From: a virus
Length of the DNA: 59,076 nt
Reading direction: 5' to 3' (one strand)
IMG/VR virus record: IMGVR_UViG_3300046743_000040
Location: 1 to 59,076 of that record
The notes beneath the pieces were generated by a model, which worked only from the letters and a program-made list of their open reading frames with translations, did no database searches and was not told the origin of the DNA. Each line of letters begins with the position of its first letter. The stretch's first letter is position 1. A program made the position numbers and the translations under genes. This document shows positions 1 to 59,076 of the stretch, one piece after another.

Positions 1-5
1 TGGGT

Positions 6-42
6 GATACCCGTGCCTAGCTTTTTGATACCCGTGCCTAGC
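6..42. repeat. Two direct copies of a 16-bp repeat at the left edge
   Basis: GATACCCGTGCCTAGC occurs at 6-21 and again at 27-42, separated by five bases. No gene covers it convincingly. It could be part of a longer repeat array cut by the window edge, for example a terminal or packaging-related repeat, but this cannot be decided from two copies. Confidence 0.75.
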
Positions 43-231
43 GTCGAAACGTGTGGAAACGTAAAAAGTTTGTCTGAATTAGTATTATATAGTCATGCGC
101 GCACAGTCGCCAATATAGGGGGGTTGGGGGTAGGTGGGGTCTGGCTATACCAGTTTTTACGGTATGTAGGACGTTTGAACTGTATCCAATACCATTTGAG
201 GCTCTAACCTGTCAGCCAGTGACAAGCGCTT

Positions 232-272
232 CGTTTCATGCCATAACTATTACATCGAAAGGCGATGAAACG
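232..272 (+). promoter_or_regulatory. Inverted repeat upstream of the first gene
   Basis: CGTTTCAT at 232-239 pairs with ATGAAACG at 265-272, and GCC at 240-242 can pair with GGC at 261-263 across a one-base bulge. It lies 40 bp before the first start codon. It could be an operator or an RNA hairpin in the leader; its role is not known. Confidence 0.45.
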
Positions 273-313
273 GAATTTGGATCGTGTCTTTCGACTATCG
301 GAGGTTTCCCGAC

Positions 314-946
314 ATGGGTAAATCAACTACAAGCGTAGCGGCTTTGAACGCAATCACTGCAACACAGTTTTCGGAGTTGTCAGCACTTGGTCTCTCGGAT
401 GCCAAGGCGGATCGCAAAAGAGGTGAGGGTCGCGGCGCACTGATTACTTGGTGCATCAAGCACGGTATCAACACCGCGAACCATACTGGCAGCGGTGCCA
501 AGCGCAGCCTCTCGCAAGAGCAGGTTGACCTGTTGAAGAAAGAGACACTTGTAAAGCGTCTCAGCGATGAAGCTCAGGCGCTCTATGCGATGGGCGGCAC
601 TAAGGCGGCGGGACGTGTCGCGGCCGACACCGATGGTAATACCCATACTGAGAAGGGTGTAGCCAAAGATTACCGTTACTATGACGGGCGGCTCAACTCG
701 GTCCTCAAAGATATCCAGAACGGTATCGAGGCCAGAAAGATCAAGGCGGCTCGCATCGCGGCGGGCGGCAATGGCAACCGTACTCTGGTTACAGCGGTGG
801 CAGAAGAGAACGCTAAGTTCTTCAAGCGTACCTACAAGGACGAAGATATCGCCTTGCCCGAGGGCAACGATGTTGAGGGACTGCAGAAATTGATCAAGGG
901 ATTGATCAAATATGTGGGCGGTACGATCCCGGTCATCAAAGACTAA
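314..946 (+). CDS. Hypothetical early protein, 210 aa
   Basis: Not recognised. The chosen ATG is preceded by GGAGG at 300-304 with nine bases between; an in-frame GTG at 284 would add ten residues but lacks a site. The protein is hydrophilic, mostly helical in composition, with a Ser/Ala-rich start and Lys/Arg-rich segments (residues about 30-40 and 140-155), no signal peptide and no membrane segment. Being the first gene of the rightward arm suggests an early function such as host takeover, but that is inference from position only. Confidence 0.75.
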   Translation: MGKSTTSVAALNAITATQFSELSALGLSDAKADRKRGEGRGALITWCIKHGINTANHTGSGAKRSLSQEQVDLLKKETLVKRLSDEAQALYAMGGTKAAGRVAADTDGNTHTEKGVAKDYRYYDGRLNSVLKDIQNGIEARKIKAARIAAGGNGNRTLVTAVAEENAKFFKRTYKDEDIALPEGNDVEGLQKLIKGLIKYVGGTIPVIKD

Positions 947-953
947 CACCAAC

Positions 954-1033
954 GACCTCGGCGGCAACGCCGGGGTCAACTAGCCTTACTGACAAGCCTC
1001 TCACATGGGAGGTTTGACGTGACGCTAGGTCAC
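954..1033 (+). promoter_or_regulatory. Three stem-loops in the leader of the second gene
   Basis: Three consecutive hairpins fill the gap between stop and start. At 954-977 a 10-bp stem closes a GCAA (GNRA) tetraloop. At 994-1015 a 9-bp stem, with wobbles, has loop ACAT. At 1019-1033 GTGAC pairs with GTCAC. None is followed by a T run, so they look more like mRNA processing or stability elements than terminators. Confidence 0.55.
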
Positions 1034-1047
1034 ACAGGAGAACTACA

Positions 1048-1332
1048 ATGAAGAAATCACCCACAGACTACGACATTCCTGCCAGAGTGTCGCTAGGCGA
1101 GATTAAATCGACCATAAACGATATGGCCGCTGACCGGAAAGCAATCGTTGGCGAGATCAAGTTCCTAGTAGGGATATTGAAAGCCCATCACAAGGCGCTA
1201 GCCAATGGGGCTGCACAAGCTCAGCGAGATTTGGCTCAGGTGGATAGCTACCTTGATGTAAGTAAGATGATGCACAAGGCTAAGGTAGAAGATGTAATTG
1301 TCTATGATGAATACATCCTAGAAGACGAATAA
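1048..1332 (+). CDS. Hypothetical protein, 94 aa, helical
   Basis: Not recognised. The ATG follows AGGAGAACTACA, the standard ribosome binding block of this region. The sequence is charged and helical with a central segment rich in Ala, Lys and Gln (residues about 30-75) and an acidic tail. No Cys cluster, signal peptide or membrane segment is visible. It is separated from the preceding gene by a 100-base leader with three hairpins and from the following gene by a single hairpin, so its dosage may be set after transcription. Confidence 0.75.
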   Translation: MKKSPTDYDIPARVSLGEIKSTINDMAADRKAIVGEIKFLVGILKAHHKALANGAAQAQRDLAQVDSYLDVSKMMHKAKVEDVIVYDEYILEDE

Positions 1333-1339
1333 CGACCTC

Positions 1340-1362
1340 GGGGCTGGCATGGTGTCAGCCCC
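1340..1362 (+). promoter_or_regulatory. Intercistronic hairpin upstream of the 67-aa gene
   Basis: GGGGCTGGCA at 1340-1349 pairs with TGTCAGCCCC at 1353-1362 (one G-U pair) around a three-base loop. It lies between a stop codon and the next ribosome binding site. The 11 bases AACGACCTCGG at 1331-1341 are also found at 951-961 at the start of the previous leader, so the two leaders share a sequence block. Confidence 0.5.
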
Positions 1363-1381
1363 ACAACTTAGGAGAACTACA

Positions 1382-1585
1382 ATGCCAAACTTTACCGACA
1401 ACAGAACATGGGGCTTGATGGCAAGCCTTACGAACCGCATCAATCAAAAGCGGATGGACAAGCAACCACTAACACATGAGGAATTACGCCTCATCATGCA
1501 GACGCTGAATGACAAGGACAAGCAGATCAAAGACCTCAAGGAGAGTGTCCGCGATTTAGAACTTCTAGTATCGGCTGTATACTAA
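1382..1585 (+). CDS. Hypothetical protein, 67 aa, probable coiled coil
   Basis: Not recognised. The ATG at 1382 follows AGGAGAACTACA; a longer in-frame start upstream would run through the intercistronic hairpin and is rejected. The C-terminal half (residues about 30-60) has Leu/Ile heptad spacing between Lys, Asp and Glu, as in a short coiled coil. It is the last gene before a strong terminator and therefore closes the first early transcription unit. Confidence 0.7.
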   Translation: MPNFTDNRTWGLMASLTNRINQKRMDKQPLTHEELRLIMQTLNDKDKQIKDLKESVRDLELLVSAVY

Positions 1586-1592
1586 CAACACA

Positions 1593-1627
1593 GGGGATAG
1601 GGCTTCGGCTCTATCCTCTCTTTTTTT
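1593..1627 (+). terminator. Rho-independent terminator with UUCG tetraloop
   Basis: GGATAG/CTATCC plus GGC/GCT (one G-U pair) form a 9-bp stem closing a TTCG tetraloop at 1604-1607. TCTC and seven T follow at 1617-1627. It sits eight bases after the stop codon of the 67-aa gene and ends the first rightward unit. Confidence 0.9.
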
Positions 1628-1639
1628 GTGCTTTAGATA

Positions 1640-1656
1640 CCAGTTCTCGGAGTAGC
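1640..1656 (+). repeat. CCAGTT-type repeat, copy 1
   Basis: The 17-mer CCAGTTCTCGGAGTAGC is repeated with one change each at 1755-1771 and 1861-1877, at a period of 115 and 106 bp. Copies 2 and 3 start 11 and 10 bases after an 18-bp palindrome. Confidence 0.75.
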
Positions 1657-1725
1657 TTTGTGCCCCCCTCGCCACGCGCCCGCCCGCCCACGCAAAGTCA
1701 ATCATCCATGATCCTATGCGATTCG

Positions 1726-1743
1726 GTATGGGGAAACCCATAC
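1726..1743 (+). repeat. 18-bp palindromic element, copy 1
   Basis: GTATGGGGAAACCCATAC: 7-bp arms GTATGGG/CCCATAC around GAAA. As + strand RNA this is a stem with a GNRA tetraloop. It lies in non-coding sequence. Confidence 0.9.
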
Positions 1744-1754
1744 CCCCTCCGAAG

Positions 1755-1771
1755 CCAGTTCTCGGAGCAGC
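1755..1771 (+). repeat. CCAGTT-type repeat, copy 2
   Basis: Differs from copy 1 at one base (AGCAGC for AGTAGC). It begins 11 bases after the palindrome at 1726-1743, forming a composite unit seen again at 1833-1877 and, more loosely, at 10017-10065. Confidence 0.75.
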
Positions 1772-1832
1772 GTTACGCCCGTCGATGCAGCGGTACGCAC
1801 ACGCCTGTCTGGAGCACCTCATACGCCCGCCT

Positions 1833-1850
1833 GTATGGGGAAACCCATAC
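1833..1850 (+). repeat. 18-bp palindromic element, copy 2
   Basis: Identical to copy 1 and also non-coding. The bases either side are unrelated to those around copy 1, apart from the CCAGTT motif that follows ten bases later. Confidence 0.9.
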
Positions 1851-1860
1851 ACAATCGAGG

Positions 1861-1877
1861 CCAGTTTTCGGAGTAGC
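1861..1877 (+). repeat. CCAGTT-type repeat, copy 3
   Basis: Differs from copy 1 at one base (TTTTCG for TTCTCG). It begins 10 bases after the palindrome at 1833-1850. Confidence 0.75.
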
Positions 1878-1954
1878 GATGTGCGCTATGTTATCGGTTG
1901 CCAAGCGTCACCTACGTAGTGCTGCGGTTGTCCATGTATGCAATGGCTTACCAC

Positions 1955-1972
1955 GTATGGGGAACCCCATAC
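1955..1972 (+). repeat. 18-bp palindromic element, copy 3 (variant centre)
   Basis: GTATGGGGAACCCCATAC: one base differs from the others (A to C at position 11), which lengthens each arm to 8 bp around AA. Non-coding; here no CCAGTT motif follows. Confidence 0.85.
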
Positions 1973-2120
1973 CATCACACGGTGAGCTGCTTCACACGTA
2001 GTACGTCTAGTGATCTAGGACTAGAAACATAAAAGTTAGCAGTATGTTGACCCAAATCAGCTAAGTCATTGATAATGCAGTAATGTTCCAAATGTTCCAA
2101 AAGTTTTTGGTACTGTTCCA

Positions 2121-2151
2121 CTGTAAGTGATTGTTTTTAAAGTAATGTTCC
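2121..2151 (+). repeat. Left arm of a 31-bp inverted repeat
   Basis: Positions 2121-2151 match the reverse complement of 2302-2332 at 29 of 31 bases. Each arm begins with CTGTAAGTGA and ends in AAAGTAATGTTCC. The arms enclose 150 bases. Confidence 0.85.
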
Positions 2152-2301
2152 TATTGTTCCTAATGTTCCATCATTTTTTTAACAATTTTATTTTACGATT
2201 TACCCCTCCTTCGTTGGGGGCGCAGCCTATTGTTCCACCCATCTCAACGATAGACCCCAAATCCCCAGATCGCTTACTTATACATGGAACATTGTCACTT
2301 T

Positions 2302-2332
2302 GGAACATTACTTTAAAATCAGTCACTTACAG
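2302..2332 (-). repeat. Right arm of a 31-bp inverted repeat
   Basis: Reverse complement of the left arm at 2121-2151 with two mismatches. It carries one of the GGAAC sites at its inner end, so the site array and the inverted repeat belong to the same structure. Confidence 0.85.
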
Positions 2333-2437
2333 CCCAACCCCTTGGAACATTACGGAACATTACACCCCTACCACTTATCACACACGAACCCCCACCCCTA
2401 CAACATAACACCTCCAGATAACACCTCCTGACATTCC

Positions 2438-2466
2438 TTGACTTTACCTACAAAGTATGGTATAGT
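2438..2466 (+). promoter_or_regulatory. Sigma70-type promoter
   Basis: TTGACT at 2438-2443 and TATAGT at 2461-2466 are separated by exactly 17 bases. Transcription would start near 2473, about 25 bases before the ATG at 2499. It is the best host-type promoter seen in the rightward arm and would drive the second early unit. Confidence 0.8.
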
Positions 2467-2498
2467 AACAAAAGTTGGACAAATGATTGGAGACTACA

Positions 2499-2750
2499 AT
2501 GACAAACACAGACACCGTGCTTGATGCGTATGGGGAAACCCATACAAGTTTCGCACCCTGCACAGTATGCGGCGAGGATATCGACCCACCCCAACGCGTA
2601 TTGCTCGGGTACAAAGTTTGCCTAGACTGTGGCGACAGTACCGCCAAGACAGAACGGTCTACGTGGACAATCGTACCCACACCCAAGGGTCACTATACAC
2701 GTATCACCCGCAAGAGTGATCTGCTCGCCCTCAATCAAAAGCCAAGATGA
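2499..2750 (+). CDS. Small zinc-ribbon protein, 83 aa, carrying a palindrome insert
   Basis: Function not known. The ATG at 2499 follows GGAGACTACA; a TTG twelve bases earlier overlaps that site and is rejected. Two CxxC pairs (CTVC about residue 20 and CLDC about residue 39) form a probable zinc ribbon. Just before it, residues about 11-16 (YGETHT) are encoded by a full copy of the 18-bp palindrome, read in a frame different from the one used in the VWA gene. It is the first gene after the sigma70 promoter. A nucleic-acid or protein-binding adaptor role is a guess. Confidence 0.75.
   Translation: MTNTDTVLDAYGETHTSFAPCTVCGEDIDPPQRVLLGYKVCLDCGDSTAKTERSTWTIVPTPKGHYTRITRKSDLLALNQKPR
2528..2545 (+). 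repeat. 18-bp palindromic element inside a coding sequence
   Basis: An exact copy of the GAAA-loop form lies within the zinc-ribbon gene. Eighteen bases keep the reading frame and add six residues (YGETHT). Confidence 0.9.
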
Positions 2751-2753
2751 ACC

Positions 2754-2771
2754 GTATGGGGAAACCCATAC
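2754..2771 (+). repeat. 18-bp palindromic element between genes
   Basis: GAAA-loop form, starting three bases after a stop codon and ending 17 bases before the ATG at 2789, immediately upstream of the AAAAGGAGAACTAAA ribosome binding block. Confidence 0.9.
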
Positions 2772-2788
2772 ACAAAAGGAGAACTAAA

Positions 2789-3709
2789 ATGAACGATCTT
2801 TCAACAGGCATGACGTTTGCCGAATTAGACACAGATGCCGTTGCATCTATATCATCAAGCGCGATGCTCGTAGACCTCACAGTCACACAGACACGCATGC
2901 GGAAGAATGACCCCGAGGCCGCTGCTCGGTTGGCGGCTATGTCGGGCGCAGACAGTGAGGCGTTCACGGCGATAAAGTCCTTGTTCGGTAAGAAGTGCGA
3001 GGAGCTAGAAGCGGTCAAGAAGCAAGTGACCAAAGTTCGCAACGTACACAAGAACCTGACGCTGCCGTGGAAAGACGGTGGTGGTCGGCTACTAACAACG
3101 GCTATGTCGTTCAGCTATCACAAAGCGGTGACTACCGAGATTGCCAAGGGTGAAGCGTTGGTTGCTGAATTGGTGGACGCATACGAGGACCGTAAAGAAG
3201 AAGCCAAGATGGCCCTTGGCCCTGACTACAATGAGAACGACTATCCGAGCATTGATAAGTTCGCGTCCAAGTTCTCGTTCAGTCTTGACGTGGAACCGCT
3301 ACCCACAAGTGGTGACTTTCGCATCGACATACAGAACACAGGTATTGCCGATATCGCAGAACAGTATCAGTCCAAGTTCAACGACAGATACGCTGCGGCT
3401 ATGCAGGACGTGTGGAACCGCGCCCACAAGGTGTGTCAAAACATGAGTGACAAACTGGACTACTTCGCAGACGAAGATAAAAAGATATTCCGCGATACAC
3501 TTGTGAGTAACGTCACAGATATTGTGGACATGATGCGAGGCTTCAACATTACTAACGACCCCACGATGACAGCGGCTGCTAATCATCTGGAAGAAGCAAT
3601 GCGGGTGGTGACACCCGATGCGCTGCGCGAGAACGCTGACCTTCGCGCAGAAACCAAGCGTTCAGTTGACGAGGTTATCAAAACCCTACCGTCACTGGAC
3701 TTGTTCTAA
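2789..3709 (+). CDS. Helical protein of the AAA+/VWA gene set, 306 aa (possibly DUF3150-like)
   Basis: The chosen ATG follows AAAAGGAGAACTAAA; an upstream ATG at 2747 would read through the palindrome. The protein is hydrophilic and mostly helical, with a central KNLTLPW segment (about residues 90-97) and no Cys, signal peptide or membrane segment. Its size, fold type and position just ahead of a MoxR-type ATPase and a VWA protein recall the DUF3150 family that sits in the same place in other phages; I make this link from context and general resemblance, not a match. It may be a substrate or adaptor of the ATPase. Confidence 0.7.
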   Translation: MNDLSTGMTFAELDTDAVASISSSAMLVDLTVTQTRMRKNDPEAAARLAAMSGADSEAFTAIKSLFGKKCEELEAVKKQVTKVRNVHKNLTLPWKDGGGRLLTTAMSFSYHKAVTTEIAKGEALVAELVDAYEDRKEEAKMALGPDYNENDYPSIDKFASKFSFSLDVEPLPTSGDFRIDIQNTGIADIAEQYQSKFNDRYAAAMQDVWNRAHKVCQNMSDKLDYFADEDKKIFRDTLVSNVTDIVDMMRGFNITNDPTMTAAANHLEEAMRVVTPDALRENADLRAETKRSVDEVIKTLPSLDLF

Positions 3710-3730
3710 TCAAACCAAAGGAGAACTAAA

Positions 3731-4228
3731 ATGAAATGGAAGAATGTACCCGCACCGAAAAGTGGACGTGCTTGGACAGGTAAGGAAGAAGATATTCTTG
3801 CCGAGATGGTGGACGCTGAGTTCAGTGACGCCGAGATTGGTGCTGAACTGGGACGGTCTCCCAAATCTATACAGGTACGCAAGTGCCGTATCCGTGCAAG
3901 AGCAGGTAAATGTGTAGCCCACAACAAAGCTGTAGATGTAGCGATTAACAAGGCAATAGGTATGACCGAAGAAGAACTAAAGTTTATACGGAAGCATGAG
4001 CAACAGTGGACTGATTTTCGCAAGGGTAACATGGGCGAGGGTAAGACTAGCGGCCTTCTTCACGCGGAACAGTTCATGAGTGATGAGGATAGTGAGATCT
4101 CCCCGGAGAACAACAAAAACACTTCTCCCGGGTACACTACACTACGCGTACCACACACATACTTCTACGCGTGTGTGTACGTAGTCGCACTATCCTTGGC
4201 CTTCTATCTTGGAAGCATCTACCAATGA
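3731..4228 (+). CDS. HTH/Myb-like DNA-binding protein with C-terminal membrane anchor, 165 aa
   Basis: The ATG follows AAAGGAGAACTAAA. Residues about 14-55 (AWTGKEEDILAEM, then DAEIGAELGRSPKSIQVRKCRIR) resemble a SANT/Myb or GcrA-like helix-turn-helix: an acidic first helix, then a recognition helix ending in basic residues. The middle is charged and disordered. The last ~22 residues, from YFYACVYVV to YLGSIYQ, form one hydrophobic segment, so the protein may be tethered to the inner membrane. DNA-binding domains with a C-terminal anchor are unusual in phages. Its stop overlaps the start of a tiny membrane protein (ATGA). Confidence 0.7.
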   Translation: MKWKNVPAPKSGRAWTGKEEDILAEMVDAEFSDAEIGAELGRSPKSIQVRKCRIRARAGKCVAHNKAVDVAINKAIGMTEEELKFIRKHEQQWTDFRKGNMGEGKTSGLLHAEQFMSDEDSEISPENNKNTSPGYTTLRVPHTYFYACVYVVALSLAFYLGSIYQ

Positions 4229-4320
4229 AAGAGTTTCTACAAGATTTGGTCGGGGCGATATGCGTTGTCGCCCTGCCCTTCATCCTGTTGTTCTTGGCCT
4301 ATGGCTTTGAACTTTACTAA
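4225..4320 (+). CDS. Tiny single-pass membrane protein, 31 aa
   Basis: Not recognised. The ATG overlaps the stop codon of the preceding HTH-membrane gene (ATGA), suggesting translational coupling. After a short charged start (MKEFLQD) nearly the whole protein is one hydrophobic helix (residues about 8-28), ending FELY. It could partner the anchored upstream protein or act on the host membrane. The evidence is the coupling, the uninterrupted frame and the placement exactly between two accepted features. Confidence 0.5.
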   Translation: MKEFLQDLVGAICVVALPFILLFLAYGFELY

Positions 4321-4331
4321 TCAATCAAACC

Positions 4332-4349
4332 GTATGGGTTTCCCCATAC
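4332..4349 (-). repeat. 18-bp palindromic element between genes (reverse orientation)
   Basis: GTATGGGTTTCCCCATAC, the reverse complement of the common form, so the + strand RNA loop is UUUC. It ends 16 bases before the ATG at 4366. Confidence 0.9.
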
Positions 4350-4365
4350 AGAAAGAGATACTAAA

Positions 4366-5460
4366 ATGGCTATGACTACTAATGGAATGTACTCCCTCGA
4401 CCTCGACCAATCAGTTGACCTGATCGCTGCCATCGGACACAAGCGCATGGTGCTGCTTGAAGGTGACATGGGTAACGGGAAAACATCCACACTTAAAACA
4501 CTGGCGAAGCGGTTCCCCACACACAAGGCAATCTTGTTCAACTGCCCTGACAAAGATGTGCAAGACCTGCAATGCCCATCGTTTCAGACAATGGATACAA
4601 ACGGATTTGTTCGGTTTGTGCCTCACGAAGAATTGGGCTTGCACTTGGGTGGCCCTGTCATCATCTGTATTGACGAGGTTGGTAAAGCCCTAGACGGTGT
4701 GGCCCGAGCGTTACGTGCGTTCTGGTTGGAGCGGCGCTTAGGTAGTTACGACCTACACCCAGACAGCATTATCTACGCGACCACTAACTTTGGTGCTGAG
4801 GGCTTGGGTGACTTTCTTGAAGCGCATCAGATGAACGCGCTGACATGGATCGAACTGAAGAAGTGGACAAACATCCAATGGATCGGGTGGGGTATCAACA
4901 ATGATATTGACCACGGTGTATTGAGCGCAGCCAAGGATAACCCACAGTGGTTCCACAGCTTCCGCGATGTTCCTAACCCAGAAGATAACCCACACATCTT
5001 TCACCCGAAAGAGTACCGTAAGGGTTTCGTCACACCACGTTCACTTGAAGCTGCATCGGACTTGGCGAAGATACGTCACTTGATTGACGATCAAACATTC
5101 ACTGCGTCACTTATAGGTACGATTGGTATGCGTACTGCTATGGACTTGGCTACGCACCTCAAGTTGGCAGATCAGCTTCCAACCTTGGACAGTATCAAGA
5201 ACGATCCAAGAAACGCTATCGTACCCACAAGCGCAGCAGCTAAATGTATGATCGTGTTTCGTACGCTGGCCGTCATTGAGAAAGAGTGGATCAATAACTG
5301 GATGGACTATCTTGTGCGTCTTGATCGGGAGGCCCAAGGCATGTTTGCCAATGGGGTTCGTGCGCCGAAGTACACAAAGCAAGCGATGGTTATGACCAAC
5401 CGTAAATTCACCGAGTGGGCAGTGGCTAACAACTATATGTTCCACGGCGACAAAGTGTAA
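4366..5460 (+). CDS. MoxR-type AAA+ ATPase, 364 aa
   Basis: ATP-driven remodelling protein. Walker A is GDMGNGKT at residues 33-40, Walker B is IICIDEVGK around 99-106, and a sensor-like segment YATTNF follows near 140. The N-terminal two-thirds is the AAA+ module; the C-terminal third is helical with many Trp and basic residues. MoxR/CbbQ-type ATPases work with VWA-domain partners to insert metal ions or remodel complexes, and a VWA protein is encoded three genes downstream. The gene starts after a palindrome and AGAAAGAG. The substrate is unknown. Confidence 0.85.
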   Translation: MAMTTNGMYSLDLDQSVDLIAAIGHKRMVLLEGDMGNGKTSTLKTLAKRFPTHKAILFNCPDKDVQDLQCPSFQTMDTNGFVRFVPHEELGLHLGGPVIICIDEVGKALDGVARALRAFWLERRLGSYDLHPDSIIYATTNFGAEGLGDFLEAHQMNALTWIELKKWTNIQWIGWGINNDIDHGVLSAAKDNPQWFHSFRDVPNPEDNPHIFHPKEYRKGFVTPRSLEAASDLAKIRHLIDDQTFTASLIGTIGMRTAMDLATHLKLADQLPTLDSIKNDPRNAIVPTSAAAKCMIVFRTLAVIEKEWINNWMDYLVRLDREAQGMFANGVRAPKYTKQAMVMTNRKFTEWAVANNYMFHGDKV

Positions 5461-5474
5461 GGGGAACCCCACAC
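5455..5474 (+). repeat. Decayed copy of the palindromic element
   Basis: GTGTAAGGGGAACCCCACAC: arms GTGT..GGGG/CCCCACAC with an AA bulge. It resembles the variant at 1955 with two extra bases and T-to-C/A-to-G changes. It includes the stop codon of the AAA+ gene and ends at the next ATG, so its GGGG may serve as the ribosome binding site. Confidence 0.5.
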
Positions 5475-5723
5475 ATGAGAGCGAGTGATTACAGAAAGAA
5501 GGTGCGACAGCAGCGTAGGGCTAAGTTTATGCGGAACCGCAAGTCTATGCTCAACGTCTACGCCCAAGACTTGATGGGGTGGGAACCAAATGACAGGGGC
5601 ATACGTTGCCCCGAGTGCAGACCCACCGCTTCACACATGGTCAACCCTCACTGTCACCTATGCGGTGGTGCAGGGGAGACTGATATCAACGTGGCTAGAG
5701 GCCACATACTAGGAGAGGAGTAA
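5475..5723 (+). CDS. Small DnaJ-type zinc-finger protein, 82 aa
   Basis: The N-terminus is very basic (KKVRQQRRAKFMRNRK, residues about 7-22). The second half has CPEC near residue 45 and CHLCGGAG near 60; the second is a CxxCxGxG-like DnaJ central-domain repeat. A role as an RNA- or protein-binding zinc adaptor is plausible. It lies between the AAA+ ATPase and the zincin-VWA gene in one run of closely spaced genes and may belong to the same functional set. No enzyme motif is seen. Confidence 0.7.
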   Translation: MRASDYRKKVRQQRRAKFMRNRKSMLNVYAQDLMGWEPNDRGIRCPECRPTASHMVNPHCHLCGGAGETDINVARGHILGEE

Positions 5724-5728
5724 CTAGA

Positions 5729-6016
5729 ATGAGGAACAGAGCGTGGAGAAGGGCGCAGCAGAAACGCCTTATCAATAGGTCGTTGCAGGTGCGTGTGTTG
5801 CTTGGTTTTCGTAGCTACATCGAAAACGAGTACGCGGAACCCACAAAAGAAGAGTTTTATATAACCGCCAAGAAACGCGCTAACGATCTGGCGCAGTGTT
5901 CTTGTGAAATGTGTTCGGGACATAAGCGCGGCCCGTTTGCAGTACCAACCCACGCGCAAATGAAACATGACGCTTCAATGCGTCAACAGTTGGAGGAACT
6001 GGAATGTTTGGACTAA
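5729..6016 (+). CDS. Small basic Cys-cluster protein, 95 aa
   Basis: The ATG follows AGGAGAGGAGTAACTAGA. The start is Arg-rich (MRNRAWRRAQQKR). Near residue 56 there is a CSCEMCSGHKRG cluster, which resembles the small CSCxxCGNPR proteins found across phages and other mobile elements; their function is not known. The C-terminus overlaps the first 13 bases of the zincin-VWA gene, implying coupled translation. Confidence 0.7.
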   Translation: MRNRAWRRAQQKRLINRSLQVRVLLGFRSYIENEYAEPTKEEFYITAKKRANDLAQCSCEMCSGHKRGPFAVPTHAQMKHDASMRQQLEELECLD

Positions 6017-7320
6017 TACTAACCGAGGAGCAGCGCATTGAAAAAGCTGTTGTCTCTATCATGGCGCACCCCAAGTGGTGTGCCTACGCAGGTATGCTGA
6101 TGATGGGTAAACGCATTGTCAGCGATGATAACGAGCGTTATCCCACCGCGTGTACCAATGGACGTGACGAGTGGTACGGACGTAAGTTCGTTGCATCACT
6201 CACCGATGCCGAGTTGCGGTTTCTCATACTACATGAGGTGTGTCACAAGATGTTTAGGCATCTCATTACATGGGCTGCTATTCACAAGATCAACGCTAAG
6301 AAAGCTAACTTGGCGTGTGACTTCGTTATCAACGTGCTGTTGGTTGATGCCGATGACGGTGAGGGTTTCATCACCATGACAGGTGCGCTGACCACAGGTT
6401 GCTTCAACGTCAAGTATCGTAACTGGGACAGTGGGCAGGTGTTCCACGATCTGCCTGATCCAATAAAGCGTGACCCCGAAGATGGTGACGGTGACGGTGG
6501 TATGGGGAAACCCATACAAGGCGATGGCGATGGCGATGCTGACGATGACGATGCAGGCGGAAGCATCAAGAACGATCAACCATATGACGGTACATACCCA
6601 GTAGATGATGACCCGTCGTTTGACGATCACGATTGGGATGGGGCCGAGGATATGACCCCTGACGAGCAGCGTGATCTTGCGCGTGAAGTTGACGAGGCAG
6701 TTCGGTCTGGCGCGTTGGCTGCGGGTAAGATGGGTAACGGTGCAGATCGTAACATCACTGAATTGTTGCAGCCGCAGATTGACTATACAGAATACATGGC
6801 AGAGTTTTTTACATCGCATGTGCGAGGTAAAGACTTCGGGACATTCAAGCGTCCTAACAAACGTTACCTGAGTGCTGGCGTATACATGCCAAGTCTCATG
6901 TCTAACGCTATCGGGCCTGTGTGTCTTGCTATGGATATGTCTGGTTCTATCGGACAGCGTGAACAGTCTGTCATGTTGACCGAGTGTGGTCACATACTTT
7001 CAACGCTCAAGCCAGAGTGTGTGCATGTACTGTACTGGGACACTACTGTCGTTCGTGCGGAGAAGTACGAGCGTGACGAGTTGGACATGATGATAAAATC
7101 TACCAAGCCCGCAGGAGGCGGTGGTACAGATGTTAGGTGTGTACCAGCGTATCTTAAAGAGCATCGTATCAAACCAGAAGCAACCGTTATTCTTACTGAC
7201 GGTCACTTGTGGGGCGGTTGCGGTGAGTGGGGTCATCCTACCTTGTGGGTAACGCTCGACCACGCAGGTTGGGAAGCCGATGTTGGCAAGACCGTACACG
7301 TAAGAGCGTGTGATATGTAA
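6004..7320 (+). CDS. Zincin-like/VWA fusion protein (COG3864, DUF2201-like), 438 aa
   Basis: Likely metal-dependent peptidase or chaperone-like partner of the AAA+ ATPase. The N-terminal domain has HEVCH at residues 77-81 (HExxH zincin motif). An Asp/Gly-rich acidic linker follows (about 160-210), into which a copy of the 18-bp palindrome inserts six residues (MGKPIQ). The C-terminal VWA domain has the MIDAS motif DMSGS at 311-315 and ILTDGH near 398. This architecture matches the predicted metallopeptidase-VWA family (COG3864) often paired with MoxR ATPases. Whether HEVCH is catalytic is unproven. Confidence 0.85.
   Translation: MFGLILTEEQRIEKAVVSIMAHPKWCAYAGMLMMGKRIVSDDNERYPTACTNGRDEWYGRKFVASLTDAELRFLILHEVCHKMFRHLITWAAIHKINAKKANLACDFVINVLLVDADDGEGFITMTGALTTGCFNVKYRNWDSGQVFHDLPDPIKRDPEDGDGDGGMGKPIQGDGDGDADDDDAGGSIKNDQPYDGTYPVDDDPSFDDHDWDGAEDMTPDEQRDLAREVDEAVRSGALAAGKMGNGADRNITELLQPQIDYTEYMAEFFTSHVRGKDFGTFKRPNKRYLSAGVYMPSLMSNAIGPVCLAMDMSGSIGQREQSVMLTECGHILSTLKPECVHVLYWDTTVVRAEKYERDELDMMIKSTKPAGGGGTDVRCVPAYLKEHRIKPEATVILTDGHLWGGCGEWGHPTLWVTLDHAGWEADVGKTVHVRACDM
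6500..6517 (+). repeat. 18-bp palindromic element inside the VWA gene
   Basis: An exact GAAA-loop copy splits a run of alternating Gly and Asp codons in frame (GDGDGG, MGKPIQ, GDGDGD). Neighbouring sequence on both sides is the same simple GAT/GGT repeat, which makes insertion into an existing linker the simplest reading. Confidence 0.9.
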
Positions 7321-7328
7321 TCAACAGT

Positions 7329-7346
7329 GTATGGGGAAACCCATAC
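7329..7346 (+). repeat. 18-bp palindromic element between genes
   Basis: GAAA-loop form eight bases after the VWA stop codon and 20 bases before the ATG at 7367. Confidence 0.9.
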
Positions 7347-7366
7347 ACAAACTAAGGAGAACTGAA

Positions 7367-7591
7367 ATGTACGACAAGACAGAGGAAGCGGAGTTCACGG
7401 CTGCGTGGGACAGGCATAGGCAACGGTTCAACCCGTTCATTGCTTGTCCCGAGTGCGAAGGCTCTGACTACGTAGGTAAAGTAGAGCATGAGAAGTACGA
7501 ACTAATGAGTAGCGGTATCTACGAACCTGTTGGTGTGTGGAAAGACTGTGGAAACTGCGGTGGTACAGGGGAGATAGAAAGTGACTTGTGA
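7367..7591 (+). CDS. DnaJ-type zinc-finger protein, 74 aa
   Basis: The ATG follows AAGGAGAACTGAA; an earlier in-frame ATG at 7310 lies in the VWA gene and would read through the palindrome. CPEC near residue 26 and CGNCGGTG near residue 61 form two halves of a DnaJ-like zinc finger, with Gly-rich second half. A related domain is known fused to the DNA polymerase in HMO-2011-type phages; here the finger is free-standing. It probably binds a protein or nucleic acid partner; nothing more specific is visible. Confidence 0.75.
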   Translation: MYDKTEEAEFTAAWDRHRQRFNPFIACPECEGSDYVGKVEHEKYELMSSGIYEPVGVWKDCGNCGGTGEIESDL

Positions 7592-7739
7592 TGAACCACT
7601 ACCTGATTGGTTGTTGGTGCAGTTAAACCTGTTGGGGGTGGTGCAGGAACATCAGCCCGAGCAACCCGAGCCGAAGGTAGAGGCTGACTTTACCTTTAGA
7701 GAAGCAAACCTCGACAGTGACGGGGAGCCAGACTTTTGA
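7581..7739 (+). CDS. Small acidic protein, 52 aa, GTG start
   Basis: Starts with GTG eight bases after a GGGGAG site (7567-7572) that lies inside the preceding gene, overlaps that gene by 11 bases in another frame, and stops 17 bases before the next ATG. The sequence has a hydrophobic Leu/Val start (DWLLVQLNLLGVV) and then an acidic, Pro/Glu-rich tail ending in DSDGEPDF. Not recognised. The frame fills the only gap between two accepted genes, which is the main reason to accept it. Confidence 0.55.
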   Translation: MTCDEPLPDWLLVQLNLLGVVQEHQPEQPEPKVEADFTFREANLDSDGEPDF

Positions 7740-7756
7740 GAATATGGAGACCAAGC

Positions 7757-8818
7757 ATGGCACTAATATATACTAACCACAGATGTTTCGCAGACGTGGA
7801 AACACAATACAACACTACCCCTGTGATACGCAGTAGGTTCGGTAAGGATAACGACATACGCCCTATCGGTGACAGACGCCGCAAGCATGAGCGTATCCAC
7901 AAGATCAACGGCAACTGCTACGCAATCATGCAGGGGTATGGGTATGGTGATCCTGTGTTCCAACCTTGGTACGGGAATTCATCCCGCGATGGTGGCAAGT
8001 TAAAACCTTCAGTTAATTCTACTGAACAGTTTGCGGCGTTAGTGTGGCGCAGACACAGGGATGGTACTGATACAGTTAAGATAGCTAACGGCTCTGGCCC
8101 ACATGGGCATCACAATTCTGTGTACGATATGCTTACTCGTCACCTGCCGTACCCACTACGGTTCGTCAACAAGAATGGTAAGCACTTCGTTCGTATTGGC
8201 GGTGCGCGGTGGGGTCAACAACATGGTGAGGACTACTACCTAGCTAAACGTACTACTGTCCCCGCGCCCATCAAGAAACATTGGGATGCCTACTACCGCC
8301 GAGCAAATGCACAGAGTGTGTATGTGCGAGAACGCCAAGGGTGGATGACCGCCAAGGACGATGGTGCTGCGTTGGTGTTCCGTAGGATCGGGGAAGAAGC
8401 ATGGGTGCATGACAGTGGTGGTTTACCGTTGCCCCCTGCGCCGAGAGTGAACAAGGAACTGAAAGACAAATACAAAACACACATGAACGAGTTCTATGAT
8501 TGGGGTGTCACCATGACCCCTCTTCTTCCACTAGAGACAGGCACATACAACTATGGTGAACGGGGCAAGCTAGATAAATACAAACAAGAACATTACGGCA
8601 ATTCTAAGAGACGTGCGTTATGGTTGCGTGATGTGTTGAAAGACCCCGATCACCCCATGCGTGTAGCAGCGTGGGTCGATTTCACTACATCGTTTATAGG
8701 GAACAGTGGGTGGTATGAACGAACCACTATCAAGGAACATATGCAGGAAGGGAATATGACTGAAGTAAGAAGTAAGTTCAATACGTGGGTCAACAAGACC
8801 GCGAAGTTTATGAAATGA
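7757..8818 (+). CDS. Hypothetical protein, 353 aa
   Basis: Not recognised. The chosen ATG is preceded by GGAG with seven bases between; an in-frame TTG 21 bases earlier is less likely. The protein is rich in Tyr, Trp, Arg and Gly, without a Cys cluster, signal peptide or membrane segment, and looks like a soluble globular protein. A His/Gly segment GPHGHHN occurs near residue 116. It lies between two palindrome-flanked genes, so it may be transcribed with them. Confidence 0.75.
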   Translation: MALIYTNHRCFADVETQYNTTPVIRSRFGKDNDIRPIGDRRRKHERIHKINGNCYAIMQGYGYGDPVFQPWYGNSSRDGGKLKPSVNSTEQFAALVWRRHRDGTDTVKIANGSGPHGHHNSVYDMLTRHLPYPLRFVNKNGKHFVRIGGARWGQQHGEDYYLAKRTTVPAPIKKHWDAYYRRANAQSVYVRERQGWMTAKDDGAALVFRRIGEEAWVHDSGGLPLPPAPRVNKELKDKYKTHMNEFYDWGVTMTPLLPLETGTYNYGERGKLDKYKQEHYGNSKRRALWLRDVLKDPDHPMRVAAWVDFTTSFIGNSGWYERTTIKEHMQEGNMTEVRSKFNTWVNKTAKFMK

Positions 8819-8825
8819 TAAAACT

Positions 8826-8843
8826 GTATGGGTTTCCCCATAC
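8826..8843 (-). repeat. 18-bp palindromic element between genes (reverse orientation)
   Basis: UUUC-loop form, seven bases after a stop codon and 17 bases before the ATG at 8861, followed by AAAAGGAGAACTAAA. Confidence 0.9.
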
Positions 8844-8860
8844 GCAAAAGGAGAACTAAA

Positions 8861-9724
8861 ATGGAAGTATCGACAGTTAAAGAAGCTACAAGTCACGCGC
8901 AAATGCACAGCATAAAATTGCAGGGGCATATTGTGAACTACATCTCACACTTAGAGAGTACCTTGCCGATCAAGACACTTGCGCGTAGTGGTAACAGCGC
9001 ATGGGTGTACTACGATAATGACCCATATTGCTGTGCTTGGGTTGGCTATGGTGACTTTCGTAGGGGTGGTAAGGGTACTAGCACATACACAGTTTGTAGT
9101 CGCTTGATCGCTAATTGTAAGTACAGCGACTACAACCCACAGTACCATATGTCCATGACAACCAAGCTAGAGACAGCAGTGAAGAACGCCAAGCGTTACA
9201 TCTCACCGCTTAACGTGGCAGACATGGCAGCTATGTCATCGAAGAACGCGGCTAGGTCGTTTCGTGATGTGAGCAGTAACGCCAATCATGAGATGCGTAA
9301 GATGGGTAATAGATTGTTTCAGCATGACGGTATCTCTAGCAACTATTCGCCTATGGAGACCGAGTTGAAGAACCTTCTAACATTGGGGCATGAGTTTGTA
9401 GACAAGGAGTTGCAAGCAGGGTTGGTAGATTTCTTTGCCCAGAAGGATGAAACCAAAACGCTTGATGCTCGATCAGATAACGGTGTGTTCATATACACTA
9501 CTGTACGTAGGGGTGAACAACAGTGCGCCGTGCTGCAGGTCGATGGTCTGTCCAACTACACCCCTGACGTACACCCACAAAGTTGTGTCCAGTGGTACAC
9601 ACCACAAACGCTACCCGAAGATATGATGGGTAAGTTTTCTATGTTGCAGCTTGTGGATGATTGTCACTATGTTGATGGGGTGGGGTACAGAGTTTCTGAT
9701 CGTATGTGCTTCCTACTTACTTGA
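8861..9724 (+). CDS. Hypothetical protein, 287 aa, with C-terminal repeat module
   Basis: Not recognised. The ATG follows AAAAGGAGAACTAAA; a start at 8828 would read through the palindrome. The middle (about 100-190) is helical. The last ~60 residues, with LPEDMMGKFSMLQLVDD and YVDGVGYRVSD, resemble the end of the next protein (LPDWFQGRLAVLSLLEN, YLEGVGHKAGD), so the two genes share a small module. The stop overlaps the next gene. Confidence 0.75.
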   Translation: MEVSTVKEATSHAQMHSIKLQGHIVNYISHLESTLPIKTLARSGNSAWVYYDNDPYCCAWVGYGDFRRGGKGTSTYTVCSRLIANCKYSDYNPQYHMSMTTKLETAVKNAKRYISPLNVADMAAMSSKNAARSFRDVSSNANHEMRKMGNRLFQHDGISSNYSPMETELKNLLTLGHEFVDKELQAGLVDFFAQKDETKTLDARSDNGVFIYTTVRRGEQQCAVLQVDGLSNYTPDVHPQSCVQWYTPQTLPEDMMGKFSMLQLVDDCHYVDGVGYRVSDRMCFLLT

Positions 9725-10002
9725 GCATAAGTGACGTTTTGTACGCGGCTGACGTTTGTTACCGCGTACAAACAGAGAAAGATACTGGCTGGGTAACGAT
9801 AGTAAGTCTTGGGATTAAAAGACTTGACGCGATAGTAAAAGATACCTATATACCTTTTGAGGGGCTACCAGATTGGTTCCAAGGGAGGTTAGCGGTGTTA
9901 TCTTTATTGGAGAACGATGCTTACTTAGAAGGTGTGGGTCACAAGGCTGGTGACAATGAGTTCTATAGCACTTTCTGGGTAATCGAACCATCTAATCTTT
10001 AG
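9721..10002 (+). CDS. Hypothetical protein, 93 aa, related to the end of its neighbour
   Basis: The start is uncertain: TTG at 9721 overlaps the previous stop (TTGA), in the style of other overlaps here; a GTG at 9706 would add five residues. No ribosome binding site is visible for either. The protein is nearly all one module, WVTIVSL.. LPDWFQGRLAVLSLL.. YLEGVGHKAGD.. FWVIE, matching the C-terminal module of the 287-aa protein. It most likely arose by duplication of that domain. Function unknown. Confidence 0.65.
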   Translation: MSISDVLYAADVCYRVQTEKDTGWVTIVSLGIKRLDAIVKDTYIPFEGLPDWFQGRLAVLSLLENDAYLEGVGHKAGDNEFYSTFWVIEPSNL

Positions 10003-10016
10003 AAGAACGCAGGGCT

Positions 10017-10034
10017 GTATGGGGAAACCCATAC
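10017..10034 (+). repeat. 18-bp palindromic element, last copy
   Basis: GAAA-loop form in non-coding sequence. It is followed 11 bases later by CCAGTT (10046), the same spacing as at 1743/1755. No further full copy was found to the right. Confidence 0.9.
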
Positions 10035-10106
10035 GGCTTTGGATGCCAGTTTTTGCGAAAACGGGGTCTTGTCAGTGACGCACTAACACAAGGGAGTTTT
10101 TTAGTT

Positions 10107-10178
10107 ATGGGTGGTGTGAAGGGTCGCTCTTTCGTGGCTTGCATGGTCTGTCTTGGTTGCCGCCTTGGTGCAAGCTAA
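10107..10178 (+). CDS. Possible micro-protein, 23 aa, CxxCxxxC
   Basis: ATG preceded by AGGGAG with ten bases between, then a 23-codon frame encoding MGGVKGRSFVACMVCLGCRL plus three residues. The three Cys are in a tight cluster. It could be a leader peptide or a metal-binding micro-protein, but a frame this short may be chance. Confidence 0.3.
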   Translation: MGGVKGRSFVACMVCLGCRLGAS

Positions 10179-10195
10179 CCCATCATCCATATACG

Positions 10196-10229
10196 GTGGC
10201 GTGACGGTTCCTCATAGCTGTCACGCCAC
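10196..10229 (+). promoter_or_regulatory. Stem-loop before the VRR-NUC gene
   Basis: GTGGCGTGAC at 10196-10205 pairs perfectly with GTCACGCCAC at 10220-10229 around a 14-base loop. A short TAAATCAATTTT follows, which is too mixed for a good terminator. It ends 12 bases before the GGAGG at 10242 and could attenuate or protect the replication mRNA. Confidence 0.6.
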
Positions 10230-10253
10230 TAAATCAATTTTGGAGGACTACAC

Positions 10254-10568
10254 ATGGCTATGACGCCAGAAGCAAAAGTTAAGAAGCAGGTGACACGACA
10301 GCTAGACGCAATGGGTGCGTACTACTTCTACCCTGTTACGGGTGGGTACGGTAAAAGTGGTGTGCCTGATATTGTAGGTTGCTACAAAGGATTATTCTTT
10401 GGGATTGAGTGTAAAGCGGGTAAGAATAAACCCACACCCTTGCAAGCTAAAAACCTAAAAGACATACGCGAGGCAGGGGGTATAGATTTGGTTGTCAATG
10501 AGGACAACTGGGCCGAAGTGGCTGAACTACTAATTCAGTCGCAAGGGGTTGCAATATCAGATGAATAA
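10254..10568 (+). CDS. VRR-NUC domain nuclease, 104 aa
   Basis: PD-(D/E)xK-superfamily nuclease of the VRR-NUC type. The active-site pattern is visible as GVPDIVG (about residues 36-42) and GIECKAGKN (about 50-58), with a conserved Gln in TPLQ. Length is normal for stand-alone phage VRR-NUC proteins, which are thought to cut branched DNA such as replication or recombination intermediates. The ATG follows TTTGGAGGACTACAC. It heads the replication gene cluster and overlaps the next frame by eight bases. Confidence 0.9.
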   Translation: MAMTPEAKVKKQVTRQLDAMGAYYFYPVTGGYGKSGVPDIVGCYKGLFFGIECKAGKNKPTPLQAKNLKDIREAGGIDLVVNEDNWAEVAELLIQSQGVAISDE

Positions 10569-10752
10569 AAATGCAGAGTTAACCCCCGCGCAGCAGTCCG
10601 AGTTAAAATTTCTTCGGCAGCAGGTTGATATGTGGCAAAATAAGACGTATGAAGTTGACCCCATGCCCAATGCCAAAGTTAATCTGTTTGCAGCACAAGA
10701 AGAACTAACACGTTATGTTAGTGAACTACGCGCATGGGGCAAGGCGATATGA
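10561..10752 (+). CDS. Hypothetical coiled-coil protein, 63 aa
   Basis: Not recognised. The ATG at 10561 overlaps the VRR-NUC stop; AAGGGG lies 13 bases upstream. The protein is charged and helical with Leu/Gln-rich segments (LTPAQQSELKFLRQQVDMW and LFAAQEELTRYVSELRAW), probably two helices. Small helical proteins like this are common between phage replication genes. Its stop overlaps the next start (ATGA). Confidence 0.65.
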   Translation: MNKNAELTPAQQSELKFLRQQVDMWQNKTYEVDPMPNAKVNLFAAQEELTRYVSELRAWGKAI

Positions 10753-10931
10753 CTAAATGGGAGTTTAGCATGATTAACCGTGATGAGTACGAGCGCGTAT
10801 GTAAAGAGAACCGCGAACTAAAAGCGGATTTACGCAATCTTATAAACCGTATCAATAAGGTAGGAGAGACCCTTGACAGTGTTGGAGCAGTGGAAACAGT
10901 TGGCGAAAGCCGAGAACAAACGGATGATTGA
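10749..10931 (+). CDS. Hypothetical coiled-coil protein, 60 aa
   Basis: Not recognised. The start ATG overlaps the preceding stop (ATGA). Residues about 12-40 are strongly charged with heptad-spaced Leu/Ile (ERVCKENRELKADLRNLINR), a likely coiled coil. The C-terminal third overlaps the next gene in another frame over 59 bases, so this end is the less certain part. Confidence 0.6.
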   Translation: MTKWEFSMINRDEYERVCKENRELKADLRNLINRINKVGETLDSVGAVETVGESREQTDD

Positions 10932-11166
10932 GTATTGCGGGGGTCGATCACTTAACTACGGCATACCGCAAGAACACACTAAAGGCAGCGGTAAGCCCCG
11001 CATGTCGGAGATAGAAAGATCGAACCCTGCGAAGGCTATACTACGTCTAGCGCAACAAGGTTTTTCTGTAGCGGAAACCGCAAGGATTACAGGATCGCCC
11101 GTAGAAATAATTATCAGTAGAGCCAGACGTTACCAGATAAAATTTAAGGAGGACCAAGATGGATAA
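10873..11166 (+). CDS. HTH protein, 97 aa, TTG start
   Basis: TTG at 10873 follows GGAGAGACCC, a good site, even though it lies within the previous frame. The C-terminal half contains a helix-turn-helix (about residues 58-92: ILRLAQQGFSVAETARITGS then IIISRARRY), of the type that reads DNA through the second helix. It is probably a small regulator or an accessory DNA-binding protein in replication. It is followed by GGAGGA for the next gene, inside its own last codons. Confidence 0.65.
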   Translation: MTVLEQWKQLAKAENKRMIEYCGGRSLNYGIPQEHTKGSGKPRMSEIERSNPAKAILRLAQQGFSVAETARITGSPVEIIISRARRYQIKFKEDQDG

Positions 11167-11425
11167 GGCCAAGTTTGAAGCAGTCATGGAGCGTATGGCA
11201 GAAGCCGCGCCCGACCAAGCGTCACCCGAGATTATGTCGCTGATTATCGCTAATCTTGTTCTACTGTTTGAACAGCAAGATTCGTGGCCTCAGATGATGA
11301 TGGCTGTAACGGCTACCCTATCCGCAGCTATAAGCGAAGAACGTGAGGAGCACATCGCACGTAACGAAGAAGCAGCGGTGCGCGCTGCCAATGAATTTAT
11401 GGCGGGTATCTTAAACAAATCATAG
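11159..11425 (+). CDS. Hypothetical helical protein, 88 aa
   Basis: Not recognised. The ATG follows AAGGAGGACCAAG, one of the strongest sites in the window. It is acidic and Ala/Met/Glu-rich; residues about 22-55 form amphipathic helices (IMSLIIANLVLLFEQQ). There is no HTH or Cys cluster. It ends the first short replication sub-cluster before a structured non-coding gap. Confidence 0.7.
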   Translation: MDKAKFEAVMERMAEAAPDQASPEIMSLIIANLVLLFEQQDSWPQMMMAVTATLSAAISEEREEHIARNEEAAVRAANEFMAGILNKS

Positions 11426-11432
11426 AAAATGG

Positions 11433-11506
11433 TGAGGGCGGTTGTGGGTGTAGTACAACAATAAAGCAGACCGCAGGTAACTCGGTTTAAATTATTACCG
11501 CCCTCA
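11433..11506 (+). ncRNA. Candidate structured leader RNA (possible three-way junction)
   Basis: TGAGGGCGGT at 11433-11442 pairs perfectly with ACCGCCCTCA at 11497-11506. The enclosed 54 bases can form two smaller hairpins: TTGT/ACAA around 11442-11458 and ACCG/CGGT around 11470-11485. It ends 32 bases before the ATG at 11539. A leader switch or processing element is possible; no known class is recognised. Confidence 0.4.
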
Positions 11507-11538
11507 TAAAAACAATATCATAAACAAGTGAGAGAACA

Positions 11539-12063
11539 ATGTTACACACACTAAAGATATACGTGCAGCACGTATTGGCGGGTAAGCGATGCGGATTTGG
11601 AGTTGACATAGACCAAGGGGAGCGCGTGTTTATACCGCCTAACCTTGTCAACAAGTACGAACTTGCTGAAGGCACACTTGCCCAGATGCGGGTAATACCT
11701 AACAGTTCAAGGATGGCTAACGCAACCAAGTATCAGGTTGTGGGTGTTATCGCTGAGAGCGTAACACATTCTGTCGATGCAGGTGAATCACGCGAGGAGG
11801 AAACCCCTCGCGTAGTGGTAGCTAAGATGGAAGATCGCATACTTAGTTTGTTGTCTGAGACAGACAATCAATTCGCACATAGGGCTACTGAGATAGCGTC
11901 TAAGCTAGACGCGACTAATGACGAGGTTCAGTCTGCGTTAGGCAAGCTGCACCGCGATGGAGAGATTTGGGAAGCCAAGGTATCACGCCTCGGCACTCAA
12001 AAGAAAGCGTCCTACTGTCTGTGGGCGTTGGATGATGACTGGTTTGTACCAGAGTTTGAATGA
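11539..12063 (+). CDS. Two-domain protein with C-terminal winged helix, 174 aa
   Basis: The ATG follows GTGAGAGAACA, a weak site. The N-terminal part (about 1-60: GFGVDIDQGERVFIPPNLV.. GTLAQMRVIPNS) looks like a small beta barrel, perhaps OB or cold-shock-like. The C-terminal part (about 95-160) has the helix pattern of a winged helix: ILSLLSETDNQFAHRATEIA, then a recognition helix and GEIWEAKV. Together they suggest a DNA- or RNA-binding regulator in the replication region. Neither domain is a firm match. Confidence 0.65.
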   Translation: MLHTLKIYVQHVLAGKRCGFGVDIDQGERVFIPPNLVNKYELAEGTLAQMRVIPNSSRMANATKYQVVGVIAESVTHSVDAGESREEETPRVVVAKMEDRILSLLSETDNQFAHRATEIASKLDATNDEVQSALGKLHRDGEIWEAKVSRLGTQKKASYCLWALDDDWFVPEFE

Positions 12064-12073
12064 GGAGAGAACT

Positions 12074-12619
12074 ATGACTGCCAATAAAGAGAAGAAACGC
12101 GATAGGGTATTTAAGTTGTTAGAAAAATCCCTTGGCACTGACACAGATAAGTCTATAGCCAAAAAAGTTGGGTGTAGCGTGGCATACGTAAGCAAGTTGC
12201 GTAAGTATGATTTCTGGAAGAAAGAGCCATTACAAAAAATACCCGTATATGTAACGGACGAGGTTGACCCTACAAAGATTGGTGACTTTGCCTACAATCT
12301 GACTAAGGGCGGCAAGCCGCCTAAAGAAGGTACGTACACACGTAGCAATGTCCTTGATACCGCCAAGCAGTACGTCACCAAAGATCGTGAGGCTACGCAT
12401 GGCGATATGGAGAATAACTTTGAGGCTATAGCTATGCTGTGGGAGCAGTATTTTAGTTATGAGTGGTCTTTCTCGCCCACCGATGTTGCGATGATGATGG
12501 CCCTGCTGAAGATCGCACGGCTCAAGTCCAACAAAGATAATCCTGACAACTACATAGACGCCTGTGGTTACATGGCGTGTGCGGGTGAGTTAGCATTAAA
12601 GAAAGTAACAAAGAAGTGA
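12074..12619 (+). CDS. HTH plus DUF6378-like protein, 181 aa
   Basis: The ATG follows GGAGAGAACT. Residues about 15-45 resemble an HTH (KSIAKKVGCSVAYVSKLRKY). The C-terminal 80 residues (REATHGDMENNFEAIAMLW.. DVAMMMALLKIARLKSN.. NYIDACGYMACAGEL) match the pattern of the DUF6378 phage family, an all-alpha domain with conserved Asp/Asn/His residues reminiscent of MazG-like nucleotide hydrolases; the enzymatic role is speculative. It overlaps the polymerase start by four bases. Confidence 0.7.
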   Translation: MTANKEKKRDRVFKLLEKSLGTDTDKSIAKKVGCSVAYVSKLRKYDFWKKEPLQKIPVYVTDEVDPTKIGDFAYNLTKGGKPPKEGTYTRSNVLDTAKQYVTKDREATHGDMENNFEAIAMLWEQYFSYEWSFSPTDVAMMMALLKIARLKSNKDNPDNYIDACGYMACAGELALKKVTKK

Positions 12620-14463
12620 ACCTTGTTACGTTAGACTTTGAAACCTACTACGCGCAGAACTTTTCTCTGGCGAAGATAACGACAGAGCAATACATACGTG
12701 ATCGTAGGTTTGAAGTGATTGGGTTGGGGCTGAAACGCGGCCCCAATCCGACCGAGTGGGCGCAGGGTGCCGATGATGTAACCGAACTACTAGCATCTGT
12801 TGATTGGGGCAACACGCATGTACTGGCTCACAACATGATGTTTGACGGAGCCATCCTGAGCTGGCGTTATAATATCAAACCTAAATTCTTACTCGACACG
12901 TTGTGCATGGCGAGAGCGTTGCATGGTACAGAGCAAAGCGTATCCTTGAAGAACGTGTCGGAGCGTTACGGTGTCGGGGAAAAAGGCACCGAAGTTATCA
13001 TGGCGAAGGACAAACGCCTAGCCGATTTTACCGAGAAAGAACTGACCGCCTACGCAGGGTACTGTAAGAAGGACGTGGACCTGACTTACGCTATTTTTCA
13101 GCAGATGAAAGCCAAGTTCCCTGAACAAGAGTTAGATATCATAGACGCAACGCTACGCATGTTTACGGAGCCTAGCTTAGAGTTGGATATGGGCATGCTT
13201 GAGATGCACCTAGAGGATGTGCGGGATCGCAAAGACAAGTTGATGGTTGATGCCAACATCACTGACAGAAAAGACTTAATGAGTAATGCCAAGTTCGCGG
13301 AGTTGCTGTCTGGGTTAGGTGTCACGCCACCTGTCAAGATCAGTCCCACGACAGAGAAAGAAACATTTGCGTTTGCCAAGTCTGATAAAGAGTTTCAAGA
13401 ATTACAGGAACATGAAGACGAGCGTGTGCAAACGTTGATAGCAGCTAGGCTCGGTACTAAAAGTACCTTAGAAGAGACACGCACACAGCGGTTTATAGAC
13501 ATATCTAAACGTGGTACTCTTCCGGTCCCCATTAGATATTATGCGGCACACACTGGGCGATGGGGCGGTGATGATAAGATCAACCTGCAAAACCTGCCGA
13601 GCCGTGGGGCTAACGGCAAGAAGTTAAAGAAAAGCATAATACCCCCACAGGGTCATACTATAGTTGAGTGCGATGCGTCTCAGATTGAGGCGCGGGTGTT
13701 AGCTTGGTTAGCCGAGGCAGACGAATTAACTCAGGCGTTTTCTGATGGCGAAGATGTTTATGTGAAAATGGCAGCAGCTATATACAAAGTAGCCGAGGCA
13801 GACGTTACTGGCGCACAGCGGTTTGTGGGTAAAACTACAATCCTTGGCGCAGGTTACGGCATGGGGGCTAAGAAGTTTAAAACTCAGCTTGCAGGTATGG
13901 GCGTCGAGGTTGATCTAACGGAAGCTAGGCGTGTCATAAATATATACCGTGATACATATTGGAAGATACCTACGCTGTGGGATGAAGCCCAGTATATGTT
14001 GAAGCAGCTTGTAGACGGTCATGCGGTTCGCGTGGGACGTGAAAATGTGTTGCGTATAGACATACCACAGAGCGCAGTAATCCTGCCATCGGGGTTACGC
14101 ATGTTTTACGAAGACTTGCAGCTAGACCCCGCGCCCGAAGGAGTAGAACCCGAAGATGTTTGGCCCGAATACTCATACAAAACGCGCCGTGGACGTAAAA
14201 ACATATACGGTGGTAAGGTGGTTGAGAACGTATGTCAGGCATTGGCACGTTGTATCATTGGCGAACAAATGCTACTAATAAACCAGAAGTATAAGTCTGT
14301 TATGACTGTGCATGACAGTATAGCTATATGTTGCCCCGATGAGGATGTGGTACAAGCAAGGGCACACGTAGAGCGGTGCATGCGTCATGTACCCAGTTGG
14401 GCAGCAGGACTACCGCTTGAGTGTGAAAGCGGTGTTGGCAAATCGTATGGGGATACCGAATAA
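12616..14463 (+). CDS. polA: Family A DNA polymerase with 3'-5' exonuclease, 615 aa
   Basis: Replicates the phage genome. Exonuclease motif I is DFE at residues 7-9, followed by HNMMFDG and the YxxxD-type YCKKDVD. Polymerase motif A is CDASQIEAR (catalytic D353), motif B contains RFVGKTTILGAGYG, and motif C is VHDS (D567). There is no 5'-3' exonuclease domain, normal for phage enzymes of this size. The start is GTG overlapping the previous stop (GTGA). It is the centre of a run of coupled replication genes. Confidence 0.95.
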   Translation: MNLVTLDFETYYAQNFSLAKITTEQYIRDRRFEVIGLGLKRGPNPTEWAQGADDVTELLASVDWGNTHVLAHNMMFDGAILSWRYNIKPKFLLDTLCMARALHGTEQSVSLKNVSERYGVGEKGTEVIMAKDKRLADFTEKELTAYAGYCKKDVDLTYAIFQQMKAKFPEQELDIIDATLRMFTEPSLELDMGMLEMHLEDVRDRKDKLMVDANITDRKDLMSNAKFAELLSGLGVTPPVKISPTTEKETFAFAKSDKEFQELQEHEDERVQTLIAARLGTKSTLEETRTQRFIDISKRGTLPVPIRYYAAHTGRWGGDDKINLQNLPSRGANGKKLKKSIIPPQGHTIVECDASQIEARVLAWLAEADELTQAFSDGEDVYVKMAAAIYKVAEADVTGAQRFVGKTTILGAGYGMGAKKFKTQLAGMGVEVDLTEARRVINIYRDTYWKIPTLWDEAQYMLKQLVDGHAVRVGRENVLRIDIPQSAVILPSGLRMFYEDLQLDPAPEGVEPEDVWPEYSYKTRRGRKNIYGGKVVENVCQALARCIIGEQMLLINQKYKSVMTVHDSIAICCPDEDVVQARAHVERCMRHVPSWAAGLPLECESGVGKSYGDTE

Positions 14464-15200
14464 TGACTAGGGGAAGGCCAGATTTTATACCTGCGACTGT
14501 GTTTAGACAATATCTATCAACCACACAGCTAAACAAATACTTTAAAGTAGATGGTATCCTAGCAGCTAGTTATGTGAGCAAATGCTTGTTACGTACCGAT
14601 AGACCTATACCGTCTATCAAACCTGATAAATTATCAGCCCCTAGATATCGTCCGTTAGATGTAGTCGCTAGAGCGAGGGGCGAGGGTTTAGCTATAACGC
14701 GTAATAGTACAGACGAGTTGGCGCTTAACGTAGAGCAAAGCAAGTTAAAATTAGGCAAACTAAAGCGGGAAATAAGTGAGTTAGAACTTAAACGCGATAG
14801 GTTAAAGCATATAGCTACTTTCGATGAACTGAGTAACAAACTAACCATGCGAGATATGCTGATAGAGGACGAGTTAGTGTCCGAGAGTAAGCCTTATGAT
14901 AATTCTTGTGGTGTCTACTTCCTTATCGCCAACGATAAAGTTGTGTATGTAGGCCAATCTGTGAATGTGTATGGAAGGGTGCATACTCACAGGACTGAAG
15001 GCCATAAAAAGTTTGATGCGTATACATATATCCCTTGCAAGCGCGATCAGCTAGATGTTTTAGAAAGTTTATATATTCACGCATTAGCCCCTACTCTTCA
15101 AGGTAGGGCAGCGTGGGGCAATTTAGCGGCCCCCTTTAGTTTTGAACAGCTAGTAAGTTTGGGTTCCCGCGAGAAATACACAAAAGGAATTTCTACATGA
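14463..15200 (+). CDS. GIY-YIG nuclease domain protein, 245 aa
   Basis: The ATG overlaps the polymerase stop (TAATG). Residues about 85-125 are a charged coiled coil. The C-terminal part has the GIY-YIG nuclease fold: CGVYFLI at about 149-155, VVYVGQSVNVYGR, a His-rich helix and a late Glu (DVLESLY). It has no recognisable homing-type DNA-binding repeats and is tightly coupled to its neighbours, so it is more likely a replication/recombination nuclease than a parasitic homing endonuclease. Confidence 0.85.
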   Translation: MTRGRPDFIPATVFRQYLSTTQLNKYFKVDGILAASYVSKCLLRTDRPIPSIKPDKLSAPRYRPLDVVARARGEGLAITRNSTDELALNVEQSKLKLGKLKREISELELKRDRLKHIATFDELSNKLTMRDMLIEDELVSESKPYDNSCGVYFLIANDKVVYVGQSVNVYGRVHTHRTEGHKKFDAYTYIPCKRDQLDVLESLYIHALAPTLQGRAAWGNLAAPFSFEQLVSLGSREKYTKGIST

Positions 15201-15871
15201 CTGATGTTGCGCCTTGGTCTTTTAGTAAGATCAAAAGTTTTCAGCAGTGTCCGAAACAGTTCTACTATGAGAAGATACTAAAGCAGTATCCGACCAAGGT
15301 AAGTCAGGCTATGCTGTACGGCACACACTTTCATACGGCATGCGAGAACTACATAGGTAAAGGTGAACCGCTACCTGAGAAGTACAGCTACATGCAGGAC
15401 GCTCTGGATTCGCTTAACGCTATCGAAGGTACGAAAATCGCGGAGCAGCGGCTTGGCCTAACCGAGGATATGCAGCCGTGCAAGTTCGGAGCGAAAGATG
15501 TTTGGTTTCGTGGTATCGTAGACTTGGCTATCGTGAATGAGGAAAAGGAAACCGCGTTTATCGTAGACTACAAGACGGGTAAGAACGCGAAGTACGCAGA
15601 CAAAGGACAACTTGAGTTGATGGCGGTGTCTATATTTCAGCACTACCCACAAGTTCGTACTATAAAAGCAGCATTGATGTTTGTAGTACCCAAAGCGTTA
15701 ATTAAGGCTGAGTACACGGTAGAGCAAGTTCCTGATTTATGGGTGAAATGGCGCGGTGCTTATGCTAATATGCAAGCAGCCGCCGATACTGATGTGTGGA
15801 ACCCACGACCTAGCGGTTTGTGTAGGCAACACTGTCCTGTGTTAGAGTGCGCCCATAACGGAAAGAACTGA
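15197..15871 (+). CDS. PD-(D/E)xK nuclease, Cas4/RecB-like, 224 aa
   Basis: Exonuclease-type protein. The start SFSKIKSFQQCPKQFYY (about 8-24) and HTACENY are typical of the PDDEXK_1 family; catalytic residues are in FRGIVDLAI and IVDYKTGK (D124, K126), followed by Gln in GQLELM. Cys residues near residue 22 and at the C-terminus (CRQHCPVLEC) may bind an iron-sulphur cluster as in Cas4 and AddB. It overlaps its upstream neighbour by four bases (ATGA). It probably processes DNA ends in recombination-dependent replication. Confidence 0.85.
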   Translation: MTDVAPWSFSKIKSFQQCPKQFYYEKILKQYPTKVSQAMLYGTHFHTACENYIGKGEPLPEKYSYMQDALDSLNAIEGTKIAEQRLGLTEDMQPCKFGAKDVWFRGIVDLAIVNEEKETAFIVDYKTGKNAKYADKGQLELMAVSIFQHYPQVRTIKAALMFVVPKALIKAEYTVEQVPDLWVKWRGAYANMQAAADTDVWNPRPSGLCRQHCPVLECAHNGKN

Positions 15872-15872
15872 C

Positions 15873-16175
15873 ATGGTTTATAAGAACACCCCCCGCCCGT
15901 ACAAACGTGAATACCAACTGCAAAAAGCGCGTGGTGAACATGAAGCACGTATGGAGCGTCAACGCGCACGGCGCAAGATGGATAAGACAGGCAAGGATGC
16001 CAACAAGGATGGCAGGGCCGACAAACGTGAGGGCAAGGATGTTTCTCATAAGAAGGCGTTGAGTAAGGGTGGTAAGAATAAGGATGGCGTTTCGGTGCAA
16101 AGCCGCAAGCGTAACAGGTCGCACGGTGGTTCGTTAAGTAAGGGCCGCAACAGAAGAACTAAAAACAAAAGATAG
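15873..16175 (+). CDS. Very basic hypothetical protein, 100 aa
   Basis: Not recognised. It starts one base after the preceding stop. About one third of residues are Lys or Arg, with Gly, Ser and Asn between, e.g. DKTGKDANKDGRADKREGKD and GGSLSKGRNRRTKNKR. It is probably disordered and binds nucleic acid. In the middle of replication genes it may coat DNA or RNA. A segment (DANKDGRADKREGK) resembles a calcium-binding-like Asp/Asn loop, but this is weak. Confidence 0.65.
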   Translation: MVYKNTPRPYKREYQLQKARGEHEARMERQRARRKMDKTGKDANKDGRADKREGKDVSHKKALSKGGKNKDGVSVQSRKRNRSHGGSLSKGRNRRTKNKR

Positions 16176-16197
16176 CATCAGCTACACGGAGAACAGT

Positions 16198-17742
16198 ATG
16201 CAAATAATAAAGAACAAGGCTCTGCTAGTGTCACTAGCGGACCCCAAACAAGTCACGAGTGTTATACCTAAGAGCGAAGCCGTGGGTACTGATGCAGTGG
16301 TTGTTAATTGGGGTATTGATGAAGCGCACAAACTGCGTACCTTGCGGATACCCGCACCATCCCCGATAGAAGGACGCTATGCTTGGACAGGGCAACACAT
16401 CCCTTTCGATCACCAAAAGAAAACCGCAGCGTTCTTAACTATGAACCGCAAGGGGTTTTGTTTTAACGAGCAGGGTACAGGTAAGACCGCCAGTGCTATA
16501 TGGGCCGCTGATTATCTTATGAAAGCTGGCAAGGTCAAACGCGCTCTAGTTATATGCCCCTTATCTATTATGGATAGCGCATGGCGTAACGACCTATTCA
16601 CTTTTGCGATGCACCGTACCGTTGATGTGGCGCATGGGGTTAAGAAGAAACGCGCTGCCATAATAGAGCAGGGCGCAGAGTTTGTTATAATTAACTACGA
16701 TGGTGTAGATATTGTATCTGAGCAGATTAGAAATGGTGGTTTTGACCTTATCATAATTGACGAGGCCACCCACTATAAGAACGCACAGGCGAAGCGGTGG
16801 AAGACGTTAAAGAAACTCCTGCGTGATGACACATGGTTGTGGATGATGACGGGTACACCCGCCGCACAGTCGCCCTTAGACGCATATGGATTGGCTAAGT
16901 TGGTCAACCCGCAGGGCGTACCTAAATTCTTTGGTTCGTTTAAAGATATGGTGATGGACCGCAAGAGCCACTTTAAGTTTGAACCCAAGCCAACTGCACC
17001 TAAGATCGTACATGCAGTGCTGCAACCTGCGATACGTTACTCTAAAGAAGAGTGTCTGGACTTACCAGACATGGTGTACGTGGACAGGGTTGTACCGTTA
17101 AGTGGGCAACAGAAACACTACTACAATCTTTTGAAGAAGCGTATGATTATGGAAGTGGCGGGTGAAGAAGTAACCGCTATCAACGCTGCCGTAAACATGA
17201 GCAAGTTGTTACAGATATCTGCAGGTGCGGTTTACACTGATGAAAGAGAAACCGTAGAGTTCGATATATCAGACAGATATAAGGTACTACGTGAGGTCAT
17301 AGACGAGAGCAGTCAAAAGGTTCTGATATTTGTTCCGTTTAAGCACACGATAGATATACTTACCGATAAGTTACGAGCCGACAAGATAACGTCTGAGGTA
17401 ATCAGGGGTGATGTACCTGCACATAAGCGCACCGAAATATTTAAGCGGTTTCAAGAGGACACTGATCCACAGGTGTTAGTTATTCAACCACAAGCAGCCG
17501 CGCACGGTGTAACACTTACCGCCGCTAATACTGTAGTGTGGTGGGGGCCGACTTCATCATTGGAAACCTACGCGCAAGCCAACGCTAGGGTTCATAGAGC
17601 AGGGCAGAAACACAAGTGTACTGTTATATCGCTACAAGGCTCTTACGTTGAAAAGCGTATGTACCGTATGCTTGCAGGTCGCATAGACGCCCATGCAGAA
17701 ATGATAAATTTATATCATGAAATACTTGACGATCCTAATTAA
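16198..17742 (+). CDS. SNF2/DEAD-like superfamily 2 helicase, 514 aa
   Basis: ATP-dependent DNA translocase or helicase. Motif I is NEQGTGKTAS (G93-T97), motif II is IIIDEATHYKN (D188-T191), motif III is MMTGTPAAQSP, and motif VI is QANARVHRAGQKH near the C-terminus. The order and the QxxxRxxRxGQ signature are of the SNF2 type, seen in many phages in replication clusters. The ATG follows CACGGAGAACAGT. It may remodel forks or remove proteins from DNA. Confidence 0.92.
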   Translation: MQIIKNKALLVSLADPKQVTSVIPKSEAVGTDAVVVNWGIDEAHKLRTLRIPAPSPIEGRYAWTGQHIPFDHQKKTAAFLTMNRKGFCFNEQGTGKTASAIWAADYLMKAGKVKRALVICPLSIMDSAWRNDLFTFAMHRTVDVAHGVKKKRAAIIEQGAEFVIINYDGVDIVSEQIRNGGFDLIIIDEATHYKNAQAKRWKTLKKLLRDDTWLWMMTGTPAAQSPLDAYGLAKLVNPQGVPKFFGSFKDMVMDRKSHFKFEPKPTAPKIVHAVLQPAIRYSKEECLDLPDMVYVDRVVPLSGQQKHYYNLLKKRMIMEVAGEEVTAINAAVNMSKLLQISAGAVYTDERETVEFDISDRYKVLREVIDESSQKVLIFVPFKHTIDILTDKLRADKITSEVIRGDVPAHKRTEIFKRFQEDTDPQVLVIQPQAAAHGVTLTAANTVVWWGPTSSLETYAQANARVHRAGQKHKCTVISLQGSYVEKRMYRMLAGRIDAHAEMINLYHEILDDPN

Positions 17743-17754
17743 TACTATTAGATA
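17726..17754 (+). promoter_or_regulatory. Possible sigma70 promoter
   Basis: TTGACG at 17726-17731 and TAGATA at 17749-17754, 17 bases apart, in an AT-rich gap at the end of the helicase gene and 28 bases before the next ATG. The -10 is a poor match, so this is tentative. Confidence 0.35.
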
Positions 17755-17781
17755 ACAAGTATAGATATAAACGGAGGACTT

Positions 17782-18171
17782 ATGACAGTGGACGTGGAAA
17801 AACTGACGCGAGTATATACAAGGATACGCGATAAGCGCGCCGAGATATCCGCTAAGTTTAAAGAAGAAGACAGTGCTCTCGTTGAGCAACAGAACACTGT
17901 TAAGCAAGCGTTGTTGGATTACTGTGCTGAAAGTAATATCGACAGCGTTAGAACTGCAGCGGGTTTGTTTTATCGTAGCGTTAAGCAGCGTTACTGGACG
18001 AGCGATTGGGAGAGTATGCACAAGTTCGTGTTAGAGCATGAGGTTCCCGAGTTGTTTGAAAAGCGTCTTAATCAAACTCACATGAAGCAGTTCTTGGAAG
18101 AGAACCCTGACCTTGTACCTATGGGTCTTAATGTGGATGCCGAGTACATCCTAACTGTGAGGAAGAAATGA
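17782..18171 (+). CDS. Conserved phage protein of unknown function, 129 aa
   Basis: Its function is unknown. The ATG follows ACGGAGGACTT. The N-terminal half is a coiled coil (RVYTRIRDKRAEISAKFKEEDSAL), and the C-terminal half has SVKQRYWTSDWESMHKFV and HMKQFLEENPDLVPMGLNVD. I know proteins with this layout as frequent neighbours of phage recombination and replication genes; a Gam-like or recombination accessory role has been proposed for similar coiled-coil proteins, but nothing here proves it. Confidence 0.75.
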   Translation: MTVDVEKLTRVYTRIRDKRAEISAKFKEEDSALVEQQNTVKQALLDYCAESNIDSVRTAAGLFYRSVKQRYWTSDWESMHKFVLEHEVPELFEKRLNQTHMKQFLEENPDLVPMGLNVDAEYILTVRKK

Positions 18172-18365
18172 AGAAGTATGTGAACATATCGGATGTGGCA
18201 GAACACTTTTCTGTATCTATATCCACCGTGCGGCATTGGGTTCGGGAAGGTTATATACCTGAGCATACGTATGTCAAAATCGAAAACACCCAACGGTTTA
18301 AGTTGGACGAAGTAGATAAGGCTCTGTCCGCTTTGGGAGAGGATGATACTCCTAACGATGGTTGA
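18168..18365 (+). CDS. MerR-like HTH protein (excisionase-like), 65 aa
   Basis: The ATG overlaps the preceding stop (ATGA). Nearly the whole protein is a helix-turn-helix of the MerR/excisionase type: ISDVAEHFSVSISTVRHWVREG, then a small wing ENTQRFKLDEVDKAL. It probably binds DNA as a small regulator or as an architectural protein. No integrase is present, so an excisionase function is unlikely. It overlaps the next gene by eight bases. Confidence 0.8.
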   Translation: MKKYVNISDVAEHFSVSISTVRHWVREGYIPEHTYVKIENTQRFKLDEVDKALSALGEDDTPNDG

Positions 18366-19044
18366 GTTTAGGCGGCTTAGTTATCAGGACGGTATGTTTG
18401 TGCGTGTAGGGGACGGAGAACGGGAAGTGGTGGCAAATGAAGTAGATGTAGTGGTAGTCAATGCTGCCAACATATCTCGTTTGTACTACAAGAACGACTA
18501 TGACCCTGCACATACCACGCTACCTACGTGTTGGTCTTCTACAACACAGGCACCTGACGAGTTAGTTCCTAGCGAAGATAAGCAAGCCACTAGGTGTATG
18601 GACTGCACTCAGAACATAAAAGGTTCGGGTTCGGGGTATAGCAGGGCTTGTAGATTTGTGCAGAGGGTAGCAGTAGTGCTTGATGGAGAGTTCGATACGG
18701 TGTATCAACTACAGTTACCCGCCACGGCTATCTTCGGTAAGGGTAAGAATAATAATAAGCCGCTACAGGAATACGCTAAGTTTCTGGGTGGTAGGGGAAC
18801 AAAGACTTCATCTGTGGTGACTACCGTATACCCAGATAATTCCTACGTATATCCCCGCCTATGCTTCAAGCCTTTACGGTCCTTGGTGCCTAGTGAACTA
18901 CGCAGTGTTGCAGAGTTAAAGAACGACCCCGCGACATTGCAAGCTATAGCCCGTTTCGCGGCTGTAAATACTTCCCCGTTCTCAACAGAGGACGGGTTCG
19001 ACTATAAAAACTCTAAAGGAGAACTATCAAATGGCAAAAGTTGA
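18358..19044 (+). CDS. Cys-cluster protein next to the SSB, 228 aa
   Basis: Not firmly recognised. ATG 18358 is chosen over an in-frame ATG at 18343 that directly abuts a GGGAGAGG run. The middle has Cys residues fit for zinc: a lone Cys in TCWSS near residue 60, then CMDC and RACRF near 80-98. It ends with TSPFSTEDGFDY, similar to YSPFGSEEGF in the next protein, so the two may be related OB-fold or ssDNA-handling proteins or share a partner. The last bases overlap the next gene and contain its GGAGAAC site. Confidence 0.65.
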   Translation: MVEFRRLSYQDGMFVRVGDGEREVVANEVDVVVVNAANISRLYYKNDYDPAHTTLPTCWSSTTQAPDELVPSEDKQATRCMDCTQNIKGSGSGYSRACRFVQRVAVVLDGEFDTVYQLQLPATAIFGKGKNNNKPLQEYAKFLGGRGTKTSSVVTTVYPDNSYVYPRLCFKPLRSLVPSELRSVAELKNDPATLQAIARFAAVNTSPFSTEDGFDYKNSKGELSNGKS

Positions 19045-19780
19045 AAGCCACATTATCCGCAAAGTTGTTGCGAGATACCCCCGTCTAAACAGGACATATC
19101 GGTATGACCCTACCGCAGGGGAACGGGGTAAGTCTGTACCCTGTGATCCTACTGCAGATGGCGCAAAGTACGAGTTGCAGTTTGTGATGGATGCTGCACA
19201 GGCAAAAGACCTGTATACTGTTATGGCTACAGCCTACAATGCACGGGCAGCATCTGAAAAGAGTTGGCCCAAAAAGTTGGGTAAGGCAACCGAAGTTTTT
19301 AAAAAGGACGAGGACGGCAACTACATCGCCAAAGCCGTACTTAAAGGTGCTTACGGTGCTGATGAGACCAAGCCGCCTAAGCAGGTTGACTCCAAAAACA
19401 ACTCGTTACCCAAGGACTTTGAGTTGACTACGGGCAGTACGGTCAACGTGCAGATTTCCTGCGTCCCGTATAGTATGCGGGATCACGGTGTGTCTTTGCG
19501 TTTACGTGCTGTGCAGGTGCTAGAATTGGCAGAGCGTGAAGACTATTCCCCGTTTGGTTCAGAAGAAGGGTTCAGTGTTGAATCAGAAGAAGGGTTCAGT
19601 GTTGAAGAAGCCCCTACCATAATTTCGGGGTTTGAGGTTGATGAAACACCCGCTGCCCCTGCAGTTGTTGATGATGGTTTTCAAGACGAGACACCCAAGG
19701 TACGGGCCAATAAGAAGCCCCCTGTTGTCGAAGAAGCCAAGCTGGACAGTCTTGTAAGTGAGTGGGGTGAGTTAGACTGA
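19031..19780 (+). CDS. Probable single-stranded DNA-binding protein (DUF2815-like), 249 aa
   Basis: Likely coats ssDNA at the fork. The ATG follows AAAGGAGAACTATCAA. Residues 1-170 look like an OB-type beta-rich domain with conserved GYxYDPTA-like and SKNNSLPKDFELTTGS segments, as in the DUF2815 phage family. The last ~80 residues are acidic and end SLVSEWGELD, like the acidic tails of SSB and T7 gp2.5 that recruit the polymerase. A perfect tandem copy of 24 bases extends this tail. Its place before the primase-helicase fits. Confidence 0.75.
   Translation: MAKVESHIIRKVVARYPRLNRTYRYDPTAGERGKSVPCDPTADGAKYELQFVMDAAQAKDLYTVMATAYNARAASEKSWPKKLGKATEVFKKDEDGNYIAKAVLKGAYGADETKPPKQVDSKNNSLPKDFELTTGSTVNVQISCVPYSMRDHGVSLRLRAVQVLELAEREDYSPFGSEEGFSVESEEGFSVEEAPTIISGFEVDETPAAPAVVDDGFQDETPKVRANKKPPVVEEAKLDSLVSEWGELD
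19559..19606 (+). repeat. 24-bp tandem duplication in the SSB tail
   Basis: Two identical 24-base units at 19559-19582 and 19583-19606 each encode SEEGFSVE. Being perfect, the duplication is probably recent, and it lengthens the acidic tail. Confidence 0.9.
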
Positions 19781-19781
19781 T

Positions 19782-19820
19782 ACCCTACACGGTGCGGTAT
19801 CGTATAGGGTGCCGCACCGT
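19782..19820 (+). promoter_or_regulatory. Leader stem-loop or pseudoknot before the primase-helicase
   Basis: ACGGTGCGG (19789-19797) pairs with CCGCACCGT (19812-19820). In addition ACCCTA (19782-19787) pairs with TAGGGT (19805-19810) in the loop of the first stem. The two stems interleave, so they form an H-type pseudoknot or two alternative folds. The GGAGGA site for the gene at 19841 begins nine bases after the structure. Confidence 0.5.
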
Positions 19821-19840
19821 TAATACTCGGAGGACTAGCA

Positions 19841-22651
19841 GTGGAACGACTAGAATTTCTAAAAAGTGTTTTAAGTAGTGAAGGGCATTACTGTTTATTT
19901 GCAACCAACGGTGAACGTAGAACGCAGAACTTCTATGACACTATTGATGAACTGCATGCAGCGGTAGATGCCTTTGATGCTAAAGACCACGATGTTTATT
20001 TTGCGTTAAGCACATTCGTAAACAATACTAATCGTAGGGCCGATAACGCACTACATCTACAATCCTTTTTCGTGGACTTGGATTGTGGCCCTAGCAAAGA
20101 ATACCCGTCTCAGCAGGATGCACTATCGGCGTTACAGGCGTTTTGCACTAAGACTAGCATGCCCGAACCTACTAAGGTCAACTCGGGACGCGGAATACAC
20201 GCTTACTGGGTTTTGCCTGCACCAGTACCTGTGGATGATTGGGTTCCTGTGGCAGAACGGTTTAAAGAGTTTTGTGAGGAGAATGGTCTCAAGGCCGATC
20301 CTGCAGTTACGGCTGACGCAGCGCGTATCCTACGCATGCCTGACACACGTAACTTCAAGGACACACCGCCATCCCCAGTGGCTTTGATAAGTGCGGAACC
20401 AAGTATCGAGCTGGTTGACTTCGTAAGTTTACTGGGAGGCGTTACCCCTGTAAATACAGCCTCTGTTGGCGGCAATGTTGTGTCGGGGTTTATAGCGGTC
20501 AATGCTGAGAATAGCTTTGGTCGTATTGTAAAGAAGATACAAATAGGTAAGGGATGCGCTCAACTCGCGCATATACTGACAGATCAGGCCAATGTGACCG
20601 AACCGTTATGGAGAGCGGGACTGTCTATTGCTAAATTCTGCGAAGACGGAGACAGGGCTGCACAGGTAATGTCTAGGGGCCACCCTGATTATAACTCTGG
20701 TGAAACCCATCAGAAAATGTCTTTGGTTAAGGGGCCGTACACTTGTCGTACATTTAACGGTCTTAGACCTGATGTGTGTATGGAGTGTGCTTTATGGGGT
20801 AAGATAAAATCCCCCATAGTTTTAGGTAAACAATTTAAAGAAGCGGACGAGGCTGACAACGAAGTTGTTGCACCTAGCGCAAAGCGTCCCGCCAGTGCGC
20901 CTAAAATCTACAATATACCGACATACCCGAAGCCCTACTTTCGTGGCGCTAAAGGCGGTGTGTATAAACGCACCAGTAACAGTGACGGTGAGATAGAAGA
21001 AGAGTGCATCTACCACAACGATATCTATGTCATGCGCCGTATATGGGATACAGAGATAGGCCAAGCACTTGTGTTTAGGCTTCATATGCCCCGAGACGGT
21101 GTGCGTGAATGGACGATGCCAATGTTTAGCATCACATCGCGGGATGAATTTAGAAAAGCTATGTCTACGCAGGGTGTGGCTGCGTTTGGCGCAAAGTTAG
21201 ACAAGATACAGGTGTATATAATGGCATGGATTGAGGAACTACAATTTACTCAAGCAGAGGATGAAGCCCATAAACAGTTTGGGTGGGTTGATGATAGCAT
21301 GACCGCGTTCATCTTAGGGGATCGTGTTATCTACGGTAATGATGAAGACTACAACCCACCGTCTACACAGACTGCAGGTATGATAGACTACTTTACCCCC
21401 AAGGGTACTGAGCAAGGCTACCTTGATGCAATAGACTTCTACAATCGGGAGGGGTTTGAGTTGCACCAATTCACAATTGCTGCGTCCTATGCTTCGATAC
21501 TTATGCCCCTTACAGGGATCGGCTCTGCTGGGCTACATATGTACGGAGATACAGGTGTTGGTAAAACCACTATGCTGATGGCGGGGTTAGCGGCATGGGG
21601 CAACCCCGAAGAACTTTTGCTTGAAGAGCAAGACACATATAATTCTAAGATGCACCGTGGGGAAATATACCACAACCTACCACTTATGATGGACGAACTT
21701 ACTAATACCAAAGGGGGTAAGCTGTCTGATCTAGCGTACCAATTAACAGGTGGTAAGCAGCGTAATCGTATGTCCCAAGGCGGTAACACCGAGCGACACA
21801 GAGGCAAACCGTGGAGCCTACTGGCTGTTAGTACAGGCAACACTTCCTTTATAGAAATGATTAGTAGGGTAAAAGGTTTCCCCAAAGCGGAGGCTCAACG
21901 CATATTAGAGTTTAGGACTGAAGCGAAGTTCTCTGGTTCTGCTAGTAAATCCGAGACTGACAAGCTGTGGCCCGCTTTTAAAGGCAACTACGGTCACTCA
22001 GGGGTACGGTTTGTGCAGTGGGTCATAAACAACCGTGTAGAATGTGAGCGTACTATAAAGCATGTGCAGTCGCGTGTAGATGAAAAGGCCGAACTTGGTC
22101 CTGAGAACCGATTCTGGTCTGCCGCTGTTACGGCTATTATATCTGCACTTATGATAGGTAGAAAGGCAGGGGTACTACCCTTTGAGGTAAAACCTGTATT
22201 TGCGTTTGCCGTAAACAGGTTGCGAGAACGTAGGGCTTATGTTGCCGATATGGGTTCTTCTGTAACTGAGACGTTGAACAATTATATATCTGAACATTGG
22301 AGCAACATACTCTGGATCAAAAGTACAGATGATGCCCGTGGTAGTGTAGATGGCAATCCACTAGATATGTTGGCACTGCCCGAAGTTACACCCCGAGGCA
22401 AGTTCGTCGCTAGGTACGAGACTGATATTAAGAAAGTCTATCTATTACCGAAGCCGCTGAAGACTTGGTGTATAGATCAACAGATAAACTATGAACAGTT
22501 AATTAGAGATTTAACTGAGAAGATGAAAGCCACCAAAACACGTATACGCCTAAGTAAAGGCACACATATGAACCTACCCTCTGCTAGAGTTATATGTGTA
22601 GATTTTTCTATTGATGGAGTTCCTGATGGATCAGAAGGTGATGAAGATTGA
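19841..22651 (+). CDS. Primase-helicase, 936 aa (PrimPol-like domain plus AAA ATPase)
   Basis: Primes and unwinds DNA at the fork. The N-terminal domain has the primase-polymerase signature FVDLDCG (D79, D81) and VNSGRGIHAYW near residues 110-120. A Cys set near 300-315 (CRTF.. VCMECALWG) suggests a zinc knuckle. The C-terminal ATPase has Walker A GDTGVGKTT at 569-577 and Walker B NLPLMMDEL, as in DUF927-type helicases. The start is GTG after GGAGGACTAGCA, behind a structured leader. The largest rightward gene. Confidence 0.85.
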   Translation: MERLEFLKSVLSSEGHYCLFATNGERRTQNFYDTIDELHAAVDAFDAKDHDVYFALSTFVNNTNRRADNALHLQSFFVDLDCGPSKEYPSQQDALSALQAFCTKTSMPEPTKVNSGRGIHAYWVLPAPVPVDDWVPVAERFKEFCEENGLKADPAVTADAARILRMPDTRNFKDTPPSPVALISAEPSIELVDFVSLLGGVTPVNTASVGGNVVSGFIAVNAENSFGRIVKKIQIGKGCAQLAHILTDQANVTEPLWRAGLSIAKFCEDGDRAAQVMSRGHPDYNSGETHQKMSLVKGPYTCRTFNGLRPDVCMECALWGKIKSPIVLGKQFKEADEADNEVVAPSAKRPASAPKIYNIPTYPKPYFRGAKGGVYKRTSNSDGEIEEECIYHNDIYVMRRIWDTEIGQALVFRLHMPRDGVREWTMPMFSITSRDEFRKAMSTQGVAAFGAKLDKIQVYIMAWIEELQFTQAEDEAHKQFGWVDDSMTAFILGDRVIYGNDEDYNPPSTQTAGMIDYFTPKGTEQGYLDAIDFYNREGFELHQFTIAASYASILMPLTGIGSAGLHMYGDTGVGKTTMLMAGLAAWGNPEELLLEEQDTYNSKMHRGEIYHNLPLMMDELTNTKGGKLSDLAYQLTGGKQRNRMSQGGNTERHRGKPWSLLAVSTGNTSFIEMISRVKGFPKAEAQRILEFRTEAKFSGSASKSETDKLWPAFKGNYGHSGVRFVQWVINNRVECERTIKHVQSRVDEKAELGPENRFWSAAVTAIISALMIGRKAGVLPFEVKPVFAFAVNRLRERRAYVADMGSSVTETLNNYISEHWSNILWIKSTDDARGSVDGNPLDMLALPEVTPRGKFVARYETDIKKVYLLPKPLKTWCIDQQINYEQLIRDLTEKMKATKTRIRLSKGTHMNLPSARVICVDFSIDGVPDGSEGDED

Positions 22652-22853
22652 AGACCTTAATCCTGACGGGATTAGAGTAATTGTAAACTGGGATAAACTT
22701 ACGGTTAGCGGGTCTGTGTTTATACCCTGTGTGGACACTGAGAAGACTAAAGATCAGGTGTCCACCGTTGCATCGCTGCGACAATGGGAGGTTAAACACG
22801 AAGTTCGTGTAGAAAACAAAATATTGGGGTTACGTATATGGCGTACCGCATGA
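22626..22853 (+). CDS. Hypothetical protein, 75 aa
   Basis: Not recognised. The ATG follows GGAG with six bases between, inside the end of the primase-helicase gene, overlapping it by 26 bases. The protein is a short beta-rich sequence (IRVIVNWDKLTVSGSVFIPCVDT, then RQWEVKHEVRVENKILGLRIWRT) with a central QVSTVASL helix. It is the last rightward gene before the convergent terminator. Confidence 0.65.
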   Translation: MDQKVMKIEDLNPDGIRVIVNWDKLTVSGSVFIPCVDTEKTKDQVSTVASLRQWEVKHEVRVENKILGLRIWRTA

Positions 22854-22857
22854 TATA

Positions 22858-22915
22858 GGGCAGTTAGGCAATATCCATTTCCACTGCGTGTTGCCTGTTC
22901 TCCCTTGAACTGCCC
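22858..22915 (+). promoter_or_regulatory. Nested stem at the end of the rightward arm
   Basis: GGGCAGTT at 22858-22865 pairs with AACTGCCC at 22908-22915, and inside it AGGCAA (22866-22871) pairs with TTGCCT (22891-22896). This stem competes with the terminator hairpin for a few bases, which could be part of a 3'-end protecting structure. Confidence 0.45.
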
Positions 22916-22939
22916 CTGCTTAATTGCAGGGGCTTTTTT
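22912..22939 (+). terminator. Strong terminator at the meeting point of the two arms
   Basis: GCCCCTGC (22912-22919) and GCAGGGGC (22926-22933) form a perfect 8-bp stem with loop TTAATT, followed by six T. It ends rightward transcription. Its T run covers the stop codon of the converging 2718-aa gene. Confidence 0.93.
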
Positions 22940-25900
22940 AACTTACAGGAGAGGACAACCCACCGTCATATTCACCAGCACTTCTACGCATACTAGGTGA
23001 GTACTGCATCCCACCTATCATTTCTCTTGTATTACGATCAAAGTTTTTAGAAGAATTTTTAAACGACTCCGTAGTTATATACAGGTCAATCGCATCTGGC
23101 GGTAAGCTGTTGTTATGCTCTATAGATTCTCTGTAGGCTTGGCGAAGACCCTCAACGTCCCCTTCTCTTCGGGCCATGTTAGCCTTACGCAAAATCCTAC
23201 CCTTGCGATCTGTCATAGCAGAATATTTTTGCCGCTCGTTACGGTTCATATTAAGCTGCTCTATATGCGCGTGACTAGAAAACCCTAGAGCTTGTCCAGC
23301 AAGTGTAAACGGACTTGTCGCTGTTATCTCGTCACCACGTAGGGTTAAGTTCCCTTCGGTAGCATAACGCCCAGTTTTCATTATGTTACGCAGTGCTGCA
23401 GGTGAAGCGGCTTCAACACCACGCCATACGTTACCTTCTGAGCCAAGCTGCCAGCCCCTACTTAACTGGCTTGTTATACCGATTGCAGGGCCACCTATTT
23501 GCTCTATTAGTGTAAATAGAGGGTTTTGATCTTTGTCGATTAGTGGTGGGCGGTACAACATATTGTTGAGTGCGATACGATCACCAATCTCAAGACCTGT
23601 CATGTCAACAAGCCCACCATACACAGGGTCTGCCATCCACTTCTTATTCATAACATCCCAATTATCTTCGTCATCGTCTTTAAGGAGCATATCATACATG
23701 ATACCAAGTTCACCGAACAACGGCATGCCTGATGCACCTGCGATAAGTCCCGTAGTAATAAGAAAGTTTGCCGCCTGTGCGCGCGCTATCTTTCGGGTGT
23801 CTAACGCATCTTGATATGCTTCGTCAGAGGGGTAAGCATCTCTCGACAACACAACCGTAGCATCGTTAAGCATACGCATCATCATGTAGTATTTACTTAT
23901 AGCGAACCGTTTAAACAGGAATAGTACGTTACCTATCGGCCCCTGTGCGTATACGGGGCGTCCTGCCGATGCAGTACCTCCGAGGGTAAACTCTACAAAC
24001 TCAACTGCAGCTTCTGCAGCTTTTTGCTTGTCAGCATCGGTTACTTCTTTTTTGCCACCATTACTCAGCTTATCCATTTCTAACTTGTATGCGGCGACCA
24101 GTGATACTTCACGTCCGTAGCGTTCCGAGTGATGGAACATAGCCCCACCCCATTTTTGGGAAGTATCAACAATTTTTTTACCTATGCGAGACGCTCTGTC
24201 TGTACCAGTGTCTCCGGTAAATACATCTAATTCTAAAGTTTCCTGTGTTAGGGACTGCCCCATCTGCGCTTGGTTAGTCGCGTACTTAACCAGTACCTCT
24301 AAATCACGTAATCCTTCTGGAATAGATGACGGGTCACTAAAGTCTAAGTTACCCAACGATATACCAAACGAGCCTAAATCGTATTGCTCTCTTACTTTAT
24401 TGCCTTTCTCATCGTCCACAATAAGAGTTTTGGAACTGGGGGCCGCGCTTACGGCTTTAACAGCATCTCCAAATGCCTTGGTAGTGTTACTTACACCATA
24501 CTTACCCGATAGTAACGGCATCACCGACATACCTACATCAAAAAAGGTCAAAGCTGCAGACGAGAAGTTCAGCCCCATAGTCCAGTTAAACCCAAGATTA
24601 GTGATGATCTGAGACGCACGGTTTACGTTAGGGCGTTGTGCGAACTCTGCTATCTTCATAAGCCTGTCAGCTATTTCTGCTGTATCGGGATTTTTGGTCA
24701 ACTCAACTATCTGGTTGACTACTTTTTGTATCTTGGCACTTGATCTAAGTTGCACGACTTGTCGGTTAAGGTCACGTCCCTTAGTTTCCATCATGTCTAT
24801 TAGATCAAAATTCTCTAGTGTGTACCCTGTAGGGGTAGTGTCACCCAAGAAACCACGGACACCTTTACGTGTTCTAAACCCCTGCATAAACGAGCGTTCT
24901 GGTACAGCATCCAAAGCTAGGTCAAGGATATCACTAATGACCTTATTACCTTTGCCACCTTCCATCTTTTGCACACCCGCAGTCTGCAGGACATTTAGTA
25001 CGTTGAACACAAATCCAGAGGAAGGCGCTTTACCATAGTTACTGTTTGCTGTAATTTTTTCCATTTCTGGGGCAAACAGGGCATCGTCTGCCATCATAGG
25101 ATTGGGAGTATATGTACCTGTCTTTTCGTCCAATATACTTGCAAGTCCAGAGTTCTTAATGTCATCTCTAGCCAGCATGGTCTTGTTATAATCCTTGACC
25201 TTTTGCACCGCTTCCATCGCCGCTATCTTAGTGGGGAAATATTCCACAAAGCGATCTACCTGTGGCTTGGCATCAGGGTCTTGATCTTGCGGGTCGATGG
25301 CTGTGTAGGAAACACGGTAACTACCCTTACGCATAAGTGGGAAGTATGGTGTGATTAGCCCACTGTCCTTGAGTAACAGTTCGGACAACCTATCAAACGC
25401 GGTGCGACGTACTTCCGCATCATCACTGATGCTGTTTATACGATCTCTCAGAGCAGGCTCAATCTCATCATATGTTTCTTTAAAGTAATTACGCATGGTG
25501 CGGTACACACGCTGCCCGTCTTTACCAATACTATCGTAATCTTTTTTGAGAGCGTCATACACTTTTAGACGTTCTTTACCCAATGGTGCTATGACGTTAA
25601 GTTTATGGTCAGGGTTTTCTATTTTAAATTCTGCCATGTACTTAGCGCGTAACTCTGGTTTGGAAAAATTGCGCCTTGTTGTCTTTAGGGTTTTAGGGTC
25701 TTTAATAGTAAGCCCATAGGCGGTATACATTTCCCGTTTTATAGACGGGTCTATCCTGTTTAACGTAGACATAGGCACTAGCTGCTGCAGGGTCTTGTAT
25801 TTTTCTACCCCTTCAGCCCTACGGAAATCTTTAATTTGGTTTACAATATAGTCCAGTTTAACGGTCTTATCCCGTAATTCAGAACTTTGCTCGTTAATTA

Positions 25901-28900
25901 ACTTGTTTAGATCATTACCCACATCACTCTGATGGTTACGTTTTAGTGTGTCTCCGAGCAAGTTCACAGGCATGATACCGTATAAGAAACTCTTACCCCC
26001 TGTATACGGTTCTGAGTTCTTAGCGTAATCCTGCATAGCCCGTAGTTGTTCAGGCGTAGTGGGCTTGACAGCATTAGTAGCAGAGTTAGTTACATCTACA
26101 CTCCCTTGAGGGTTACTTGCCGCAAGATACATAGCAGGTGCGGCACGGGTACTTAACTGTGGAGCTAGTATATCGTTAAGTAATAAGTCGGTGCGGTTAA
26201 ATACCGATTCTGGTGGTCTACGCATGATCCTGTTAAAGAAACGCCGTATTGCAGTTCTAAAGTTTGTGTACGCATTAGTCATGTTAGTGTTAGCTAACTT
26301 TAAGTCTGTCATCGGTATACCCGCTAACATAACTTGGAAGTCAGGGTTGCTAAACGCCTCTGCAACAAACTCGTCTAGGCTCTTCATAGCATACGAAGGC
26401 GGTAGCTGTTTCTTAACCGCTTCGTAGATTGTATTAAGTTGTCTTACTTCTGGTAAACCCATATTTGAAAGGTTGGCCGCTGTAGCCGCGTGTAGCATCT
26501 CATGCAGTGTTGCATGGGAGTTTATGCCTATATCACGGTCTAAGAATATGGTGTTGGTGGCAGGGTCAAATACACCTGCAGCAACTTGCCCCTGCGGATT
26601 TCTTAGCCCACCAGATACCAGTTTTACTTGTGTATTGCCCACATACGGAACCAACCTCTCCGCTATTTTACTCACGTTTTTAGAGCGGCCTGTTATAGCT
26701 ATACTACGCAACGCGCCCACTAGATCGCCGTTCTCTAACATATTACGGGTACTAGGTCGCAGGGGTTCAGCCAACGCGCTAATCTCACTACCTAGAAGTT
26801 CAAGCTGCTCATTAATTGCAGGGGGAGTTACAAGGTCGCCTATAACATCACTATCGCCCTGCGCGGCTATGGATACCACACCCGCATCGTCATCAAGTAT
26901 AGTTTCTACACCTGCACGTTCTCCCTGCTGTGCGCCTTCTAGTGGTTTGCCTTTTTCATCAAGTTTACGAGGCTTAAACTGTGCTTTAGTTACAGGGACA
27001 TCTTGTTCTGTACCCGCAGGTTCAACTTCTAAAGCCTCTTTAAGAGACGCCACTTCTGCTTCTTGTCGTTCCGCAAGCTCTATAGCTACGGCCTCTCTAT
27101 CCTTAGCAAAAAACTTAGACTTCTTAGTCTTCTTCAAACGCCCCCTCATACCTTCTGGTAATGCAGCGCGTCTTTCTAACTCAGCCTCTATCTGTGCTTC
27201 AAGAATGTCATCTAATTCACGCTCAGTCATATCCGCAATGGTTTTGTCTTGTGCTACGGCTAACTCGATTTCACTTACAGCTTCGTCTACAGACTGCGTT
27301 GATCCTTTCTTAATCTCGTTTATCTTTCGTAGCAAATCGGCTGCTAGCGTATCGTCTGTGTATTCTTTCTTCGGTCTATCCCTTAAAGCCTTTCGCATAG
27401 CTAACTTGGCAGCTTCCGCTTCGTCCTGCCTAGCTATAGCTTCTAATTCCGCTATCAATGGATTTGGCGCGCCGAGACCCGCTATTAGATCAGCAGAGGC
27501 TTTATTAGCCGCGTCAGCCACTCTTGCCGCCGCACTCGCTTCTCGCATAGCTTGTCCATAGGATGCAGCCTGCAGTTTTGCGGCCCCATCCTTCATGGTC
27601 TTATGATCGTCTTTTACAACAGCGCGGGTCTTACTCACATACTCCACACGTCTTGCAGTTAACGCGGCTTTAGTGTCTGAGCCTAAGTTATTCTTTACCC
27701 AGTACATAGCTTTGACTGCATTGGTATACGTTAGAGGGCCGTAGAACGCTTCTTCATCAGACTTACTCTCAGCATCCAAGTTAATGTTAAACGCAGGGGC
27801 ACTAATATCTGTCTCTACCCCTTCCGCGTCTTTAGCGGTGGTCTTATCCTTTGATGCAGTTTGAGTAGCCCCAGTTTTATTACCATCACCATGAGCGCCC
27901 TGCATTTCATGAAGCGCATCCACAGGTCTACGGAACCTAAGAAAATAATCTCTAGCCGCCTTAACTCTTGCGCGTTCTACTTTATCTTTAATGTCTTTGA
28001 TGTTCTGGTCAGTCATACGAATAAGTTTAATTATATTTAGTTTATCTTCGTATGTAGTTATATCAGGTTCAAATGCTTCGGACGCAGTAGTAGACTGTCG
28101 ATTTTCTAAGGCTAGCGCAGCTTTACCGACTAGGCCAAATGTAGCCTTACGATCATTGAACAACCTACTAATGGTATTAGCGGTTGCCACTTCCAGAGCG
28201 TCTACTAATTCAGCATCGCGTAATGCGCCACTCAACGCGGCTAGTCTTTGTTCTTTAGATAAACCGCTACCCGTAATAAGGTCTAACTCAGCTTGACTTA
28301 GTTTTATTGCCGCACGGTTAGCGGGTAACGTATCAAAAGCTACAAACGGTTTGCTTGCAGGGTTTGTATTAGTGGGATCACCGATTGGTGCGCCAAGCGT
28401 CCTGTCATAACTCTGTACAAGGGGCGACCCTGTAGCGTCCAGTTGTGAGGGACTATCGGCAACTTCTAAATCAGTATCATCTCTAACGCGAGTGGGTGTG
28501 ATAGGTTCCATCTCGGGTGCAGTAATTGGATTTTCGGGTAGACCTGCAGCGGCCCTAGCTTCCGTATCGCCGTAAGAACCCTGTAATCTTGCGGGTATGT
28601 TACCAACCCCATCTTTTAACGTATATAGTGTGCGTAGTGCGTCACCTATAGTCTGCGACCCATACGGTCCCTTGTCTGTTGGTAGTGATGAAAGATGTTG
28701 CACCAATTCTGGGGGCCATTGTATTTTCCCTGTATAACTAGGTTTCCCTTGCAGTTCATAGGGTTTGTCCCCCGCAAATAAAACTGCAGTCTTATCAGCA
28801 AACGGTACATCCTCAACACGTAATGCGTCACTACCTACGTCCTCTCGGTACGTAGCGTTTAAATCTAACGTATTTAGGTCCAATCCTTCTAAGTAATCTA

Positions 28901-31094
28901 TCGCCTCATTCGATAAAGCATTTGGGTTTTTACCCTGTTCGTTGGTTACAGGTTTTACACCCTCGTACCCTGATGTAGTGGGAGTATTACTTTTAAGTGC
29001 TTGTACGCCAATCACCTGTCCGTCAGGCCCAAACCCAGTATTCGCGGGTAATCCTGTAGGTGTACCCTCTCTAACAGAAGTGCCGTAGGGTGTTAATTTA
29101 CCGTAATCTCCACCTTCATATGCGTTTTTCTTTATTACGTTTAACCGTTGGTTTAATGCACGATTGTTATCTTGCAGTGCTTTTAACAGTTCCCCTTCGG
29201 GGTCTGCTTCAGGGTTAGCGAGCAGTGCGTCTATCTTTTCTTGATTAGCTTTAGCCTTTTCAGTAACTGTAGCTATTGCTATTTCATCGTCGGATAAATT
29301 TTCGGTCCTATTGGGCAGTTGTGCGCCCTGTTTAGGTTCTGCGTCAGATTTAGCGTCTGTGCCACCATCTAATTCTGTTGTAGAAGTTATAGTGTCTGGA
29401 ACTATTGGCGCACCTACAGCAACTGCATCGGGCGTATCCTCTATAGTCATAGGTATGTACTGACGTAGACCTCTTTTATCGGCAGGGCCAACTATAGGAT
29501 TTGTTTCAGCGGCGAGAATACTTATTAGTTTTGCTGCTCGTGACTGAGAAATTTTTAAATCACGTTGTAATGCACTAACTGAAGCCACCTTGCGATCAGT
29601 TACTGACTTTCTAGCATCTTCAAGCAAAGCAGCGTCATCAGGTTTTGCTATTGTACGTTTTATTACAGAAGGTTTGCTTGCTTCTGCAGTTCCCGCAGTT
29701 TCTACAGTTTCTACAGTTTCTATAGTTCCTACAGGTTTGCTTGCAGGTTTATTTAAAAGTTCTTCTGTAGTAGTATCAACAAGTTCTTTTGTATTAGATA
29801 CATTGTCAGAGCTAAGTACCTCTGCGAGAGTTGGTAGTGTTGTACGTTTTTCTAACTGCTGTACTAACTCTTGTCTTCTGTCTTCTGTTTTAAGTCTAGC
29901 GGCTATCCTATTACCACTACCAGAAATACTAGCTAATCCCGCGCCTGCGCCTGTACCTGTACCTGTACCTGTACCTGTACCTGTACCTGTACCTGTACTC
30001 GTTTCTACGCTTGTTGGTCCTGTTATAGCAGCAGCATCGTCTGTCCCAGCTACTCTATCTGCTGCCTTATCTGCTGCGCCCCCTGTTGGTTTGCCGACTT
30101 CAAAATCTACACCCTCTTCAGCGGTAACAGTATTGGTATCACTTACAGGTGGTTCACCACTAATATTTGTTTTTCCTTTACCTGCATCTAATGACGGGGC
30201 CGAACCAAATACACTTAGTCCTCCACCCATAGTGCCGCCCAGCAGACCTGCAGCAATACCAACTTCTCTATATTCTGCAAATGCTTCATCGTTATCTATA
30301 GGCAATCCAGCTTGCCAACGTTCTAACGCTTGTTGTCCTATTTCTGTAGGTACTTCTACACCTGCGCCTCGGACTGTGCCTTTACCTACCCTAGTAAGCA
30401 CATTCTTACCGGGAGTAACTAACCCTCTAAGTAGGAACTTGTCCCCAAGAACATTAAGTAATGATTGACCTGTAGCCGCTTGAAATGTTTTTAAACGATC
30501 TACCGCATCCAGTTCGCCTGCAGCAACTTGTTGTTCAGCACGTTGTAAGTCACTACCATAAAAGTAAGGCATAGCGGCTGACACACCTGCAACAGTACCT
30601 ACACCGGGTCCACCAAGTAACGTACCTATTCCTGTAGCAGCTAGTGGTCCTAACATTTGTGGTGCAGACTGCCCTGCAATTTCGCCTAAATAAGAAAGTG
30701 TGTCTCCAAAACCACCTTTTCGCGCCGCGTCAAAATTTTTAGGTGGTGTAGCAGTGCCTGCCCTAGACAATCGTGTTCTGTTTGCGGCAGCTTCTTGGCT
30801 TGCACCAAAGTCTTCGATAAAACCTATATCACTTTGAGTACCAATATCACGTATAGTAGTGCCCAAAGCACCCCGCAAACTTGTTAACCCAACGTCAAGG
30901 CCACGTCCAAACGCAGTACCATCATCTATTACTTGCTCGCCATATTTATTTTCATAGCTCTTCTCAAACTGGCGTTCTAGTACCTGTATTTTGCCTGTAG
31001 CGTTGGCAATTTCTTGTGGTGTGGGTTCTTCTCCAGCAAAATTTACATCATATGTGCGGCCACTAAACTCGCCCTTAACTTGCATCATACCCAT
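22938..31094 (-). CDS. Giant polyvalent internal virion protein, 2718 aa
   Basis: Probably packaged in the head and ejected with the DNA. A hydrophobic Gly/Ala-rich segment near residues 150-190 could cross a membrane. A low-complexity Thr-Gly run lies near 370. A zincin core (HATLHEMLHA near 1530, followed by LDEFVAEAFSNP as likely third ligand) suggests a metalloprotease. The C-terminal 400 residues (PVYAQGPIGNVLFLFKRF, then a hydrophobic LITTGLIAGASGM) resemble LPD38-type domains of polyvalent proteins. ATG 31094 follows AAAGGG; the end meets the convergent terminator. Confidence 0.8.
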   Translation of the reverse strand: MGMMQVKGEFSGRTYDVNFAGEEPTPQEIANATGKIQVLERQFEKSYENKYGEQVIDDGTAFGRGLDVGLTSLRGALGTTIRDIGTQSDIGFIEDFGASQEAAANRTRLSRAGTATPPKNFDAARKGGFGDTLSYLGEIAGQSAPQMLGPLAATGIGTLLGGPGVGTVAGVSAAMPYFYGSDLQRAEQQVAAGELDAVDRLKTFQAATGQSLLNVLGDKFLLRGLVTPGKNVLTRVGKGTVRGAGVEVPTEIGQQALERWQAGLPIDNDEAFAEYREVGIAAGLLGGTMGGGLSVFGSAPSLDAGKGKTNISGEPPVSDTNTVTAEEGVDFEVGKPTGGAADKAADRVAGTDDAAAITGPTSVETSTGTGTGTGTGTGTGTGAGAGLASISGSGNRIAARLKTEDRRQELVQQLEKRTTLPTLAEVLSSDNVSNTKELVDTTTEELLNKPASKPVGTIETVETVETAGTAEASKPSVIKRTIAKPDDAALLEDARKSVTDRKVASVSALQRDLKISQSRAAKLISILAAETNPIVGPADKRGLRQYIPMTIEDTPDAVAVGAPIVPDTITSTTELDGGTDAKSDAEPKQGAQLPNRTENLSDDEIAIATVTEKAKANQEKIDALLANPEADPEGELLKALQDNNRALNQRLNVIKKNAYEGGDYGKLTPYGTSVREGTPTGLPANTGFGPDGQVIGVQALKSNTPTTSGYEGVKPVTNEQGKNPNALSNEAIDYLEGLDLNTLDLNATYREDVGSDALRVEDVPFADKTAVLFAGDKPYELQGKPSYTGKIQWPPELVQHLSSLPTDKGPYGSQTIGDALRTLYTLKDGVGNIPARLQGSYGDTEARAAAGLPENPITAPEMEPITPTRVRDDTDLEVADSPSQLDATGSPLVQSYDRTLGAPIGDPTNTNPASKPFVAFDTLPANRAAIKLSQAELDLITGSGLSKEQRLAALSGALRDAELVDALEVATANTISRLFNDRKATFGLVGKAALALENRQSTTASEAFEPDITTYEDKLNIIKLIRMTDQNIKDIKDKVERARVKAARDYFLRFRRPVDALHEMQGAHGDGNKTGATQTASKDKTTAKDAEGVETDISAPAFNINLDAESKSDEEAFYGPLTYTNAVKAMYWVKNNLGSDTKAALTARRVEYVSKTRAVVKDDHKTMKDGAAKLQAASYGQAMREASAAARVADAANKASADLIAGLGAPNPLIAELEAIARQDEAEAAKLAMRKALRDRPKKEYTDDTLAADLLRKINEIKKGSTQSVDEAVSEIELAVAQDKTIADMTERELDDILEAQIEAELERRAALPEGMRGRLKKTKKSKFFAKDREAVAIELAERQEAEVASLKEALEVEPAGTEQDVPVTKAQFKPRKLDEKGKPLEGAQQGERAGVETILDDDAGVVSIAAQGDSDVIGDLVTPPAINEQLELLGSEISALAEPLRPSTRNMLENGDLVGALRSIAITGRSKNVSKIAERLVPYVGNTQVKLVSGGLRNPQGQVAAGVFDPATNTIFLDRDIGINSHATLHEMLHAATAANLSNMGLPEVRQLNTIYEAVKKQLPPSYAMKSLDEFVAEAFSNPDFQVMLAGIPMTDLKLANTNMTNAYTNFRTAIRRFFNRIMRRPPESVFNRTDLLLNDILAPQLSTRAAPAMYLAASNPQGSVDVTNSATNAVKPTTPEQLRAMQDYAKNSEPYTGGKSFLYGIMPVNLLGDTLKRNHQSDVGNDLNKLINEQSSELRDKTVKLDYIVNQIKDFRRAEGVEKYKTLQQLVPMSTLNRIDPSIKREMYTAYGLTIKDPKTLKTTRRNFSKPELRAKYMAEFKIENPDHKLNVIAPLGKERLKVYDALKKDYDSIGKDGQRVYRTMRNYFKETYDEIEPALRDRINSISDDAEVRRTAFDRLSELLLKDSGLITPYFPLMRKGSYRVSYTAIDPQDQDPDAKPQVDRFVEYFPTKIAAMEAVQKVKDYNKTMLARDDIKNSGLASILDEKTGTYTPNPMMADDALFAPEMEKITANSNYGKAPSSGFVFNVLNVLQTAGVQKMEGGKGNKVISDILDLALDAVPERSFMQGFRTRKGVRGFLGDTTPTGYTLENFDLIDMMETKGRDLNRQVVQLRSSAKIQKVVNQIVELTKNPDTAEIADRLMKIAEFAQRPNVNRASQIITNLGFNWTMGLNFSSAALTFFDVGMSVMPLLSGKYGVSNTTKAFGDAVKAVSAAPSSKTLIVDDEKGNKVREQYDLGSFGISLGNLDFSDPSSIPEGLRDLEVLVKYATNQAQMGQSLTQETLELDVFTGDTGTDRASRIGKKIVDTSQKWGGAMFHHSERYGREVSLVAAYKLEMDKLSNGGKKEVTDADKQKAAEAAVEFVEFTLGGTASAGRPVYAQGPIGNVLFLFKRFAISKYYMMMRMLNDATVVLSRDAYPSDEAYQDALDTRKIARAQAANFLITTGLIAGASGMPLFGELGIMYDMLLKDDDEDNWDVMNKKWMADPVYGGLVDMTGLEIGDRIALNNMLYRPPLIDKDQNPLFTLIEQIGGPAIGITSQLSRGWQLGSEGNVWRGVEAASPAALRNIMKTGRYATEGNLTLRGDEITATSPFTLAGQALGFSSHAHIEQLNMNRNERQKYSAMTDRKGRILRKANMARREGDVEGLRQAYRESIEHNNSLPPDAIDLYITTESFKNSSKNFDRNTREMIGGMQYSPSMRRSAGEYDGGLSSPVS
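29951..29998 (-). repeat. Hexanucleotide microsatellite (8 x CTGTAC)
   Basis: Eight perfect copies of CTGTAC on the + strand encode the run of Thr-Gly in the giant protein. Pure repeats of this kind slip during replication, so copy number probably varies between isolates without a frameshift. Confidence 0.95.
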
Positions 31095-31105
31095 AGTGTC
31101 GCCCT

Positions 31106-34100
31106 TTATGTCGTACTGTCTACCTGCACGTTTTCTAACGCGGTTGCTAATGATCTACTAGAACCTAAACTACCTTGTTCATATAACCTTTGTAAATCTG
31201 CCTCTATAGCTGCGGCTTCTTCAACTTTTTTATCGTAAACTACCCTGTCTACGCCTTCTAATTTATTACCTAACGGGTCTTGCATATCAGCGAGTTGTTT
31301 ATTTACAAGTTTTGCGCGCTCTTGTTGAGTGTTAACCGCTTGAGGAAAAGTAAAACCATTTTTACTGCTTCTACTTGCTGCTGCAATATCTCTACGGGCT
31401 TGTAACGTCTGCTGTGCCATATCTAAATCGGCTAATTTACTAAGAATGTTAAGCTCTTCAGCGTCCTGTCCTGCTTGTTGTTTTCTATATGACCCAAAGG
31501 CACCCAGACCTGACTCACCTATAGCACTAAGCAGGTTAGGATTACTGCTAGCCATAAGCCGCATACCCATCTCAGCTAGACCCAGCCACTTATCTTGGTC
31601 TGCCGACTTCTCACGCTCTGCTAAAATATCTAACAGTTTCTGCTCGTAGGACGATGGAGAGTCGCTAGCACGGTTAGCCATAGGATTAACATTTTTACTA
31701 CCACCACTACTACCATTACCAATAACAGGCATTGGGGTAGAAGGTTTAAATCCTTGTTCGGTCAAAGTTTTCCTTGTAGAATCTGTTAAACCGGGAGTTT
31801 CAATCTTTTCAAAAGGTACATTTCCATACGCGTCAGCCGTTTTTTTGGCCTCATCACGTAATTTTTTAGCCTTTGCTGGACCCACAACCTTGTCTAATTC
31901 AGTAGGCTTTTCAACACCGTATGGATACTCACTTGCATCTTCAAAAATGCCTTTTAGCATATCATAACCGCCAACTAAACCTTTGACTCCTGTTTCCATA
32001 GTTTTGTCAAAAACGCTAGGAAGAGCATCGACAAATATGTCTTTATAACTATCGCCAGTTTTAACTATCGGATCACCATTGGCGTCTACATTTGTTCCGC
32101 TAGAAACTACAAGTTTGGGTGTATTATCTGCATCAGACTTTAAAGTTTTTCTTGCAGCAAAAGCATCAGTTTTTGCTTTGTCAGCAGCTAAACGTCTTTT
32201 AAACTCTGCATCTGCAAGTGCAGGGTTGTCTGCGTTCTCTTTGCGTAGTTCAAACATATACTCATTAAGTAACTCGGGATTACTTTGTATATATTGTAAC
32301 GATACAGGTGTGTCTAAAATGCTGGGGTTAACACTGGGGCTGTATGCAGCGATACCTGCTCGGGTTTCCCGTGCGTCGGGCTTTTCAAACCTCTCTAGTC
32401 CTTTATAGAAAGTAGGATGTGTATATGTATATTGAGGTTTAAGCCCGTCTTCCGCCATATAATACGGGCGAACTTCTCCATCCCTACTACGTACCTCTGA
32501 CATAAAGTCTTTATACTCACGCGAATACTCACCTGCCTGTTTGTCAGGCCCATCCCCATATCCATAACCCGGAAAGAACGCCCGTCTTAATTCTGCGTTT
32601 GCGCGTACTTCTGGTAGCATTACTTCATTATATCCGGTAACGCTTCCCTTTCCACCGCGCATATTTTGAAGATATGCTTCGGCTGCGGTACTGCCCATAG
32701 CACCAAGTTCTGCCTTACTTAACGGAGGAAATCTATCTACAATAGGTATAGCAGACTCATCAATGCGTTCATTTATATTTTTCGCGTTAATACGGCGTTT
32801 ACGTTCTATTTCTTCTGCGGCTCTAACGTCCGCAAATCCCGGGTCTCCAGCATCAATACGTATGCTTTCTGGTCTATCAGATACCCGTGTAGCTTTGCGC
32901 TGTAGAGCCTCTGTAGGGCTTAACAACGTGCCATCAGTAGGGAATTGCGGGTCTAATCCTTCGTTAGTAACTTCGGGCTGTAGCAGTTTAAGGTTAGGAT
33001 ACCTAGCATCTAAAGCCTTTTCAGCAGCTTGACGATCTACTTCCGCTGCTTGAGAATCTGCAACACCCATAATGCCACGTTTCTGTATTGCAGCTTGACG
33101 ATCTGTTTCTGCTCTTACAGCCGCTGCTTGCCGATCCGCTTCTACTTGGGCTGCTTCTTGGCGTCTAGCTGCGCGATAATCTACACCAGCTTGAACACCA
33201 CTCATAGCTCCAAGGTAATCTCCTGCTCGTTCTGCTGGACCTTGTAGTACATTACCATCAATTCTAGTGTCTTTAATAACAGAAGGTATACCTCTTAATT
33301 TTTCGTTAAAACCACCATCATTATATACAGGAGCATCATCTGCATAAATGGGCATTGGCTTTACTTTTGTAGGGCGTACCGTTTCAGTACGGCGTTCAGG
33401 AAATAAACTAGGAGAAAATCCTGCCACTGCGTTACGTATATCTCTAGCCGAATTACGTACCTCTGCCTCGTATATTCTGTCTGCCTCTCCGGGAGTATCG
33501 ACAGTATCAAGGTCCATAAAAGAAGTAGGTTCAGTAGCTACAACAATATCAGCAGCTTTAATTTTAGCTACTGTATCTTTTGCGTTTTCCTGTATTGTTT
33601 TTAACATATTAGGCTCGGTATTATCGACCCTACGCACTAATGTTAAATATCCTGTTTCCGTATTTTTAGGATAACGGTAACTGGCAGATTTATACATAGG
33701 ACTGTTGACTATGTTTTGTCCTTTTTCCGAACCTGCAGGTACAACAAGTTCTTTAGCATTGGCTTGCGCCATTATATCAGGGTACTTGTCTGTTAGTTTA
33801 TCTAGTGTATCTGCACTAACCTTAACTACTTCTCCAAATTTAGTTATAGGAGGAGTGTTAAGTATTATAAATCCTGACTCTACTTCACCTGCGGTAGCCA
33901 TCTTTAAAATACCGCCACTAGCCATAGTAGCTACGGGTGCGACAGAGGCTATACCTGTATTTTGATTTACGTTAGTCTTGGGAGCCATATTCTGCCCCAT
34001 AATACTAGCAACATCTTGAGGCATACCTGCCACGTTAGTCTGTGGTGTTGGGGCTGAAGCTGCGCCCATTAGTCCTTCAAGAACAGTAGGCTGACCTAGC

Positions 34101-34273
34101 CCTTCTTGTCGTGTCTGCTCATCACGCATTTCTTTGCGGATATTTGCTTCTACTAAAAGCATAAAAGGCGGGGGACCAGAAGGATTAGGATTCTGCATAC
34201 CCTGCATTATCTGTTGGTCACTCATACTTTTAACAGTATTTTCGTGAGCCTCATAGTTAGTGGCAATACCCAT
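31106..34273 (-). CDS. Internal virion protein, 1055 aa
   Basis: No enzymatic domain recognised. It lies between the smaller internal proteins and the giant polyvalent protein, separated from the latter by 11 bases, where T7-like phages encode their ejection proteins. Sequence is hydrophilic and low in complexity: Met/Gln/Pro-rich start, Ala/Arg/Gln-rich helical part near 380-440 (repeated RQAA), and Lys/Glu coiled-coil end. SGGILKMATAGEVESGFIIL near 120 resembles the GGEV..GEFVL segment of the 469-aa protein. An ejection-conduit role is inferred. Confidence 0.7.
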   Translation of the reverse strand: MGIATNYEAHENTVKSMSDQQIMQGMQNPNPSGPPPFMLLVEANIRKEMRDEQTRQEGLGQPTVLEGLMGAASAPTPQTNVAGMPQDVASIMGQNMAPKTNVNQNTGIASVAPVATMASGGILKMATAGEVESGFIILNTPPITKFGEVVKVSADTLDKLTDKYPDIMAQANAKELVVPAGSEKGQNIVNSPMYKSASYRYPKNTETGYLTLVRRVDNTEPNMLKTIQENAKDTVAKIKAADIVVATEPTSFMDLDTVDTPGEADRIYEAEVRNSARDIRNAVAGFSPSLFPERRTETVRPTKVKPMPIYADDAPVYNDGGFNEKLRGIPSVIKDTRIDGNVLQGPAERAGDYLGAMSGVQAGVDYRAARRQEAAQVEADRQAAAVRAETDRQAAIQKRGIMGVADSQAAEVDRQAAEKALDARYPNLKLLQPEVTNEGLDPQFPTDGTLLSPTEALQRKATRVSDRPESIRIDAGDPGFADVRAAEEIERKRRINAKNINERIDESAIPIVDRFPPLSKAELGAMGSTAAEAYLQNMRGGKGSVTGYNEVMLPEVRANAELRRAFFPGYGYGDGPDKQAGEYSREYKDFMSEVRSRDGEVRPYYMAEDGLKPQYTYTHPTFYKGLERFEKPDARETRAGIAAYSPSVNPSILDTPVSLQYIQSNPELLNEYMFELRKENADNPALADAEFKRRLAADKAKTDAFAARKTLKSDADNTPKLVVSSGTNVDANGDPIVKTGDSYKDIFVDALPSVFDKTMETGVKGLVGGYDMLKGIFEDASEYPYGVEKPTELDKVVGPAKAKKLRDEAKKTADAYGNVPFEKIETPGLTDSTRKTLTEQGFKPSTPMPVIGNGSSGGSKNVNPMANRASDSPSSYEQKLLDILAEREKSADQDKWLGLAEMGMRLMASSNPNLLSAIGESGLGAFGSYRKQQAGQDAEELNILSKLADLDMAQQTLQARRDIAAASRSSKNGFTFPQAVNTQQERAKLVNKQLADMQDPLGNKLEGVDRVVYDKKVEEAAAIEADLQRLYEQGSLGSSRSLATALENVQVDSTT

Positions 34274-34275
34274 AA

Positions 34276-35337
34276 TTAACCCCCGTAGGCTTTATAGAGA
34301 GATAGTCCCGTAAGCCCTGCACCCGCTAGCTGTTGTAGCGTTCCCGGCCTTTCTTGAGGAGTAGTAGTCGTACCCTGATACGTATTTGTACCCGTAGCAG
34401 CAATCGGCATACCCGATAGGATACCTGTCATGTTACCAATTTGTTCAGCCGTGTAGCCCTTTTTGGCTAAAAACTCATTGTAGTCTAAATCAAGTTTTTG
34501 CTGGTTTCTGCCTTCTTCGGCAGCGCCAATACCTTCTAGTAGCTGCAGATTTTGTATATCAGTTTGGCGATCTAGCTCACCCAAAGCCACCGAATCTTTA
34601 GCAAGCCCTGCTCCTACACCTAATGCGGCAAGTCCTTGTTTAGCAGCAAACTGATCTGCATCCTCCGTAGACTTCTCAAACCGTGCAAGCTCTGCGGCAC
34701 GAGCCTTATCAACATCCATGTCTGCTTTACGAGAAGCAGTAAACTGTGTGGTCGCATCTTTGTAAGCGTCACGCAGTCCTTTATCTTGGATCATGCCCAT
34801 ACGGTTCATCATAGCGTCTTCAGCTAAAAAGTTACGTACCGCGCCGCGTGATCCACCAAACGCACCTGCTTGTACTGCTTGTGCATTTCTAGCGCCTTGA
34901 GTTCGTTGGAAGTCACGCATAGCTTCAGCTTTTTGTCGATCTACAACATTCTGTGTGTAGGGGTTCATATACTGCCCTACATTAGCGCCCGTAAATTTAG
35001 CAGCATCATTATAGTCATACTCACTAAACGTATTAGGGGTATAGTCTGCTAATCCTTCAGCCGTAGTCATGCCGTCTGTCATATAATCTTGTGCGCCAGA
35101 AAGACCTGTTATTCCCACCTCTCGGTTAGCAAGGTCACGCGTACCCGATATGGCATCAAGCGTGTCTTGGCTTTGATCTGCAATCCGATCACCCGTATAG
35201 GCTTCGTAATCTTTACCGTATTCGGCTTCGGCTCTAGCTAGATTACGTTCAAAGTAAGGTTTAGCCCATGCAGGTAAGTCTGCCTGTGAAGAACCCTGTT
35301 GAGTAGTTGTGTTGTATACCGTTTTACTACCGCCCAT
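34276..35337 (-). CDS. Internal virion or DNA-transfer protein, 353 aa
   Basis: ATG 35337 is preceded by GGAGTTATCCG; a start at 35382 would overlap the previous gene further and lacks a site. The sequence is Ala/Gly/Gln-rich and helical (NAQAVQAGAFGGSRGAVRNFLAED, MDVDKARAAELARFEK), with a short hydrophobic C-terminus. Proteins with this AGAFGGSR segment occur beside ejection proteins in marine and Roseobacter podoviruses. It is likely one of the small internal proteins delivered with DNA; no enzyme motif is seen. Confidence 0.7.
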   Translation of the reverse strand: MGGSKTVYNTTTQQGSSQADLPAWAKPYFERNLARAEAEYGKDYEAYTGDRIADQSQDTLDAISGTRDLANREVGITGLSGAQDYMTDGMTTAEGLADYTPNTFSEYDYNDAAKFTGANVGQYMNPYTQNVVDRQKAEAMRDFQRTQGARNAQAVQAGAFGGSRGAVRNFLAEDAMMNRMGMIQDKGLRDAYKDATTQFTASRKADMDVDKARAAELARFEKSTEDADQFAAKQGLAALGVGAGLAKDSVALGELDRQTDIQNLQLLEGIGAAEEGRNQQKLDLDYNEFLAKKGYTAEQIGNMTGILSGMPIAATGTNTYQGTTTTPQERPGTLQQLAGAGLTGLSLYKAYGG

Positions 35338-35776
35338 CGGATAACTCCATTTTGTAAGCAATGTATTCTGGCTTCCAGCCATACTTCTTTAGGCATCGCC
35401 CCCATGCCTTACGTCCGTAACCTTCAAGATGGTCACAGTTATTATCTTTAGCGTATTTACGTAGTGTAGACTGAGACAAAGCTAAGACCTCTACCATATT
35501 GCCACCGCCAACCCAATCAACTGCTAACCCACGTTTATTAGGGTATTCTAGTATGCGAGTTGTAAGTGCAGTCACAATAACATCATCTTTAACAATAATC
35601 CATAACGTATAAAAACCACGTTTTATATCATCATAAACGCTTTGAGTAGTAAACTTGTCGTTTGTAGTCCGCACCGCACGATCCATAAACTCTTCAACTT
35701 GAGGCCACACCGTATCTAGGTACTCAATAGGCACAGGTGTTATGACAGGGTTGTTTTCTACAATTACATCCTTCAT
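35327..35776 (-). CDS. GNAT-like protein, possible T7 gp13-type internal virion protein A, 149 aa
   Basis: The sequence pattern is that of a GNAT acetyltransferase fold: central strand TLWIIVKDDVIVTALTTRI, a basic turn EYPNKRGLAVDWVGGG, and a late KKYGWKPEYIAYKMEL. In T7-like phages a GNAT-like internal virion protein A lies at the same place, just before other ejection proteins. Whether this one retains catalysis is unclear, since a canonical acetyl-CoA loop is not obvious. Its start overlaps the previous stop (ATGA). Confidence 0.65.
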   Translation of the reverse strand: MKDVIVENNPVITPVPIEYLDTVWPQVEEFMDRAVRTTNDKFTTQSVYDDIKRGFYTLWIIVKDDVIVTALTTRILEYPNKRGLAVDWVGGGNMVEVLALSQSTLRKYAKDNNCDHLEGYGRKAWGRCLKKYGWKPEYIAYKMELSDGR

Positions 35777-37182
35777 GCGGTCATCATCTTATTAAGTTCT
35801 TTAGCTGCATTAGAACCCGCATCATTTACCTTATCTACATTTACCCCTGCATCTTTTAGTGCTTCGTAAGCATCTTTACGCAACACAAACTCACCTTCTG
35901 CCAGCAATACATCTTGTTCAGAATTGCCTTCTTTGAGTTTAGCGGGTACTTTATCGTCTGTACCTGATCCATCACCATTGCCATTTACGTACCCGTTATC
36001 ACCCCGCGCAAAGCGATCCCGAGTCTCTTGAGCAGAACCAGTACGTACACTATTTACCAAGTCCCTTAACGCATCTTCTCCGTACTGCTGCACGTATTGA
36101 GCAAGAATAATAGCAGCCCTAGTCTCGTCTAACTCACCACGTATAGCTTTTTCAGCATCGTTAATTAGGTCTTTCTCATTACCGCCCAATGCCGACTCAA
36201 CCTCACCGCCTCTTGCCATACCTGTTACAGATTTTTTATACTCAACAAGCTGATCGTATGTTGGGTTAATAATATATCTTGGAGATAATGGGTCTGTAGA
36301 ATCATAATCGGGATTAGGTATAGGCATAAACTGACCCGCCGCAGCCTCTTGAGACATAGCACTCGCAGCGGGTAAACCATCGGTAGGTACGGTAGCCTGT
36401 GTTATGGGAGCAGCGCGACGTACCATAGCAATACCGCCACTGCCATCACTCCCTGCTTCCATATCTAAACGATTTTGTTTAGAGTTACCGTAGTTTGGAT
36501 GCCCGTAACCATCGACTTCATAACTACTACCAAATCTATTTAACTTAAATAATTTACTATCGTCTACATTACCGTTTTTGTCTTTTTTATAAAACGATCC
36601 CTCTATACGGTTTTCTGTTTCTATACCCCTACGATCATTCTCAAGCTGTTGCTTTATTTCTTCGGTAGTAAAGCTATCGGGTACGCGTTTTTTTAACTCA
36701 CCTGAGTACTTTCCTGCTTTACCACTAACAAGTGTTGGATCATCGCCTTGTGTATTGTCAATTTGAGGTACATTATACATACCACCTCTAATCTTTGCGC
36801 TACCTGCACCGAGTAATAACCCCGGAAGTCCTCCTGAAAAAGCGCCTATTGTGCCCATAATAAGAGGGTTAGTATACATTGGGCCTGTATTTTTAGCTTC
36901 TGGGGGCGGATCAATACGTTTGGGCGGTGTATAACCCGGACCTGTATCTCGTGCTTCTCCACCTGAAGTTATATTTTGATAATTAGTTCCGGTACTAGCA
37001 GAATCGGCTTGTCCAAACTGACCGTAATTAGTTTTATAAGACCCACCTGTATAAGCCGCCCCCAAGCCTCTTCCTTCAGGCGTGTCCTCTCTAAGGGTTC
37101 CACCCGAATAAGAATATCCATCGTTAGGCGTAAAAAAATTAGCCAGTGATTCAGTAAAGCTGTTTTCGTTGCGCCCTGCCAT
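35773..37182 (-). CDS. Structural protein, 469 aa
   Basis: Not assigned to a firm family. The N-terminal half is Gly/Tyr/Thr-rich and probably extended, with a short hydrophobic stretch IMGTIGAFSGGLPGLLLGAGS near 110-130. The C-terminal part has MARGGEVESAL and later VLLAEGEFVLRKDAYEALKDAG, a segment I recognise from virion proteins of marine phages, where the protein likely lines or closes the tail or internal core. It overlaps the GNAT-like gene by four bases. Confidence 0.65.
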   Translation of the reverse strand: MAGRNENSFTESLANFFTPNDGYSYSGGTLREDTPEGRGLGAAYTGGSYKTNYGQFGQADSASTGTNYQNITSGGEARDTGPGYTPPKRIDPPPEAKNTGPMYTNPLIMGTIGAFSGGLPGLLLGAGSAKIRGGMYNVPQIDNTQGDDPTLVSGKAGKYSGELKKRVPDSFTTEEIKQQLENDRRGIETENRIEGSFYKKDKNGNVDDSKLFKLNRFGSSYEVDGYGHPNYGNSKQNRLDMEAGSDGSGGIAMVRRAAPITQATVPTDGLPAASAMSQEAAAGQFMPIPNPDYDSTDPLSPRYIINPTYDQLVEYKKSVTGMARGGEVESALGGNEKDLINDAEKAIRGELDETRAAIILAQYVQQYGEDALRDLVNSVRTGSAQETRDRFARGDNGYVNGNGDGSGTDDKVPAKLKEGNSEQDVLLAEGEFVLRKDAYEALKDAGVNVDKVNDAGSNAAKELNKMMTA

Positions 37183-37195
37183 TAGAAAATATCCT

Positions 37196-37447
37196 TCATA
37201 CTACTATCCTCAGTTCACCGCCAGCAGTCTTGTAGACACTGTTAACGGCTAGTCCGCCAGATACTGCTGCTGTGTTATTAGCAAACACAGGGAGATTAGT
37301 CATCACTAGAGTTGTACCCCGCATAGGACCGGGATTACTCATCTGCTGTGCATACAACGCAAAGCTACGTGTCATCTGTGCAAAGTATCCTGCATCATAT
37401 TCTACAGGTGCATCGGCAAAGAATGGAACAGGTACATTAGTGGTCAT
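37196..37447 (-). CDS. Small structural protein, 83 aa
   Basis: Not recognised. It starts at the stop of the 620-aa tail protein (one-base overlap), so it is co-translated with it. It has no Cys, HTH or membrane segment. The middle (GYFAQMTRSFALYAQQMSNPG) is helical, and the end (GGLAVNSVYKTAGGELRIVV) looks like a small beta unit, similar in style to short tail or head decoration proteins. Confidence 0.6.
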   Translation of the reverse strand: MTTNVPVPFFADAPVEYDAGYFAQMTRSFALYAQQMSNPGPMRGTTLVMTNLPVFANNTAAVSGGLAVNSVYKTAGGELRIVV

Positions 37448-39309
37448 TATCGTCTCCCATCTGGGCGTACATCTATTCTAGGAGTACCTAACCGCCATGA
37501 AACGCCGGGAACACTAGCTATAGAAGCTAACTTTAAGGCTACTGATCGGCCTCTAATGCGTATGTCTACTTCTTCAGTAAATGTACCTACAGGTATTGGT
37601 TGTCCTGATATCGTGTTATCTTCAGTACCAAAAGCACTACCACCCGGACTATTTCTAGCGGACAGGCTAATCTCAGCAGACGCAGTTCCTACACTTGTAG
37701 AGTTTCTAAACGATATATCGGGTAGTAGCCTGCGCCCAAACATAAACTGATTGCCGTCACTTAGCTCTATAGGACTAGATTCTATAAACGCTTCTATACT
37801 AGATGCAGGAGTTGTACTGCCATCATCGGTGCCAAACTCATGTGTGTATAAGTACCCGTCTGTAGCCGCAGCCATAGGATTTCCTGCGTGAGTATTGTCT
37901 ATCCATGCAGTGCGGTTAAGGTTGCCATAATACCAAATGTTTTCGGCGTAGTTAAACACTACATACTTATCATTGTTTGTAGAATTTAAAGAAGGGTAGA
38001 ACCACCACACCTCAGAAAAGGCTGTGTTGCTACCCGCCATCACTTTAGATTGTTGTGGTAAGTTCAAGTCTGTAAATACGTATTCTTTTACTGAGCAAGG
38101 TATTTCTTTAACATTACCATTATATAAGTAGAATTGCCCTCTACCCATCCAGTATACGGCATCTCCGATAGCTACGGCAGCGTTCTGTCCTACTATAGAT
38201 ATGTTCCTAGATACTTCTGAAATACCGTAAATAAATGGATCACCTACATACTGCATCGCATGTGCAGATATATCTGTTAAAATAAGAATTTGTTGTTTAG
38301 TCTGCACCGCCGCAATAATTGCGCTACCAGAACTTAGTTGCAGTTCTCCTGCAGTATTAGTGTCTAAGGTTCGCCATTCTGTAGCCGACTCTTGGCTAGA
38401 AAACCTAATTGTCAAAGGGTCTTGTGTACCAGAAGCACTTTCAGGATCACACCCAAACGCGATTACATGTCGATCTTTTTCAGACACTAAAACAATAGCA
38501 GCCACAGTAGGCGCGGCCTGTGCGCCACCTAAAGTAGATAGTGCAACTGCTCTTGTGCCTACTCCACCTGATTTGTCCCAATAAAATATACCTCCATTAC
38601 GCACATTCATAATAAGGTCTTCACCAAAGTTATCTTGAGACCATAAGCGTAATGATGCAGCAGGAATAGTTACATTAGCTGCAGAGTTCCATGTACCTCG
38701 CCCCCATACGCCAGCCCCCCAACCTGCACCAAATGCGGCGCTGTCAAGGCCCGTATTTATTTGATATGCAGCCTTAGAACTAGCGCCGCTATTACCGGTA
38801 TCAGAGCCATTAGCCGTAGCTGTGGCTACAAACTTATAAACATCAGCACTTACTATTTCGTATATTTGATATTCACGATTTAACACCGCAGCCGTTATTT
38901 GACCTCCTAACGATGCTGCCCCCGAAAACGTAACAAAGTCATTTAATACCGCTCCATGTGACGCGTCCGTAGCAGTTATTATGTTTGACCCGTTAGTAGC
39001 CGCAAACGTAACCGCATTGTTAGATGACCGTATAGGAGTTATATCGTTAGCCTGATTACCTTCAAACACATAAAACTTTAAGCTAGTACCCGCACCTATA
39101 AAGTCTTCTCCTGTTAGGCTAGTCCAGTTAAATAACGACCTACACGCGCCTAAAAAAGCTACAGGGTTAAACTTTGTCCAACCCCCAATAGTCTCAGGAA
39201 AACCCATACGAAACCTAATGCGATTACTATCAAACCAACCACCATTATTACTATATCGTGTAACATCGCGGACAATTCCCGGTTTGAACTGCAGTTTTGT
39301 ATAGGCCAT
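37447..39309 (-). CDS. Tail protein, 620 aa (P22 gp10/tail tubular B-like)
   Basis: Beta-rich structural protein. The opening GIVRDVTRYSNNGGWFDSNRIRF and PETIGGW, followed by SLFNWTSLTGEDFIGAGTSLKFYVF, is the signature of a widespread podovirus tail protein related to P22 gp10-like stabilisation or tail tubular B proteins that form the tail nozzle. A WGAGVWGRGTWN segment near 205 recalls the N-terminus of the repeat protein at 43544. ATG 39309 follows TAGGAGAG. It lies between the lysis genes and the ejection proteins. Confidence 0.75.
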   Translation of the reverse strand: MAYTKLQFKPGIVRDVTRYSNNGGWFDSNRIRFRMGFPETIGGWTKFNPVAFLGACRSLFNWTSLTGEDFIGAGTSLKFYVFEGNQANDITPIRSSNNAVTFAATNGSNIITATDASHGAVLNDFVTFSGAASLGGQITAAVLNREYQIYEIVSADVYKFVATATANGSDTGNSGASSKAAYQINTGLDSAAFGAGWGAGVWGRGTWNSAANVTIPAASLRLWSQDNFGEDLIMNVRNGGIFYWDKSGGVGTRAVALSTLGGAQAAPTVAAIVLVSEKDRHVIAFGCDPESASGTQDPLTIRFSSQESATEWRTLDTNTAGELQLSSGSAIIAAVQTKQQILILTDISAHAMQYVGDPFIYGISEVSRNISIVGQNAAVAIGDAVYWMGRGQFYLYNGNVKEIPCSVKEYVFTDLNLPQQSKVMAGSNTAFSEVWWFYPSLNSTNNDKYVVFNYAENIWYYGNLNRTAWIDNTHAGNPMAAATDGYLYTHEFGTDDGSTTPASSIEAFIESSPIELSDGNQFMFGRRLLPDISFRNSTSVGTASAEISLSARNSPGGSAFGTEDNTISGQPIPVGTFTEEVDIRIRGRSVALKLASIASVPGVSWRLGTPRIDVRPDGRR

Positions 39310-39320
39310 AGATAACTCTC

Positions 39321-39776
39321 CTAAAGCATTAGCTCAAAGTGCGGCGCATCAATAAACGGCCTACGCGCCTGTGATCTACGTGTGTCTATGTACGAACACA
39401 TAGCATGTTCTGCCGTACCATCATAGGCACCTAGATCATCAATAGTCCATGCAGCGCCCCACCGTAACTTAACACCTGCAGCCTCTGCGCCTTCTTTCAT
39501 GGCATCGGCAATCTCATCGTACAGGTTAAGCTCCCACCGACCCCCACCGTTGCAGTAGGCCATTAGGTCCACAGCGTTACCATCAATGTGTTTTGACTTC
39601 ATGGTTTGCGATGCGCCCTTTGCTACTAAAGCACGTTGCTCGTCTATTGTTCGCAGTCCGCAGATCACCGAGAAGTCTTGTTTGGTAACACCTATGGCGT
39701 ACTTCACGACAGTTACCAGACTTTCGTCTACACCTTCTAGCCTTGACAGGCTTCGTTTTCCTAACTTGTAGCCCAT
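39321..39776 (-). CDS. Endolysin, M15-type L-alanyl-D-glutamate peptidase, 151 aa
   Basis: Cuts the peptide cross-links of peptidoglycan at lysis. The zinc-binding signature is SKHIDGNAVDL (H63, D70) and DAPHFEL (H146), as in VanY/M15C endolysins such as that of phage T5. The conserved GLRTIDEQ segment near 40-47 supports this. There is no signal peptide, so it needs a holin, and putative holins lie immediately upstream. Confidence 0.93.
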   Translation of the reverse strand: MGYKLGKRSLSRLEGVDESLVTVVKYAIGVTKQDFSVICGLRTIDEQRALVAKGASQTMKSKHIDGNAVDLMAYCNGGGRWELNLYDEIADAMKEGAEAAGVKLRWGAAWTIDDLGAYDGTAEHAMCSYIDTRRSQARRPFIDAPHFELML

Positions 39777-39778
39777 AA

Positions 39779-40234
39779 CTACTTCCCCGCATATTTAGAG
39801 ATTGCTCTATTCCCAAACCAAAACGCTAACACAGCACTAAATAAACCTGACGTTTCACCATCCCACATCAAGTCAACAGCTTGCATCCAATCACCACCTG
39901 CCTGTGTAACCTTAACCATAATCACAACTTTTGTGGCTACGAACAATCCGAAAAAGGCATAAGTAACAACAGGACGAACACTACCCCTGAGAGCGTTGAT
40001 AAATCCTCCAGCGTCAATAGATCGGTCATGCTCATACAACCCTCTTGTTTCTTCAATGTCAGCTTTTTTATCTAACTCGACCAGCTTCATCTCAGAACGT
40101 TTCTGGGCAAGCTCTGTCTCTAGCTGCATCATTTCCATACGGTGCTTCTGCGCTTGGTTCGCTTTAAAATAGCTAAGAACCTCGGGGAGAAAAGAACTCC
40201 CAAAACCTAGCAAACTTCCCAATAATGCCATCAT
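39779..40234 (-). CDS. Putative holin, 151 aa
   Basis: The N-terminus is hydrophobic (LLGSLLGFGSSFLPEVLSYF), followed by a charged coiled coil (about 25-65) and then two hydrophobic segments near 88-108 (VVTYAFFGLFVATKVVIMV) and 125-142. This layout, a membrane hairpin with a helical cytoplasmic part, matches the three-TM holin family common next to endolysins in marine and proteobacterial phages. It overlaps the upstream small membrane protein and directly precedes the endolysin. Confidence 0.75.
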   Translation of the reverse strand: MMALLGSLLGFGSSFLPEVLSYFKANQAQKHRMEMMQLETELAQKRSEMKLVELDKKADIEETRGLYEHDRSIDAGGFINALRGSVRPVVTYAFFGLFVATKVVIMVKVTQAGGDWMQAVDLMWDGETSGLFSAVLAFWFGNRAISKYAGK

Positions 40235-40431
40235 TTTTCGTGACTCAACCAGACAGCAAATGCGCCCGTCATGGCTCCCGTTACAACAGAAATTAAAGAC
40301 GCTTGCTGCGTAGATAAGTCAGGCTGCGTTAGCGCCCATTCTATGCACCGTACATACACCACCGTCATAGTGAACATCATAAAACGCGGTAGCAGCTTAT
40401 ATTCTAGTATCTTCTTAAAAGCTATCTGCAT
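40231..40431 (-). CDS. Small membrane protein, putative second holin, 66 aa
   Basis: Two hydrophobic segments, RFMMFTMTVVYVRCIEWAL (about 16-35) and ISVVTGAMTGAFAVWLSH (about 47-64), with a basic N-terminus. This is the shape of a class II holin. It is coupled at both ends (TAATG from the previous stop, ATGA into the next gene). Two holin-like proteins may act as holin and antiholin. Confidence 0.65.
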   Translation of the reverse strand: MQIAFKKILEYKLLPRFMMFTMTVVYVRCIEWALTQPDLSTQQASLISVVTGAMTGAFAVWLSHEK

Positions 40432-40697
40432 TAGAAACCTCCTTTCAGGCCATCTAGTATTTCTGACAAACTAGGGCGTTTGTCCTTTTTCTCATAAAGG
40501 CAACTAAACACCTTGGGACACTCAGAAAAACTCTTTGTAGGGTAGTGATACCCCAAGCCACCATACCCTGCAGTAAATCTATATACACAAACTTTTTGAT
40601 CGTTTGCATCTGTAAACCTCTTCCACAGGTGACACTGCACATGAGTCGGATTAGCAACTCCCGCAAGCGTTACTGATAGTATTAACGCATTTATCAC
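40431..40697 (-). CDS. Exported Cys-containing lysis-cassette protein, 88 aa
   Basis: The GTG at 40697 overlaps the previous stop (GTGA), as elsewhere in this genome; a longer GTG at 40742 is possible but unsupported. From here the N-terminus is a clear signal peptide (INALILSVTLAGVA), followed by a small protein with four Cys (QCHLW, KVCVY, SECP, FSCLY) able to form two disulphides in the periplasm. Its place among holins suggests a role in lysis, perhaps spanin-like, but no lipobox or Rz-like coiled coil is seen. Confidence 0.55.
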   Translation of the reverse strand: MINALILSVTLAGVANPTHVQCHLWKRFTDANDQKVCVYRFTAGYGGLGYHYPTKSFSECPKVFSCLYEKKDKRPSLSEILDGLKGGF

Positions 40698-41173
40698 TGT
40701 GTAGCCAACATTATTAAATACATACCACCACCTAACATACACAGTATACCCAGACTTAACCCACCTATAGCCATGTTATTCTGTATCTGGCGTTTGGCTT
40801 CCATAGCCTTATATACAGTTTCTTCTCGTTCAGCACGTATCTTACGGCGCATACCCAGCATCTCGTCGTAAGTCCCCAAGCCAAACCTATAGTCCAGCAT
40901 GAACTTAATCTCTTTTTCCTTTTCCATCAAAGTCTTCTTGCGGATCACGATATCCATAGCTTCTTGCTCTATGTTATCGGTTCCATGCGTTTTCTTATCT
41001 AACCACGTTGGATTTTTGCGCTGAGACTCCGCTTTGGTTATGTCTGCAACAGCGCAATACCACTGTCCAAGCTGTTTGCTAACGTCTTGCATCTCACGAC
41101 CAGCACCGACTAACATTTTCACGCCTTTAAACGCTGCGTTAGCTGCTGCAAAAGCTGTAACAGGATCAATCAT
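40694..41173 (-). CDS. Coiled-coil protein with C-terminal membrane segment, 159 aa
   Basis: After an Ala-rich start, residues about 80-130 are highly charged and helical (RKKTLMEKEKEIKFMLDYR, RRKIRAEREETVYKAMEAKR). The last ~22 residues (IGGLSLGILCMLGGGMYLIML) are a membrane anchor. An anchored coiled coil in a lysis cassette would fit an inner-membrane spanin or a holin partner, though the orientation is opposite to a usual i-spanin. Unrecognised otherwise. It overlaps genes on both sides. Confidence 0.6.
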   Translation of the reverse strand: MIDPVTAFAAANAAFKGVKMLVGAGREMQDVSKQLGQWYCAVADITKAESQRKNPTWLDKKTHGTDNIEQEAMDIVIRKKTLMEKEKEIKFMLDYRFGLGTYDEMLGMRRKIRAEREETVYKAMEAKRQIQNNMAIGGLSLGILCMLGGGMYLIMLATQ

Positions 41174-41378
41174 ATACTGTTACCTCATTAGGGTTGACTG
41201 ATTTGGGTACACAGTAAGCTGTACCGTAATCTCTTGTTTCGGGGTATCCGAAGCGCCTAACTAAGTGTTCAGCGTACCAATTACATATATCTAATCTTTT
41301 AAAATATAAATCACTACTTATTGCCGCACGTTCTGATCCTATGCCTATATATAGTATAAGAACAAAAACATGTACCAC
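41166..41378 (-). CDS. Small exported protein, 70 aa
   Basis: GTG start with GGGG seven bases upstream, overlapping the following gene by eight bases. The N-terminus MVHVFVLILYIGIGSERA is a short signal peptide or membrane anchor, followed by a soluble part with two Cys (LDICNWY, TAYCVP) that could form a disulphide. It sits within the lysis cassette and may be another periplasmic lysis accessory. Not recognised. Confidence 0.55.
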   Translation of the reverse strand: MVHVFVLILYIGIGSERAAISSDLYFKRLDICNWYAEHLVRRFGYPETRDYGTAYCVPKSVNPNEVTVYD

Positions 41379-41382
41379 ATGC

Positions 41383-41562
41383 TTACCCCATACGACTAAG
41401 AATTGTTAACAACATAATAATGGTTGCGCCAGATGTAGCTATAAGTACGGTCTCAAGACGCTTTATTCTAGTAAAGACCTCTTTAAACTGTATCCTGACT
41501 TCCGTTTGCAAAGCAGCCATATCCCTTTCTAACGCAGAGACGCGTTCATCTATATCTGGCAT
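41383..41562 (-). CDS. XhlA-like coiled-coil/membrane protein, 59 aa
   Basis: Starts at ATG 41562 overlapping the previous stop (TAATG). Residues about 3-38 form a charged coiled coil (DERVSALERDMAALQTEVR, EVFTRIKRLE), followed by one hydrophobic segment (VLIATSGATIIMLLTIL). This is the architecture of haemolysin XhlA-type holin accessory proteins. It opens the lysis cassette just downstream of the tail-fibre chaperone. The small size makes it easy to miss. Confidence 0.65.
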   Translation of the reverse strand: MPDIDERVSALERDMAALQTEVRIQFKEVFTRIKRLETVLIATSGATIIMLLTILSRMG

Positions 41563-41864
41563 TAGCTAGGCTCAACAGGCCAATTAATAGAGTTTGGAAA
41601 TCCAGATTGAGCAGGAACGTCACGTAGTGCAGCACGATACGTGCGCCATGCGTCTGACATGGTTACATCACTGTTAGCCATCCAATCGCAAGCAGCTAAC
41701 AACAAATTACGCACCTCTCGTACTTGTTCTGCTACTTGTTCCTCTGTTAAAGTTGGAGGCGCAAGTTCTGCTTCTTGAAAGTTAGGCCAATTTAACATAT
41801 CTTCGGCGTCATCAAACACTGTGGCATCGCCTGTTGTTTTGTTGTACCAAATTTTATTAGACAT
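41562..41864 (-). CDS. Tail-fibre assembly chaperone-like protein, 100 aa
   Basis: The C-terminal segment SDAWRTYRAALRDVPAQSGFPNSINWP is the characteristic sequence of phage tail-assembly chaperone-like proteins (WRxYRxALRDxPxQ) that accompany tail fibre genes. The N-terminal part is acidic. It overlaps the end of the fibre gene by eight bases, so it is made together with it and probably helps fold or trimerise the fibre. Confidence 0.75.
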   Translation of the reverse strand: MSNKIWYNKTTGDATVFDDAEDMLNWPNFQEAELAPPTLTEEQVAEQVREVRNLLLAACDWMANSDVTMSDAWRTYRAALRDVPAQSGFPNSINWPVEPS

Positions 41865-43473
41865 GATATACCCTTAAATTTCCTGCTCCACCATTTCCAC
41901 CAGTGTAAGAAGCACTATAGCTGCTACCACCGCCGCCACCGGGAACCCCACCAGCACCGCCGTTTGAACTGCTTGAGCCTCTTGCCCCGCCCTGACCAGC
42001 GTACAAACTTACCCCCGGGATTCCAGAATAGTTCTGATAACTCGTACCGCCATTACCCCCAGCAAAAACAGTTTTGTAACCTGCTATTCCCGCTGCCTCA
42101 CCGCCTGCATAGCCTTGTTGTGCCCAATGAAGGTAAGTTACTCCTCCAATAACAGGCAGTGTGCCTTCTACAAACTCATATGCACCGACATTTGACATAA
42201 AGCTATTAGATAAGTCCTTTGCAGCGCCATTTACATATATAACTTTAGTTGCAAAAAAAGTCTCATTGCTTATTGGTTCACGAGCGGCGGAAAAGACGTT
42301 TGCTGTTGTAAAAGGTACTGACCCGTTTGCGCTAGATAAGGTGAAAGTGGTGTTGCCGCCTACTGGTCCCGGTTGAAAATATGTTCCGCCTGATAGGCCT
42401 GATCCCCCTGCACCAATAGTATACGTCCCACCATTAAAAATCCCTGCTGTGCCACAAAGTAATACAACATCACCCCCAGCTCCAGCGTAGGCATACTGGC
42501 TGCTGTTGCCGCCCTGACCACCTGCACATAAATACATCCAAACTACATCATCATCAGCTAAACTACCTTTAGACCAAGTACCCGACGATGTGTAAGTGCT
42601 ATTTGGTGACGCCCAATTAGATGGATACTTAGGGAAAGGCAACGATGTACCCCCTTCAACCTCGGCCCACGTTAACCCACCTGTGTTGCCTGATTGCGCT
42701 GACAAGAAATATCCGTTAGTTGGGCCGTTGCTGACCTTGAGATTGGCCTCATCAACTACATTATCAGCGATGGTCAATGCGCCAGAGCCAGTGACCTCTC
42801 CTGAGTGTGTCGCATTTGTAGTTTTGGCAGTGTTAGCTGTAATCGCACTTGCTTGATTACTTGTTATTCCAGTTTTAGCAGTGTTGGCTGTAACGGCGTT
42901 GTTTAACGTCTGAAGGTCTACGCCGTCTACTGTGCCTGAGACTGTTATATTGCCTGTGACTGTCAACGCGCCCCCAATAGCAGCATCGTCCGTCACAGTA
43001 AGGTCATCCCCTACAGTAATGTCACCAGACACATTTAGATTAGTAACGCCCAACGTGCCAATCTCAGCCATTGCTGCGCCAGAACCCGCGCCGTCTGAGT
43101 ACACGATCTTGGTCTGTCCCGTTGGAATTGTTACGTTAGCCCCAGAACCTTGCGAAATAATAATGCTTTGAGAGCCGCTTGTACCGTTTTCAATGTACCA
43201 TGTTTTGCTAATAGAGTTGGGCGCGATTGTAATAGTGCAGGTGCTGTCTAGCGTTCCTGTATACTTTAAATACAGAGAGCGACCCGGATCGGTGGCTCCA
43301 TCTGCAATTGTTGTGGTATGCGTATCGGCGTTGGTGGTAATGGCTTCAGTACCAAAACTAAGAGCCTCTGCAATTAGTTCAAGGTTTGTATTGGTTGTAG
43401 CGCCCCAAGAGCCAGATTGTTCGCCATCGCCAATCTCTTCTAGCCGAAGATCATTTCCATATGTACTAGCCAT
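41857..43473 (-). CDS. Tail fibre with glycine-rich tip, 538 aa
   Basis: Host-recognition fibre. The N-terminus (YGNDLRLEEIGDGEQSGSWG, TNTNLELIAEAL) is the conserved attachment part found in many marine phage fibres. The shaft near 150-230 has short beta repeats (DITVGDDLTVTDDAAIGGALTV) and TANTAKT repeats. The last ~120 residues are very Gly-rich (GGAGGVPGGGGGSS) and may form a polyglycine-type adhesin tip. It has its own promoter upstream and a chaperone downstream. Confidence 0.85.
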   Translation of the reverse strand: MASTYGNDLRLEEIGDGEQSGSWGATTNTNLELIAEALSFGTEAITTNADTHTTTIADGATDPGRSLYLKYTGTLDSTCTITIAPNSISKTWYIENGTSGSQSIIISQGSGANVTIPTGQTKIVYSDGAGSGAAMAEIGTLGVTNLNVSGDITVGDDLTVTDDAAIGGALTVTGNITVSGTVDGVDLQTLNNAVTANTAKTGITSNQASAITANTAKTTNATHSGEVTGSGALTIADNVVDEANLKVSNGPTNGYFLSAQSGNTGGLTWAEVEGGTSLPFPKYPSNWASPNSTYTSSGTWSKGSLADDDVVWMYLCAGGQGGNSSQYAYAGAGGDVVLLCGTAGIFNGGTYTIGAGGSGLSGGTYFQPGPVGGNTTFTLSSANGSVPFTTANVFSAAREPISNETFFATKVIYVNGAAKDLSNSFMSNVGAYEFVEGTLPVIGGVTYLHWAQQGYAGGEAAGIAGYKTVFAGGNGGTSYQNYSGIPGVSLYAGQGGARGSSSSNGGAGGVPGGGGGSSYSASYTGGNGGAGNLRVYHV

Positions 43474-43503
43474 GTGAGTTTCCTAAGCAGATAAGTTGTT
43501 TAG

Positions 43504-43532
43504 TTTATACCGCGCCTATCGTTAAGACGCAA
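43504..43532 (-). promoter_or_regulatory. Promoter for the tail fibre/lysis/ejection part
   Basis: On the minus strand, TTGCGT (43532-43527) and TATAAA (43509-43504) are 17 bases apart. Transcription would start near 43497, about 25 bases before the fibre ATG. This is the only clear sigma70-type match seen in the leftward arm. Confidence 0.6.
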
Positions 43533-43543
43533 TGTTTTTCAGA

Positions 43544-44611
43544 TTACGCGACTACGGGTATCCAATTTGCGTTATTTGTGGGGCTAATCTTTTCCCACAC
43601 AAACGTATCACCTATTGCTCCTGTAGCAGATACACCCGTAACAGCAAAGGCTTGGTTTACACTGACAGTACCTACAGCGCCTGTGCCTGCTACTCCTGTG
43701 GCATAGTACCCAAAATCAATAGTCGAAGCGCCCGAAGACCCTGTGCCTGCTACACCTGTAACAGTATGATTAGCTACGCCTGTTATAGTTACAGAGCCAA
43801 CACCGCTAGTGCCAGACACACCTGTGGCTGAGTAGGAGAAATCAATAGTTGTAGCGCCTACCGCCCCTGTTCCAGCTACCCCTGTTACAGAAAACGCTTG
43901 GTTTACGCTAACAGTTCCTATTGCCCCAGTAGCCGATAAACCTGTTACACCAAATCCTTGGTTTACGCTAACGGTTCCTGATGCGCCCGTACCCGCTACC
44001 CCTGTTACAGAAAACTCTTGGTTTACGCTTACAGAGCCTATTGATCCAGTTCCAGAAACTCCCGTAACAGCTTGATTTACTAGGCCCGTTACAGTTACAG
44101 AGTCTACTGATCCAGTTCCTGCCACACCACTTGTGATGTTAGCGTTAATGCCAATCCTAGACGTAGGGGCACCTACTGAACCTGTTCCAGAAACACCCGT
44201 AACAGGAATAGCTGAGTTTGACGATACAGAGGTTGCGCCGACTGATCCTATAGAATTAAGGCCAAGTACCGTAAGATTGCCATCAGACTCAGTTACAACA
44301 GTGTTGAGTGCAGATGTGCCGCTAACCCCTGTAGCTTCTATGTTAGCAACGCCAGTAACTGTTACAGAACCTACTGACCCAGTGCCTGCCAGACCTGTAG
44401 CTGCTATGTTGACAGCGCCAATAACCGTTACAGAGCCTACTGACCCTGTACCCGCTACACCCGTGACAGGTTGAGTAACACCGCTGGTAGTGCTTACGCT
44501 ACCAACAGCCCCTGTACCCGCTACGCCTGTAACAGATACTCCTACTTGTAAGCTATTCCAACTACCGGAACCCCAACCACCACGGCCCCAGCCAGAAAAA
44601 GGTAGTGGCAT
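43544..44611 (-). CDS. Virion repeat protein with about 15 Thr-Gly-Val modules, 355 aa
   Basis: After a Trp/Gly-rich start (FSGWGRGGWGSGSWN), the protein is built of about 15 copies of a ~22-residue unit with core VTGVAGTGAVG followed by a short strand such as TVSVNQAF. It ends FVWEKISPTNNANWIPVVA. Two or three units also occur in the cupredoxin-bearing protein at 47305. The repeats suggest an elongated beta structure on the virion, perhaps a fibre or head decoration. No homologue with known function is recognised. Confidence 0.7.
   Translation of the reverse strand: MPLPFSGWGRGGWGSGSWNSLQVGVSVTGVAGTGAVGSVSTTSGVTQPVTGVAGTGSVGSVTVIGAVNIAATGLAGTGSVGSVTVTGVANIEATGVSGTSALNTVVTESDGNLTVLGLNSIGSVGATSVSSNSAIPVTGVSGTGSVGAPTSRIGINANITSGVAGTGSVDSVTVTGLVNQAVTGVSGTGSIGSVSVNQEFSVTGVAGTGASGTVSVNQGFGVTGLSATGAIGTVSVNQAFSVTGVAGTGAVGATTIDFSYSATGVSGTSGVGSVTITGVANHTVTGVAGTGSSGASTIDFGYYATGVAGTGAVGTVSVNQAFAVTGVSATGAIGDTFVWEKISPTNNANWIPVVA
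43601..44560 (-). repeat. Tandem coding repeats (~66-75 bp units)
   Basis: The DNA for the TGV modules repeats with GCGCCTGTGCCTGCTAC-like segments on the + strand about every 66-75 bases. Copies differ mainly at third codon positions, so the array is old but probably still recombines. Confidence 0.75.
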
Positions 44612-44626
44612 GGGTTATAACCTCAA

Positions 44627-45061
44627 TTAGGCGATACGGATAATTGCGTTACTCGCGTCTGCGGTTGGCATCACTACTGTAAAGTCACCTGCACTTGCAG
44701 CCTTGTCAGAACCGAAGTCAAGTACACATACAGTGGGATCACCCGAAGCTGCCTCGTTAAAGATCAACGCTCCGCGAACAGCAGAAATAGTCACGTTGCT
44801 AAATACAACATTGTTCATGTCTACAATCGCCGTTGTGCTGTCCGCAACAGGGGTAACTGTAGTTATGGCGTTACCTTTAGCCGTGTAGTTCGTGCCACTA
44901 ACCTCATTGCTAGAAGTGTAGGCTGTGGTTGCCGCATTAAAACTTGCGCTGTTTGTGTACATTGCTAGCTTAAATACGTTAGATGCAGCGGTAAAATTGT
45001 GGACACCCTTCAAAACTTCAACTTTGAAAGAGGTACACATAAAGTTTCCTGAGAATGCCAT
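44627..45061 (-). CDS. Structural protein, 144 aa
   Basis: Ala/Thr/Ser/Val-rich beta protein typical of virion components, starting MAFSGNFMCTSFKVEVLKGVHNF. Segments FKLAMYTNSASFNAATTAYT and RGALIFNEAASGDPTVCVLDFG resemble a family of small marine phage structural proteins that I know by sequence style only. It ends one base before the next gene begins. It may decorate the head or tail. Confidence 0.65.
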   Translation of the reverse strand: MAFSGNFMCTSFKVEVLKGVHNFTAASNVFKLAMYTNSASFNAATTAYTSSNEVSGTNYTAKGNAITTVTPVADSTTAIVDMNNVVFSNVTISAVRGALIFNEAASGDPTVCVLDFGSDKAASAGDFTVVMPTADASNAIIRIA

Positions 45062-45349
45062 TTACATTTTCCTTATATATTCAGCTAGTTTTTTATGACC
45101 AGCATCACTGATTGCATTATATACAGTAGTTCTATCACTTTGGATAGCCTGTTTCATGTAGGCTGCGATTACAGCTTTCATACGTTCCTTGTGAGCCAAG
45201 GCTTGATCTCTAATCACGGGGGGCGCATCATTCGACACGATCATCAACCTATCAACGCATAGTTCCGCGACTTCTTCAGGGGTAAAGCCTCGGTTATTAG
45301 TAGTCTTAACCCCAACACTACCAACGGACATTTCAAACGGCATATTCAT
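45062..45349 (-). CDS. Hypothetical helical protein, 95 aa
   Basis: It has a conserved-looking segment NNRGFTPEEVAELCVDRLMIVSNDAPPVIRDQA, followed by basic helices and an Arg/Lys end. Similar short proteins lie next to tail or head completion genes in many marine phages and are of unknown function. It starts within the end of the adaptor gene (ATGA overlap) and is followed at once by the 144-aa structural gene. Confidence 0.65.
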   Translation of the reverse strand: MNMPFEMSVGSVGVKTTNNRGFTPEEVAELCVDRLMIVSNDAPPVIRDQALAHKERMKAVIAAYMKQAIQSDRTTVYNAISDAGHKKLAEYIRKM

Positions 45350-45993
45350 CTAAAGTTCCCATCCCTATAGCTATCGCCCTTGCTAGCGGCATCAATAACA
45401 GACAACTGTTGTAGCGCAGATTCATATCGTTCTCTATATGACTGCATAACATCAGGGTCGCCCTTCATAAACGTGTACGCCTCTACCAGAGAGCCATAAA
45501 GAAGTACAGTGTCAGCGTTCTCACCAAGCCAAGACGTGCTTGTAGTGACAATAGACTTAGGCTCAAAATAATAATGTAACTCTACGGTATATGTAGCATT
45601 AGGCGTTGGACCTATGATAAAGTGTCCGTCTGTAGCCGCTGTTATAGCGTCACCATCAAACTGACCATAATATTTAGGTACACCTTCTGTAGCAGCTACA
45701 GGGTACGCTTCCCGCATAAAGTTAACGTCTTTTTCTAACAAGTACGTATATGCCGCTGTAGTAGGGTCAATAATTGCCAGAGAGAATACCGCTAAGAAGT
45801 CGGCAGGGCGTTCTAGGTATTGATTTCCTTGAAAAAGAGTACCCGTACTGTTGGACCTAACTTCAGGTATAGTAACAGTACGAAATATACGTTGCTCCGC
45901 TTGCTGCACAAACGTAGGGATCAAAGAAACAAACGTTGCCTCTGTGTTCTCTGTATAGTCTTTTATGGCTTGCGTAAGCTCAGTATAATTCAT
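45346..45993 (-). CDS. Head-tail adaptor-type protein, 215 aa
   Basis: The helical start YTELTQAIKDYTENTEATFVSLIPTFVQQAEQRIFR followed by VRSNSTGTLFQGNQYLERPADFL and a helical C-terminus is typical of podovirus adaptor proteins that join portal and tail (tail tubular A or P22 gp4-like). A second protein with similar layout is encoded at 48090. It is coupled to both neighbours by one- to four-base overlaps. Confidence 0.7.
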   Translation of the reverse strand: MNYTELTQAIKDYTENTEATFVSLIPTFVQQAEQRIFRTVTIPEVRSNSTGTLFQGNQYLERPADFLAVFSLAIIDPTTAAYTYLLEKDVNFMREAYPVAATEGVPKYYGQFDGDAITAATDGHFIIGPTPNATYTVELHYYFEPKSIVTTSTSWLGENADTVLLYGSLVEAYTFMKGDPDVMQSYRERYESALQQLSVIDAASKGDSYRDGNFR

Positions 45994-46229
45994 CAGACGA
46001 TCCTATATTTGCCCCCACGAGCCTTGCCCATACCTCTGCACATACCGCCGTTGCCCATCTTATCTATTTTACCGCCCCTGCTTCTTTTGCTTGCAGCCAG
46101 CTTAGACAAGTTTTTCTTGCCTTTTCTAATAAGGAATTGGTCAAAACTCATTTGATCTGACGCAGGGCTGTCAAAAAACTCTGTCCGTAAGTCTTGAAGT
46201 TCTATATCCAATTCTTTCATCTTGCCCAT
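45993..46229 (-). CDS. Small basic protein, 78 aa
   Basis: Acidic first third (ELDIELQDLRTEFFDSP), then Lys/Arg/Gly-rich tail (KGKKNLSKLAASKRSRGGKID, CRGMGKARGGKYR). Not recognised. It resembles the other basic Gly/Lys/Met proteins in the 46.9-49.7 kb cluster and may be a DNA-condensing or head-lining component. Two in-frame ATG codons three codons apart compete as starts. Confidence 0.6.
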   Translation of the reverse strand: MGKMKELDIELQDLRTEFFDSPASDQMSFDQFLIRKGKKNLSKLAASKRSRGGKIDKMGNGGMCRGMGKARGGKYRIV

Positions 46230-46233
46230 AAAT

Positions 46234-46908
46234 CTAATCCTCGCTATACAAGTTGTCGAATATTTGCGTTACATCTAGCGTGTAGTCTAAATCAGATTTA
46301 GAATAATGTATATGCTGTGACGGCTTAAAGTCTGGTGCGCCTTCACCTGTCTCAAACCACGCAGGGTGTGTTACCCGTACCCTATTGTTAGGTAACGCCA
46401 CTATATTGCCTGTCCACTTACCCGCATCTAGTAGCTGTAGCACATGCGCTTGTTTGTGTTGCGCTGGATCATCTGCTACATCTGTATCGGTATAATCTAC
46501 AGTAAACAGGTACTTAGCAGGAAAGAACCCTCCTGCAATCTTAGCCATCCACGGACAAGGTGACGCCCTGTCAAGCGTATATACCGCATGTGTATGCGAA
46601 GGGCAGTCCCAAGGCTGGGCTTCGTGAACTGCCATACCCTCGGGCCACTCTTCAAATGGTTCATCAGCTACCAAGGCAGTTATGGGCATCCTAGCCCACA
46701 TAGCCCCACCATGCACATTCTCATCGTCTGTATCGTCCGCCTCACACCCCGTAAAGATAATCTGAAAACTCAGGCATCTGTTGGGCATCGTAGTAACAGC
46801 AATAACCATAGCATGTAGAAATTCGCCGTGGTAACGCTCATGGTTGACCGTATACTCACGACGAACCCAACACTTAAAGTGCGGTATATTGCTTTGTAGG
46901 TAGGGCAT
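46234..46908 (-). CDS. Hypothetical protein, 224 aa
   Basis: Not recognised by function. It is Trp/His/Asp-rich (PHFKCWVRREYTVNHERYHGEFLHAMVIAV, CPSHTHAVYTLD, PCPWMAKIAGGFFPAKYLFTVDYTDTD) and probably globular beta. I recall similar proteins among virion genes of marine podoviruses. It starts one base after the stop of the basic 127-aa protein and lies amid structural genes, so a virion or assembly role is likely but unproven. Confidence 0.65.
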   Translation of the reverse strand: MPYLQSNIPHFKCWVRREYTVNHERYHGEFLHAMVIAVTTMPNRCLSFQIIFTGCEADDTDDENVHGGAMWARMPITALVADEPFEEWPEGMAVHEAQPWDCPSHTHAVYTLDRASPCPWMAKIAGGFFPAKYLFTVDYTDTDVADDPAQHKQAHVLQLLDAGKWTGNIVALPNNRVRVTHPAWFETGEGAPDFKPSQHIHYSKSDLDYTLDVTQIFDNLYSED

Positions 46909-46909
46909 A

Positions 46910-47293
46910 TTATCCCATTGGTCCTCTTGCCATTCTGCCGCTTCGTTGCGCGCCAGTACCGCGTACTAGAGTTCCGCCTTTACCCATCTTTTTTGTTAGC
47001 TTACCGCCTTTGGCGTAGCCCTTCTTCATCATCTTGCCGCCGCCCATCTTCTTAGTAACAGCACCACCGGCTTTCTTCTTGGCTACAGCACCGCCTTTAG
47101 CCATGCCTTTTTTCTTCATCATGCCGCCACCCATCTTCTTAGCTACAGCGCCACCTTTAGCCATTTTTCCTCTGCCGTCAGCAGCAAAAGCAGGAACCAT
47201 TTTTCCAGCTTTGTTTTTAACCATTTCTAGTTTACCAGCAGCCTTCATCTTCCGTACACCGCCCTTAGCGGCACCTTTTTTCTTCATAGCCAT
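46910..47293 (-). CDS. Lys/Gly/Met-rich low-complexity protein, 127 aa
   Basis: ATG 47293 follows AGGAGACTTGGAC; an in-frame TTG two codons earlier is less likely. Nearly the entire protein consists of AKGGAVAKKMGGG- and MMKKKG-like repeats, strongly positive and without acidic residues. Such histone-tail-like proteins probably bind the packaged DNA or another acidic virion surface. It is flanked by structural genes. The + strand complement forms a long open frame, which is only the mirror of this bias. Confidence 0.65.
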   Translation of the reverse strand: MAMKKKGAAKGGVRKMKAAGKLEMVKNKAGKMVPAFAADGRGKMAKGGAVAKKMGGGMMKKKGMAKGGAVAKKKAGGAVTKKMGGGKMMKKGYAKGGKLTKKMGKGGTLVRGTGAQRSGRMARGPMG

Positions 47294-47304
47294 GTCCAAG
47301 TCTC

Positions 47305-48093
47305 CTATGGTGTGTTAGCCGTACCGCCCATACCGCTGTGGTTTACGCAGTAATAGTATAAGGTTGGTGCGCTGTTAGCTACAGTTATCTGAACATATGC
47401 ACCAGCTTGTCCAGCCGTTCCTGATGTGGTTACGCCTGTAGTGTACTCAGAACCACCACCATGCGTACCGTTAGCCGTAGTGCTAAAGCGCAATGGGTGA
47501 CTACTATTACTAGAGGCGGACTGATCGAACCGGAAGGTAGAACCTTCTGCAATACTAATTGTCGGACTAACAACGCCATCTATGTAGAACTTATTGCCTG
47601 TGCCGTATGGGTTAGTACCGCTGGCTACTGTTACCGCAAATATGTTTGTAGTTACAGTAGCGGCACCTGAAGCGCCTGTGCCTGCTATGCCTGTGACTGA
47701 AACATCAATATCGTCTCCCGCAAGTACACTAACAGTACCTACAGAACCAGACGCTGCTACGCCCGTGACAGTATCGCTTTCTGGTACAGGAATGTCTAAA
47801 GTAACACTACCTACTTGTCCTGTCAGGTGTACGAGGGGGTGCCCTACGGGGTTCCAACCAAATAAACCGCGTCCGGGAGAAGCATCGGGCCTTGGATCAA
47901 GCAATGATTGTGGGTCAACTACTCGGATGCGTCCTAAAAAGTTTTGTGGTTGATCTGGATCAACTACATCTTTGCCAACGCGAAACCCTGTACGATGCCC
48001 GTCTTGGAACTCATATACAAGGTCTTCTAATGGGTATCTAAACCCTGTCCGGTCACATATACCGTATGCGTGTTTACCAGACGCGTAGCTCAT
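47305..48093 (-). CDS. Virion protein with TGV repeats and C-terminal cupredoxin-like domain, 262 aa
   Basis: Three parts. The N-terminal 60 residues (YGICDRTGFRYPLEDLVYE, TGFRVGKDVVDPDQPQNF) are a virion motif I know from marine podoviruses. The middle has two TGV modules like those at 43544. The last ~95 residues are cupredoxin-like: HPLRF with H199, then YYYCVNHSGM with C249, H252 and M255, the Cys-x2-His-x2-Met spacing of type 1 copper sites such as in amicyanin. Copper binding is inferred from these residues only. It is coupled to the upstream adaptor gene. Confidence 0.75.
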   Translation of the reverse strand: MSYASGKHAYGICDRTGFRYPLEDLVYEFQDGHRTGFRVGKDVVDPDQPQNFLGRIRVVDPQSLLDPRPDASPGRGLFGWNPVGHPLVHLTGQVGSVTLDIPVPESDTVTGVAASGSVGTVSVLAGDDIDVSVTGIAGTGASGAATVTTNIFAVTVASGTNPYGTGNKFYIDGVVSPTISIAEGSTFRFDQSASSNSSHPLRFSTTANGTHGGGSEYTTGVTTSGTAGQAGAYVQITVANSAPTLYYYCVNHSGMGGTANTP

Positions 48094-48776
48094 CTCATAC
48101 CACCATGAAAGGTTTGGAACGGTACAAATATAGAAGACGCACGTTCTTGATCCTCGTATGCCGCTAGCTTGAATTGATACTCATACTCTTCTCTAAGAGG
48201 CACCGCCCTAGCCGCAGCTTCAGGTTTTTTCATAGCTACGTGAAACGCTAACCCTGATACAAGCGCAGGTACAAACCGTGGGGGTATACTGTTTGTTTCT
48301 CCCCCAACACCTGACGCAAGCCCATCAATACCCTTGAGGCGGAAATACAGTAGTTTGTAAGCCTGTGTAGTGTCCGGTGTAGGCCACAGTGTAAACTTTA
48401 CTTCTGTGGGTAGCCGCTGCACATATATCTGCGTGGGCCGTCCTACAGTGTTCTTGTTAGTCTGCTGTGCATATGTAGACACGCTAACGCGCTGCAAAGC
48501 TGTATCTATTTGATTTGTACCTGTACCAGTACGTAGCTGATGCTCAATAATATCTATAGTATCTACAGGCATACTATAATCTATTTGCCCTGCGGTCAGA
48601 TCGACAGTGCCAGAGTCAATAGTAAACAGGTTAAGACCCCTGTTCTGCCACTCTAGGGTTAAGATATTGAGACTACGACGGATAGTACGTAAGTCATACC
48701 CAGATTGCATCTGCAAACCAGCCCGTTCAAAGGCTTCTTCAAACAACTCAGGTAGGTCAGGTACGACTGTAGCCAT
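48090..48776 (-). CDS. Head-tail adaptor or tail tubular A-like protein, 228 aa
   Basis: The helical start LPELFEEAFERAGLQMQSGYDLRTIRRSLNILTLEWQNRGLNLFTID followed by beta segments and a C-terminal helical region EEYEYQFKLAAYEDQERAS fits the podovirus adaptor family (P22 gp4/T7 gp11-like). It probably forms the ring below the portal. A second member is encoded at 45346. It overlaps neighbours by one and four bases. Confidence 0.75.
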   Translation of the reverse strand: MATVVPDLPELFEEAFERAGLQMQSGYDLRTIRRSLNILTLEWQNRGLNLFTIDSGTVDLTAGQIDYSMPVDTIDIIEHQLRTGTGTNQIDTALQRVSVSTYAQQTNKNTVGRPTQIYVQRLPTEVKFTLWPTPDTTQAYKLLYFRLKGIDGLASGVGGETNSIPPRFVPALVSGLAFHVAMKKPEAAARAVPLREEYEYQFKLAAYEDQERASSIFVPFQTFHGGMR

Positions 48777-49030
48777 TATTTAGTCCTCTTCTTACCACTA
48801 GCAGTAGTAGACCATTTTACACGCTTAGGCCCAGTTTTCTTTGTGGCCTCGGACTTAGTTATCTTAGATGCCACTTTCTTAGGGCGACAGGCAGGGTAGG
48901 GGCGCTTAGACTTGCCTTTAGCGGATTTACGTCCACAGGCTTTACCTGTCTTAACGTCTCTCCAATCTTCGCCAAACCATTTTCCAAGACCACCCTTGGT
49001 ACTAGGTTTTTTTGGTTTTGCTTTTGCCAC
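48776..49030 (-). CDS. Small basic protein, DUF5872-like, 84 aa
   Basis: The segment GLGKWFGEDWRDVKTGKACGRKSAKGKSKRPYPACRPKK follows the pattern of the DUF5872 family: Trp/Asp core and conserved Cys in ACGRKS and PACRP, surrounded by Lys. The start is GTG (49030), 29 bases inside the previous gene. Its function is unknown; the basic charge and Cys suggest DNA- or metal-binding within the virion or during packaging. Confidence 0.7.
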   Translation of the reverse strand: MAKAKPKKPSTKGGLGKWFGEDWRDVKTGKACGRKSAKGKSKRPYPACRPKKVASKITKSEATKKTGPKRVKWSTTASGKKRTK

Positions 49031-49196
49031 TTTTAGCTACCTTATTGTTGCCGCCAGACCAACCGCCACCTTTACCTTTATACCACTTAGAAGCCCAAGC
49101 ATTTGCATAAGCGGAAGGGTAAACCTTAAACTTGCTTTTAGCTGCGGACTTAGCCTTAGACCACAACGCAGCATTGGTAGGTTTTGCTTTAGACAT
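49002..49196 (-). CDS. Small basic protein with Trp/Tyr core, 64 aa
   Basis: Core WSKAKSAAKSKFKVYPSAYAN is followed by AWASKWYKGKGGGW, with Lys-rich ends. I recall the KFxVYPSAYAN segment as conserved in marine phages and in some giant viruses, with unknown function. It overlaps both neighbours in other frames (8 and 29 bases), which indicates strong coupling in this cluster of basic proteins. Confidence 0.7.
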   Translation of the reverse strand: MSKAKPTNAALWSKAKSAAKSKFKVYPSAYANAWASKWYKGKGGGWSGGNNKVAKSGKSKTKKT

Positions 49197-49431
49197 ACCG
49201 CCCCCGTGTCTTACCTCTTATAGCTAGACCATCCATTTTACCGCCACTACGCATTTTAAGGATACCACCCTTAGCGCCTTTAAATACACCCTGTTGCTGT
49301 TGTTGTTTAATTAACTCTTCTTCTCGTTCAATGCGCTCACGTTCAAGACGTTGAGACTCTTCAAACAGACGCTCCTCAGTCTTTTTGTTTTTGCGACGAT
49401 CTTGTGCGGCCTGTGTATCACGTTTTGGCAT
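49189..49431 (-). CDS. Charged coiled-coil protein, 80 aa
   Basis: ATG 49431 follows AGGA six bases upstream; a start at 49446 lacks a site. Residues about 10-45 are a very charged helix (DRRKNKKTEERLFEESQRLE, REEELIKQQQQQ). The last 30 residues (GAKGGILKMRSGGKMDGLAIRGKTRGR) are Gly/Lys-rich, in the style of the other basic proteins nearby, and similar to GGILKMA in the internal virion protein at 31106. Not recognised. Confidence 0.65.
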   Translation of the reverse strand: MPKRDTQAAQDRRKNKKTEERLFEESQRLERERIEREEELIKQQQQQGVFKGAKGGILKMRSGGKMDGLAIRGKTRGRYV

Positions 49432-49439
49432 AATATATC

Positions 49440-49721
49440 CTAACACTTCCAGCGTCTTCTAGCCTGTCTTAGACGGCTATTAGGGTCTTTTGCTGCTTTG
49501 GGAAATTGTTTCATCTGTCCAGCAGAACGAGCGCAGAACGACTTGCGCCGCTTGGCATCTTTACTGCCTTTTTTGACCTTACCCGTGACAGCGGTTTTTA
49601 ACTTAGAACCGGGATTTTTACGTCTATACGCAGCAACACCCGCCTTTGTCATTCCCGCCCCAGACTTAGTAGAGCGGAAATTCTTTTTGTTACGCTTCGG
49701 CATCTCACCCTTTGAAGCCAT
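49440..49721 (-). CDS. Small basic protein, DUF6321-like, 93 aa
   Basis: The segment SGAGMTKAGVAAYRRKNPGSK, then LKTAVTGKVKKGSKDAKRRK and FCARSAGQMKQFPKAAKDPN with a C-terminal RRRWKC, matches the DUF6321 pattern as I know it. The protein is extremely basic. It is a recurrent marker in marine phages and some large viruses; a zinc- or DNA-binding role is possible because Cys and Arg are conserved. It opens the group of four basic genes in transcription order. Confidence 0.75.
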   Translation of the reverse strand: MASKGEMPKRNKKNFRSTKSGAGMTKAGVAAYRRKNPGSKLKTAVTGKVKKGSKDAKRRKSFCARSAGQMKQFPKAAKDPNSRLRQARRRWKC

Positions 49722-49727
49722 AACGAT

Positions 49728-50012
49728 TTACTCTATGAGCAGGGTCATTACATTGTCAGTGCCTGTAAAAGCAGAGACAAAACAACCATTATCAGCAAGT
49801 ATACCGTCATTAGGGATATATACGTCATTCCAGCCCACAGGCAGGGTTAACTGAAGTATAATCTCACCCGTAGCACTACCACTACGTATGGTAAAAGCCG
49901 CAGCCGCAGCAGCGTTAACTAAAACGCCCTGCAACCTGCCCCGTGATGGGCCTACAAGAGCAGCAGTATCGCTTGCCGCAAAATTGTAAGCTCTAACCTC
50001 TTGACCAGCCAT
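49728..50012 (-). CDS. Small structural protein, 94 aa
   Basis: Ala/Val/Gly-rich beta sequence (EVRAYNFAASDTAALVGPSRGRLQGVLVN, TIRSGSATGEIILQLTLPVGWNDVYIPNDG). This composition and size suit a capsid decoration or head-fibre base protein. It lies between the major capsid region and the basic-protein cluster. No firm family recognised. Confidence 0.65.
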   Translation of the reverse strand: MAGQEVRAYNFAASDTAALVGPSRGRLQGVLVNAAAAAAFTIRSGSATGEIILQLTLPVGWNDVYIPNDGILADNGCFVSAFTGTDNVMTLLIE

Positions 50013-50024
50013 TTAGCTACTCCT

Positions 50025-50495
50025 TTAAGGTCGTATTACAGTGTTAAACGCTTGTGCATACATTACTGTAATGCGGACAGAACCTGCGTTAGTAGCAGCA
50101 GAAGATGTTACAGTCAAACGAATGTCTGATGCACCAGTGTTACCCCATTCTAAGGTTCCACCACCGCCAGCACCCAGTGCTTTGACGCCCACCGTAGTTC
50201 CTGACGCAACCGTATTGATAATAGTGTTTGCATTACCGCCAACTTCACCAACGCTAATGTTGGTAGTAGCATTAGCCGCAGCTACAAGATCAATGATACA
50301 GTTAACGATCTTAGAGTTTGCTGGTATTACGATATCCGTTACAACCGCTGCAAGAGCGCCACCTGCAAGACTCTGTACTGTGTCTTGACACATTACAACG
50401 TAACCTACGTTAGCAATGTCAGTGCCTACAGTTGTGCCTGTAGTATTCTTAATATTACCTGCCCGGATTGGACCTGAAAAAGTTGTGTTAGCCAT
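50025..50495 (-). CDS. Structural (probable head decoration) protein, 156 aa
   Basis: ATG 50495 follows AGGAGATTATC; an earlier in-frame start at 50516 would include that site. The sequence is Ala/Thr/Val/Gly-rich: TTFSGPIRAGNIKNTTG and a long beta part ending SVRITVMYAQAFNTV. It sits directly downstream of the major capsid gene across a terminator. Decoration or fibre-base function is inferred from composition and position. Confidence 0.65.
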   Translation of the reverse strand: MANTTFSGPIRAGNIKNTTGTTVGTDIANVGYVVMCQDTVQSLAGGALAAVVTDIVIPANSKIVNCIIDLVAAANATTNISVGEVGGNANTIINTVASGTTVGVKALGAGGGGTLEWGNTGASDIRLTVTSSAATNAGSVRITVMYAQAFNTVIRP

Positions 50496-50520
50496 GATAA
50501 TCTCCTGTCGTGGCAAATGT

Positions 50521-50539
50521 CAGTTACACACTGTAACTG
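50521..50539. repeat. Perfect 8-bp inverted repeat
   Basis: CAGTTACA (50521-50528) and TGTAACTG (50532-50539) with a three-base centre. It lies between the capsid terminator and the next ribosome binding site, where it may act as an operator or an mRNA 5'-end hairpin. Confidence 0.55.
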
Positions 50540-50572
50540 TCAGGGATGAGTTAGTAATACAGCACCTTTGAA

Positions 50573-50602
50573 CAAAAAGAAAGGGGCAACCGAAGTCACC
50601 CC
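50573..50602 (-). terminator. Terminator after the major capsid gene, UUCG loop
   Basis: On the minus strand GGGGTGAC and GTTGCCCC (50602-50583, two G-U pairs) form an 8-bp stem closing TTCG, followed by TTTCTTTTTG. It lies 25 bases after the capsid stop codon. Partial termination here would lower expression of the genes beyond it relative to the capsid protein. Confidence 0.85.
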
Positions 50603-50627
50603 TCTCAAACTGTCGCCAGTGCCTAAA

Positions 50628-51533
50628 TTAGGCTCCGGGAGAACCGTAGATACCCAACGGATCAGAGACACCAAACGAATAACGCTCACGCGCTTTGTAG
50701 CGCACGTTACCTGTATCGAAGTCACCATCCATAGATGTTGTCATCGCGGTACGCTCAAAATGCTTCATGCCATTCGGAATATCAGTAGTGATAAAGAACG
50801 CATCTGCATCAGTCAGATAATGGTTAACCGTATAACCGCCCGGAATAGAACCGTTTGAGTTAAGTGCGTTAATGTCATTATCGGCTGTACCCACACGATT
50901 TACAGTTTCCAGCAAGCGTGTTGCCACAAACATAAGACCTGTAGGGATAATGAGCTTACGTGGGCGCGCAGCGATAAGAAGACCACGTTCATCAACGTAG
51001 GCTGCAATATCAATTACTGCTTGCTCAAGCGAGGTTTCATTCAGGTCAGCAGCTACCGCAGGACGGTTGCCGTTTGTAGCACCCGATACTGTGGGGTGTG
51101 CAGTGTTGAACAGCGTGACGCCATCACCTGAGTTAAAGGTGGCGAAGCCTGTGTTCAGCAAATCCGCTGCCTTAACCTGCTTGGTATAAGCCATAGCGCG
51201 AGCTAGTGCTTTGGTATAGCGGGTGGACAGTGAATCATACAGGTTATCTTCCATCGCTTCTTCAGTGATAGAGAAACCCATAGCCACAGTTTCATGGTTG
51301 TAACGAGCAGTAAATGATTCCTGCGCGTTATCATACGAGATAGCAGCACCTTCGTTTTTGACGGGTGCAGCGCCAAAACCTGAAAGTTTTACTTCCTCTT
51401 CAAAACTACGCTCCGAAGTCTCGGTTTCGTAGATGGCTTCATGTTCGTTTTCGTACTTGTTGTACTCTAAACCAAACAGGGCGTTAAGGCCCGGAAGAAG
51501 CTCTTTTAGCGCCTGTGCGCGAGAAATAGCCAT
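50628..51533 (-). CDS. Major capsid protein, 301 aa (Mu gpT/HK97-like)
   Basis: Forms the head shell. The sequence follows a known major head protein pattern: FGLEYNKYENEHEAIYETETSERSFEEEV near 17-45 (E-loop region), YNHETVAMGFSITEEAMEDN, VKAADLLNTGFATFNSGDGVTLFNTAHPTVSG, and a late YTVNHYLTDADAFFITTDIPNG. This is of the Mu-like gpT group within the HK97 fold. Its neighbours are the scaffold upstream and a strong terminator downstream. Length is normal for the group. Confidence 0.88.
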   Translation of the reverse strand: MAISRAQALKELLPGLNALFGLEYNKYENEHEAIYETETSERSFEEEVKLSGFGAAPVKNEGAAISYDNAQESFTARYNHETVAMGFSITEEAMEDNLYDSLSTRYTKALARAMAYTKQVKAADLLNTGFATFNSGDGVTLFNTAHPTVSGATNGNRPAVAADLNETSLEQAVIDIAAYVDERGLLIAARPRKLIIPTGLMFVATRLLETVNRVGTADNDINALNSNGSIPGGYTVNHYLTDADAFFITTDIPNGMKHFERTAMTTSMDGDFDTGNVRYKARERYSFGVSDPLGIYGSPGA

Positions 51534-51544
51534 TGATTATCTCC

Positions 51545-52138
51545 TTACAGGCCAAGACCAGCGGTGTACGCATGTGACGAAGGATTGAACTTAACAATCA
51601 CATCGGTAAATGCGTCACCCACGGTTGATCCGGGTGCGTTAACGAAATCTACGAGCTTAAAAGCAACCGTAGCGGTGGTAGCAGCGGTAGCCACATCCAG
51701 AGAGATTCTGGAATTGCCGTTGGCTGTATCCGGGGCGGTCTGATTAACAGCAAAGTTGCTGTGCATCAGGGTTTGCGCTACGGCAGCATCAGCTTGAATT
51801 TGGAACAACGCGTTAGGGTCATCACAAATATAAGCCTGAGCATCAGCAGCAACTTGACCTGCAGGCCACTGATTATTCTGGGTAAACCCGCGAACAGTAT
51901 CAGTGTACGAACAGCCAAGGAAGATGCCAACAGTCCCAGCAGGGAACGGATCGCCGTTTGTTCCAACGTCAGTGACCTTTGTGATGGTGCCATTTGCGGC
52001 TACCTGCACAATGTCGCCGTTGGCGATAGCGGTGTTGAACCCAGAAGTAATCGGTAACTGACGAGTTGATCCTGCAAAGGAACGACCCCCAATAGCGTTA
52101 ATCGGGCGCAAACCGTATGGAGTAGATGTAAGAGCCAT
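51545..52138 (-). CDS. Head protein next to the major capsid protein, 197 aa
   Basis: The start TSTPYGLRPINAIGGRSFAGSTRQLPI and NGDIVQVAANGTITKVTD, GTVGIFLGCSYTD are typical of a widespread family of phage structural proteins encoded just before the major capsid gene. The Gly/Thr/Ala-rich beta sequence suits a cement or decoration protein. It is separated from the capsid gene by 11 bases and certainly co-transcribed with it. Confidence 0.75.
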   Translation of the reverse strand: MALTSTPYGLRPINAIGGRSFAGSTRQLPITSGFNTAIANGDIVQVAANGTITKVTDVGTNGDPFPAGTVGIFLGCSYTDTVRGFTQNNQWPAGQVAADAQAYICDDPNALFQIQADAAVAQTLMHSNFAVNQTAPDTANGNSRISLDVATAATTATVAFKLVDFVNAPGSTVGDAFTDVIVKFNPSSHAYTAGLGL

Positions 52139-52186
52139 TTAAGTCTCTCCTCTATTACGATTTTATTTACAGCAAGCGCCAGAAGG

Positions 52187-52630
52187 CTACTTACCAAATG
52201 AGGTACGAGTAGACCGTTCAGAAGGCATTACGGGCATACGGGGGTCGGATTCCCGCATGAAATTCCTATCTACGGCGTCGGACTGATGTTGTGCAGTCTC
52301 CAACTGACCGTACTCTCGGTCTTCTTGCAATTCTTTAGGTATTGCACAAAGCAATAACCCGCCGACTTCAATATTGTCCTTAAAGCGCGAGTCAATATCG
52401 GACATGATCTGCAATTCAGGGTAGTCTACTGCTTTTACAGCTACATACCCATCTCGGAACCTTTGCGAAACGTTGGTCATGTCACCTGTACCCAAGGTAG
52501 CTGTGCGAATCCAGCGAAACGCAAGTCCGTCACGCGGTTCGGGGGTAGGTAACATAGAGGATCGTTTCCACGGTTTTCTGCGTTCACCTGTTTCACGGGT
52601 GTTCAAAGAGCGGGGTTTGCGATCAGCCAT
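52187..52630 (-). CDS. Head-cluster protein of unknown function, 147 aa
   Basis: Very basic start (MADRKPRSLNTRETGERRKPWKRSS) followed by a globular part FRWIRTATLGTGDMTNVSQRFRDGYVAVKAVDYPEL and a hydrophilic tail with ARG/GLU/ASP. I recall this pattern from marine and Roseobacter phages between scaffold and head genes. Not assigned further. It overlaps the scaffold gene by eight bases. Confidence 0.65.
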   Translation of the reverse strand: MADRKPRSLNTRETGERRKPWKRSSMLPTPEPRDGLAFRWIRTATLGTGDMTNVSQRFRDGYVAVKAVDYPELQIMSDIDSRFKDNIEVGGLLLCAIPKELQEDREYGQLETAQHQSDAVDRNFMRESDPRMPVMPSERSTRTSFGK

Positions 52631-53555
52631 TGTTCAGTTCCTTCAGTTTTTGCGCCGCGTAGTCTTTTAATGATACTCCAAGTCGCTTGGCGATAGCGGC
52701 CTCAGAGGAGGTCAGTTTAACCGTGTTGCGTGATGTAGCAGTATTTCTACCACTCGGGGCCACCACGGAGCCAGCCTGACGTTGCGGTTTTCTGTCCTCT
52801 TCAACATCGTCAAACCTATCTGGGTAACGTTGCCTCATAGCAACATCAATTCGACTATAGTATGTATCGGAAGAAGAATCAACTCCTTCTTCTACTAGCT
52901 CCTGATGCACAAGCATAGCATATCGCTCCATAGCCTTATCCTCAGTAAACCAAGGATTACGGGATACCCATTCTTGCGCCTTTTTATCAGGTTCAGGTGC
53001 ACGAGGTCTAGGCGCAGGAGCAGGTTGTTCAGGCGCTTCGGCAGAACGAGGCTTCCAGTTTTCAATGCGATCAGCTTCGGTCTGTAATTTGACCATAGCT
53101 GACTGCGCTTCAATAACCGCGTCAGAATCACCCGCATCATACGCCTGTTTATAAGCTGCCTTTGCCTGCGAAAGCTCAGACTCATTACGTGCTTTTGCCT
53201 GTGTAATGAGAACTCCCTCACCCTCAGACAAGTTTTTGCGTAGGTTGTCAGCCTCACTTTTAGCACTTTGCGCGTACTGTATAGCCGCTTCGCGTTCACG
53301 TTCTGCTTCTTCTTTGCGTCTACGCTCTTCGTGAAACTCAAACTTTAGTTTTTTAATCCGTTTTTGTACGGACTCACTATGTTTTTCAAGGTCATCATCT
53401 TCAGGGATATCAGCTTCTTCGCCTTTGGCTCGGCGTGGTCGGCCTTTATCCTCTTCAGGAGTATCGTCTTCAACCTCTACAACAATGTCTTCAGACGAAT
53501 CCATATTGACTTCTACGGTGCCCGTATCTTCTACGGCTTGCTCTGCGCCACTCAT
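52623..53555 (-). CDS. Scaffolding protein, 310 aa
   Basis: Guides capsid assembly and then leaves the head. It has the expected features: acidic start (EDIVVEVEDDTPEEDKG), long charged coiled coil (about 60-170: KRIKKLKFEFHEERRRKEEAERERE), a Pro/Ala-rich hinge near 185 (QPAPAPRPRAPEP), and a helical C-terminal part ending LGVSLKDYAAQKLKELNNG. Position between portal and capsid genes agrees. No protease is encoded nearby. Confidence 0.8.
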   Translation of the reverse strand: MSGAEQAVEDTGTVEVNMDSSEDIVVEVEDDTPEEDKGRPRRAKGEEADIPEDDDLEKHSESVQKRIKKLKFEFHEERRRKEEAEREREAAIQYAQSAKSEADNLRKNLSEGEGVLITQAKARNESELSQAKAAYKQAYDAGDSDAVIEAQSAMVKLQTEADRIENWKPRSAEAPEQPAPAPRPRAPEPDKKAQEWVSRNPWFTEDKAMERYAMLVHQELVEEGVDSSSDTYYSRIDVAMRQRYPDRFDDVEEDRKPQRQAGSVVAPSGRNTATSRNTVKLTSSEAAIAKRLGVSLKDYAAQKLKELNNG

Positions 53556-53920
53556 GCTCTACTATACCCCCGTGGGTCTTCTACCACTGCTTCTACAGTG
53601 TCATCGTTGATAATACGAAACTCTTTACCCATCACTTTAAATCTAGTGCCTGAGTAAGAACGGAAGATTACAAAGTCTCCCTCCTCACAGTAAGGTCCAC
53701 TGGGGAACCGTTCTTTGTCTGTGTAAGCCTCGGGTCCGGTTTTTATAACAAACCCAATGATAGATGCTGTCTCCTCCATAGATTTAAGAGCATCGGGCAT
53801 AATAACACCGCCTTCTGTCTTTCCGTCTAATTCTGGGACTGCAATTAAGACTTTAAAGCCTTTGGGTTCGGGAAGTTTAGCTTGCAGTTCGCTATCTTCT
53901 ACTTTGTTGGCCGCGTACAT
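53552..53920 (-). CDS. GroES-like co-chaperonin, 122 aa
   Basis: Probably works with the host GroEL to fold the capsid protein. The sequence has the Cpn10 order: first strand GFKVLIAVPEL, a mobile loop GKTEGGVIMPDALKSME, VIKTGPEAY, the CEEGDFVIFRSYSGTRFKVMGKEFRIINDDTVEAVV barrel. T4 gp31 and other phage co-chaperonins are functionally similar. It overlaps the scaffold gene start (ATGA), so it is produced with the head proteins. Confidence 0.8.
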   Translation of the reverse strand: MYAANKVEDSELQAKLPEPKGFKVLIAVPELDGKTEGGVIMPDALKSMEETASIIGFVIKTGPEAYTDKERFPSGPYCEEGDFVIFRSYSGTRFKVMGKEFRIINDDTVEAVVEDPRGYSRA

Positions 53921-53961
53921 TTTAGTCTCCTAGCAGTGATTGAAGGCTCACAGCGCCCTAG

Positions 53962-53984
53962 CGTGGATCATCCACGTATTTTTT
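53962..53984 (+). terminator. Hairpin with T run on the + strand
   Basis: CGTGG and CCACG (53962-53976, loop ATCAT) are followed on the + strand by TATTTTTT. The surrounding genes are on the minus strand, so it would stop antisense transcription; on the minus strand it is only a leader hairpin before the co-chaperonin gene. Confidence 0.45.
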
Positions 53985-54001
53985 CCATACAACTAAAAGT
54001 T

Positions 54002-54190
54002 CTATGTATCAATATATCGTTGTTCAACTTCTTTAATTTCTGTAGCTATGTTGCCCAACGCCTCGTACTCACCTACAAACTTCCAGTATTCCCTGTCATT
54101 TGTAGCGCCACCACCTGCTAGATGATGACGTATTGCGCTACGTTGCTCCTCTATACGGTTCAACACCGTTAGGAATATGCTCTGCTCCAC
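54002..54190 (-). CDS. Small helical protein after the portal gene, 62 aa
   Basis: GTG start three bases after the portal stop, with AGGGA upstream. It is all-helical and charged: FLTVLNRIEEQRSAIRHHLAGGGATNDREYWKFVGEYEALGNIATEIKEVEQRY. I recall similar short proteins after portal genes in marine phages; their role is unknown, perhaps head assembly. Confidence 0.65.
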   Translation of the reverse strand: MEQSIFLTVLNRIEEQRSAIRHHLAGGGATNDREYWKFVGEYEALGNIATEIKEVEQRYIDT

Positions 54191-54193
54191 GTA

Positions 54194-56635
54194 TTAGTCC
54201 CTATCGTTTATGTCTCTAGCTGCTTCCATCGCTAGTTTAATAGCTGTGGTATCTTCTTCTGTTTGCAACTCGGCTACTTTTAGCTGTATGTTAGCCGCTG
54301 CTTTGGTGTTTTCGGCCTCTAAACGGTCTTCCTGAACCCCAATATTGGCTCGTTTAGTCTCCATATCAAGCTGCAGCTTTGCCTGATCCATCTTCATCAT
54401 GTGCTGAAGCTCTTGCTCTTTGATAGCCATCTCACGCTGCTGTAGCTGTGTCAGAGGGTCTGCCTGTTGTTTGGCGTTCTCCTCTGCGGCTACCTCGGCT
54501 TGATCCTTCTTGAGTAGCTGTCCTGCCGCCTGTGCGACCACCTTAGACAGTTCAAGCTCTACAGACTCGGGTAGTGGCTCATCCTGATTAGGTAGCTCTG
54601 TGCCTAGCTGTGCTTCGATCTCTTTGCGATACTGTAATGCTATGTGTTCTGTGACATGAGCCTGCATAGCGGCTTGTATGGCCCCTGCAAACGGCGACTG
54701 CCCCACAATCTGCTGTATCTTGGGGTCTTGTAGTGCCGCCATGTGAGTCATAATATGTGCTTCGTGATCCTGATACGAGAACGCTTTTACAGGCTCTTGC
54801 TTCATTATCGACATATTCTCAGACACAGGATCAGCAGGTTTGATATCATCAGGCAGTTTTATAATATCTTCTGCGTCTGGAATACCCAGAACCTCAAGCA
54901 TTTGACGGTGTAGTTTACCTAAATCATACAACTGTGGTGCTTGTTGCGACATTTGTAAGGCTGCTTGGTACTGCATAATGCGTTGCGCCATAGTAGCAGC
55001 GTTAGGATCAGACACGGGTACTACGTCTACGCGTCCGTCAAAGTCTGCAGCGCGGTCCGCAGGCTCATCCATCTCATATGCGTACTCAGAGGGCATATAG
55101 TCATGCACAATACGGGCCAGAATACGTAGTTCTTCCTTCATAGCCGCGTGTAGGCGCGCTTGTACGCCCGACATAACCTTCATAGACCGTTCCATAAGCG
55201 CCAGTGTGGTGCCTACAGGAGCCTGTGCGTTCATATCACCTACCTGCATGTCCCCTACAGAGCCAATGCGCCGTCCTTCCTCAACCACGTTGTTTAGGAG
55301 GGTATACAGCACCTGTGACGGCTCTTTATACGGTAGGAAGGTAATAGAATCCTTGATCGCTCCACCCGGAACGTCAACATCCCTAAATTCTCCGGGCATC
55401 AGGGGTGTATTGTCCCCTTTTATCCGCATACCACGCGATTTTAGACCCGCTGGTAAGTTAGATAGCGTCCCAGCGTCGATAAGCTGCCGCATAATGGACG
55501 TGGCGGACTTTGCCAGCCCACCTATGGTGTGGATCAAGCCTGTCCCATAAAATCCCATCCCCGGCAGGTATGGATAATGTACAAAATGGCTGCGTTTCCG
55601 CCTTTTTTTATCCTCTTCGTACCAATTTCTGCGTATTGCTAGAATTATACGCGAAGATTTGTCCATAGTAATTACAAATGGGAGCGCCAGACCGTCAGGA
55701 TCATCAAATGGCTCGGGTAGTATGATATCTACGTGCATTTCTAACAACGTGTGGCGTGGGTCATCGCTGTAAACAGGCTCTGTCCCGTCCATTTCGTTGT
55801 ATTTTTCTTCAATGTCCGTAATATCACGCGTTGGTTCCGGTAATTCTACGTCTGCGTAGAACCCATTTACCTGCAACGCACGAATTTCTTCGTAAGTTTT
55901 CTTCATAACGTGTGTGTAGCGCGGACAAGTACGCAAATTAGACGCGCCATAGGACGCTACAAAGTCTTCCGCAGGTACGAACACAGACACAGGGCGTTCT
56001 AAGATCGGATCGTAGTAAATTTTCTTAAATGCAGAGCCAGCCAACGGAAGTTTGAACAGCATCTGCTCCATTTCGTTCCGATAGTCGGGCATTTCTTCCG
56101 TTATAAGGTAATTAAGTTCTGTTTCTACACGTTGAGATTGTTTAAATTTCTCAGGTGTCATCTTACCAACGATTTTTGACTTAACAGGACCGGATGCAGG
56201 CATAAGTTCACTCATAGCCTGCGCTTGGAACCGTACTACAGCCTCGGTGAGCATAGGATGGTACACCCCAGAAGCCCCCTGCCAAGGCTGTGAACGGTCC
56301 TCAATCTTCATACCCAGTAAATCTAAGCCGTTTATGTATGATGTAGCCCATTCTTTACGTGACGCGCGGTCATTATCAAAGTCTTCAACTAGCTCAGACG
56401 CCATGCTCTCCAACATCGCGTCCTCAATACCTTCGGCTAGGTTCGCGTTGTGATCTGCCATAGCTGCATCAAGGTCATCATCAAGGCCGGGACTTCCGAA
56501 GTTTATAACTACAGACCCATCATCCATCTCGACTTCAACTGCGCTATCAGCGTCGGCCATAACTTCTACTTCCAAGTCTGGACCTTCGCCTAATAACTCA
56601 ACCTCATTGGGAGTCATCATCTTTTCAATCGCCAT
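54194..56635 (-). CDS. Portal protein, 813 aa
   Basis: Dodecameric DNA gate at one head vertex. After a long acidic N-terminus, RKEWATSYINGLDLLGMKIEDRSQPWQGASGVYHPMLTEAVVRFQAQ is a typical podovirus portal start. FKKIYYDPILERPVSVFVPAEDFVASYGASN and PAGLKSRGMRIKGDNTPLMPGEFRDV continue the pattern. The C-terminal ~150 residues are Gln/Glu/Lys-rich coiled coil, forming the barrel. Length is somewhat above the P22 portal. It lies between large terminase and co-chaperonin. Confidence 0.9.
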   Translation of the reverse strand: MAIEKMMTPNEVELLGEGPDLEVEVMADADSAVEVEMDDGSVVINFGSPGLDDDLDAAMADHNANLAEGIEDAMLESMASELVEDFDNDRASRKEWATSYINGLDLLGMKIEDRSQPWQGASGVYHPMLTEAVVRFQAQAMSELMPASGPVKSKIVGKMTPEKFKQSQRVETELNYLITEEMPDYRNEMEQMLFKLPLAGSAFKKIYYDPILERPVSVFVPAEDFVASYGASNLRTCPRYTHVMKKTYEEIRALQVNGFYADVELPEPTRDITDIEEKYNEMDGTEPVYSDDPRHTLLEMHVDIILPEPFDDPDGLALPFVITMDKSSRIILAIRRNWYEEDKKRRKRSHFVHYPYLPGMGFYGTGLIHTIGGLAKSATSIMRQLIDAGTLSNLPAGLKSRGMRIKGDNTPLMPGEFRDVDVPGGAIKDSITFLPYKEPSQVLYTLLNNVVEEGRRIGSVGDMQVGDMNAQAPVGTTLALMERSMKVMSGVQARLHAAMKEELRILARIVHDYMPSEYAYEMDEPADRAADFDGRVDVVPVSDPNAATMAQRIMQYQAALQMSQQAPQLYDLGKLHRQMLEVLGIPDAEDIIKLPDDIKPADPVSENMSIMKQEPVKAFSYQDHEAHIMTHMAALQDPKIQQIVGQSPFAGAIQAAMQAHVTEHIALQYRKEIEAQLGTELPNQDEPLPESVELELSKVVAQAAGQLLKKDQAEVAAEENAKQQADPLTQLQQREMAIKEQELQHMMKMDQAKLQLDMETKRANIGVQEDRLEAENTKAAANIQLKVAELQTEEDTTAIKLAMEAARDINDRD

Positions 56636-56799
56636 GTCGGGCCTCGCTACGGTGTTTCTTTTGTAATTCTAACAAATAAATATGTCTTTGTCGATGTGAG
56701 GGTGCCCTATAGGTTGGGAGGAAACCCAGAACACCCCCACGGGACGCGGCCAGCGTCCTATAGGCGTGATACCAAAACCTACATGATAAAGCTAGCACG
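56636..56799 (-). other. Intergenic region between terminase and portal
   Basis: Two copies of the palindrome CCTATAGG (56706-56713 and 56757-56764) flank a hairpin GGACGC/GCGTCC at 56742-56758 (loop GGCCA). Downstream lies an AT-rich stretch before the portal start. It is one of the few sizeable gaps in the leftward arm. It may hold a promoter or a packaging recognition site; no sigma70 promoter of good quality was found. Confidence 0.45.
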
Positions 56800-58344
56800 T
56801 TAATAATAGTCCGCTCTTTGGGGTATATCAGGCTCGTCATCCCACACATCAGTGGGTAGTCGTATGAACCCACCCTGTCTGAAACGCAACAGGGCCATGA
56901 CTGTAGAGTCAACTTGGTCATCGTTAGACATAAACGGAAACCCAGCTATTTCTTCTACTAACTCTTCTGCCCATCGTTTAGCGGGAACCCAACACAGCTC
57001 TGACCGTATTATGTCAGCCACAGAGTTAAGACGTGCCATCTTATCGCCCGACCCACGGTGAGGTGTGTACTCCTGCACAGGCAAGTCCATACGTCTCATC
57101 TCTTGATACAGGGCTGACCCCGATGACTTCTTTTCCACGATGAACGCGTCTGGCTCCCAATCATGGTATTCCCGTACAGCTAGCTCCTTTAGCTCTGGGA
57201 ACTCCATACGTTCTTTTATAGCGTTCAGCAGGATGAGGTTGTGCATCTCCTCTTCTTCGTTGAAGAACACCCCCCACGTTGTCAGCGATGTATAGTCAGC
57301 GCGGTTGTGTTTCTCGGCTGCAGCATCAAGCGACATTATGATATACTCACAGTCAGGCGGATCATCGTCTGCCCATATGCGCCACCACTCACGTTTGACG
57401 ATGGACGCTTCTTCTGCGGTGGGTTGCTGCTGATACTGTGCGTTCCACTGAAACGTGGGCATAGATGACTTTGTGCGTAGCAGCGCCTCTAAGTCAAAGA
57501 ACTCAGGCCACAGTGGTTTTTGTATGGGCTTACCGTCATCATCTTCGGAGTCTAGGATGGCGGGGAACTCTATAATCTCAAACTGATCTGACTTCTCGTT
57601 CTTGACCATATCAGCAGTCACACGACCTGTCAGGTCATCCATGTGCCAGCGCGTCTGTATGATAGCTACTCGACCACCCGGCATAAGACGAGTACGCGCA
57701 CCAAAGGTATACCACTCGTATGCTCTCTCAAACACGGAGAAGTTGCCGTTGATAACATCTTGTTCTGAGTGGGGGTCGTCAATGAGCAGGAGGTCAGCGC
57801 CCCGACCAGCAAGAGCAGAACCAACGCCACACGCATAATACTCACCACCAAAATTCGTATTCCAACGCCCCGCAGACTTACTATCCACCGCCAACTTAAC
57901 TGTAGGGAATATAGCTTTGTATTCATCTAAGGAGATAAGGTTACGTACCTTACGTCCGAAGTCCACAGCTAGGTCAGTGGTGTGCGACACCATCATAACC
58001 TTCTTATTAGGATTACGACCTAAGAACCACGCAGGGAAAAATATAGATACTAGCTGGGACTTGCCGTGACGTGGAGGTATGTTGACGCAGATACGGTCCT
58101 CGTCCCCCGCCTCAATAGCCATCAGCAGATCAGCAAGAATACGATGGTGACGCCCTACTATGTAGTCATCTTGCATCCGTTTACAGAACTCTATCAGGTC
58201 ATCGTAGGCGGTCTTGTTGCGCTTACGTATACCTAACTCTTCTACTAGCTTGTCTATCTCGGCTATTTCTTCGTCTGAGAAGCTGTCCAAATTGTCCAGC
58301 ATGTGCTGAACTTCATCCTCGGAGAAGCCCACATTATCCTTCAT
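56800..58344 (-). CDS. terL: Terminase large subunit, 514 aa
   Basis: ATPase-nuclease that packages the genome. Walker A is PPRHGKSQ (90-97), Walker B is LLLIDDPH, coupling motif follows in AIIQTRWHMDDLTG, and the nuclease domain has IMSLDAAAEKHNRADYTS. This arrangement is the Terminase_6-like type. Its start overlaps the end of the preceding gene by 11 bases. An overlapping ORF on the same strand near its 3' end is a shadow. Confidence 0.95.
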   Translation of the reverse strand: MKDNVGFSEDEVQHMLDNLDSFSDEEIAEIDKLVEELGIRKRNKTAYDDLIEFCKRMQDDYIVGRHHRILADLLMAIEAGDEDRICVNIPPRHGKSQLVSIFFPAWFLGRNPNKKVMMVSHTTDLAVDFGRKVRNLISLDEYKAIFPTVKLAVDSKSAGRWNTNFGGEYYACGVGSALAGRGADLLLIDDPHSEQDVINGNFSVFERAYEWYTFGARTRLMPGGRVAIIQTRWHMDDLTGRVTADMVKNEKSDQFEIIEFPAILDSEDDDGKPIQKPLWPEFFDLEALLRTKSSMPTFQWNAQYQQQPTAEEASIVKREWWRIWADDDPPDCEYIIMSLDAAAEKHNRADYTSLTTWGVFFNEEEEMHNLILLNAIKERMEFPELKELAVREYHDWEPDAFIVEKKSSGSALYQEMRRMDLPVQEYTPHRGSGDKMARLNSVADIIRSELCWVPAKRWAEELVEEIAGFPFMSNDDQVDSTVMALLRFRQGGFIRLPTDVWDDEPDIPQRADYY

Positions 58345-58951
58345 CGTCTAACCCTAGCTCGGCGTCTATGTCTATGGGCGTATTATCGACAGGTGTGGCG
58401 TCTATGATCTCGGCATCTTCTACATCATCGTCTGGCGTAACATCTACGAGTTTAGTTAACTTATCTCGCAGTCTATCTCTGATATCGTCTGTAGTCTGGT
58501 GAGTGACAGTTACTTCGGCTTTCTCGGCAAACAGCCCCACGTCTGAGACCTTACCTAATAGTTCTAGTGCGCGTATACGTATCCGTGCGTCTGGGTTCTC
58601 GGTCTCTTCGATTAGCTTGTTTGTGACTAGGTGCCTTATCTGGGTACTACTCTTAACGACTGAATGACCAAAATCTTTAAGGATTCGATCAGTTAAAAGC
58701 AACGTAGCAGGCGTCAGCGCCGCCGTTCTCTTCGGCGTGGCCTTCTTCGTAGTCATTATAGGGTCCGCAGCAAACGCGGTGGCTATCTTGGCAGCGTTGT
58801 CTTTATCCTCTGCCGTCACCTGTATATCCAACCCATGCGATGCAAGCAGCTTGGATGTTTCTGCAGCAGCAGATATTCTATCGGCCAACTTAATCTTTGT
58901 CGCTGAATCGGGCAGAGGGATACCTACCTCCGGTTCTACAGTTATGGTCAC
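58334..58951 (-). CDS. Probable terminase small subunit or accessory protein, 205 aa
   Basis: Located directly before the large terminase with an 11-base overlap, the usual place of the small subunit. It has a helical central region (RTAALTPATLLLTDRILKDFGHSVVKSSTQIRHLVTNKLIEETENPDARIRIRALELLGKVSDVGLF), a pattern seen in terminase-associated proteins, and an acidic C-terminal tail (DDDVEDAEIID.. DIDAELGLDDEG). I see no clear HTH. GTG start overlapping the upstream stop (GTGA). Confidence 0.6.
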   Translation of the reverse strand: MTITVEPEVGIPLPDSATKIKLADRISAAAETSKLLASHGLDIQVTAEDKDNAAKIATAFAADPIMTTKKATPKRTAALTPATLLLTDRILKDFGHSVVKSSTQIRHLVTNKLIEETENPDARIRIRALELLGKVSDVGLFAEKAEVTVTHQTTDDIRDRLRDKLTKLVDVTPDDDVEDAEIIDATPVDNTPIDIDAELGLDDEG

Positions 58952-59076
58952 TTGTATAAGTCCTCTATAAACTTAGCCAACTTAGCATCTTCTATATGCT
59001 TTGTCTGCTCCCGTATAAGTTCTTGCTGTTTCTCTATCTCAAGAAACTGCCGATCCAGTTCAGACAGCACGGGGAA
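58948..59076 (-). CDS. Partial gene cut by the window edge (C-terminal 42 aa)
   Basis: Open to the right edge and ending in a TGA that overlaps the next GTG. The visible part is a charged coiled coil: LDRQFLEIEKQQELIREQTK, then AKLAKFIEDLYK. It is the first known gene of the leftward arm and probably belongs with the terminase genes. The start is outside the window, or is the GTG at 59070 if the frame happens to begin there. Confidence 0.6.
   Translation of the reverse strand, partial: FPVLSELDRQFLEIEKQQELIREQTKHIEDAKLAKFIEDLYK

Follow-up and report, generated by a model that had tools for sequence, protein, structure and literature searches.

The array of TGTTCC words at 2084–2359 of the phage genome analysed here is, with a probability of about 87%, the phage's iteron-type replication origin, read by the C-terminal winged helix of its own primase-helicase, with both the binding and the origin activity being inferred. 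Directly observed are the array itself, its conservation, its concerted change in relatives and its covariation with residue 901 of the primase-helicase. The window, i.e. the whole stretch of 59,076 bases under analysis, is a complete viral contig, in which early genes run rightward (approx. 0.3–22.8 kb) and structural genes (terminase, portal, head) leftward (58.9–22.9 kb). In G003, a circularly permuted near relative that is almost equally long, the ends of the window are joined approximately 100 bases apart, and the genome is therefore circular or permuted.

A directional iteron array surrounds a T-tract

Eleven TGTTCC sites are found within 276 bp around a T-tract, seven in forward and then four in reverse orientation, with all forward copies to the left of all reverse copies (table 1). 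An earlier note on this DNA had described seven GTTCC words on the left, four GGAAC words on the right and an AT-rich T-tract core between them, and both the array and the core are confirmed, with the clustering lying beyond anything seen in simulations. In 200 second-order Markov simulations of the genome, no 280 bp contained more than four copies, as compared to the 11 observed, and a model of the local composition gave a mean of 0.67 and a maximum of six copies in 2000 runs. A scan of all 6-mers in the window found none as strongly clustered as TGTTCC at 1900–2400 (11 copies, 37-fold); a second cluster of the motif is absent, i.e. the array is the only one in the genome. Sites in the left block, for which the fuller consensus is AATGTTCC, follow each other at a 9-bp spacing in pairs and a triplet, and their positions are retained in relatives with other motifs. 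The T-tract core is inferred to be a candidate melting region.

Table 1. Positions of the iteron array, the adjoining promoter-like site and the proposed initiator in the window.
Feature	Position	Strand	Remarks
Left iteron block	2084..2169	+	TGTTCC at 2084, 2093, 2114, 2146, 2155, 2164
T-tract core	2170..2205		81% A+T; kept in relatives
Seventh forward iteron	2231..2236	+	TGTTCC
Right iteron block	2286..2359	-	TGTTCC at 2286, 2302, 2344, 2354
31-bp inverted repeat, left arm	2121..2151	+	29/31 between arms
31-bp inverted repeat, right arm	2302..2332	-	29/31 between arms
Promoter-like site TTGACT-17-TATAGT	2438..2466	+	Ahead of early genes; consensus match only
Primase-helicase, proposed initiator	19841..22651	+	936 aa
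Predicted C-terminal winged helix, proposed iteron reader	22409..22603	+	Approx. residues 857-921
Residue 901 codon	22541..22543	+	R in window; covaries with iteron bases 4-5
Residue 903 codon	22547..22549	+	R in window; appears to covary with base 2; one clear genome

The array had also been described as lying within an inverted repeat. This repeat is present, but it is not the conserved element: in relatives with other motifs it decays to 24 nt at 79% or 37 nt at 70%, whereas the iteron sites retain both position and orientation, and as a functional unit the repeat was rejected for its lack of conservation. Similarly, the claim that no comparable structure occurs elsewhere is correct for the symmetric array, but ten 18-bp palindromes and three CCAGTTCTCGGAG-like repeats are also present. 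The GC skew, proposed earlier as a check, does change sign around the array, yet this is not independent evidence because gene direction changes there as well. An Rfam search gave no match in the array region.

The iteron word changes in concert in close relatives

Related stretches number at least 566 in one virus collection, and near relatives were located via the neighbouring gene at 2747–3709. The array turned out to be a family-wide element. Four near relatives carry TGTTCC at the same positions as the window. In L005, with a neighbouring protein 99% identical to that of the window, 11 of 11 sites at these same positions read TGTTAC, i.e. base 5 is changed at every site and the other site bases are unchanged, with flanks that differ by 7%. 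In L006, where the neighbouring protein is 98% identical, nine of the 11 sites read TGTATC and the other two AGTATC and TGTAAC, with differences of 17% in the array spacers and 6.5% in the flanks. In both relatives, the spacers are less altered than the sites. Since copies in both orientations and with unlike spacers are hard to homogenise by mutual copying, a reader protein with changed specificity seems the natural explanation, which remains an inference.

Distant relatives, in which the neighbouring protein is only about 40–45% identical, show the same order of forward sites, T-rich core and reverse sites, followed by the early promoter. In most of them the motif is AATGTTC with C, G or T as the next base; in others it is TGTTAC, TGTATC, TATTCG or AAAGTTC. 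Among isolates, no clear iteron cluster was found in the parts of the records examined for Pseudomonas phage Rollin and Rhizobium phage RHph_TM27A, and a megablast search with the first 12 kb of the window against isolate phages gave no match. When DNA was scanned for the pattern of tandem TGTATC words, most of the contigs recovered were unrelated.

The iteron word covaries with a single residue of the primase-helicase

The primase-helicases of the window and of G003 are 97% identical, and eight of their 28 differences fall in residues 893–918, a segment that occurs in close relatives as one of the types ATKTRIRL, AKKVQMRL, AKKVSIRL and AKKMHIRL. Covariation was assessed in 29 genomes in which a single contig holds both the array and the primase-helicase gene; the KRVQMRL primases of G034, G035, G036 and G042 lie outside this set, as their contigs end before the array. 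Base 5 of the iteron is not C in G003, G074, G092, G094 and G113, where residue 901 is Q, V, S, Q and Q, respectively, and in the remaining 24 of the 29 genomes residue 901 is K or R. The residue sets of the two base-5 classes are disjoint at position 901 and at no other of the 1019 alignment columns. When five-genome sets matched for relatedness were drawn, any disjoint column at all appeared in 3 of 600 sets, i.e. in the real set and in two of the 599 others. For base 4, A is found in G003 and G094, which are only about 50% identical overall and were the only genomes with Q901 in the set of 27 genomes available before G113 was added; G113 itself combines Q901 with TGTTAC and some TGTTTC. On a tree calculated without the C-terminal domain, and before the addition of G113, the fifth base had changed at least three times. 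Genomes with a base other than C and both elements on the same contig are five only, from about four lineages, and on its own the tree-based pair test, with so few independent pairs, cannot reach significance.

For G092 and G094, predictions were written down before their arrays had been seen. A TGTTAC-like word was predicted for G092 from its S901, and TGTTAC was found, in nine copies by eye and eight by automatic count. TGTATC was predicted for G094 from its Q901, and the array consists mostly of TGTAAC with some TGTATC, such that base 4 and the absence of C at base 5 were as predicted, but the exact word only partly so. Both written predictions thus held in substance; for two further ones the contigs end before the array, which left no basis for a verdict. 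A fourth type of primase-helicase with H901 (AKKMHIRL) is encoded on L044 (sample 3300011252), a contig without the array, and predicts yet another iteron word.

Residue 903 is R in all genomes except G081, where it is Y, and G076, where it is Q and the array is mixed. In G081, base 2 has changed from G to A (TATTCG) alongside R903Y, which suggests, from one clear genome only, that residue 903 may read base 2. An exception to the residue 901 pattern is G115, which has R901 and yet mostly TGTCG, with a minority of TGTTCC. Besides G076, the arrays of G023 and G044 are also mixed, and motif calls in mixed arrays rest partly on judgement. An attempt to join the TGTTAC contig L005 by overlap to L038, a contig with a class-3 primase (S901), was rejected, as the contig ends are 98% identical but not identical; this link rests on the shared sample only.

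The primase-helicase had been named before as one candidate for binding the array, and the covariation across 29 genomes now points to its C-terminal domain. As far as sequence comparison can tell, the evidence from residue 901 and from the written predictions that this domain sets iteron specificity is strong but indirect.

Other potential readers of the array

Could the array be a set of operators for the promoter at 2438, bound by a repressor, as the earlier note had considered as an alternative, or by an early regulator of the phage? A promoter-like site is indeed located 80 bp to the right of the array, a helix–turn–helix (HTH) protein (D5-like, phrog_323; ORF 3731–4228) is encoded 1.4 kb downstream, and operators could also change in concert with a repressor. 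However, the HTH domain of this protein hardly differs between TGTTCC, TGTTAC and TGTATC genomes, which led us to reject it as the reader without excluding other small regulators, and the only column that tracks the motif is in the primase-helicase. Moreover, Pfam and PHROG scans of the main ORFs, with some small ORFs left unscanned, revealed no repressor or lysogeny genes, and no integrase or repressor family was among the proteins scanned. With a nearly unchanged HTH domain and without such proteins among those scanned, the repressor reading lacks support, and we regard it as very improbable.

That the array is read by some phage protein not singled out here, e.g. one from a small, rapidly evolving early ORF, is barely credible, even though ORFs 5475–5723 and 7310–7591 each have seven positions that are common to TGTTCC genomes and different in G003. 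Neither of the two has a Pfam match or has been shown to track the motif elsewhere, whereas the primase-helicase follows the motif in many lineages and has passed written predictions. In most other early ORFs, there are few or no differences consistent with the motif. The comparison was limited to ORFs present on the contigs, and these two small ORFs, which remain undecided, are not excluded. ORF 284–946, which adjoins the array, was rejected as a reader, since it occurs in two allele types neither of which follows the motif.

The C-terminal domain and a proposed mechanism of initiation

The primase-helicase contains a DUF927 helicase domain (PF06048; residues 369–650, E = 2.7e-26). Relatives with this domain include self-loading initiators that use iteron sites as origins; among them, SCCmec Cch is related to SaPIbov1 Rep, and in the Rep proteins of SaPIs the C-terminal domain recognizes the origin iterons (PMC7581432). 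An AlphaFold2 model of residues 740–936 (mean pLDDT 76.8) has the order strand-strand-helix-helix-strand-strand, as in a winged helix–turn–helix, with residues 901 and 903 in the first strand of the wing. The best PDB match of the C-terminal domain in Foldseek was SCCmec Cch (5dgk; probability 0.89, E = 0.083), with SaPI5 PriRep1 on double-stranded DNA (7pds) and TcpK on oriT (5vfx) as other top matches; all E-values were above 0.05 and none was 0.001 or less, and a sequence-profile search of the PDB with the same domain found nothing. TcpK inserts its beta-wing into the major groove to bind a tandem repeat of nine nucleotides (PMC6137059), which is a precedent for base reading by a wing. Thus, the origin put forward in the earlier note gains support from the covariation in 29 genomes as well as from the DUF927 initiator family, with origin activity and binding being inferred.

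In the mechanism that we propose, the predicted winged helix would bind the iterons, seven pointing one way on the left and four the other way on the right, and helicase rings would presumably be loaded in opposite orientations on either side of the T-tract, facing either away from or towards each other, which is undecided. The T-tract would then melt, and the fused primase domain would start synthesis. On the wing strand, residue 901 (K/R) would set the C and residue 903 (R) apparently the G of TGTTC, and iterons that change along with the C-terminal domain would give rise to different origin types in close relatives. The initiator, bound so close to the promoter at 2438, might in addition control early genes. 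All of these steps, from direct binding through helicase loading and melting to origin activity, are inferred, as is the autoregulation.

The primase-helicase might also bind the array mainly for transcriptional control or for tethering the replisome, with replication starting elsewhere. The position of the array directly upstream of the early promoter would fit such a role, and so would the distance of 17.5 kb to the initiator gene at the far end of the early genes. On the other hand, the genome has no cluster of the motif besides the array, its A+T-rich core is flanked by forward and reverse sites, and sites of this kind serve DUF927 relatives as origins (PMC7581432), all of which makes a start elsewhere unlikely.

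Further features of the genome

Ten copies of an 18-bp palindrome, mostly GTATGGGGAAACCCATAC, are located at 1726, 1833, 1955, 2528, 2754, 4332, 6500, 7329, 8826 and 10017, nearly all of them between early genes. Distant relatives have palindromes of their own, i.e. TTAGGC..GCCTAA in G010, TTAGTGAGCTCACTAA in G023, GTAGTGA.TCACTAC in G029 and TTAGGGAATTCCCTAA in G044. Going by these sequences, the palindromes appear as a second, genome-specific family of sites with an unknown reader. To the left of the array, CCAGTT(C/T)TCGGAG occurs three times (1640, 1755 and 1861). At least two CCAGTT words are found within 450 bases upstream of the neighbouring gene in 26 of 28 relatives, and this core word, unlike the iterons, is constant across the family.

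The two allele types of ORF 284–946 in close relatives are approximately 70% identical to each other and are distributed independently of iteron type. A GIY-YIG endonuclease-like ORF (14463–15200) lies between the genes for DNA polymerase and a PD-(D/E)XK nuclease, is absent at this place in G003 and is probably a mobile homing endonuclease; the idea that it is an origin-directed nuclease sharing the iteron-reading domain was dismissed, as it has no similarity to the primase C-terminus. In the structural region, an Rfam match to the Mu-gpT-DE RNA (50493–50545, minus strand; 70.8 bits at a gathering score of 49) is situated just upstream of a major-head-like gene (50628–51533). The largest ORF of the genome (2,718 aa; 22938–31094, minus strand) and the 1,055 aa ORF that follows it are unidentified. 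In Rhizobium phage RHph_TM27A (L137), the primase-helicase homolog at 22249–25332 is annotated as 'putative integrase protein', which is probably a misannotation.

Discussion

The closest parallels are the origins of SaPI Rep and SCCmec Cch, which likewise combine a DUF927 helicase with short iterons, and it is the structures of Cch (5dgk) and SaPI5 PriRep1 (7pds) that Foldseek places nearest to the C-terminal domain, i.e. to the domain that serves as origin reader in SaPI Rep (PMC7581432). There are several differences, however. Primase and helicase are one protein in the phage studied here, which is a tailed phage rather than a chromosomal island, and natural concerted iteron switches occur in its family. 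In SaPIs the origin is directly downstream of the initiator gene (PMC7581432), whereas the array of the window is 17.5 kb upstream of it (2.1–2.4 versus 19.8–22.7 kb). Because its array is not directly downstream of the initiator, we do not count this phage among the SaPI-type replicons, although we still claim that the mechanism is similar.

The alpha protein of phage P4 is a fused primase-helicase with a C-terminal origin-binding winged helix, and in P4 it binds two loci, ori and crr, with short directional iterons. The fusion of primase and helicase, the C-terminal winged helix (predicted in our case) and several short directional iterons are common to both systems. In contrast to P4, the window has a single array without a second, crr-like cluster, its helicase domain is DUF927 and its iteron word is a different one.

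A similar domain order is found in PrimQH and All3500 primases that are fused to DUF927 and carry a winged helix at the C-terminus, and for the winged helix of PrimQH a possible role in origin recognition was suggested by the authors (PMC5862659). What was a suggestion there is accompanied here by covariation evidence and named residues. Covariation of initiator and iterons is known from the PLE satellites of Vibrio, where the origin-directed nuclease Odn of phage ICP1 has been described alongside the PLE RepA_N and ori (PMC8263062). RepA_N belongs to a different initiator family, however, with no predicted helicase or primase activity (PMC8263062), and in PLEs whole modules are exchanged, whereas bases at fixed positions and a few residues change in the family of the window. 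Iterons with conserved positions and diverse sequences among close relatives are also found in geminiviruses (PMC12548392), but these are single-stranded DNA viruses of plants, with a rolling-circle Rep that is an unrelated protein.

Iteron origins with helicase initiators are thus already known from SaPIs and P4. Within the literature searched, it is new to find such a predicted origin in a large, mostly uncultured family of tailed phages at a distance of 17.5 kb from the initiator gene, and the same applies to a concerted specificity switch traced to wing residues.

Could origin specificity in this family be under diversifying selection? In this reading, viruses that are more than 90% identical would belong to different origin groups, i.e. 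TGTTCC, TGTTAC, TGTATC and a fourth initiator type with an unknown motif, driven apart by parasites or rivals and using a simple residue-to-base code on the wing strand. This is a tentative proposal, with the odds rather against it. Initiator-borrowing satellites, superinfecting phages and origin-directed nucleases are plausible but untested candidates for the driving force.

Mobile elements commonly encode fused primase-helicases that carry a winged helix at the C-terminus. The role of the C-terminal domain at the origin, so far only suggested for some families (PMC5862659), becomes testable by exchanging one residue and one base. For a family that comprises at least 566 related stretches, a replication origin and its reader can now be predicted, and the naturally matched iterons and initiators of this family offer ready material for studying how the wing of a winged helix reads DNA. 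The same matched set also poses the question of why nearly identical phages need different origin addresses.
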